Notes under the pieces: model-generated | Database searches by the model: none | What the model saw: only the letters and a program-made list of their open reading frames with translations | What the model was told of the DNA's origin: nothing | Program-made: the position numbers and the translations under genes | In this document: piece by piece, positions 1-34,387 of the stretch | Position numbering within the stretch: position 1 is the first letter of the stretch | How the letters are laid out: the number at the start of each line of letters is the position of its first letter | DNA from: Saprospiraceae bacterium | Lineage (GTDB): Bacteria > Bacteroidota > Bacteroidia > Chitinophagales > Saprospiraceae | DNA: 34,387 nucleotides | Direction: 5' to 3' | NCBI GenBank assembly: GCA_020627825.1 | Contig: JAHDGD010000031.1 | Coordinates: forward strand, 1 to 34,387

Positions 1-528
1 GCTTTCGAATTATGTCCTCCTGATCAGTTAAAAGCCGTTATTCTAGGCCAAGATCCTTATCATCAACCTGGACAAGCTATGGGGCTATCCTTTTCAGTTC
101 CTGTCGGAGTTAAAATCCCTCCTTCGTTGCGTAGAATATTTAAGGAGTTAATGGCAGATCAAGACATTGCATATCCTTTTTCAGGAGATCTTACAACTTG
201 GGCAAAAAATGGAGTGTTATTGTTGAATGCAATGATGACTGTGGAGCATAAAAGCCCAGGAAGTCATAAAAATATGGGTTGGCAAGAATTTACAGACGAT
301 GTCTTAAGAGCGATTAGTGATCATATGAAACATAAAGTTTTTCTATTGTGGGGGGCTTTCGCCCAAAAGAAAAAAGCATATATTGATCTAGATAAACACC
401 TTGTTTTAGAGGCAACTCATCCTTCTCCGCTTGCCGGGAATAAATTTTTTGGGTGTAGACATTTTTCTAAAACTAATGTATATTTAAAAGAAAACAATCA
501 AAAAACAATAGAATGGAAGCTCGATTAA
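1..528 (+). CDS. ung: uracil-DNA glycosylase, 5' end cut off by window edge
   Basis: Family 1 uracil-DNA glycosylase, which removes uracil from DNA to start base excision repair. The reading frame is open from base 1, so the gene begins outside the window; 175 residues are visible of the usual 220-230. The water-activating motif GQDPYH is at visible residues 16-21 (catalytic Asp18). It is followed by LLLNAMMTV, SHKNMGW, VFLLWG and the DNA-intercalation loop HPSPL, ending in FFGCRHFSKTN, all in family order. The ATG at 79 is internal, because the catalytic motif lies upstream of it. The 3' end overlaps the next gene by 16 bases, which suggests co-transcription. A GC-rich hairpin sequence at 353-364 lies inside the gene (see findings). 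Identification is firm. Confidence 0.97.
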   Translation, partial: AFELCPPDQLKAVILGQDPYHQPGQAMGLSFSVPVGVKIPPSLRRIFKELMADQDIAYPFSGDLTTWAKNGVLLLNAMMTVEHKSPGSHKNMGWQEFTDDVLRAISDHMKHKVFLLWGAFAQKKKAYIDLDKHLVLEATHPSPLAGNKFFGCRHFSKTNVYLKENNQKTIEWKLD

Positions 529-911
529 ATCGCATGATCCAAGTAGGGGCTTTTTTAGCAGGAATAGCCGTAATGTTTGGTGCATTAGGTGCACATTTAC
601 TACAGAACTATCTTTCGGTAACAGATTTGGAAATATGGAAGATAGGAGTCCAATATCAGTTTTATCATGCCATTGCAATTTTGGTGACAGCTGCAATTTA
701 TGCTCAGCATGATCGAAAAGGATTAAAATGGACGTATCGTTTTTTCCTTCTTGGTATATTTATTTTTTCAGGTAGTCTATACACACTATCTTTATCTCAT
801 ACACTTATAGGGACAAGACATTCTTGGCTAGGTGCAATTACTCCCATTGGTGGTATATTTTTTATTGTGGGTTGGATTAGTTTTTTCCTTTCATTTTTCA
901 GAAAAAAATAA
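513..911 (+). CDS. DUF423 family small membrane protein
   Basis: A 132-residue integral membrane protein with four predicted hydrophobic segments (about residues 10-30, 48-66, 75-95 and 105-128). The N-terminal GALGAHLL and the following W-x-I-G-x-Q-Y-Q-F-Y-H segment match the DUF423 (YgdD-like) family, whose biochemical function is unknown. The ATG at 513 overlaps the end of ung by 16 bases. An in-frame ATG at 534 would remove the overlap and give 125 residues, so the start is uncertain by seven codons. It ends two bases before the M32 peptidase gene, consistent with a three-gene operon. Family assignment is fairly sure; function cannot be given. Confidence 0.85.
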   Translation: MEARLNRMIQVGAFLAGIAVMFGALGAHLLQNYLSVTDLEIWKIGVQYQFYHAIAILVTAAIYAQHDRKGLKWTYRFFLLGIFIFSGSLYTLSLSHTLIGTRHSWLGAITPIGGIFFIVGWISFFLSFFRKK

Positions 912-913
912 TA

Positions 914-2398
914 ATGGATTATAAAGCATACAAAGCTTACATGTCTAAGATTGCAGACATAGGACACTCTATTGCTGTTCTTTCATGGGACAAAGAAGTG
1001 AATCTGCCTTCTGGAAGCGCTGCTTTCAGGTCTCAGCAAGTTGCTACGCTTTCAAGTATCGTCCACGAAATGTTGACAAAACCTTCTTTTGGCGAAAGCC
1101 TAAAAGACTTAGTTGAAGACCCTACTCTCACTAACAAAGAGAAAAACAACGTACAGTTAACCTTGAAAGAATATAAAAAAGCTACAAATTTCGATGAAGA
1201 ATTTGTAATCAAACGATCGATGCTCACATCGAAAGCTTTTCATGCATGGTTAGATGCTCGAAAAAAGAACGACTGGCAAGCATATCGTCCAGCCTTAGAG
1301 GAATTGGTCATTTTAAAACGAGAAGAAGCAAGATTATTGGGAGATGCTGACCATCCTTATGACAATTTACTGGATATCTATGAACCAGGTATGACCGTTC
1401 AAAAATTAGATGTCATCTTTAAAGATGTGAAGAATGAATTGCTGCCGCTGATTAAAAAATGTACATCTTACGAAAAAGTAGATGATTCATTTTTGACACA
1501 GTCCTATGATGAAGAAAAACAATGGGCATACGGCTTGGAGGTACTAGAGGCAATAGGATATGATTTTACAATGGGTAGGCAAGATAAAAGTACACATCCA
1601 TTTACCACAAGTTTTTCTCCTCAAGATGTTCGTGTAACAACTCGTGTAAATGAACATGATTTTTCAGATATGCTATGGTCTTCTATACATGAAGGAGGTC
1701 ATGCTTTGTATGAGCAAGGGTTGCCTATTTCTGAATATGGTCTACCATCAGGCTCTTATATGAGTTTAGGTATTCATGAATCTCAATCTCGTTTATGGGA
1801 AAACAATGTGGCTAGGGATTTTGCCTTTTGGGAATATCAATTTCCGTTACTTAAGGATCGATTTCCAAATCAGTTAGCTGATGTTTCACTTCACGACTTT
1901 ATGAAAGCCATAAACAATATCGAACCGAATTTGATACGAACTGAAAGTGATGAATTGCATTATCATTTTCATGTAATGATCCGATATGAAATCGAAAAGA
2001 AATTAATAGAAGGCTCTATTGAAGTGTCAGAATTGAAAGAGTATTGGAATGATGCATATGATGATTATTTGGGTCTACGCCCAAAAGATGATTTAACCGG
2101 AATTCTACAGGATATTCATTGGTCGCATGGAAGTTTTGGGTATTTTCCTACCTATTCACTTGGAAGCTTTTATGCTGCTCAATTTTATGAGCAAGCCAAA
2201 CAGGATATCTACAGACTAGAAGAAAAATTATCAAATGGTGACTCTAGTGAATTACTTTCATGGTTAAGAACTAATATTCACAGTAAAGGGCATACAATGG
2301 AGGCAGAAGAACTGTGCAAAGAAATTACTGGAAGTGGATTGAAATTACATCCATTTATTAACTACATTGAACGAAAGTTCAATAGGCTTTATAGCTAG
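914..2398 (+). CDS. M32 family metallocarboxypeptidase (carboxypeptidase Taq type)
   Basis: A 494-residue cytoplasmic zinc carboxypeptidase that releases C-terminal amino acids from peptides. The family length is about 500. Family motifs are all present in order: HPF at 228-230, DVRVT at 238-242, the zinc site HEGGH at 259-263 (His259, Glu260, His263), and HESQSRLWEN from 288, where Glu289 is the expected third zinc ligand. RTESDELHYHFH and the GLRPKDDLTG segment further on also fit the family. No signal peptide is seen. The ATG at 914 lies two bases after the DUF423 stop, so the gene is probably translated from the same transcript as ung. Nothing looks damaged. Confidence 0.96.
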   Translation: MDYKAYKAYMSKIADIGHSIAVLSWDKEVNLPSGSAAFRSQQVATLSSIVHEMLTKPSFGESLKDLVEDPTLTNKEKNNVQLTLKEYKKATNFDEEFVIKRSMLTSKAFHAWLDARKKNDWQAYRPALEELVILKREEARLLGDADHPYDNLLDIYEPGMTVQKLDVIFKDVKNELLPLIKKCTSYEKVDDSFLTQSYDEEKQWAYGLEVLEAIGYDFTMGRQDKSTHPFTTSFSPQDVRVTTRVNEHDFSDMLWSSIHEGGHALYEQGLPISEYGLPSGSYMSLGIHESQSRLWENNVARDFAFWEYQFPLLKDRFPNQLADVSLHDFMKAINNIEPNLIRTESDELHYHFHVMIRYEIEKKLIEGSIEVSELKEYWNDAYDDYLGLRPKDDLTGILQDIHWSHGSFGYFPTYSLGSFYAAQFYEQAKQDIYRLEEKLSNGDSSELLSWLRTNIHSKGHTMEAEELCKEITGSGLKLHPFINYIERKFNRLYS

Positions 2399-2417
2399 AT
2401 TTTACTATTCATTACAA

Positions 2418-2450
2418 ACTTAAAATTGTTCAATTATTGATAAGTTTTTT
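2418..2450 (+). terminator. possible intrinsic terminator after the M32 peptidase gene
   Basis: Outer arms ACTTA (2418-2422) and TAAGT (2441-2445) enclose an inner pair AATTG/CAATT with a TT loop, and six T follow. The stem is AT-only and interrupted, so this is a weak candidate. Its position 20 bases after a stop codon is what supports it. Confidence 0.35.
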
Positions 2451-2596
2451 GTCAAATATTAGCGACAATTCATCAACATATGAAAATAATTTTTAATTTT
2501 AAGAGTAATTAAAACGAGTGTAACACTTAAAAAGCTCATTTTCAATTACAAAAGCTAAAGAGCTTGACTAATTTTTTTAACTTAAAACCATTATTT

Positions 2597-3004
2597 ATGA
2601 AAATTCAGTTACTACTTATTTTCACATTACTGTTAACTTTCACTTTTGAGGCACACGCTGTAAATTCTGTTGCTTTAGAAACTGAAAATTCTTCGCTTAC
2701 TGTAACCAATGATCAGCAAAACGTATTCACAAAAGTTGGTAATTGGTTTAAAAAGCAAAAAAACAAAGTTGTAAAGTTTGTTACTAAGAAACTTATGGCA
2801 ATTGACTGGAGTGATCCTGCTACTGTATTGAGATATGCAATTATAGGATTAATTGTAGGTCTATTACTTTCAATTACATCTGTTATTCTTGCTTTCGTAG
2901 CACCTGGTATTATCGTATCGATCGTATCTTGGGTATCTTACTTAGCTTGGCTTGCTGGTGTAGTGTTATTCTGGTACTGGGTATACCTTAAGTTTATCGC
3001 TTAA
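2597..3004 (+). CDS. small exported or membrane protein of unknown function
   Basis: Not recognised as a named family. The ATG at 2597 gives 135 residues. The frame can be extended to a TTG at 2564, but the ATG places a clean signal peptide (MKIQLLLIFTLLLTF, cleavage after AHA) at the start. The mature part has a Lys-rich amphipathic stretch (KVGNWFKKQKNKVVKF), then a short WSDPATVLRYA segment leading into two hydrophobic helices and a C-terminal YLKFIA. This looks like a small inner-membrane protein with a basic periplasmic or interfacial region. It stands alone between two terminator-like hairpins. The leader before it contains overlapping hairpins formed by AAGCTC (2532-2537) and GAGCTT (2560-2565). 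Confidence 0.75.
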   Translation: MKIQLLLIFTLLLTFTFEAHAVNSVALETENSSLTVTNDQQNVFTKVGNWFKKQKNKVVKFVTKKLMAIDWSDPATVLRYAIIGLIVGLLLSITSVILAFVAPGIIVSIVSWVSYLAWLAGVVLFWYWVYLKFIA

Positions 3005-3030
3005 TAACACTTAGTAAATAAAACATAAAA

Positions 3031-3061
3031 ACCTGCTCTTTTAAAAGAGTGGGTTTTTTTT
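3031..3061 (+). terminator. intrinsic terminator of the small membrane protein gene
   Basis: A ten-base-pair stem ACCTGCTCTT (3031-3040) / AAGAGTGGGT (3045-3054, with two G-U pairs) and a TTAA loop is followed by a run of T to 3061. It lies 26 bases after the stop codon at 3004 and is a textbook rho-independent terminator. Confidence 0.85.
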
Positions 3062-3224
3062 ATGCCTAATCAGATAACAAAAAAAATAGAATATATCAAG
3101 ATAAATAATGTTATTTCGGACTTTGTTTAAACCAAAATATGCATTAGAGCTCTGTTATGTGGGTTGAAAATACTATAAAATCAGGCGATTTGAAAGATTG
3201 AACATAGCATTGCAATGGTTTATC

Positions 3225-3245
3225 TAAAAACGCCAACGAAGCGTT
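3225..3245 (-). terminator. possible terminator of the sulfurtransferase gene
   Basis: Read on the minus strand, AACGC and GCGTT (plus positions 3241-3245 and 3229-3233) pair around a 7-base loop and are followed by five U. The stem is short. It sits about 50 bases beyond the stop codon of the sulfurtransferase. Confidence 0.45.
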
Positions 3246-3297
3246 GATTTTAACATAGTTTATGCCAGTAAAAGATTGTCTATTGAATAATTCGGCA

Positions 3298-4125
3298 TTA
3301 ATCTACAAATAACTTTGATCGCTCAGCCCATTCAGTCCAAGATCCATCGTATATACTCATTTTATTTTCTCTTATGGTAGAAGCAGCTAAATGCACAATA
3401 CAGGCTGTTAATCCTGATCCACAGGAAAAAACCAATTCTTCATCGGAAGTATAAGATTTAAATATAGATTCTAAGGCTTTTGATGATTTTAATTTACCGT
3501 TATCTAATACCATTTTGAAAGGTATATTTGATGATCCATCAATAGATCCACTTTTAAGGTGTATCCTTGGTTCAGGACTAGTTCCAGAAAATCGTCCTTC
3601 TGAACGCGCATCAATTATTTTAAAGCTAGGTGCACTCAAATTTCTTTGAATGTCATCATATGATTTAATCGATTTGTGATCAATACTACATGTAAAAGAT
3701 CCATTTCCGGGACGTGTTCTTGAAGTTCTAGATATCACTTCCCCACCTTCTTCAACCCATTCTGAAAGTCCGCCATTCAATACTTGTACTGTCTCTACTC
3801 CTATCGTTTTCAAAATCCACCATGCTCTTGCTGCTGTGTAAATTCCTAGATTGTCATACACAATTACTTTTGAGTTTCTTGACAGTCCGATTGATTTTAC
3901 AAATGCATCAAGCTGAACTTTACTGGGAAAAGTATTTGGAAATGGCGCAGAAGGAAAACTTAATTCGGATTTTAAATCAACGATAAAACTACCTGGAATC
4001 ATTGAGTCTGGGTATTTTGCAATAAGCATCGATTTATTAGAAGAGGGACTTACGTCCAAAATGATTACATCTTCATCTTGTATGGAGGTGATCAGGTCCT
4101 TAGGGGATATTAATGGGTTTTTCAT
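3298..4125 (-). CDS. thiosulfate/3-mercaptopyruvate sulfurtransferase (two rhodanese domains)
   Basis: Tandem-rhodanese sulfurtransferase that moves a sulfane sulfur from thiosulfate or 3-mercaptopyruvate to a thiophilic acceptor. The ATG at 4125 gives 275 residues; the frame reaches a TTG at 4155, which is less likely. The N-terminal inactive rhodanese domain has VIVYDNLGIYTAARAWW. The C-terminal domain carries the active loop CGSGLTA with the catalytic Cys near residue 235. This CGSG(V/L)TA loop is typical of mercaptopyruvate-type enzymes, while thiosulfate enzymes more often have CRxGxT. No signal peptide is visible, so it is probably cytoplasmic. It is a single gene with no clear link to its neighbours. 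Confidence 0.93.
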   Translation of the reverse strand: MKNPLISPKDLITSIQDEDVIILDVSPSSNKSMLIAKYPDSMIPGSFIVDLKSELSFPSAPFPNTFPSKVQLDAFVKSIGLSRNSKVIVYDNLGIYTAARAWWILKTIGVETVQVLNGGLSEWVEEGGEVISRTSRTRPGNGSFTCSIDHKSIKSYDDIQRNLSAPSFKIIDARSEGRFSGTSPEPRIHLKSGSIDGSSNIPFKMVLDNGKLKSSKALESIFKSYTSDEELVFSCGSGLTACIVHLAASTIRENKMSIYDGSWTEWAERSKLFVD

Positions 4126-4237
4126 TATATTTTGTATTATAAAAATAGCATTCAAGAAATCGTTAGATTCTCAATACATTTTTTTGAAAGTGATCCAATA
4201 AGCTGATCAAAACGGATATATGTTCTATATAAATCGA

Positions 4238-4489
4238 TTATTGCTGTTCCAATTCTTTTGTCTTCTTATTATTTCTCCACCACAGAAAACCTAATATACT
4301 AACTAGTAAATAAGGAAAAGCAAAAATATATAAGATACCGTTATTTAATCCTTTTGCAGCACTACCCCCATTGGATAAATTGGATTCAGCTGACATTCTA
4401 CACATAGGACATTGTGCGAGTAAATCACCTAAAGGCAAACTAACACAAACAACTAAACAGATTAATGCAATAAATAAACTACGTCTCAT
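4238..4489 (-). CDS. small exported CPMC-motif membrane protein
   Basis: The ATG at 4489 gives 83 residues, starting MRRSLFIALICLVVC, a signal peptide that probably ends near LLAQ. It is followed at once by CPMCRM, a CxxC pair that would sit at the periplasmic N terminus. Then come LNNGILYIFAFPYLLVS (one transmembrane helix) and a short basic tail. A GTG at 4573 is also in frame but would overlap the DUF420 gene deeply and bury the signal peptide. It starts 8 bases after the DUF420 stop, as the last gene of the SCO-like/DUF420 unit. Function is unknown; the exported CxxC next to oxidase-assembly-type genes suggests a metal-binding or redox role, which is inference. Confidence 0.72.
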   Translation of the reverse strand: MRRSLFIALICLVVCVSLPLGDLLAQCPMCRMSAESNLSNGGSAAKGLNNGILYIFAFPYLLVSILGFLWWRNNKKTKELEQQ

Positions 4490-4497
4490 ACATTTTT

Positions 4498-5040
4498 TTA
4501 ATAGCACGGAGCCAACATTAAATAACAGATTGGTCCTGTAAAACAAACATATAGCCAAATAGGAAATACCCACCTAGCCATTCTTTTATGCTTTTCTACT
4601 AAATGTGCATATCCTCGTATAAAGGTAAACAAAATAAAAGGAAAAATAATGGCAGCACTTAGGACATGCGTGATCAATAAAAAGAAATAAATGGTCTTTG
4701 AAATACCTTCCTTACAGTATGTTGTGGGTTCACTTGTTGTATGATATGCCACATAAGACAATAAAAAGACAAGGCTCAATCCCATTGCAATCATAATCAT
4801 ATTTCTATGGGCACTTATGTTTTTCTTTTTTATAAAGTATAAGGCTAGTAGAAGAAATACTCCTGCTATAGCATTTACGGCACTATGAAATGGTGGAAGA
4901 AAATGTAATGGTCCATCTACAGGGAGTTTGATATAACGCATAGAAACAACTACACCAATAATTACGACAGTTAAAGCCCAAGCCCATGGTTTTAACTTTT
5001 TCTCTAGTTCCGGTCTAGGATTCAATGAATTATTTTTCAT
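4498..5040 (-). CDS. DUF420 family membrane protein
   Basis: A 180-residue protein with about five hydrophobic segments. The pattern LPPFHSAVNA, then AHRNMIMIAM, FLLSYVAYH, and a later LLITHVLSAA matches the DUF420 family (YozB-like), with its conserved intramembrane histidines. DUF420 genes often lie beside SCO and cytochrome oxidase genes, and a role in oxidase assembly or heme/copper handling has been suspected from that context only. It overlaps the upstream SCO-like gene by 11 bases and is followed 8 bases later by the CPMC gene, so the three are surely co-transcribed. The family call is good; the function is open. Confidence 0.88.
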   Translation of the reverse strand: MKNNSLNPRPELEKKLKPWAWALTVVIIGVVVSMRYIKLPVDGPLHFLPPFHSAVNAIAGVFLLLALYFIKKKNISAHRNMIMIAMGLSLVFLLSYVAYHTTSEPTTYCKEGISKTIYFFLLITHVLSAAIIFPFILFTFIRGYAHLVEKHKRMARWVFPIWLYVCFTGPICYLMLAPCY

Positions 5041-5578
5041 CTTCTCTTATTAAAGTGATTTTATCTTTTTTCTCTACAGGTAACAAAATAACCGTATGTT
5101 CGTATGCTTTTTTAAATTGGTCAACAGATCGACCGTAGGTTTTACGAATCTTATTCTCCTTTGTAAGTATAAGACGCTCTTCCGAGTCGAAAAAAGCTGT
5201 CTGAGCAGAAAGAGGAAACCGTTGGATTGTTTTAGAATAAATAGTATCTGAAAAACTAGCTAGATTTAGATTAGAATACAAAGCGGTAATAGCAAGATCA
5301 GATCTATTTTTCATACTTTCGCCAAGAAACTGTAGATCTTTTTCATCTTGCTCATTTTCCATTTTTAAGTATAGATTTACAATCTTATCCTCAGCATCAA
5401 AAAATGTAGAATCCTTGGACAGCAAAAATTCTTTTTGCTCTAAAGCAAGATCCTTCATTTCTTTCAATTCCTCAAGCGCATCTTTTCTATATTGGAAACC
5501 AGAACGTAAGTACAAATAACTTACTGCAGGAAAAATAAAAATCAAGGTAACGACTAATATGGGCTTGAAATACTTCAA
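5030..5578 (-). CDS. membrane-anchored SCO-like protein lacking the copper-binding cysteines
   Basis: 182 residues with an N-terminal signal anchor (about residues 5-25) and a soluble, presumably periplasmic domain. The N terminus (membrane anchor, then YLRSGFQYRKDALEEL) and the gene order (after cox, before DUF420) resemble Bacteroidota SCO1/SenC proteins, which deliver copper to CuA. However, the protein contains no cysteine at all, so the CxxxC copper site is absent. The only histidine, His161 in AYEHTVILLP, sits where SCO proteins keep their distal copper-ligand His before the last strand. The start is a TTG at 5578: an in-frame stop lies four codons upstream and the next ATG would remove the anchor. 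A promoter at 5607-5636 fits this start. The SCO relationship is inference from weak similarity and position. Confidence 0.6.
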   Translation of the reverse strand: MKYFKPILVVTLIFIFPAVSYLYLRSGFQYRKDALEELKEMKDLALEQKEFLLSKDSTFFDAEDKIVNLYLKMENEQDEKDLQFLGESMKNRSDLAITALYSNLNLASFSDTIYSKTIQRFPLSAQTAFFDSEERLILTKENKIRKTYGRSVDQFKKAYEHTVILLPVEKKDKITLIREDEK

Positions 5579-5606
5579 CTGTATATTTTATTTATAAAAC
5601 AAGACA

Positions 5607-5636
5607 CAAAGTAAATTGATTAACGCTTGTGTCAAA
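5607..5636 (-). promoter_or_regulatory. promoter of the SCO-like/DUF420/CPMC unit, overlapped by an inverted repeat
   Basis: On the minus strand TTTG (5636-5633) is followed after 18 bases by TTACTTTG (5614-5607), a one-mismatch fit to the Bacteroidota -7 box TAnnTTTG. Transcription would start near 5600, about 22 bases before the TTG start. Arms GACACAA (5603-5609) and TTGTGTC (5627-5633) form a perfect 7-bp inverted repeat that touches both boxes, a layout that suits a repressor site. Confidence 0.5.
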
Positions 5637-5664
5637 TTTTGGTAAATTTGGGCGAAAGCCCCTT

Positions 5665-5703
5665 AAAAAAAAGTGCTTACTACTACCCGTAATAAACACT
5701 TTT
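5665..5703 (-). terminator. intrinsic terminator ending the ACIII-oxidase operon
   Basis: On the minus strand, AAAAGTGTTTA (5703-5693) pairs with TAAGCACTTTT (5679-5669) over 11 positions with one G-U, with a 13-base loop and a further U run (plus-strand A at 5665-5668). It lies just after the stop of the subunit IV gene at 5726 and separates the oxidase operon from the SCO-like unit. Confidence 0.75.
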
Positions 5704-5725
5704 CTATTTCTTAAAATAAGAAAGA

Positions 5726-6154
5726 TTACTGTAAATCTTCTTTTGTCCATTTATAATCAATAGCACCCATTTCTTTGGATCCCATATCTTTTACACCCAG
5801 TTCGTTTCGCTCTTCTACCTTATCTCTTTTAGTCTTCCAATAATCGCCTTCAAGAAAGAATGCAATAATTGCCCACACTAATAGAAGGACAGGTAAAAGT
5901 ACAGAACGTACCAATCCTGGAACTTCATATCGCATGTGCATAAATTCATAAATAATAAATTTAGCTTTGTATAGTGACAATACAATAATCAACAATGCAG
6001 CCACATAAACTACCCATCTTATATTTTGCATCCCGTCCATAATATGCCCTTTACCAAATAAGGACACTCCTACTTCGATTAGTGTTATAACTGCAAGAAT
6101 ACCTAAACCTACGTATACTTGTCTTATCGCTTTTGAATGATCTTCGTGAGCCAT
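5726..6154 (-). CDS. cytochrome c oxidase subunit IV (prokaryotic COX4 type)
   Basis: A 142-residue small oxidase subunit with three transmembrane helices (about 13-33, 45-65 and 80-102). The middle segment ending LSLYKAKFIIYEFMHMRYE followed by a third helix is the pattern of the prokaryotic cytochrome c oxidase subunit IV family. These subunits stabilise the oxidase and carry no cofactor. The protein has a charged C-terminal tail of about 40 residues (EGDYWKTKRDKVEERNE onward) that is longer than in many homologues. It is the last gene of the operon, 28 bases after the second subunit III gene, and is followed by the terminator at 5665-5703. Confidence 0.88.
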   Translation of the reverse strand: MAHEDHSKAIRQVYVGLGILAVITLIEVGVSLFGKGHIMDGMQNIRWVVYVAALLIIVLSLYKAKFIIYEFMHMRYEVPGLVRSVLLPVLLLVWAIIAFFLEGDYWKTKRDKVEERNELGVKDMGSKEMGAIDYKWTKEDLQ

Positions 6155-6182
6155 TTTAATATTGTTTAGTGTGTGTTAGGAA

Positions 6183-7049
6183 TTAAAGTAAATAAAATAC
6201 TAGGAATACAAATACCCATACAAGGTCGACAAAGTGCCAGTAGAGTCCTATTTTCTCTACCATTTCATATCCATTTTTTCGTTCTACATAGACACCACTA
6301 GCTGCATTTAGCATGATGATGATTAAGAAGACAACACCAGAAAATACGTGAAATCCGTGAAAACCTGTAATAAAGAAAAACAAGGCACCAAAAGCTTTAG
6401 GACCGAATTCTTGTTTTTTTACAACGCCTGAATCTTCACCACTCGTTACTTGATATTCTCTTTGAACGAATTCTCCATTGTGCTTGTGGATGAGGTAACT
6501 TTCACCAGCTTCGAAAGTTTCTTTTTCTGCACCAGGAGCATATGGATCACCATGATCATCCATAAGATAGATACCACTCTCTGTATGGGTTCCAAACGGA
6601 TTTGTAGTTACGGACATGTGTTCATGACCGATAAGATTCGTCCATTCCCATGCTTGACAGCTCAAGAAACCGATACCACCTATAATAGTAAGGATCATCC
6701 AAAACACCACACCTTTTCTATTTTCTCTAGCCCCTTCTTGCACAGCACGTACCATTGTAACAGAAGATACAATCAACAAGAATGACATAACGGTTACGAA
6801 AATAAGAGGTAACCCTGAAAATCCACCTGGAAATGTTTGGAAAACAAAGTCTGGAACAGGCCAAGTAGGTGAACTAATTCTTAATGCACCGTATGCAATT
6901 AAGAAACCGCTGAATGTAAAAGCATCAGACAGTAAGAAATACCACATCATTAACTTTCCATAAGAAGCTTTAAAAGGCCTTTTTCCACCTTTCCATTCTT
7001 CCCCTGGAATCGCTTCAACACCATGCTGAATTGCTGTATCTGTAGCCAT
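6183..7049 (-). CDS. cytochrome c oxidase subunit III, long form
   Basis: A 288-residue heme-copper oxidase subunit III. The N-terminal KLMMWYFLLSDAFTFSGFL, the CQAWEW segment with its following GHEH, and the C-terminal FITGFHGFHVFSG and YWHFVDLVWVFVF are family hallmarks. Between helices, about residues 143-213 form a hydrophilic insertion (DDHGDPYAPGAEKE and onward) not present in the shorter copy next to it. Subunit III has no redox metal and helps proton uptake and stability of subunit I. It lies 17 bases after the short copy. A tandem pair of subunit III genes is common in Bacteroidota ACIII-oxidase clusters, so both are probably parts of one enzyme. Confidence 0.92.
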   Translation of the reverse strand: MATDTAIQHGVEAIPGEEWKGGKRPFKASYGKLMMWYFLLSDAFTFSGFLIAYGALRISSPTWPVPDFVFQTFPGGFSGLPLIFVTVMSFLLIVSSVTMVRAVQEGARENRKGVVFWMILTIIGGIGFLSCQAWEWTNLIGHEHMSVTTNPFGTHTESGIYLMDDHGDPYAPGAEKETFEAGESYLIHKHNGEFVQREYQVTSGEDSGVVKKQEFGPKAFGALFFFITGFHGFHVFSGVVFLIIIMLNAASGVYVERKNGYEMVEKIGLYWHFVDLVWVFVFLVFYLL

Positions 7050-7066
7050 TTATATTATAGTTTAGT

Positions 7067-7654
7067 TTATCGAACAAATGTTAAAAATAAAAATAAGTAT
7101 ATCCATAGTATACCAAGGAAGTGCCAAAACTGCACAACCAAAGAAAATCGTTCTTTTCTGTACTCCTTGACTTCAAATTTCAGCGTAAAAGCGTGTATCA
7201 TCGCAACGATCAATGTAGCCAAGCCACCAATGATATGCGCTGCATGTACCCAATTTATCAAATAGAAAAAAGAAGAAGAAGGATTAATTTTAAAATCAAC
7301 TCCTCTATTAAATAATGTATCCCATCCTATACTTTGTAACGCAAGAAATGAAATACCAAGTACGAAAGTTGCTACAAGCATACTTTTGTACAAAAATTCT
7401 TTACCATTCTTATAGGCAGTATAAGATACCTGTATAGTAACACTACTCAAAATAATAACGATAGTACTGATATTAAATATGGATGGGATAGCAAACTCTA
7501 GCCAATTACCCGCAGCATTTCGAACGATGTAAGCACTAGTAAAAGCTGCAAACATCATAAATAGAGATGCCATAGATATCCACAATCCAAATTTTTGAGG
7601 ATTGATTCTACCTGGTTGATATTGATCTTTATTGTCTACCACAAATGTTCTCAT
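7067..7654 (-). CDS. cytochrome c oxidase subunit III, short form
   Basis: A 195-residue subunit III-like protein with five transmembrane helices, the usual size of bacterial five-helix subunit III. It begins with a hydrophilic segment and QKFGLWISMASLFMMFAAFT. The end carries NWVHAAHIIGGLATLIVAM and VVQFWHFLGILWIYLFLF, the His-containing helices typical of the family. Its ATG follows the ctaB stop directly (TAAATG on the minus strand), so translation is likely coupled. It is distinct in sequence from the longer subunit III downstream and lacks that protein's hydrophilic insertion. Confidence 0.92.
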   Translation of the reverse strand: MRTFVVDNKDQYQPGRINPQKFGLWISMASLFMMFAAFTSAYIVRNAAGNWLEFAIPSIFNISTIVIILSSVTIQVSYTAYKNGKEFLYKSMLVATFVLGISFLALQSIGWDTLFNRGVDFKINPSSSFFYLINWVHAAHIIGGLATLIVAMIHAFTLKFEVKEYRKERFSLVVQFWHFLGILWIYLFLFLTFVR

Positions 7655-8566
7655 TTATATGCCATTTGATCCAATGATGAATAAAATCAATACAACCGGT
7701 AAGTAAGCAAAAGAGGCATACATCAATTTCTTAGCAGAATCCGTATCTCCATTCTTATACAAGGTCCAACCTTTTGAAGCATACCATAAATTAACGATAG
7801 AAATAAGAACAAAAGAAATGACGCCTATTTCAGCTGTAATAAATGCAATTGAACAAAGAATAAGTAATGGAAGTGTCCATACAAATGAGGACAAGCCTAT
7901 TCTACTGTCTCTTACCTGATCCTTTACAGGAAGTAACTTATAACCTGCTCTTTTATAATCATCATACGACATCCATCCAATTGCCCAAAAATGTGGAAGT
8001 TGCCAAAAGAACTGCACTGCAAATAAAAGGATAGCGATCGTAGTTATTTCACCTTGGAACGCAGTTGTTCCGATCAACACAGGCAATGCCCCAGGAATTG
8101 CTCCTATCCATACCGCTACAGGTGAAAAACGTTTAAAAGGTGTATAAACGAATGCATAAGATACCAAAGCAGCTGTACCTAAAAAAGCTGATAAAGGATT
8201 GAACATTGCTAGAATCGTAATCCCAAACAACGCCATAATTCCTGCGTATAAAACCGCCTCTGAAATCGTCATCCTTCCTGTAGGGATCGGTCTATTCTTA
8301 GTGCGTTCCATCAAGGAGTCATACTCTTTTTCTAGTACTTGGTTCAACGCATTTGCGCTTCCTGTAACTAGGAATCCACCTAATGTCAAAAGTGCTAATT
8401 GTAACCAATTAAAAGATCCTTGTGCTACTATCAAATAAGCAAGCACTGATGATAATACAACGGTAATATTAAGTCTAAACTTAACTAAAACCTTGAAATC
8501 CTCCCACTTACTAACTTTTACCGAGTTAGCTTCTGAAGTATTATATGTTGCAACTCTATCTTTCAT
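7655..8566 (-). CDS. ctaB: protoheme IX farnesyltransferase (heme O synthase)
   Basis: A 303-residue UbiA-superfamily prenyltransferase that adds a farnesyl group to heme B to give heme O, the precursor of heme A for the oxidase encoded beside it. Nine hydrophobic segments are visible. The first Asp-rich motif reads NQVLEKEYDSLMERTKNRP, where the middle Asp of the classical NxxxDxxxD is Glu. The second motif region reads DDYKRAGYKLLPV. The ATG overlaps the coxA stop by one base (TAATG on the minus strand). Heme A synthase (CtaA), needed for the next step, is not in this window and must be encoded elsewhere if the enzyme uses heme A. Confidence 0.95.
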   Translation of the reverse strand: MKDRVATYNTSEANSVKVSKWEDFKVLVKFRLNITVVLSSVLAYLIVAQGSFNWLQLALLTLGGFLVTGSANALNQVLEKEYDSLMERTKNRPIPTGRMTISEAVLYAGIMALFGITILAMFNPLSAFLGTAALVSYAFVYTPFKRFSPVAVWIGAIPGALPVLIGTTAFQGEITTIAILLFAVQFFWQLPHFWAIGWMSYDDYKRAGYKLLPVKDQVRDSRIGLSSFVWTLPLLILCSIAFITAEIGVISFVLISIVNLWYASKGWTLYKNGDTDSAKKLMYASFAYLPVVLILFIIGSNGI

Positions 8567-10410
8567 TAATGACTATCCGTTTCTCCTTCTTGTAGTGGGA
8601 CATATTGAGGTATAAACTCATGTCCATCTTTTCCATAATCATAAGCCCATCTGTGAACAGATGGTATATTTCCTTCCCAGTTACCATGACCAGGTTCAAT
8701 ATCTGTTGTCCATTCAAGTGTTGTAGCTCCCCATGGATTTTTAGTCTTCATTTTTCTTCCGTACCATATACTATAGAAGAAATTCACAACAAACAATACT
8801 TGAACTGCAAATACAACGATTGCAGCAATTGTTATAAATTGATTCATTAACGTGAAGTCTTTGAAAGCATCGAAAGAATCGAATCTATAGTAACGTCTAG
8901 GTACTCCTGCCATTCCAATGTAGTGCATTGGCCAGAATACTGCATAAGCACCAATCATTGTACCCCAAAAGTGAATCTTACCAAGCGTTTCGTTCATAAA
9001 TCGTCCATACATTTTAGGGAACCAATGATAAATTCCTGCGAACATTCCGAAAAATGCTGCAACACCCATTACGATATGGAAGTGAGCAACCACAAAATAT
9101 GTATCATGCATTTGAATATCAATAGCAGAGTTTCCTAGGAAGATTCCTGTTAAACCTCCAGAAATAAACATTGAAACAAAACCAATAGAAAATAACATTG
9201 GTGTATTCAAGCGGATATTACCTCCATACAAAGTGGTAATCCAGTTGAAGACTTTTACAGCCGAAGGAACAGCAATAATCAACGTAAATACAACGAAGAA
9301 ATTAGAAATCATTGGGTTTACACCCGACATAAACATGTGGTGTGCCCATACGATGAATGATAAAAATCCTATGGCCATGATCGAGTATACCATCGCTTTG
9401 TATCCGAATATAGGCTTTCTCGCATGAACCGATAATACTTCAGAGACAAGCCCCATGGCAGGTAATATAATGATATATACCTCAGGGTGTCCTAAGAACC
9501 AGAATAAATGCTGATATAATATTGGAGAACCACCTACATTTGGTAAAGCTTCTCCGTTTACAAAAATTTCACTTAAAAAGAAAGATGTTCCAAGCCCTCT
9601 ATCACACATCAGCATCAAAAATCCTGATACCAATACAGGGAATGAAAGCAATCCTAAAATCGCAGTTACAAAAAATGCCCATATAGTCAATGGCATTCTC
9701 CATAAACTCATACCTTTTGTTCTTAAATTAAGAACCGTGGTTATATAATTTATACCACCTAGTAGAACAGAAACGACAAAAAGAGTCAAACTCAATAACC
9801 ATAGTGTCATACCAGGCCCAGATCCATCAGAAGCTTGTGGCAAAGCACTTAATGGTGGATAGGCAGTCCAACCTCCAGCAAATGGACCTGTTGAAACGAA
9901 TAAACTATAAAACATTACAGCTCCTGCCAAAAAGAAGAACCAGTAAGACAGCATATTCATAAAAGGCGATGCCATATCTCTTGCGCCTAGTTGTAATGGA
10001 ATGAGCAAGTTACTGAACGTACCACTTAATCCCGCTGTCAATACAAAGAATACGAGTATTGTACCGTGCATGGTAACCAATGCATAATAAAATTCAGGAG
10101 CTAATGAACCTATTCCTGTTGCTGGATCTACTACAATCCACTTACCAAGTAATGGTTTTATCCAAGTCATACTCTCTTCAGGAAAACCTAGTTGCATTCT
10201 GAAAATAATAGACATAGCTGCCCCTATTAATGCCCAAAACATCCCTGTTATAAGGAATTGTTTTGCAATCATTTTATGATCCATACTGAATATATAGTGT
10301 CCTATAAATCCAGATTTGAAACGATCTCCATGATGATGATCATGAAAATGGTCGTCATAACCTTGCTCTTTTACAAGTGTGTCTTCGTCGTAATTTAACA
10401 ATTCAGCCAT
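8566..10410 (-). CDS. cytochrome c oxidase subunit I (A1-type heme-copper oxidase)
   Basis: A 614-residue catalytic subunit that reduces O2 to water and pumps protons. Ligands are in place: His115 (MHGTILVFF) and His445 for the low-spin heme, His443 (VAHFHIVMG) for heme a3, and His308, His357 and His358 for CuB. HPEVY at 308-312 holds both the helix VI Glu (Glu310) and the cross-linked Tyr312, which place it in the A1 subfamily. Lys386 in PSAVKVFNW is the K-channel lysine. The N terminus carries a His/Asp-rich patch (DDHFHDHHHGDRF, residues 19-31) ahead of the first helix. It lies 11 bases after the subunit II gene and overlaps ctaB by one base. Confidence 0.97.
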   Translation of the reverse strand: MAELLNYDEDTLVKEQGYDDHFHDHHHGDRFKSGFIGHYIFSMDHKMIAKQFLITGMFWALIGAAMSIIFRMQLGFPEESMTWIKPLLGKWIVVDPATGIGSLAPEFYYALVTMHGTILVFFVLTAGLSGTFSNLLIPLQLGARDMASPFMNMLSYWFFFLAGAVMFYSLFVSTGPFAGGWTAYPPLSALPQASDGSGPGMTLWLLSLTLFVVSVLLGGINYITTVLNLRTKGMSLWRMPLTIWAFFVTAILGLLSFPVLVSGFLMLMCDRGLGTSFFLSEIFVNGEALPNVGGSPILYQHLFWFLGHPEVYIIILPAMGLVSEVLSVHARKPIFGYKAMVYSIMAIGFLSFIVWAHHMFMSGVNPMISNFFVVFTLIIAVPSAVKVFNWITTLYGGNIRLNTPMLFSIGFVSMFISGGLTGIFLGNSAIDIQMHDTYFVVAHFHIVMGVAAFFGMFAGIYHWFPKMYGRFMNETLGKIHFWGTMIGAYAVFWPMHYIGMAGVPRRYYRFDSFDAFKDFTLMNQFITIAAIVVFAVQVLFVVNFFYSIWYGRKMKTKNPWGATTLEWTTDIEPGHGNWEGNIPSVHRWAYDYGKDGHEFIPQYVPLQEGETDSH

Positions 10411-10421
10411 TGCTTACGTGT

Positions 10422-11918
10422 TTACTTTTTAGAAATTTTAAACTCAATTCTTCTATTCTCCGCTTTTCCCTCTTGTGTATCATTAGAGGCCACAGGATTA
10501 TCTGCCCCAAAACCTACAGCCGTAAGTTTTTTAGCATCAATTCCATGTGAAGTCAAGTACTCCATCACAGATTCTGCACGAGAATTTGATAAAGCTTGAT
10601 TTGCAGATGGATCTCCAATATTGTCTGTATACCCTTCTATTTGTACATCAATTTCAGGATTGTCTGTCATGATCTGTACAAGGTTATCCAGTTCATATCG
10701 AGAATTAGCAGTTAGATTAGCTGAACCAGTATCAAAATTTATATTCTTTAGCCTTAAGGAAACAGACGAATCGTCACTTTCCATAGCTTGATTGAATTCT
10801 TTAAAAAATGCTCTTCTCTGGCTATTAATCTCAACATCCAAAAGCGCGTCTTTGTTTGGATCATTTGCCGTATTTCTTATATTACTTAAGTAATACGACT
10901 TTTGATTGGATAGCCATTCTTCATATTCTTCTTCAGAAACTATTTTTACGATTTTACGCATACTATAATGTCCTTTTCCACAAAGCTCTGCGCAAGCTAA
11001 TTCGTAATTAAAATTTTCTGCTTTTGTTCCTATACTAGGATCTGCAGGATCGTAAGGTGCATCCCATTCTGGACGACCATATAATCTTTCTTTGAATTCT
11101 TCGGTAGTTACTGTTGGTGTAAAAACAAAATAAGACGGTAAACCAGGGACAGCATCCATTTTCACTCTGAAGTGAGGTAAATAGAAGTTGTGTAAGACAT
11201 CTTTTGCTGTAATACGCACACGAACTTTTTTATTTACAGGAAGAACAATTTCATCTGCAATAAAATCATCGTGATTCTTTTTATCTGTCCACACTTGTCC
11301 GAGAGGGTTTACACCCAAAACGATATCTTCATAGTTTCGCTCTCCTAACAAATTATCATAACCAGGATAACGAATATCCCAACCAAATTGCCAGCCAGTC
11401 GCTTCAATTTCTATTACTTCTTCATCAACAGGTACATCCGCCATAACATCGTTCCATACAACTAGACCTTTCACAACTAAGATGGTCATAATCAATGCTG
11501 GAACACCAGTCCACACATATTCTAGTGTATTATCATGCGAAAAGAACAATGCTTTTCTCCCTATTTTTTCTCTGTATTTATAAGCATACCAGAATAATAG
11601 GATTTGCGTAATGATAAATACAATTCCAGTAAAGACAAGCGTTAGGTTGAATACTCCATCAATCAAAGCTCCGTGTTCAGAGGCAGCTTTAAGAGGTCCA
11701 TATCCTAGCATATAATCTTTATAATAGATAGAAGATGCTACAGTAAGAACTAAGAAAGCAACCATAAATAAAACCAACCAAACCGCCGTACGATTATTGG
11801 CTTGGAGTCTCGATTGTTCTTCTCCTCTGATTTTACTGGATAATTCAGTAACTTTCGAAATCTGAATCGTAATTACAACCAGAATAAGAAGGATCAAAAA
11901 GATTATTAATGTTGTCAT
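10422..11918 (-). CDS. cytochrome c oxidase subunit II fused to a C-terminal OmpA-like domain
   Basis: A 498-residue subunit II. Four hydrophobic helices lie near residues 1-20, 46-66, 90-112 and 130-150; the classical subunit has two. The periplasmic cupredoxin domain has a complete CuA site: His243 (DVLHNF) and CAELCGKGHYSM with Cys309, Glu311, Cys313, His317 and Met320. It has no c-type heme motif, so electrons must come from an ACIII cytochrome. After a linker (about 335-386), residues 387-498 form an OmpA C-terminal type domain (NINFDTGSANLTANSRYEL, then IEGYTDNIGDPSANQALSNS and ENRRIEF). Asp432 and Arg447 match the pair that binds diaminopimelate in OmpA proteins. The stop codon and frame are clean. 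The fusion would let the oxidase grip peptidoglycan. Confidence 0.95.
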   Translation of the reverse strand: MTTLIIFLILLILVVITIQISKVTELSSKIRGEEQSRLQANNRTAVWLVLFMVAFLVLTVASSIYYKDYMLGYGPLKAASEHGALIDGVFNLTLVFTGIVFIITQILLFWYAYKYREKIGRKALFFSHDNTLEYVWTGVPALIMTILVVKGLVVWNDVMADVPVDEEVIEIEATGWQFGWDIRYPGYDNLLGERNYEDIVLGVNPLGQVWTDKKNHDDFIADEIVLPVNKKVRVRITAKDVLHNFYLPHFRVKMDAVPGLPSYFVFTPTVTTEEFKERLYGRPEWDAPYDPADPSIGTKAENFNYELACAELCGKGHYSMRKIVKIVSEEEYEEWLSNQKSYYLSNIRNTANDPNKDALLDVEINSQRRAFFKEFNQAMESDDSSVSLRLKNINFDTGSANLTANSRYELDNLVQIMTDNPEIDVQIEGYTDNIGDPSANQALSNSRAESVMEYLTSHGIDAKKLTAVGFGADNPVASNDTQEGKAENRRIEFKISKK

Positions 11919-11949
11919 TTTTATTATTTATATCTTATTCGATAAACTG

Positions 11950-13272
11950 TTAAGCGTGATGGTGTAAACTTTCTTCTAAGAATGGATCCTTCTCAGGATT
12001 CAATTGAGCCGAAGAAAGTGTTCTCCAGAAAAAGAACAAAAACAAGGATAAAAATCCAATCATTGTTCCAAATTCTAAAAATCCTGGAAAATTAAAACCC
12101 ATTAAAAATTCAGAAGCTCCATGTGCCATATCACCTGCGTGTTCTGCACCATGTCCTGCCATATCAGCACCATGATCTGTACCATGTCCTGAATCTCCTC
12201 CATGACCATGACCTCCAACTTCATGAGCTGTATGCAAGATTCCTGGTTTTAACATCAAAAAGAAGTCCCACCAGTGTCCGAAAAATACAGCACCTGCAGT
12301 AAAAAGCAATGTTCCATATTTTTTCTTGTTGTCATTTCTCATCAAAATAAAGAATGGCAAAATGAAATTTATAATCAAGTTCCCATAAAATAAAACAGGA
12401 TAATGATCAATTCGTTCTTTGAAATAGATGGTTTCTTCACCTACATTTCCATACCATATCAACATGTACTGAGAGAACCATAAATAGGTCCAGAAAATAC
12501 TAAATGCAAAAAGCAATTTACCTAAATCATGTAAGTGTTCCGTTGTTACATTTTCGAAATATCCTCTTCCTTTCATGTAGGAAATTATCATGATAGTCAA
12601 TGCCATCATGGAGACGAACCAACTTGCCCCTGTATACCAAGCGAAAAGTGTGCTGTACCAGTGTGAATCTACTGACATGATCCATAACCATACCATTGCC
12701 GCACTTGTAAATCCTGCTATCGGTAAGAAAATCGCAGCATAAGTTCTTAATCTTCTATGATGTGAAAAATTTGAATCGCCACCATTTTTATCTTCATCCA
12801 ATGAAATCGCACGCATTCTGTTTGCAAAGAAGTACCATACAGCAACTATGATTCCACCAAATATTACATACATATTTGCATTCAAGAATCCTGCCTTCCC
12901 TTGTATGATGACATCTGTTTCACGAGTTGCTTCATCTGCCCAGTGATACAAATGATGCCATCCAAAATACACTCCCAAACCAAGAATCAACATCAAGCCA
13001 AATCCAACAATTAAAAATTGACTCATGGACTCCCACACTCTTTTAAACACAGTATACCATCCTGCCCAAGCAGTTATGGAAGCTGATAAAAAGAATAAAG
13101 CCATCAATGCAATACCTGTAAAAAATACAGAATTGTGAAGAATATTAGACCAAAAGCGTGTATGTAGATCATCATCACCTACATATGTTAATACTAAGCA
13201 CAATACTCCAATCAACATTCCTACTCCTAGGAGCATTGTTTGTCGTGCTGGTATTTTATACGTATTATCCAT
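11950..13272 (-). CDS. actF: alternative complex III subunit ActF
   Basis: A 440-residue polytopic protein of about ten transmembrane helices, recognised as the second NrfD-like membrane subunit of the quinol:cytochrome c oxidoreductase by sequence (ITAWAGWYTVFKRVWE, WYSTLFAWYTGASWFV, FWTYLWFSQYMLIWYGN) and by its place after actE. It helps form the membrane arm. Residues 347-385 hold a His/Gly/Asp-rich insertion with nine histidines just before the last helix, and the C terminus ends LHHHA. It lies 32 bases after actE and 31 bases before the oxidase subunit II gene, bridging the ACIII and oxidase halves of the operon. Confidence 0.93.
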   Translation of the reverse strand: MDNTYKIPARQTMLLGVGMLIGVLCLVLTYVGDDDLHTRFWSNILHNSVFFTGIALMALFFLSASITAWAGWYTVFKRVWESMSQFLIVGFGLMLILGLGVYFGWHHLYHWADEATRETDVIIQGKAGFLNANMYVIFGGIIVAVWYFFANRMRAISLDEDKNGGDSNFSHHRRLRTYAAIFLPIAGFTSAAMVWLWIMSVDSHWYSTLFAWYTGASWFVSMMALTIMIISYMKGRGYFENVTTEHLHDLGKLLFAFSIFWTYLWFSQYMLIWYGNVGEETIYFKERIDHYPVLFYGNLIINFILPFFILMRNDNKKKYGTLLFTAGAVFFGHWWDFFLMLKPGILHTAHEVGGHGHGGDSGHGTDHGADMAGHGAEHAGDMAHGASEFLMGFNFPGFLEFGTMIGFLSLFLFFFWRTLSSAQLNPEKDPFLEESLHHHA

Positions 13273-13304
13273 TTTTACTATTCTTTAAATTTAGTCAGTG
13301 TTAA

Positions 13305-14309
13305 TTAATGATCGTGGTCTCCATCATGATCATCGTGGTCATCATGATTGTGCGCATTTCCATCATGATCATGATCATCTCCATGACCAGCATCATGATT
13401 GTGGTCATCTCCATGGTGGTCATGAGAATCGCCATGTGCATCATGTCCATGCTCATCTCCGTGAGCAGTATGACTTGAAGATTCCATCATTTTCATCTTT
13501 TTAGCAGCCAATTGCTCTGTAAATTGCGCACTTAATGAACTCGCATATTTACCTGGCGTAGCGCCTTCATTTAATGTATTTTCTTCCTCATTATACGCTA
13601 GCTTCTTTTCTTTTGCTTGCAACGACCTGATATAATGTATAACCTGCCATCTTTCTTCGTAAGATAGTTTATCAGCATATCCTCCCATCAAATTCTTTCC
13701 ATATACAATTGCATGGTAGTATTGACCATTACTTAGATTGATGTATTCATCCAACAATAAATTAGCTGGTTGAGCAGGATACTTCCCATCGTCACGAACT
13801 AAATAACCAGCTCCATCAGCTTTTTCCCCATGACAAATGCCACAATGAATTTCATACAATTCTTTAATGCCTTTCATTTTAGCATCTTCTATAGGAAATG
13901 GATTATTTACTAATTCTGCTGCTGCTTGTAATCTTCCTTCATCTGTATCTGGATAAGGATAAGGAACACTTCCATTCACTGGAATCGAAATACCGGCATT
14001 TGATAGTTCCCCTTCGAAACTCATCATACGATCCATATCACTCGCACTTCCGTTTAACCCCGCTGCCCCTCTAGCTACTGTCCCTTTTACTGGTTCTCCT
14101 GGCTTTGCATAATTGTAGTACTCCTCTCTTGTACCCCACGTGTTATTGTAGTAGTAAGCATACGTATTGGCTTCATATGCTATAGAGTGCGCCATATCAG
14201 GCATAAATTCGCTTCCTGTTGTATTGTCCTTTGCCTGTTGGCAAGAACTTACAAGCAAACTGAAAAAGATTGCTGCTAAGAAAAGAATGTGGTTATTTTT
14301 ATTTCTCAT
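13305..14309 (-). CDS. actE: alternative complex III subunit ActE: mono-heme lipoprotein with His/Asp-rich tail
   Basis: The ATG at 14309 gives 334 residues (a TTG one codon earlier is also in frame). The N terminus is a lipoprotein signal with lipobox LVSSC (Cys23). One c-type heme site, CGICH (156-160), and a probable axial Met in YGKNLMGGYADKLSYEERW (Met208) form the cytochrome domain, which takes electrons from ActA or hands them toward the oxidase CuA. From about residue 280 to the end, 55 residues are almost only His, Asp, Gly, Ala and Glu, with 19 histidines. Such a tail is not needed for heme binding and looks like a metal-binding arm. It lies between actD and actF, with 16- and 32-base gaps. 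Confidence 0.95.
   Translation of the reverse strand: MRNKNNHILFLAAIFFSLLVSSCQQAKDNTTGSEFMPDMAHSIAYEANTYAYYYNNTWGTREEYYNYAKPGEPVKGTVARGAAGLNGSASDMDRMMSFEGELSNAGISIPVNGSVPYPYPDTDEGRLQAAAELVNNPFPIEDAKMKGIKELYEIHCGICHGEKADGAGYLVRDDGKYPAQPANLLLDEYINLSNGQYYHAIVYGKNLMGGYADKLSYEERWQVIHYIRSLQAKEKKLAYNEEENTLNEGATPGKYASSLSAQFTEQLAAKKMKMMESSSHTAHGDEHGHDAHGDSHDHHGDDHNHDAGHGDDHDHDGNAHNHDDHDDHDGDHDH
13308..13472 (-). repeat. low-complexity CAT/GAT-rich tract encoding the ActE His/Asp tail
   Basis: The plus strand here is dominated by repeated CATGATCATGATCATC- and CCATGGTGGTCATGAG-like words that encode His-Asp, His-Gly and Asp-His units on the minus strand. The near-repetition at DNA level suggests the tail grew by slippage or small duplications and may vary in length between strains. 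Confidence 0.8.
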
Positions 14310-14328
14310 CAATTAATGATTCTTAGAC

Positions 14329-14850
14329 TTATATAATTTTAGAGCTTACTTCTTCAGCTCCAGTTTCTTTCAAAAATGATTCAGCTACAGACGCGTCTAT
14401 ATGTGCTTTATCAAATGCAATACAAAATTTATCGTCTGTGATTCTATTATCTAGTATAGGTAATTTAATGCCAGGCCCCATTCCATTTACAATATAGAAA
14501 GTTACAACCATTCCTATTGCTGCAAACAATACAGTAAGCTCGAAAGTAATAGGAATAAAAGAAGGAACTGCCCAATATGGTTTTCCACCAAATATTACTG
14601 GCCAGTCTTTTGTAAATATCCATGTCATTCCTAAGAATGCTGTCATCGTACCCAAACTACCATAGATAAAACCACCTATGTGTAATCTTGATTCTTCAAA
14701 TCCCAATAATGGATCCAATCCGTGAACTGGGAAAGGAGTAAAAACTTCCATGATTTCAAGATGCTTCTCATTGGCTACTTTTACAGCCTTCATTAGAACT
14801 TCTTCATCATTGTAAAGTCCGTATATTACGTCTTTTGTCGCTTTTGCCAT
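14329..14850 (-). CDS. actD: alternative complex III subunit ActD (DUF3341 type)
   Basis: A 173-residue subunit with a cytosolic N-terminal part and two transmembrane helices (about 80-100 and 108-130). IYGLYNDEEVLMKAV and EVFTPFPVHGLD are characteristic of the DUF3341 family, which is ActD of alternative complex III; the region resembles a small ferredoxin-like regulatory fold. It carries no cofactor. The gene lies 10 bases after actC and 16 bases before actE, in the conserved ACIII order. Confidence 0.93.
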   Translation of the reverse strand: MAKATKDVIYGLYNDEEVLMKAVKVANEKHLEIMEVFTPFPVHGLDPLLGFEESRLHIGGFIYGSLGTMTAFLGMTWIFTKDWPVIFGGKPYWAVPSFIPITFELTVLFAAIGMVVTFYIVNGMGPGIKLPILDNRITDDKFCIAFDKAHIDASVAESFLKETGAEEVSSKII

Positions 14851-14860
14851 TTTTGTTTAA

Positions 14861-16273
14861 TTAATGGTTATCAGTTGAAACTGCTTCTTCATGATGATGG
14901 TGTGCATTTGCTCCACTATATTGGTCACCTGAAGACTTTAAAATACTTTTCACTTCCGCAATTGCTACCACTGGTGCAACTCTTACAAACAATAAATACA
15001 ATACAAAGAAAATACCTATCGTACCTGTGAATATACCGATCTCTACCCATGAAGGCTTATAGAAAGACCAGCTTGATGGTAAATAATCTCTTGCTAATGT
15101 AGTTGCAATGATCACAAATCGCTCAAACCACATTCCTATGTTTACAACTATTGATAAGAAGAACGTCCACACAATATTTCTTCGAATTTTCCTACTCCAG
15201 AAAAACTGTGGAGATATTACATTACAGAACATCATTCCAAAATAAGACCACCAATAAGGTCCTAGTGCTCTATTAAAGAATGCAAATTGCTCATATACAT
15301 AACCTGAATACCACGCAATAAACAACTCCGTTAAATAAGCTACACCTACAATAGTCCCAGTTACTAGAATGACTTTATTCATTGACTCAATATGAGCCAA
15401 CGTGATATAATCTTCTAATTTCAAAATCTTTCTTGTAATCAACATTAAGGTCAATACCATCGCAAATCCTGAGAAGATCGCTCCAGCTACGAAATATGGT
15501 GGAAAGATTGTTGTGTGCCATCCTGGTATAACGGAAGTCGCGAAATCAAAACTTACAATGGTGTGTACGGAAAGTACCAACGGAGTTGCTAGTCCTGCCA
15601 AAACAAGAGAAATAGACTCCCATCTTTGCCAGTGTTTCGCAGATCCATTCCATCCAAATGATAAGAAATGATAAATTTTCTTTCTGATCCCTCTTGCTCT
15701 ATCTCTTACTGTCGCGAAATCAGGCACTAACCCTGTGTACCAGAACAATAAAGAAACGGTAAAATAAGTAGATATTGCAAATAAATCCCATAATAAAGGA
15801 GAGTTAAAATTAGGCCATAGTGGTCCTCTTGTATTCGGATAAGGGAAGAAGTAGAATACTACCCATGCACGACCTACGTGTATTCCTGGGAAGAGTGCCG
15901 CACATAAAACGGCAAATATCGTCATCGCTTCTGCCGCTCTGTTTACTCCCGTTCTCCATTTCTGTCTGAATAATAAAAGAATCGCAGAGATCAAGGTACC
16001 CGCGTGACCAATTCCGATCCACCATACGAAGTTGGTAATATCCCATCCCCATCCTATGGTTCTGTTCAAATGCCATGATCCAATTCCGAACCAGATGGTC
16101 CAAGCGATACAGAAAACTCCGAATGTAGCTAACGCTGCAGCTACAGAAAACGCAATGATCCAACTAAGACCTGGAGCCTTCTCCGTAGGAGAGACTAAAT
16201 CCTCAGTGATCTGATGATACGTTTTACTGCCGGTTATTAATGGCTCCCTAATTGCTGAAACAGGTGCACTCAT
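14861..16273 (-). CDS. actC: alternative complex III subunit ActC (NrfD/PsrC-like quinol-binding subunit)
   Basis: A 470-residue polytopic membrane protein with about ten helices. TIGWGWDITNFVWWIGIGHAG and the long PFPVxx-free core with GAIFSGFAMVLTLML and FVIIATTLARDYLPSSW match the NrfD/PsrC-like ActC subunit, which holds the menaquinol oxidation site at the membrane-periplasm side close to ActB. The soluble C terminus ends with AHHHHEEAV, another His-rich patch of this cluster. It lies 22 bases after actB. No c-heme or Fe-S motif is present, as expected. Confidence 0.95.
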   Translation of the reverse strand: MSAPVSAIREPLITGSKTYHQITEDLVSPTEKAPGLSWIIAFSVAAALATFGVFCIAWTIWFGIGSWHLNRTIGWGWDITNFVWWIGIGHAGTLISAILLLFRQKWRTGVNRAAEAMTIFAVLCAALFPGIHVGRAWVVFYFFPYPNTRGPLWPNFNSPLLWDLFAISTYFTVSLLFWYTGLVPDFATVRDRARGIRKKIYHFLSFGWNGSAKHWQRWESISLVLAGLATPLVLSVHTIVSFDFATSVIPGWHTTIFPPYFVAGAIFSGFAMVLTLMLITRKILKLEDYITLAHIESMNKVILVTGTIVGVAYLTELFIAWYSGYVYEQFAFFNRALGPYWWSYFGMMFCNVISPQFFWSRKIRRNIVWTFFLSIVVNIGMWFERFVIIATTLARDYLPSSWSFYKPSWVEIGIFTGTIGIFFVLYLLFVRVAPVVAIAEVKSILKSSGDQYSGANAHHHHEEAVSTDNH

Positions 16274-16295
16274 ATTATTTTAATCTTAAGGTTAT

Positions 16296-19200
16296 TTAAG
16301 CGTCAAGTTTTTCGTTACGGTTATTTACTCTCATCTGATATTGAACAGAAGAACGTACGTTGACTTCTTCTAATACGATAAAGTTTAACGGATTCTTTAA
16401 CTTAGAATCTAAGTTTCCACCTTTATTGTTCATATCACCGAAAGTGATAGCGCCAGTAGGACAAGCTGTTTGACAAGCAGTCTTCACATCGCTGTCTCGC
16501 AATTTACGTCCTTCTAGTTTTGCTGTTAATTTTCCTGACTGAATTCTTTGTACACAGAAACTACACTTCTCTATTACCCCTCTTGAACGCACTGTTACAT
16601 CAGGATTCAATACCATTCTAGTTAAGTTGTCCGCACCAAATGGCGTATTTTCACCATTTAATGTAGGTTGATTACCAGGGAAAATATCTGCTGTTGTATA
16701 ATCCAACCAGTTGAATCTTCTTACTTTATATGGGCAGTTATTAGCACAATATCTTGTCCCTACACATCTATTGTAAGTCATTTGGTTCAATCCTTCTGAA
16801 GAGTGATTGGTGGCATTCACTGGACATACATTCTCACAAGGAGCATTATCACAGTGTTGACACATCATCGGCTGATATACAGTGTTCGGGTTTTCCAATT
16901 CTCCATAGTAATATCGGTCGATTCTCAACCATGTCATTTCATGGTGTCTTGCAACTTCTGTTTTTCCTACAACTGGAACATTATTCTCCGCCATACAAGC
17001 AACCGTACAAGCTGAACAACCAGTACATGAAGTCAAGTCAACATGCATTCCCCAGTGATGCCCATTATTATATTTGTAATCGTGACCACCATAGATCTGT
17101 GCATCATTTAAATGCTGAGCGTGTTCTCTTCTCTTTTTCAATTCAGCAACACTTTCTCCTAGTTCTTCTAAAGATGAATAATACATCACAGAACGATTCT
17201 TTAATGCACCTTGGTAGCCTTGTACGCCCATTCCATAATCGAATGTCACCAATGCTGCTTCATCTGCATTTATCTCTTTTCCTGTTGCTTTATCTGTATC
17301 GGTTACACCATAAGTGTGGTGATACTGAACAGAAGAATAATCTTTTTCTTTACCTACTTTCTTACTGATTTCGATATTGGAAACAGAATAACTTCTATTT
17401 CCACTTGCATCCATTCCAACAAATGGATTCATATCAACTCCTACACCTTGTGCACAAGCTCCTGCTACAGTACGTCCATATCCTAATGCTAAGGCCGCAG
17501 TTCCCGGTGCTTGACCAAACTGTTGCACTACTGGAACAGTAATTTTATCACCATTCACTGTTACATTTACAAGATCCCCATCTTTCAATCCGTTCATTGA
17601 AATCATTTTTCGGAACCCGTCAAATTCTACAGGAATAGCCAAGTAATTTCCCCAAGAAGTTCTAGTAATAGGATCAGGCATTTCCATTAACCAAGGGTTA
17701 TTCGTATTCGCACCATTTCCTAAAGCGCCTTCGAAGATCTTAAGTTCTATGCCGTCTCCTCCCACTGGCTTAGTAATTCCTGAAGCACTAGCAGAACCTG
17801 AAAATCCTGAAGCTCCACTTGTTGTGTTTACAGAAACAAAACCATCGTGTAATGCTGTTTCCCAATACCGCTTCAGGTTACTACTCGAAGACTGATTTTG
17901 AAAAGCATTTTCAGCAAAAACATTTGACACAAAATTCATGATGTCTCCACCATAATCAACACCTGCCCAAGTTAAAAGTGTTTCTGCATCCTGTCGAGTA
18001 TCAAAAATTGTATTGATAGCAGGCTGTTGAAGCATGTATTTGCTCGGATTTGGCTGTGCATCTCCCCATGACTCAAGATAATGACTTGAAGGTGCCGTAA
18101 TCATAGCACCATCTACAGATTCATTATTTGAATACGCAATCGCTAACTTATTTTTCACTTTTCCTAATGCAGCAGAAAATTTTCCGCCAGCTGAGAAATC
18201 ATAAGCTGGATTTACATCCATTAGTACGATTGTATCAACTGAACCGGAATTCATCTGATTCATTAATTGCATCATGGCTTTATCGTCTCCTTTGAACGTC
18301 ATCAAAGCATCCGACATATCCATCGTATTTCCTATGTTTCCTAGAGCATTATTGATCGCTAGTACCAACATTTGCTCAGCTTCATTATTCGTTCCACACA
18401 CTACAAGCGATTTCCCGGAAGCTTTTTTAAGGTCATCTGCCATTAACGAAACAGCTTTTTTAGCTTTTGCATTCAAAGCACCTCCAGGCAAGCTTGAACC
18501 TGTAACAGCATTGTATAAAGCAACAATAGCAGCACCTTGCTCAGAAGGTTTAACTAATACTCTATTGTCTGCATTGGATCCAGTTAAAGACATATGCGTC
18601 TCGACTTGATATAATCTGTTCATTTTAGCTCCAGAAACCGTTTTGATTTTTCTTTTCGAAATAAAATCTACACTGTTTTTATTGGAATCTCCCCAGTTAC
18701 CTAGGAAGTCTGCATCGAAACTTACAATGACATCCGCTTTATCGAAATGATAATTTGGAAAGGCTCGTAGGCCAAAAGCTTTTTCTGTTGCATCGAGTAA
18801 TGCTGAGTGTGATACGGTATCGTATTGCACATGCTTAGCATTGTATTTTGAAGTAAAAGCGTCTATTGCTTTTTGTAAAGATGGACTGAAAATAGATGGT
18901 GTTACGAGAACAACAGAGTTAGATGATGCAAGTACTTCTATTGCCTTTTTATCTATTTCTGCCCATGTAGAATCTCCACCATTCATCATAGGATTCTTGT
19001 AACGTGCTGTATCATATAAACTTAATACAGATGCTTGAGCGCGAGCAGAAGTTCCTCCATAACCAATTAAATCATTTCCTTCGATTTTGATTGGTCTTCC
19101 TTCTCTTGTTTTTACAAGTATGGATTCACACTCGCTTCCGTTGGTATACGTAGAAGCATAATATGTTGCAACTCCTGGAACGATAGTATCTGGTTTTACC

Positions 19201-19439
19201 GTATACGGTATCGCTCGCTTAATAGGAATATCACAACTTGCAGCCATTGCGGCAGCCCCAACTCCGAATCCGAGCATTTTAAGAAAATCTCTTCGATTTC
19301 CTTCAACTTGTTCAACAGCTTCTTCGTTTCCTAATATCTCAGGCAAAGAAGCAAACTCTTGCTGGGAAATTTCAATAAAGGATGGGTCGTTCGTGAGATC
19401 TTTCTCTCCTATCCAAACACCTTGATTTTTTCCTTTCAT
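16296..19439 (-). CDS. actB: alternative complex III subunit ActB (molybdopterin-oxidoreductase-like plus Fe-S domain)
   Basis: A 1047-residue periplasmic iron-sulfur subunit. A Tat signal NRRDFLKMLGFGVG (residues 48-61) lies after an N-terminal extension of about 47 residues, as in TAT-variant ACIII proteins. It is followed by the lipobox-like AASC with Cys69. Residues 70-780 resemble molybdopterin oxidoreductases, but ActB is known not to bind the cofactor. The C-terminal ferredoxin-like part has four cysteine groups: C805/808/811/815, C860/863/868/872, C892/898/902 and C959/962/989/993. The group with three cysteines fits the [3Fe-4S] cluster reported for ACIII beside three [4Fe-4S] clusters. 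It passes electrons from quinol to the hemes of ActA. It lies 44 bases after actA. Confidence 0.97.
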   Translation of the reverse strand: MKGKNQGVWIGEKDLTNDPSFIEISQQEFASLPEILGNEEAVEQVEGNRRDFLKMLGFGVGAAAMAASCDIPIKRAIPYTVKPDTIVPGVATYYASTYTNGSECESILVKTREGRPIKIEGNDLIGYGGTSARAQASVLSLYDTARYKNPMMNGGDSTWAEIDKKAIEVLASSNSVVLVTPSIFSPSLQKAIDAFTSKYNAKHVQYDTVSHSALLDATEKAFGLRAFPNYHFDKADVIVSFDADFLGNWGDSNKNSVDFISKRKIKTVSGAKMNRLYQVETHMSLTGSNADNRVLVKPSEQGAAIVALYNAVTGSSLPGGALNAKAKKAVSLMADDLKKASGKSLVVCGTNNEAEQMLVLAINNALGNIGNTMDMSDALMTFKGDDKAMMQLMNQMNSGSVDTIVLMDVNPAYDFSAGGKFSAALGKVKNKLAIAYSNNESVDGAMITAPSSHYLESWGDAQPNPSKYMLQQPAINTIFDTRQDAETLLTWAGVDYGGDIMNFVSNVFAENAFQNQSSSSNLKRYWETALHDGFVSVNTTSGASGFSGSASASGITKPVGGDGIELKIFEGALGNGANTNNPWLMEMPDPITRTSWGNYLAIPVEFDGFRKMISMNGLKDGDLVNVTVNGDKITVPVVQQFGQAPGTAALALGYGRTVAGACAQGVGVDMNPFVGMDASGNRSYSVSNIEISKKVGKEKDYSSVQYHHTYGVTDTDKATGKEINADEAALVTFDYGMGVQGYQGALKNRSVMYYSSLEELGESVAELKKRREHAQHLNDAQIYGGHDYKYNNGHHWGMHVDLTSCTGCSACTVACMAENNVPVVGKTEVARHHEMTWLRIDRYYYGELENPNTVYQPMMCQHCDNAPCENVCPVNATNHSSEGLNQMTYNRCVGTRYCANNCPYKVRRFNWLDYTTADIFPGNQPTLNGENTPFGADNLTRMVLNPDVTVRSRGVIEKCSFCVQRIQSGKLTAKLEGRKLRDSDVKTACQTACPTGAITFGDMNNKGGNLDSKLKNPLNFIVLEEVNVRSSVQYQMRVNNRNEKLDA

Positions 19440-19483
19440 TATATTAAGTTATATATTATCGCAATTAGTATAATTCGTTTTTC

Positions 19484-20914
19484 TTAGTAGTGGCACTTTT
19501 GACATTCAAGTCCACCTATATCTTCCACAGTCACTTTCAATCGATCACCTGCTTTCAATTCTTTGTGATAATCTTCATACGCGCTATAATATCCTTCTTC
19601 TTCGAAATTCACTTCTGTTTGTCTGTGACAATTGATACACCACCCCATTGATAATGGCGACATTTGTTGAACAACTTCCATTTCTTCTACAGCACCGTGA
19701 CACGTTTGACATTCTACTTTTCCTACGCTTACGTGTTGTGCGTGATTAAAGTAAACATGGTCGGGCAAATTGTGGATACGAACCCATTCTATTGGCCCTT
19801 TTACTGTTTTTTTCTCTCTATTCGTCAACTTATCAACAAGCTCTTTCCATTGATCATTTGCTAAATCGTTCAAGTCATCTTCATCTGCATCAGCGAATTT
19901 TTCATTAAACTCTTTATTTGCTTTTACCATCCAAGACTTGTACAATGCTTCTACTTCACTTTCTGGCATGTCATCGTAATTCTCGATGTATTTATTATTG
20001 ATCGGATCGAATCCTACAGAAGCATAAATTTTCGTAATTTCTGCAGTACCATGCTCACTTCCATAATTAATAGCACGGTGACAATTCATACAGGTATTAG
20101 TCGCTGGAATAACGGAATGCTTTGAACGTCTTGCCCCATCGTGACAATATTGACAATCAATTTTATTCAATCCTGCGTGTGTTGCATGCGAGAATTTTAT
20201 CGGTTGCTCAGGAGCATAGCCCTGTTGTCTTCCAAGACTAACTGCATTATTTACTGTTGTGTATCCGCCCAAGATGATCAAGGCAAATAATACAAATCCT
20301 ATAAGACCTTTACTGGTCAAAATATCAAGAATCGACTTACGTTCAATTAAAGCGTCTGGGTTTTCTTTTTTCGCAGCAATTACATTTAAGTTTCCTATTA
20401 CGCGCGCTAAAACCAATGCAAGCATTGCTAAAAACCCTAGAAGACCAGCATAAATCCATTTGCTAACACCTTTCTTTTCTACCACAGGACCATCAGGGTC
20501 TTTTGGACCTCCATCACCAGGAACACCAGCGACAACCAAATCAATGTAAGATAACAAAGATGCTATATTCTCATCCGTCAAGTTTGGAAATGCTGTCATT
20601 GCAACTTTATTGTACTGTTCGTACACTTCATTTGCCTTAGGGTGCCCACTTGCAATCAATGCTGGCGAGTTTCTTATCCATGCATACAAATCTTCAAGAG
20701 GCCAATCTGACCATCTTTCTTGAACACCTCCTAGTGCTGGACCTGTGAGGTTTTTCTTCATGTCTTTGGAGTGACATGTCGCACAGTAGTTACGGAAAAG
20801 GGTTTTCCCTTCGTCAGGATTTCCTTCTTGAGCAAAGGAAGTTGAAGTGAATCCCACCATAAAAATCAGGAGGAACAACGACTTCAAAATGGATGAAATA
20901 CATGTATTATTCAT
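19484..20914 (-). CDS. actA: alternative complex III subunit ActA with six c-type heme sites
   Basis: The ATG at 20914 gives 476 residues (a TTG two codons earlier is also in frame) with a signal peptide ending near TSFAQ. An N-terminal class I-like cytochrome domain has CATCH (from Cys44) and a probable axial Met in KVAMTAFPNLTDENI. Two transmembrane helices (about 153-172 and 204-220) place both soluble parts in the periplasm. The C-terminal multiheme domain has CQYCH (254), CMNCH (275), CQTCH (402), CINCH (426) and CQKCH (471). Five of the six hemes match the pentaheme core of ActA; the first belongs to the extra N-terminal domain. It is the first gene of the operon, behind the promoter at 20993-21024. 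Confidence 0.95.
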   Translation of the reverse strand: MNNTCISSILKSLFLLIFMVGFTSTSFAQEGNPDEGKTLFRNYCATCHSKDMKKNLTGPALGGVQERWSDWPLEDLYAWIRNSPALIASGHPKANEVYEQYNKVAMTAFPNLTDENIASLLSYIDLVVAGVPGDGGPKDPDGPVVEKKGVSKWIYAGLLGFLAMLALVLARVIGNLNVIAAKKENPDALIERKSILDILTSKGLIGFVLFALIILGGYTTVNNAVSLGRQQGYAPEQPIKFSHATHAGLNKIDCQYCHDGARRSKHSVIPATNTCMNCHRAINYGSEHGTAEITKIYASVGFDPINNKYIENYDDMPESEVEALYKSWMVKANKEFNEKFADADEDDLNDLANDQWKELVDKLTNREKKTVKGPIEWVRIHNLPDHVYFNHAQHVSVGKVECQTCHGAVEEMEVVQQMSPLSMGWCINCHRQTEVNFEEEGYYSAYEDYHKELKAGDRLKVTVEDIGGLECQKCHY

Positions 20915-20968
20915 AGTCAAAAAATCGACGTTTAATGTTTAATCAGCAGTCACTAAAAATTTACTTTT

Positions 20969-20984
20969 TTGTGACAGATCACAA
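20969..20984. promoter_or_regulatory. perfect palindrome at the start of the ACIII-oxidase transcript
   Basis: TTGTGA and TCACAA form a perfect inverted repeat with a 4-base spacer. The arms resemble Crp/Fnr-family half-sites, though with a shorter spacer than the E. coli CRP site. It begins a few bases downstream of the predicted transcription start, where a bound protein would block the 15-kb operon. Confidence 0.5.
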
Positions 20985-20992
20985 TTTATCTG

Positions 20993-21024
20993 CAAAAATA
21001 GGCACACATATAAGTATTACCAAT
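20993..21024 (-). promoter_or_regulatory. promoter of the ACIII-oxidase operon
   Basis: On the minus strand ATTG (21024-21021, three of four bases of the -33 box) and TATTTTTG (21000-20993, a full match to TAnnTTTG) are 20 bases apart. The start of transcription would fall near 20987, leaving a leader of about 70 bases before the actA ATG. Confidence 0.6.
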
Positions 21025-21044
21025 ATTTTTAAGCTACTATCATA

Positions 21045-21067
21045 CTATTTAGACGTTTTCTAAATAG
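21045..21067. repeat. perfect 8-bp inverted repeat between thyA and the operon promoter
   Basis: CTATTTAG (21045-21052) and CTAAATAG (21060-21067) are separated by 7 bases. It could be the end-of-transcript hairpin of thyA, though no U run follows on the minus strand, or a binding site about 65 bases upstream of the actA start of transcription. Confidence 0.5.
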
Positions 21068-21085
21068 CAAATTTACCCATCAAAC

Positions 21086-21880
21086 TCATACAGAGACTTT
21101 TGCCTTTATATGCGGATGTGGATCATAATTCAATAATTCAAAATCTTCGAACTTAAAGGCCGTAATATCTTTAACTTCGGGATTAATTTTCATAGTGGGC
21201 AAAGGTCTTATATCTCTTGATAACTGTAGCTTTGCTTGTTCTAAGTGATCAAGGTATAAATGTACATCACCGAATGAATGTACAAACTCACCTACTTCCA
21301 GGTCGCACACTTGTGCTATCATCATGGTAAACAAGGCATAAGAAGCAATATTGAAAGGCACGCCAAGAAATGTATCCGCAGACCGTTGGTAAAGCTGACA
21401 AGACAATTTCCCGTCGGCCACATAAAACTGAAATAAGCAATGACATGGTGTCAAGGCCATCTCTTCCAGTTCACCAGCATTCCATGCATTGATAATAATC
21501 CGTCTACTATTGGGGTTGTTTTTGATAAGATCGATTGCACGCATAAGTTGATCTACCGTGCCTCCGTCAGGTTTCCTCCAACTTCTCCACTGTTTGCCAT
21601 ACACAGGACCAAGATCACCATTTTCATCAGCCCACTCATTCCATATACGCACGCCGTTATCTTGTAAATACTTTACATTGGTATCTCCTTTTATAAACCA
21701 CAGCAGCTCATAAATAATGGATTTTAAATGTAATTTTTTGGTGGTAACCATGGGGAAACCTTCGCTAAGATCGAAGCGCATTTGATACCCGAATGTACTG
21801 ATGGTCCCTGTACCGGTACGGTCCCCTTTTTTAGTTCCATTCTTCAATATATGGTCAAGAAGCGAGTGGTATTGACGCAT
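21086..21880 (-). CDS. thyA: thymidylate synthase
   Basis: A 264-residue thymidylate synthase, the same length as the E. coli enzyme. It methylates dUMP to dTMP with methylenetetrahydrofolate. The catalytic Cys146 lies in [13 protein letters not shown]. The folate/dUMP-binding RTGTGT (21-26), the [18 protein letters not shown] stretch, and the C-terminal [10 protein letters not shown] (close to the family's Pxx-ending helix with a terminal Val) are all intact. It has its own promoter at 21909-21939. It is transcribed in the same direction as the respiratory operon that follows but has a separate gap and hairpin between. Confidence 0.98.
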
Positions 21881-21908
21881 AAAATTAAGTGTAGGTTGAG
21901 TTTTGATG

Positions 21909-21939
21909 CAAAGCTAAAAACATATTTCATAGTGTCAAG
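21909..21939 (-). promoter_or_regulatory. promoter of thyA
   Basis: On the minus strand CTTG (21939-21936, three of four bases of the -33 box) is followed after 19 bases by TAGCTTTG (21916-21909), a full TAnnTTTG match. Transcription would begin near 21902, about 22 bases before the ATG. Confidence 0.6.
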
Positions 21940-21999
21940 TTTTCGTTAAATTAATTTTTTTTATATATATCCAAGAACGTGATAATAAATGTGGAGTGG

Positions 22000-22020
22000 T
22001 TTTGGGCTTAAAGCCCAAAA
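22000..22020. repeat. TTTTGGGCTT hairpin palindrome in the thyA-symporter gap
   Basis: TTTTGGGCTT and AAGCCCAAAA form a perfect 10-bp inverted repeat around a single A. It lies just beyond the symporter terminator and belongs to a set of similar GGG/CCC palindromes flanked by T and A runs in this window. Confidence 0.7.
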
Positions 22021-22024
22021 ATCA

Positions 22025-22062
22025 AATAAAAAAAGCCCTAATTACATACGCAAAAAGGGCTC
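22025..22062 (-). terminator. intrinsic terminator of the symporter gene
   Basis: On the minus strand AGCCCT (22061-22056) and AGGGCT (22039-22034) pair across a 16-base loop and are followed by a U-rich run (A-rich on the plus strand from 22025). It lies 22 bases after the symporter stop codon. Confidence 0.75.
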
Positions 22063-22083
22063 TTAATTTATATTATTTCTGCA

Positions 22084-23676
22084 TTATCTATTAGCTCGTA
22101 TGGCTGACATGTATTTTGCCAATTCTTCTTTTACCTTAGGAGCTAGAATAACCAAACCAATCATATTCGGCACCATCATGGCAAAAATCATGGCGTCAGA
22201 GAAACCAATTACAGAACCTAGACTTGCCGCAGCACCCACGATAACGAAAATACAGAAAATTACTTTGTAGGTAATTTCTGCCGTTCTTGTTCGACCAAAA
22301 AGAAAAGACCATCCTTGATATCCGTAATAAGACCAACTGATCATTGTACTAAAAGCAAATAAAACTACTGCTAGCGTTAAAACGTATGGGAACCAAGAAA
22401 TAGAAGACTCAAATGCGCTTGATGTTAATAAAATAGCTTGAGCATCACTGCTAGGAGGATTTAATGGATCTACAAATCCTGTAATAATTAAAACTAAAGC
22501 TGTCATTGTACATACGACTACTGTATCAATAAAAGGCTCGAGTAAAGCAACCATCCCCTCACTTGCCGCATACTTTGTTTTCACAGCAGAGTGCGCTATT
22601 GATGCCGAACCAATACCGGCCTCGTTTGAAAAGGCTGCTCGACGGAATCCCTGCACCAATACGCCAATTACACCACCAGCAACTCCTTCAGGACTAAAAG
22701 CTCCTCCTATAATTTGACCAAAGGCGCTTCCTATCAAATTGAAATTGGTAAAGATGACGAATAAAGATGCTACGACATATATAAGAACCATAAATGGAAC
22801 GATCTTATCGGTAACTTTAGCAATAGACTTGATTCCTCCAATAATCACAACTCCTACACCAATCGCCATAACAAGGCCAAACAACCATCCTTTTCCATGT
22901 AAAAAAGATGTTTCACCACCAGTTATATTTTCTACTAATTGAAAAGCTTGATTCACTTGGAACATATTACCGCCACCAAATGAACCTCCAATAACAAATA
23001 TGGCAAATATAACAGCAAGCACTTTTCCAAAACCTTCCATACCAGCTGCCTTCAATCCTTTCTTAAGATAATACATAGGTCCGCCAAAAACGACTCCATT
23101 CTCATCTACATCTCGATATTTCACACCCAATGTGCACTCTACAAACTTACTTGCCATTCCAAGGAATCCAGCAATAATCATCCAAAACGTCGCTCCTGCA
23201 CCACCAATAGAAACTGCAATCGCAACACCAGCAATATTCCCCAGTCCCACTGTAGCAGAAAGTGCAGCAGTTAAGGCTTGAAAGTGAGACACTTCTCCCT
23301 CCTTCTCTACAGCAATGGTCTCAGAAATATCGCCTCCAGGAGTAGAATCTCCTGCAGCCACCATTGATGTATGGTCGTCTATATCATCATATTTTCCACG
23401 GACAATATTAATAGACGTAAAAAACCCAGTGAAATTAATTCCCTTAAAGTAAAAAGTGAAATATATCGCTCCTAGAATTAGCGGAAATAACACCCAGTAT
23501 ACTTTTATATCTTCAGAAAATGGTATTTCATAAAATATAAAACTCACAAACCATCCCGTTGCTGCACCAAATAATTCATCAATTTTTTGATCTAATCCAA
23601 CCGACTCTTGCGCATCTTGGGCAAACGAAAGAATAGGAAATAGCAGAAGTAAAGGAAAAAATAATTTCTTTTTCAT
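22084..23676 (-). CDS. sodium:alanine-type amino acid symporter (AGCS family)
   Basis: A 530-residue inner-membrane transporter that imports alanine or glycine with sodium. It has an N-terminal cleavable-looking signal (MKKKLFFPLLLLFPILSFAQ) before the first transport helices, as in many Bacteroidota members. The family signature is strong: TVGLGNIAGVAIAVSIGG (about 142-159), GATFWM, GPMYYLKKGL and the later RRAAFSNEAGIGSASIAH. About ten transmembrane helices follow. The exact substrate cannot be read from the sequence. It is a single gene ended by the terminator at 22025-22062. Confidence 0.95.
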   Translation of the reverse strand: MKKKLFFPLLLLFPILSFAQDAQESVGLDQKIDELFGAATGWFVSFIFYEIPFSEDIKVYWVLFPLILGAIYFTFYFKGINFTGFFTSINIVRGKYDDIDDHTSMVAAGDSTPGGDISETIAVEKEGEVSHFQALTAALSATVGLGNIAGVAIAVSIGGAGATFWMIIAGFLGMASKFVECTLGVKYRDVDENGVVFGGPMYYLKKGLKAAGMEGFGKVLAVIFAIFVIGGSFGGGNMFQVNQAFQLVENITGGETSFLHGKGWLFGLVMAIGVGVVIIGGIKSIAKVTDKIVPFMVLIYVVASLFVIFTNFNLIGSAFGQIIGGAFSPEGVAGGVIGVLVQGFRRAAFSNEAGIGSASIAHSAVKTKYAASEGMVALLEPFIDTVVVCTMTALVLIITGFVDPLNPPSSDAQAILLTSSAFESSISWFPYVLTLAVVLFAFSTMISWSYYGYQGWSFLFGRTRTAEITYKVIFCIFVIVGAAASLGSVIGFSDAMIFAMMVPNMIGLVILAPKVKEELAKYMSAIRANR

Positions 23677-23855
23677 ATTAGATTATTGTGGTTTTTGAAT
23701 TGTGAAGATGCAATATCATAAAAAATATAAATGATTTCAAAATTTTACCCTATGAATTGCCTGAATTAACTCAGCTATAACGCAAAATCAACTCAATTTA
23801 TAATATTATGATAAAATAAAATATGTATTGTGTAGGCTTATCTGTAAGACAACTG

Positions 23856-23878
23856 TATATTTGGGTTCAACCCAAAAA
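23856..23878 (+). promoter_or_regulatory. possible promoter of folK-dnk with an overlapping palindrome
   Basis: TATATTTG (23856-23863) is a full match to the Bacteroidota -7 box. A -33 TTG at 23828-23830 is further away than usual (25 bases). The palindrome TTTGGGTT-C-AACCCAAA overlaps the box and the start of transcription, which would be near 23869, about 57 bases before folK. Confidence 0.45.
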
Positions 23879-23925
23879 AAAGATATGCATTCCTATGAGC
23901 AATAGCTTTATGAAATACTGATTCT

Positions 23926-24402
23926 ATGGTTTGTTTACAATTAGGTTCCAATAAGGGTGATCGATTACAAGCACTACAGATAGCGATTAAAGCATTAAAA
24001 GAGACATTCCAGATTGTAGATAAAAGTGCAGTATATCAGACAGCAGCATGGGGGAATACGAATCAACAGGATTTTTATAATCAATTGGTGTTGGTTGAAA
24101 CGAAAAGAAGTCCTTATTCAGTTTTGAGATTTTGTCAAAACGTAGAAAACCAAATGGGACGTGAAAGAAAGGATAAATGGGGCCCAAGAATCATAGATAT
24201 TGATATTATATATTACGATAAAAAAGTGATTTATAGTCCTACATTAAAAATACCGCATGAATACATGCACGCAAGACGGTTTATTTTAATACCGCTTCTT
24301 GACATGAAAAATAAGTGGACGCACCCTTTATTAGGTAAAACAATACAAGAGCTTTTGGCATCTTGTAATGATAAAAGTGAAGTAAAACAGTTGAAGTCTT
24401 AA
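23926..24402 (+). CDS. folK: 2-amino-4-hydroxy-6-hydroxymethyldihydropteridine pyrophosphokinase
   Basis: A 158-residue HPPK, which transfers pyrophosphate from ATP to the pterin in folate synthesis. LGSNKGDR (6-13), AVYQTAAWGNTNQQDFYNQL, the ENQMGRERKDKWGPRIIDID stretch with its conserved Arg and Asp residues, and PHEYMHARRFILIPL are in family order. The ATG at 23926 is the only sensible start, as the conserved LGSN comes five residues later. The stop TAA overlaps the ATG of the kinase gene (TAATG), so the two are translationally coupled. Confidence 0.97.
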   Translation: MVCLQLGSNKGDRLQALQIAIKALKETFQIVDKSAVYQTAAWGNTNQQDFYNQLVLVETKRSPYSVLRFCQNVENQMGRERKDKWGPRIIDIDIIYYDKKVIYSPTLKIPHEYMHARRFILIPLLDMKNKWTHPLLGKTIQELLASCNDKSEVKQLKS

Positions 24403-25052
24403 TGTCGAATAAGATACCTTATAACTATATATGTATAGAAGGAAATATAGGTTCCGGTAAAACTACTTTTTGTGAAATGATGCAAGAAGAATATAATTGC
24501 ACATTGATCTTGGAAGAATTTGATGACAACCCATTTCTGCCTATGTTTTATGAGAATCCAGAAAAATTTGCTTTTACTGTAGAATTGTTTTTCATGACAG
24601 AACGGCACAAACAAATGAGCAGTATTTTGTCTGTTCGGAATATGTTTGATGATTTTGTGCTGGGGGATTATTTCTTTTTAAAGACATTATTGTTTGCTCG
24701 TAAAAACTTATCAGAAGAAGAGTATAAATTATTTCATAAAATATTTCAGGTTTTAAATTCGAATTTCAAACAACCAGATTTGGTTGTTTATTTTCACAGA
24801 GATGTGGAAGTGTTGAAACAGAACATTGAAAAAAGAGGAAGACCATATGAGGCCAACATTTCAAAAGAATACTTAAGTCAAGTACAGAATTCATACTTTG
24901 AATATTTCAGGAATGTCTTGTCTTACCCTGTTTTGATTTTGGATTTAAAAGATTTGAATTTTGTTGAAAATAGAAATCATTACGAATTCCTCAAGTCTTT
25001 ATTGCAAAAAGAATACATGCCTGGTGTTCATCGTATTTCATTGAACACTTAG
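24402..25052 (+). CDS. deoxynucleoside kinase (dAK/dGK/dCK family)
   Basis: A 216-residue kinase that phosphorylates deoxynucleosides for salvage into dNTPs. The P-loop GNIGSGKTT is at residues 14-22. Glu-Glu in LILEEFDDNPFLPMFY supplies the base-catalytic region, DYFFLKTLLFARKNLS matches the family DYFFxK segment, and the lid-like RGRPYE is at about 146-151. Which deoxynucleoside is preferred cannot be decided here. It overlaps folK by one base; pairing of these two genes recurs in Bacteroidota, where they are sometimes even fused. Confidence 0.94.
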   Translation: MSNKIPYNYICIEGNIGSGKTTFCEMMQEEYNCTLILEEFDDNPFLPMFYENPEKFAFTVELFFMTERHKQMSSILSVRNMFDDFVLGDYFFLKTLLFARKNLSEEEYKLFHKIFQVLNSNFKQPDLVVYFHRDVEVLKQNIEKRGRPYEANISKEYLSQVQNSYFEYFRNVLSYPVLILDLKDLNFVENRNHYEFLKSLLQKEYMPGVHRISLNT

Positions 25053-25056
25053 GAAT

Positions 25057-25088
25057 AACAAACCATATGGATAAGGTTGTTAGGTTTT
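25057..25088. terminator. possible bidirectional terminator between convergent genes
   Basis: AACAAACC (25057-25064) can pair with GGTTGTT (25075-25081) with one bulged A, and a T-rich stretch follows. It fills the 34-base gap between the ends of the kinase gene and porP. The stem is modest. Confidence 0.35.
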
Positions 25089-26145
25089 AAAATTTAGGAC
25101 AGGTAATAGGACGTCTATATCGCGTATCTCTATTCACATATTGCAGCGAGAATTCAAAAGCTCCTCTCCCACTATTAGCCAGGTCTAGACTTGAAGTTGT
25201 GATATCATAAGAGACTCCGAACAACCATGCCTCGTATTCAAAGACGGCACTGAATATAAGTGCATCGTTTACCAACACTTGCGGTTCACCTCGTACAATA
25301 CGTGTCCACATTCCAGCACGTAAAGCAACTTCTCTCCAATCACTGTCTTTATATCTCATTTGAAATCCTGGCATAAACATTCTAGAAGGACTTTGAAAAT
25401 AAGAGACGAAATTCGGCATGATACTTAGTTCTCTATTGAGAAGAATTTCCCCACCTCCATGAAGCGTAATCAATCGTTCCAATCGAACATCTCCAAATTC
25501 AGTTAATGAAATCTGAGGTCGATTAATATGCCTTGCAGCTGCCCCTATATAAAGGTTGTTTCGCTCACTAAAAAGAGCATAATACATTAATCCGAAGCCA
25601 AAATCTCCAAATAGAGGAGAATTTCCATTCATATTAATCAATTCTTCATTACTTGGTCTAGAGAAATCAACAGCTCCATTATTCGTATCAAATTGACTTC
25701 CGAACCATAGATTCGAAACGTCTACTGAATTCTGACCTGCTCCTACATTGAATCCTCCTACAAGATAATGATCAACATCAGAATACGCATTCAGACCGAG
25801 TTGTTTAATGTAAGCAATATTTAAATGGCCACTTTGCTGAATGTAAGAAGAAGTTCCAGATTCATCTCGAGTAAAGTTGATTCCATACGTTAAGAAATCA
25901 TTATTCTTAATGTTAATCTTCGAGTCAAATTGAGCACTTAAGGTTTTGTAAGATTTGGATCTATGAATATTACTCCATTGATCTCTATAATTTAAAGCAA
26001 AACGTTGTTGGCCATCAAACACGCCAGTCATTGCAGGATTTAAAATTACATTCGTATTGTAAAACTGCGAATAAATAGCATCTTGGGCTTTACCTACGAT
26101 AGCGCAAACGAGAAAAGACAATATGATGAATGTATGTTTTGCCAT
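25087..26145 (-). CDS. PorP/SprF family type IX secretion outer-membrane protein
   Basis: A 352-residue predicted outer-membrane beta-barrel with a signal peptide ending near VGKAQ. The N-terminal YSQFYNTNVILNPAMTG and RFALNYRDQWSNI are the hallmark of PorP/SprF proteins. These act with the type IX secretion system and are usually encoded next to a large secreted protein with a type B sorting domain, to which they are dedicated (SprF is needed for surface display of SprB in Flavobacterium johnsoniae). Here the ATG overlaps the stop of exactly such a gene by one base (TAATG on the minus strand), so this is very probably the partner of the 1847-residue protein. Confidence 0.94.
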   Translation of the reverse strand: MAKHTFIILSFLVCAIVGKAQDAIYSQFYNTNVILNPAMTGVFDGQQRFALNYRDQWSNIHRSKSYKTLSAQFDSKINIKNNDFLTYGINFTRDESGTSSYIQQSGHLNIAYIKQLGLNAYSDVDHYLVGGFNVGAGQNSVDVSNLWFGSQFDTNNGAVDFSRPSNEELINMNGNSPLFGDFGFGLMYYALFSERNNLYIGAAARHINRPQISLTEFGDVRLERLITLHGGGEILLNRELSIMPNFVSYFQSPSRMFMPGFQMRYKDSDWREVALRAGMWTRIVRGEPQVLVNDALIFSAVFEYEAWLFGVSYDITTSSLDLANSGRGAFEFSLQYVNRDTRYRRPITCPKF

Positions 26146-29100
26146 TATTTTATCAATGTTGTGTTTCCTGAATAAACATCTTTAAACCCATTAGTGAATT
26201 CTGCTTCAATAACCCAAGTATAAACACCAGGCATCATTTCTTTGCCTTTGAAGGTTCCATCCCACCCTCTGGAAGTGTCATTCACTTCGAAATCTGTATC
26301 CTCAAATAATACCTCGCCCCATCGGTCATATACTCTAAATGCATTAACTTTTACCCCTTCAATTCCAAATACCGATAACAAATCATTATTGAAATCCCCA
26401 TTTGGCGTAAAGCCAGTAGGAACAAATATTGCATCACTATTCTCAATAAATAAATTGATAAAATCATCAACGATACAATTTCGAGCATCCTGAACGACCA
26501 ATCTGTAGGACGCTTGTTTTTGTGCATCAAAAAACGGATTGATGCAATCATCACATGTTAATAGATCTAGATCAGGTGACTCCCATTTAAAAGTTAAAGG
26601 CGCTTGAAAATTATTGATCATTGGATCAAATTGATAAGTTTCACCAAAGTTCAAGAAAACATCAGGACCTAGATCTAACTCTAAAGGAGCAGGACTAAAT
26701 ATTTGCACATCGTTTATACTGTCAAGGCATCCATTTGCATCTTTCACATATACATTATACATTCCTTCTCTTAATCCGATTTGTTCAACAGAAGCATTAA
26801 ATATAAAGTTATCCAAACTATATATATAATTACCAGCCCCACCAAAAGCATCAATCAAAATAGATCCATTCTGTCCACCATCACAATCTACATCAAGTGT
26901 AGAAATATTAAATGACAAAGGCTCTTCTGGTTGACTTACGACAACTGAATCAATCACTTCACAATCTTTCGCATCTGTTACTGTAATATGATATGTACCG
27001 ATTTCTAAGTCTGTTATCTCATCAGCACTTTCTCCTGTAGACCAATTTAAATCGTACGGCTGAGTACCACCATTTGCAATGAGTTCAATTTCGCCACTTT
27101 CCTCACCAAAACAGAGCACATCAAAAACTCTGAAATTTAAAGTAATAGGAAATGGATCGTCAATACTAAATTGCTCAACTCCAGTACAGCCACTCATGTC
27201 TGTAATCGTTACATTGTAATTTCCACTTCTTAAATTTTTCGCATCAGGACCCTCTTGAAAATTAGTACCTTGCCCCCATTGGTAAGAATACCCTCCATTT
27301 CCACCAGTTCCTTCTATTACAATTATACCATCATTTCCTAAAGCACAATTTATAGAATCTACTAAAACAAGATCGGCACTTACAGGTTCAGGTGTTGGCA
27401 CTTCAACTTGAGTGACAGCTGAACATCCCAATTCATCAGTTACTATAACTTGTAGATCTTGTCCCCCTTTTAAATCAACTGCCTCTATATCAAATTGATT
27501 AGGAGACGATGTCCATAAGTAGGTATAATCATCTAAGTTTTGAGCAACATTTCCAACATTTATTTCTGTTACAATAGCTGATCCATCAAAAGATTCAAAA
27601 CATGTAGAAGTAAATGATTCTGTTTCAACTGAAATTTGTGCTCTTTCAATAATTTCGACTGAATCTACTGTAGAACAGGATGATCCATCAACAATTGTCA
27701 CATAATACCATCCAGGAGCTAGACCATTGATATTTGTAAATTTACTATCGTTACTCCATGTTATGTCATAAGGTAAAGTTCCTCCAGAAGGACTTACACT
27801 TGCAATACCATTTACAGCTCCAAAACACACTTCATCATTATCAGATATATTAGCATTTACTCCTGAATCAGGTTCCAAAATTTCATAATCTACTTGCACA
27901 ATACAATTTTGTGCATCTGTTAAAATTATAGTGTAAGTACCTGCAAATAAGTCCACTATATCCTCTTGATCACTAGTAAATCCATCAGGACCTATCCATT
28001 CAAATTCGTAAGGTTCTGTGCCACCTACAATAGTCAGATTTATAAAACCTGTATTATCACCTTTACATTGAATATTAAAAACTTCGTTTGTTATAACGAT
28101 CTCTTCAGGTTCAATTAATTCATACGTAGCTGTTGCAGAACAACCATCTGAATCAGTTACTGTAAGATCGTATATTCCACTGTCTACATTTATAATATCT
28201 TCCGTATTAGCAGTAAATAAACCTGGACCTACCCAACTGTATGAAAAAGGACCTGCGCCATTTATTACAGTGATGTCTATTGAAGCATCAGTGGCATTAA
28301 AACAGGATTCTTCTGTTTCTTCGCTATCAATTTCTATCTGAGCAGCTTCAAAAACATCTACACAAACTTCGAGTTCACAATTATTAGCATCAGTGAATAC
28401 AAGACAATATTCACCTGCTTGTAGATCAGTAATAGGGGAAAGAAATACGATATCATTCAAAGTAGCAACAATAGGATCTACACCACCTGAAACTGTCCAG
28501 GAGATTGTTCCATCAAAGCCACCAAAACAAGTAACAGAATCAACAACAAAGTCCACGACTATTGAATCTGGCGCTCCAATAATTACACTATCAACGGTTG
28601 TGCAATTATTAGCATCTGTGACAGTAACAAAATGTTGACCTGGACTCAATGATACTGCAGGGTTGGTCAATTCACCATTATCCCACTCAAAATCGAAAGG
28701 AGGGTTGTCTCCAATAACAGTAACTGTACCTGTTCCATTCTCTGAGTTAAAGCACAAGACATCTGAACCTTCAACTGAGGTTTCGATTTCAATTGGTTCT
28801 TCAATTATTACTTCAACGACAAGTGTACATGAATTAAGATCAGAAACGGTAACGTTATAAGTCCCTGCAAATAAGCTGTCAGCTGACAATCCTGTTTGAT
28901 TTAATGGATCTCCCCAATCAAATGTATAATCCGAAACGTCGTTAACTGTCCCTCCTGAAGGATTGATCGCTCCTTCGCCATCCATACCCCCAAAACAAGA
29001 AACATCGGAACTTAAACTAGTTGCTGAAATCGCAGTAGGTTCATCAAATTCTATATCTGAAATAATAGAACAATTATTCGCATCCGTCACTGTTATAAAT

Positions 29101-31688
29101 TCAACTCCTGGTCCTAAATCTGTAACTATACTCGTCATGCTACCACTTTGCCATGAATAACTATATGGCTCTGTGCCACCAAGGACATTTGCAGTAGCTC
29201 CACCAGTTGAATCTCCATTACATAGTATTTCAGTGATATCAATAAATTCTAAAAATAAAGGATTGGGTGTAGAAATAGTAACTGGATGTCTTGAAATACA
29301 ACCAGTTGCATCTTCAATGTAAACAGTATCTGGAACACCATCTGTAGCTGTTAAATTATCGAAAAATCCAGTCCCATTGGATTCTCCTCTGAATGTATAA
29401 GTAAAAGGAGGAAATAGTCCTGTTATCACTACATCCAATAATCCATCACTACTGCCATTGCAAGATACACCTTCTAGTTCTTCTATCACCATTTCATCAA
29501 CTGAACATTCTACCGTAGTACATGTAATAGTAGTTTCAGTACCACCACATAACCCTCCTAACGGTGTGATCGTTATATCATATGAAGTTAATGATTGTAG
29601 TCCTGTTGAAACAGCCCACTCCGTAACATTTCCAATATCCAGCGGTGGGTCTATTATTCCAGGAATAAAAATGGTATAGCCAGTAGCCCCAGGTGCAGGA
29701 TCCCATGTTATTCCTATATATTGAGGAGCAATTGTATCACAAACTAAATTCTCAACAGGTGGAGCTAAATCAATAATTTCGACACTAAAACTATCAATTA
29801 GAGAACAGCCATAGGAATCAAAAACTTCCAAATAAAATGTTGTTGATTCATCTACTTGAACATCTATGTCATCACAATTTTCACATATGGGACCATCTAC
29901 ATCACTTGACCATTGATAATTTAAATTATATAAAGCTTGAAATGTAATAGACCATCCCGAAACGACACCTAAACCACCCATCTCATCATCTAAAAACACT
30001 AGGGAATATGTACCGTTACTTTCACTGTCTTCACCATACAAATCTTCCCATACTCCTTCCAATTGGAATTCTCCGGTATACGTATCATTTGTAGGAAAAT
30101 AATCACCAGCTAAAGGATTCCCATTATTTACATTAATTAAAGCTGTAGGTGTAAAACAAGTATTGATCATTTTACCTGTAGGACTTCCTTTTCCATTGTC
30201 TGTAGATAACTCAAGAAAGAACCCGCTTGGTGTAATCAGAAAGAAATCTAAATCATTTAATAAAGGATGTTCTACTGAATCAATACAAATACTCTTGATT
30301 AAATTAGGCGCAATATATTCAGGAAAAACACCATCAACATCAATATTCAATTCATATTCTGTAAATTCTTCATTTACTTGAATCGTCTGATTATTGGAGA
30401 ATGAAGGTGAAGGCGGAAGTACAAAGGAAGGAGGTAATGTACTATTCAAATTGATCATCTCTGTCTGACAAATAACGGTATCATTTGGAATAATTGGTTG
30501 TTCAAGCGGAGTCTCAACAATACTAATAATAACTGTATCTCTATTGCAAATATCTCTTTGAATATCAAAACAAATACTTTCTGTCCCTTCTGGAATACCG
30601 TCATTTAATGCAAATATTTCATACTCAACAGTAGACTCTCCAGCAGGAATAATAAACTGATCTGGCAACCCAATGTAATCTACATTTTGAGTAGCACCAT
30701 TACTGCAATCGATAACCTGCGCGTCAATTACAAAGTCTTCCTCAACTTCATTGGGTAGAGAAACTTTTAAAATAGCAGAGTTACAACCTTCTGCAATTGT
30801 ACCGTCCAGTGAAACTGTAGAAATATCAACTTGAACCGAACCTGTACCAAATGACTTTGCCTCAAGAAAAACAGCTGAATCATAAATATCATCCCCTACA
30901 TCTGAAATTTTTAATTTCATCACATATTCCTCACAAGGTATAACAACAGCTTGAGCGGTAAAAACATCAAGATATCCATCGTAAGCTAATGATCCACTCG
31001 CTGAGTTATCGTTATAATATTCACCAAATACTGCGGGGCAAGCAGGTCCGTCATCAGGGTGAACATTTTCTATAGAAACTGGAAAATTTGTGAATGTTAA
31101 ACCGGTAGGATCCGCAAGATCAGGTACCAAAGCGATGTTTTCAGAATCATAAGTTCCTCCATCTGGGTTTGGTCCAGAAATAAAAAATCCGAATACATCA
31201 TTAAAGTCAGAACAACTGAACTCAGGATATTCTTCACTTGAAAAAGCATAGCGAAACCGCAGTGTATCAGCAGCCGGAATGAATGTTATCTCGTATCTTG
31301 AAACATCAAAAACACCAAGATTGGAATTAACTACATTTTCTAAATCAGCATCTGAGGTAGGACCACCTACAGCAGAACTGGCAAAGAATCCAGCATTATT
31401 GTTCGCCTCTGCAACATTTCCAGACCCCATAACAATTCCTCGTTCTATACCAATATCCGCCATTCCGTCTGTAAAAAACCCGGTCGATTGAGTGGCTCCT
31501 TGATGGACAATATTTGTCACTTCTACTCCATCACCTAGAAACACCGTTTCAATAATTTGTTCAGGAGTTATTGTATTAGAAGCTGCAGTTACACTAATCT
31601 GCGAAGACAAATGTGATATACCCATTGTAAAAAACAAAATGGATAATAAGATCTTATCAATTGATATATTCAGGGTTCTTGGAACCAT
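26145..31688 (-). CDS. giant T9SS-secreted surface protein with SprB repeats and type B sorting domain
   Basis: 1847 residues, with a signal peptide in the first 30. In order: a choice-of-anchor-L-like domain (about 34-280), a Calx-beta-like domain (285-392), a proprotein-convertase P-like domain (430-585), an Ig/PKD-like stretch with paired cysteines (588-640), a fibronectin type III-like domain (642-724), twelve SprB-type repeats (737-1665), another Ig-like segment (1667-1748), and a type B C-terminal sorting domain (1752-1847) with FVPTGFTPNGDFNNDLL, FRVYDRWGEVLFE, GWDGTFKGKEMMPGVY and a final VYSGNTTLIK. The last is the CHU_C signal for T9SS export. The protein is probably a long, flexible surface adhesin of the SprB type. 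No catalytic site is seen. The domain names are by pattern recognition; the repeats and the sorting domain are the firmest. Confidence 0.93.
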   Translation of the reverse strand: MVPRTLNISIDKILLSILFFTMGISHLSSQISVTAASNTITPEQIIETVFLGDGVEVTNIVHQGATQSTGFFTDGMADIGIERGIVMGSGNVAEANNNAGFFASSAVGGPTSDADLENVVNSNLGVFDVSRYEITFIPAADTLRFRYAFSSEEYPEFSCSDFNDVFGFFISGPNPDGGTYDSENIALVPDLADPTGLTFTNFPVSIENVHPDDGPACPAVFGEYYNDNSASGSLAYDGYLDVFTAQAVVIPCEEYVMKLKISDVGDDIYDSAVFLEAKSFGTGSVQVDISTVSLDGTIAEGCNSAILKVSLPNEVEEDFVIDAQVIDCSNGATQNVDYIGLPDQFIIPAGESTVEYEIFALNDGIPEGTESICFDIQRDICNRDTVIISIVETPLEQPIIPNDTVICQTEMINLNSTLPPSFVLPPSPSFSNNQTIQVNEEFTEYELNIDVDGVFPEYIAPNLIKSICIDSVEHPLLNDLDFFLITPSGFFLELSTDNGKGSPTGKMINTCFTPTALINVNNGNPLAGDYFPTNDTYTGEFQLEGVWEDLYGEDSESNGTYSLVFLDDEMGGLGVVSGWSITFQALYNLNYQWSSDVDGPICENCDDIDVQVDESTTFYLEVFDSYGCSLIDSFSVEIIDLAPPVENLVCDTIAPQYIGITWDPAPGATGYTIFIPGIIDPPLDIGNVTEWAVSTGLQSLTSYDITITPLGGLCGGTETTITCTTVECSVDEMVIEELEGVSCNGSSDGLLDVVITGLFPPFTYTFRGESNGTGFFDNLTATDGVPDTVYIEDATGCISRHPVTISTPNPLFLEFIDITEILCNGDSTGGATANVLGGTEPYSYSWQSGSMTSIVTDLGPGVEFITVTDANNCSIISDIEFDEPTAISATSLSSDVSCFGGMDGEGAINPSGGTVNDVSDYTFDWGDPLNQTGLSADSLFAGTYNVTVSDLNSCTLVVEVIIEEPIEIETSVEGSDVLCFNSENGTGTVTVIGDNPPFDFEWDNGELTNPAVSLSPGQHFVTVTDANNCTTVDSVIIGAPDSIVVDFVVDSVTCFGGFDGTISWTVSGGVDPIVATLNDIVFLSPITDLQAGEYCLVFTDANNCELEVCVDVFEAAQIEIDSEETEESCFNATDASIDITVINGAGPFSYSWVGPGLFTANTEDIINVDSGIYDLTVTDSDGCSATATYELIEPEEIVITNEVFNIQCKGDNTGFINLTIVGGTEPYEFEWIGPDGFTSDQEDIVDLFAGTYTIILTDAQNCIVQVDYEILEPDSGVNANISDNDEVCFGAVNGIASVSPSGGTLPYDITWSNDSKFTNINGLAPGWYYVTIVDGSSCSTVDSVEIIERAQISVETESFTSTCFESFDGSAIVTEINVGNVAQNLDDYTYLWTSSPNQFDIEAVDLKGGQDLQVIVTDELGCSAVTQVEVPTPEPVSADLVLVDSINCALGNDGIIVIEGTGGNGGYSYQWGQGTNFQEGPDAKNLRSGNYNVTITDMSGCTGVEQFSIDDPFPITLNFRVFDVLCFGEESGEIELIANGGTQPYDLNWSTGESADEITDLEIGTYHITVTDAKDCEVIDSVVVSQPEEPLSFNISTLDVDCDGGQNGSILIDAFGGAGNYIYSLDNFIFNASVEQIGLREGMYNVYVKDANGCLDSINDVQIFSPAPLELDLGPDVFLNFGETYQFDPMINNFQAPLTFKWESPDLDLLTCDDCINPFFDAQKQASYRLVVQDARNCIVDDFINLFIENSDAIFVPTGFTPNGDFNNDLLSVFGIEGVKVNAFRVYDRWGEVLFEDTDFEVNDTSRGWDGTFKGKEMMPGVYTWVIEAEFTNGFKDVYSGNTTLIK
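26694..29480 (-). repeat. array of twelve SprB-type repeats within the giant surface protein
   Basis: Twelve units of about 75-90 residues, each beginning with a strand containing Cys and Gly (CNGDSTG, CFGGMDG, CFGGFDG, CKGDNTG and similar), continuing with a GG-x-PY-x-(F/Y)-x-W segment, and ending with GxYxVTVTDxxxC. The units have diverged at DNA level, so the array is old rather than a recent expansion. Confidence 0.85.
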
Positions 31689-31772
31689 AAAATCTAGTAT
31701 TCAAGCAATTTTACTAAAGACCAATATAAGAAGGTATTTTATATTTTAACCATTCTCCTTGACTTATGTTGG

Positions 31773-31844
31773 TTAGTGTCGTATTGACTTTCTCAAAACG
31801 TAATTTACATGTGGAGAATTGTCTCCTCTGTCAATTGACACTAA
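31773..31844. repeat. 14-bp near-perfect inverted repeat with inner hairpin upstream of sppA
   Basis: Left arm TTAGTGTC-gt-ATTGAC (31773-31788) and right arm GTCAAT-t-GACACTAA (31830-31844) pair over 14 bases with only the middle linker unequal. Inside, GGAGA (31812-31816) and TCTCC (31821-31825) form a second hairpin with loop ATTG. It sits in the 247-base gap between two divergent genes. Confidence 0.7.
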
Positions 31845-31935
31845 ATTTTCCTTTAATGATGCGTACTCGTCTTTGAATTAACACAATTTATCTAGAAATC
31901 AGTATGAAACAAGTTGTACTTATTACCTTTATGTC

Positions 31936-33657
31936 ATGAAGAAGTTTTTTAAAAAATTGTTTTTCATTCTTGGTATTGTTTTCGCGTCCATAATAGCTAT
32001 TGGAATAATAAGTTTTATAGTGTTTACTTCCAATCAAAAAGCATCCAACAAACAATGCTCAACATGTATCCTAGAAATATCCATTAAAGACGGATTAGCT
32101 GAAAAGACACAGAAACTTGATTTTATTTCCAAATTAATGGGCGAAAAAGAAGCTGTTAGTTTTACAAATAGTCTTGATCTTATTCAAAAAGCTTGCGATG
32201 ATTCTTCTATTAAAGCTATTAGCATTGATGGTAGTTCCTCCATTTCATATACCCAAGCCGTTTCCTTATCCAAAGCTCTTCAATCTTTTTCGGAAGATTG
32301 TGATAAACCAATTTTTGCTTATGGAGATTACTATACACAGTCAGCATTCTTATTGTCTTTACACGCAGATTCTACTTTTATACATCCCATGGGCACATTA
32401 ACCTTAACTGGTTTTAAGGCAATTCTTAATTATTATAAAGATTTTCTTGATCGCTGGGATATTCAGATGGAAATATACAAAGCAGGTAAATTCAAAGGTT
32501 ATGTAGAAGCTTTTAACAGAACATCTCCTAGTCCCGAGAATGAAATGCAATACAAGGAAATTTTGCAAAGCAGATATACAGAATTACTTGATATCTTAGC
32601 CGCAAGTTCAGAAAAAGACACCAGTTTTTGGAATACAGCAATTCAAAATGATTTTGGGGCTCGAGCCCAAAAATTAATAGAGGAAAATATGATCCATTCG
32701 AGTTCATATGAGACAAATTACAAGGTTAAGATTTCGGAAAAATTTGATTTAAAACAACAAGATTTCCTTTCTCTTTCTTCTTACAAGGCTCGGCAAAAAT
32801 CGAACTCCAAAAAATCCAATGTGGCCTATATTGTAATGGAAGGAGATATTGATAAAAAAGATAGCGGTATTTCTTCAGAAGAATTAAAAAAAGAATTACG
32901 AAAAATAAGAAAGTCGGATCAATACAAAGCCGTTATTTTAAGAGTCAATTCAGGAGGAGGAAGCGCATTTGCAAGCGATGATATATGGCATGAAGTAAAT
33001 TTGATAAAAGAAAAAGGTATTCCAGTTATTGCTTCTGTAGGCAATGTAGCGGCAAGTGGTGGATATTACATCATCATGAATTCAGATAAAATATTTGCGC
33101 AGCAAAATAGTATTGTGGGTTCTATAGGTGTTTTTATCATTTTCCCACAACTTCAAGATGGTCTTAAAAAGCATGTAGGAATTGATTTTGCAGAAATCAG
33201 TACCAGTCCCTATAGCAAAAATCTAAGTCTATTAACCGACCTAAGTCCAGAAATGAAAAGTAAGCTTCAAAATGAAACTGATTTTATTTATGAAAATTTC
33301 ATTACCAAAGTAGCTGAAGGTAGATCTTTGAACAAAGAAGCTGTAAAGGACATTGCTCAAGGCAGAGTTTATTCTGGTTCAAAAGCGAAAGAAATAGGAT
33401 TAATTGATGATATAAAATCGTTGAATGAAGTAAAAGACTATATAAAAGAAACGTACGAACTTGATTACGTAAAACTGGATGAAATTCCAAAGAAAAAGAA
33501 TTCACTTCTTCCTAGCCAATTACAAAATATTTTTGCTAAATCTTCGTCCAATGAAGCAGAACAAATTCTTTCGAAAATTGCAGATTCTCAACAGTTATTA
33601 TACAAAAGCCTACAATTAGAACCTCGAATGGAGTGGTTAGGAATTGATCTAAAGTAA
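31936..33657 (+). CDS. sppA: signal peptide peptidase SppA, 67-kDa type
   Basis: A 573-residue membrane-anchored serine peptidase that degrades signal peptides left after secretion. An N-terminal signal anchor spans about residues 7-31. The Ser-Lys dyad is in place: the N-terminal half supplies Lys187 (GKFKGYVEAFNRTS) and the C-terminal half supplies Ser374 (GNVAASGGYYIIM). NSGGGSAFASDD ahead of it is the conserved oxyanion region. The tandem two-half organisation and length fit the E. coli-like long form. The ATG at 31936 directly precedes the basic anchor MKKFFKK. A GC-rich palindrome at 32657-32668 lies in the coding sequence and encodes part of GARAQK. Confidence 0.95.
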   Translation: MKKFFKKLFFILGIVFASIIAIGIISFIVFTSNQKASNKQCSTCILEISIKDGLAEKTQKLDFISKLMGEKEAVSFTNSLDLIQKACDDSSIKAISIDGSSSISYTQAVSLSKALQSFSEDCDKPIFAYGDYYTQSAFLLSLHADSTFIHPMGTLTLTGFKAILNYYKDFLDRWDIQMEIYKAGKFKGYVEAFNRTSPSPENEMQYKEILQSRYTELLDILAASSEKDTSFWNTAIQNDFGARAQKLIEENMIHSSSYETNYKVKISEKFDLKQQDFLSLSSYKARQKSNSKKSNVAYIVMEGDIDKKDSGISSEELKKELRKIRKSDQYKAVILRVNSGGGSAFASDDIWHEVNLIKEKGIPVIASVGNVAASGGYYIIMNSDKIFAQQNSIVGSIGVFIIFPQLQDGLKKHVGIDFAEISTSPYSKNLSLLTDLSPEMKSKLQNETDFIYENFITKVAEGRSLNKEAVKDIAQGRVYSGSKAKEIGLIDDIKSLNEVKDYIKETYELDYVKLDEIPKKKNSLLPSQLQNIFAKSSSNEAEQILSKIADSQQLLYKSLQLEPRMEWLGIDLK

Positions 33658-33730
33658 GTCATAAAAGGCAGATGTTTAAAAATTAACTAAATTTTAATAA
33701 ATCTTTTCTTCCTTAAATAAAAATATATGT

Positions 33731-33738
33731 TATATTTG
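33731..33738 (+). promoter_or_regulatory. -7 box of the candidate small RNA
   Basis: TATATTTG fully matches TAnnTTTG. The -33 region is only a weak match (TTTT/TTTC near 33704). Predicted transcription start is near 33744. Confidence 0.45.
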
Positions 33739-33743
33739 CAATA

Positions 33744-33829
33744 GCAACTAACGTTGTTAAGATAAAGTTTTTCATGGTGTGTTAATGGGTAGGAAATCAA
33801 GGTTCGCTTGAATCCTACCCTATTTTTTT
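33744..33829 (+). ncRNA. candidate small structured RNA
   Basis: Between a consensus -7 box and a strong terminator there is a transcript of about 86 bases. It would begin with a compact hairpin (TAGCAAC at 33742-33748, loop TAAC, GTTGTTA at 33753-33759), continue with a single-stranded linker, and end with the terminator stem. The two tiny reading frames inside it (starting at 33774 and 33785) have 3 and 8 codons, and the second lies within the terminator stem, so a coding role is unlikely. No known RNA family was recognised. It could instead be the 3' end of an sppA transcript. Confidence 0.4.
33787..33829 (+). terminator. strong intrinsic terminator
   Basis: GGGTAGGA (33787-33794) pairs with TCCTACCC (33813-33820), and an inner TCAAG/CTTGA stem closes a GTTCG loop. 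TATTTTTTT follows. Besides ending the candidate small RNA, it would stop read-through from sppA 130 bases upstream. Confidence 0.85.
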
Positions 33830-34310
33830 GCAATCAATTGAACAGACACATTTAGCATTTCTTTTAATTCAGTCCTTCAGTAGATTTTGAGAGCAATTTG
33901 GAGATTTTAATTATCTGTATTTGGGATTAATACGTAATTCAGGTGAATATGAATAATAGCGTGGCTCTTTTCTTTGAACACAAGTTATTTAATAACATGT
34001 TATCCAATCATTAAATGCATGTCATTTTACGGGAATTTTATGCAATTACACAACTGCTGAAGAATTTCCTTAAGTACTCCTTTACTTATTGGGCAATGTT
34101 ATGCATTTATGAAATAAAATAAATAAATCGATATATCAAGACTGTAAGTGTACGTCAACTACACTATAATATTAATTTTTTTTTAATGTGAGGCAATATT
34201 TCAGCATGCTATAAAATACTCATTAGTAATTCTTTACAAAGTATTTTAAAATTAACAGAAAAAAAGTGGAACGAAATGAAAGGTTCATTACACTAATAGA
34301 GAAACAAACT
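33830..34310. other. AT-rich gene-free stretch
   Basis: No open reading frame of note on either strand, no RNA gene and no full promoter match was seen. It contains a short perfect palindrome ATAACATGTTAT near 33992-34003 and a widely spaced pair TAAATGCAT (34012-34020) / ATGCATTTA (34101-34109), both of a size expected by chance in such AT-rich DNA. Confidence 0.5.
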
Positions 34311-34387
34311 ATGAACGTATTCGAACTACAATGTGGAGGCTATTACAAAATTGAAAGTTTGGCTTCTTCCAGAAACTGTTATTTTGA
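34311..34387 (+). CDS. possible start of a gene running off the window
   Basis: An ATG at 34311 opens 25 codons (MNVFELQCGGYYKIESLASS and onward) to the last base without a stop. The preceding AGAGAAACAAACT is A-rich, as is usual before Bacteroidota starts. No signal peptide or known domain can be recognised in so few residues. Confidence 0.35.
   Translation, partial: MNVFELQCGGYYKIESLASSRNCYF

Follow-up and report, generated by a model that had tools for sequence, protein, structure and literature searches.

In a Saprospiraceae bacterium, subunit II of cytochrome c oxidase (CoxB) ends in an OmpA-type domain that in related operons sits at the end of ActE, a cytochrome of alternative complex III (ACIII). 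The domain is a property of the supercomplex rather than of subunit II alone. Its most probable role – we put the chance at about two in three – is to tether the ACIII-aa3 respiratory supercomplex to peptidoglycan. The gene was found in the window, by which we mean the whole 34,387-nucleotide stretch of contig JAHDGD010000031.1 that was analysed.

The fusion gene and its operon

The fusion gene lies at positions 10422-11918 of the minus strand (stop codon included) and encodes 498 amino acids in one frame that begins with ATG and has no internal stops; the assignment draws on the open reading frame, on Pfam and on full-length relatives in many genomes. An N-terminal transmembrane part (residues 1-160; 11439-11918) has four long predicted helices and a COX2_TM match at residues 79-149. 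There follow a periplasmic CuA (cupredoxin) domain (residues 161-340; 10899-11438), recognised by its COX2 match at 171-260, its ligands and its fold; a linker (residues 341-387; 10758-10898) that includes a predicted helix at 361-380 and is the least conserved region; and a predicted OmpA-type peptidoglycan-binding domain (residues 388-498; 10425-10757), assigned from PF00691 (395-489) and fold matches. The interval 10422-10760, which the first-pass annotation had singled out, corresponds to residues 387-498 plus the stop codon, that is, to the OmpA domain.

The OmpA match covers profile positions 2-98 of 98 at an E-value of 7.3e-24 (84 bits against a cut-off of 27). PF00116 (E 7e-13) and PF02790 (E 4e-5) both score above the Pfam cut-offs; TIGR02866 reaches 124.5 bits, below its cut-off of 147.7. 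All CuA ligands are there (H243, C309, E311, C313, H317 and M320) and, like D432 and R447 of the OmpA domain, they are the same in every row of two alignments, one of 11 and one of 34 sequences. The COX2 domain with its transmembrane hairpin, the full ligand set and the adjoining coxA mark the protein as a subunit II, just as the whole-profile match, the fold and the Asp/Arg pair mark its C-terminal domain as OmpA-type. D432 (10623-10625, minus strand) and R447 (10578-10580, minus strand) are predicted ligands of diaminopimelate on the model of known OmpA-peptide complexes; the domain's fold matches include 3td5.

An AlphaFold2 model of the protein, built from 34 sequences (mean pLDDT 80, pTM 0.65), predicts two separate folds. 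In VIA-align comparisons, model residues 64-343 resemble subunit II 7atn_B (Z 15.2). Residues 375-496 align over 117 positions with 5wtp_C, an OmpA C-terminal domain, at rmsd 1.9 A and Z 18.4, and have further matches in 6jfw, TagL, MotB and Pal. The first-pass annotation had described a complete CuA domain followed in the same frame by a full OmpA domain. Profile search (subunit II cupredoxin and OmpA in one frame), ligands and the predicted folds of both parts agree with that description, and the domain does lie on the periplasmic side of the membrane, where it had been placed.

The gene belongs to a complete operon, the whole set on the minus strand, in the order actA-actB-actC-actD-actE-actF-coxB-coxA-ctaB-cox3-cox3. 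Genes actA to actD of ACIII (14329-20920) were recognised from Pfam matches to ActD, NrfD, 4Fe-4S and multihaem cytochrome families. They are followed by actE (13305-14312), a monoheme cytochrome c that lacks an OmpA domain here and is the alternative carrier in other lineages, and by actF (11950-13272), which lies between actE and coxB and was identified in the similarity-based survey of operons. Downstream, and together spanning 6183-10410, are coxA (8566-10410), ctaB (7655-8566) and the two subunit III genes (7067-7654 and 6183-7049). With act and cox genes in one operon, the supercomplex is present at the level of genes.

Such supercomplexes of ACIII and oxidase are known in Flavobacterium johnsoniae and Rhodothermus marinus (PMC8552683, PMC5928083). 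The ACIII-aa3 system of the former and the ACIII-caa3 system of the latter share with the window the gene set and order actABCDEF-coxB-coxA, a CuA-type CoxB, a cytochrome ActE, ActD and an NrfD-like ActC. The window departs from these systems in its OmpA domain: in 17 act operons from other families neither CoxB nor ActE carries one, and the paper on the R. marinus structure (PMC5928083) mentions neither OmpA nor peptidoglycan.

Two observations touch other proteins of the window. Window ActE (13305-14312, minus strand) ends in a long tail rich in His and Asp (HGDEHGHDAHGDSHDHHGDD...) that may bind metal, and His-rich stretches occur also in window ActF and in some CoxB tails of relatives. At 25087-31688 (minus strand) a 1847-residue SprB-repeat protein with a type IX secretion signal domain stands beside a PorP/SprF protein; the two are a gliding/adhesion pair.

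Distribution across genomes and between two subunits

A survey of coxB in 199 Saprospiraceae genomes, with open-frame lengths tabulated, listed 150 matches, and among these 121 frames are of at least 484 amino acids and 29 of at most 424. When 17 further long frames were opened, 15 contained the OmpA domain (one of them cut by a contig end); the remaining two were a decayed copy (L228) and a frame with an unrelated tail (L230), whose operon has the OmpA domain on ActE. A fair estimate is that about 110-118 of the 150 listed Saprospiraceae coxB frames carry the fusion. It is present in all 80 named loci, which were chosen by similarity to the fused protein and include Portibacter marinus, Membranihabitans marinus and Lewinella sp. 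W8; cultured isolates are among the carriers. The fusion is not absent from relatives but widespread in the family. Chance and assembly error are excluded because the same fusion, at full-length identities of 50-70%, recurs in dozens of other genomes.

Beyond Saprospiraceae, no fusion of OmpA to CoxB turned up in 395 genomes sampled across the phylum or in the 17 act operons examined from other families; 14 of these operons lie outside the order. Three single cases may be recorded here. One genome (G166) has two full act-cox operons (L073 and L074) with the fusion in both; in locus L036, from a genome of the window's genus (G003), coxB, actF, actC and actD are broken into several frames, probably through low assembly quality; and a contig labelled Thermoanaerobaculia (L135) bears a Saprospiraceae-like coxB-ompA and is probably misbinned.

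The domain has a second carrier. Ten Saprospiraceae operons without OmpA on CoxB (L028, L029, L046, L051, L057, L058, L059, L075, L182 and L230) have it C-terminally on ActE, whose gene lies two genes upstream. In a survey of the order, another Chitinophagales family (f13) showed the same arrangement in 14 of 16 opened operons (L030, L165-L172, L174-L176, L173 and L181; the two without it are L179 and L180), and two further families supply one case each (L177 in f2, L178 in f6). The OmpA domain of the window shares 56% identity with the domain on one of the ActE fusions. No other act or cox subunit in the surveyed operons carries an OmpA domain.

Among 169 distinct operons in which both genes are complete, 94 have the domain on CoxB only, 23 on ActE only, 52 on neither and none on both. 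The sample is not random, and the count of 52 is inflated because unfused cases were deliberately fetched. The complete lack of double fusions is informative, yet it is partly explained by shared descent.

Several long frames proved to be something else. Two loci (L173 and L181) appeared to have a separate OmpA gene between actE and actF, but the split is due to runs of N in the assemblies; for the residue counts both were taken as gapped ActE fusions, and both were excluded from the 169 complete operons. Long CoxB frames that lack an OmpA match have His-rich, Ala-rich or helical tails (L075, L230 and L035) or hold a decayed copy of the domain (L076 and L228), and in L075 and L230, where ActE carries OmpA, the CoxB tail is an unrelated long His-rich or Ala-rich one. 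Outside the class, long frames that matched the ActE query are not OmpA fusions but ActD-cytochrome fusions; those of L225 and L227 (family f33) and L226 (family f31), all from distant members of the phylum, match ActD as well as the monoheme cytochrome query.

Conservation, loss and history

The Asp432/Arg447 pair, which the first-pass annotation had placed correctly, is retained in 112 of 112 CoxB and 25 of 25 ActE copies of the domain; these copies were found by a profile of such domains, which extremely altered copies would escape. Pooled over 16 close pairs, dN/dS is about 0.08 for the OmpA domain, 0.03 for the CuA domain and 0.05 for both linker and membrane part – rough figures, with dS near saturation. 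Judged by these substitutions, the OmpA domain is under purifying selection.

The spacing of the domain differs between the two carriers. From the end of the CuA motif ELCGxxH to the OmpA domain there are 67-81 residues in 113 CoxB rows, and the linkers of ActE run to 37-182 residues, some of them long and rich in Ala, Lys and Glu. That of L173 (6467-7717) is very long and charged, with Ala-rich repeats (KAKADAEAEAAKAKEDA), and has a TolA-like appearance.

Loss is also seen. In two species of one genus (L076, 10777-12231, and L228) the OmpA domain of CoxB has decayed but is recognisable by alignment: a deletion has removed the HTD segment, and the Arg is gone as well. This is a natural loss of the domain's predicted binding site. 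The domain is not essential because it is missing in 52 of the 169 operons (a set enriched for unfused cases) and decayed in one genus; its repeated absence shows that the tether, if such it is, is dispensable.

When the states of the domain are mapped on a phylogeny built from CoxB, CoxA and ActC, at least 16 changes are required within Saprospiraceae; this number hinges on a FastTree topology in which several forks are weak. At least two fusion events are needed because two different genes carry the domain. In a tree of the OmpA domain (108 columns) the branching was too poor to tell transfer between subunits from repeated capture.

A predicted wall tether and its alternatives

If the domain is a tether, it would bind the diaminopimelate of stem peptides as do OmpA, Pal and MotB, and the linkers – about 47 residues on CoxB, 37 to about 180 on ActE – would span the distance to the wall. 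Each supercomplex would then have one flexible tether, limiting its lateral diffusion and joining inner membrane to wall at that place. Candidate gains for the cell are fixed respiratory patches, contact between inner membrane and wall, and stability of the supercomplex. In the R. marinus map (PMC5928083) ActE stands where it can hand electrons directly to subunit II, whose periplasmic domain adjoins the cytochromes of ACIII; because both C termini are periplasmic and the subunits adjacent in that map, a domain on either should project from the same face. In F. johnsoniae electron transfer to aa3 works without ActE, which aids growth (PMC8552683), and this dispensability fits a subunit free for another task. 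We lean towards a modular wall anchor of the Chitinophagales supercomplex, one per complex – on the oxidase in most Saprospiraceae, on ACIII in other lineages – that would hold the terminal respiratory chain at the peptidoglycan and thereby decide at which places in the cell oxygen is respired.

The proposal in the first-pass annotation that the supercomplex is fixed to the wall survives as the best reading, given clade-wide occurrence, retention of the binding residues and alternation between CoxB and ActE; that the domain grips peptidoglycan is something we still infer, and OmpA-like domains can also bind partners of other kinds. As to purpose, the annotation had offered the positioning of respiration or the bracing of the membrane, and nothing in the present evidence favours either.

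An alternative that merits consideration, though we think it unlikely, is that the domain serves assembly: as a protein-protein module it would dock on ACIII or on a periplasmic partner and stabilise the supercomplex without gripping the wall. Both carriers sit at the ACIII-oxidase interface (PMC5928083), and the length of the CoxB linker is nearly constant. However, the residues that are kept are the stem-peptide binding set, while the rest of the domain varies, and ActE linkers of such different lengths, some long and rich in Ala, Lys and Glu, are more easily reconciled with a flexible tether than with a fixed dock.

The domain could also be mainly mechanical, using an abundant inner-membrane protein as a brace between membrane and wall, with the link to respiration incidental. 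Aerobic oxidases are abundant, and MotB- and TssL-like proteins already connect inner membrane and wall. We regard this reading as rather improbable, since both fusions are on subunits of one supercomplex and the other subunits in the surveyed operons lack the domain. That a common OmpA domain became stuck to CoxB by shuffling and has no present use is very improbable: the genome of the window offers 18 other OmpA matches as possible donors, and the repeated absences and the decayed case would suit such an origin, but purifying selection, binding residues invariant across a family and the domain's occurrence on another subunit of the complex all speak against it. Erroneous joining of two genes, conceivable in a 297-contig assembly, is refuted by full-length relatives in many independent assemblies, cultured isolates included.

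The tether reading has parallels among membrane machines, on which OmpA-like tails are already known (MotB, TssL/TagL). OmpA proteins of the MotB/PomB/MotS, TssL-TagL and Dot/Icm systems, which tether their machines to peptidoglycan, end like the window protein in a linker and an OmpA fold (Z 14-16) that has the same binding motif, but those carriers are motors and secretion machines whereas this one is a respiratory-chain redox enzyme. With a membrane part that is COX2_TM, the window protein is no member of such machines, but it may work like them. YiaD, PA0833 and OmpA, the closest relatives of the domain by sequence and fold, are anchored by lipid or barrel and, unlike CoxB, have no redox part.

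There is one bioenergetic precedent. In photosystem I the PsaB chain 7f4v_aB, from an organism that we take to be Gloeobacter, has an OmpA-like tail at residues 754-864 (E 6e-12). Like CoxB of the window, it places such a tail at the C terminus of a bioenergetic electron-transfer complex; it differs in being a photosystem and a separate fusion event, and we know of no alternation of its tail between subunits. A literature search found no paper on this PsaB domain. For an OmpA-like tail on a respiratory oxidase or on ACIII we found no report in the open-access papers that were searched.

Respiratory complexes are usually treated as freely diffusing in the membrane, and the reason for bacterial supercomplexes is debated. 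If the tether is real, then nature has provided a tethered complex, untethered relatives and two points of attachment, with which one could test directly whether it matters that respiration is immobilised; and respiration would join the short list of processes that are physically tied to the cell wall.
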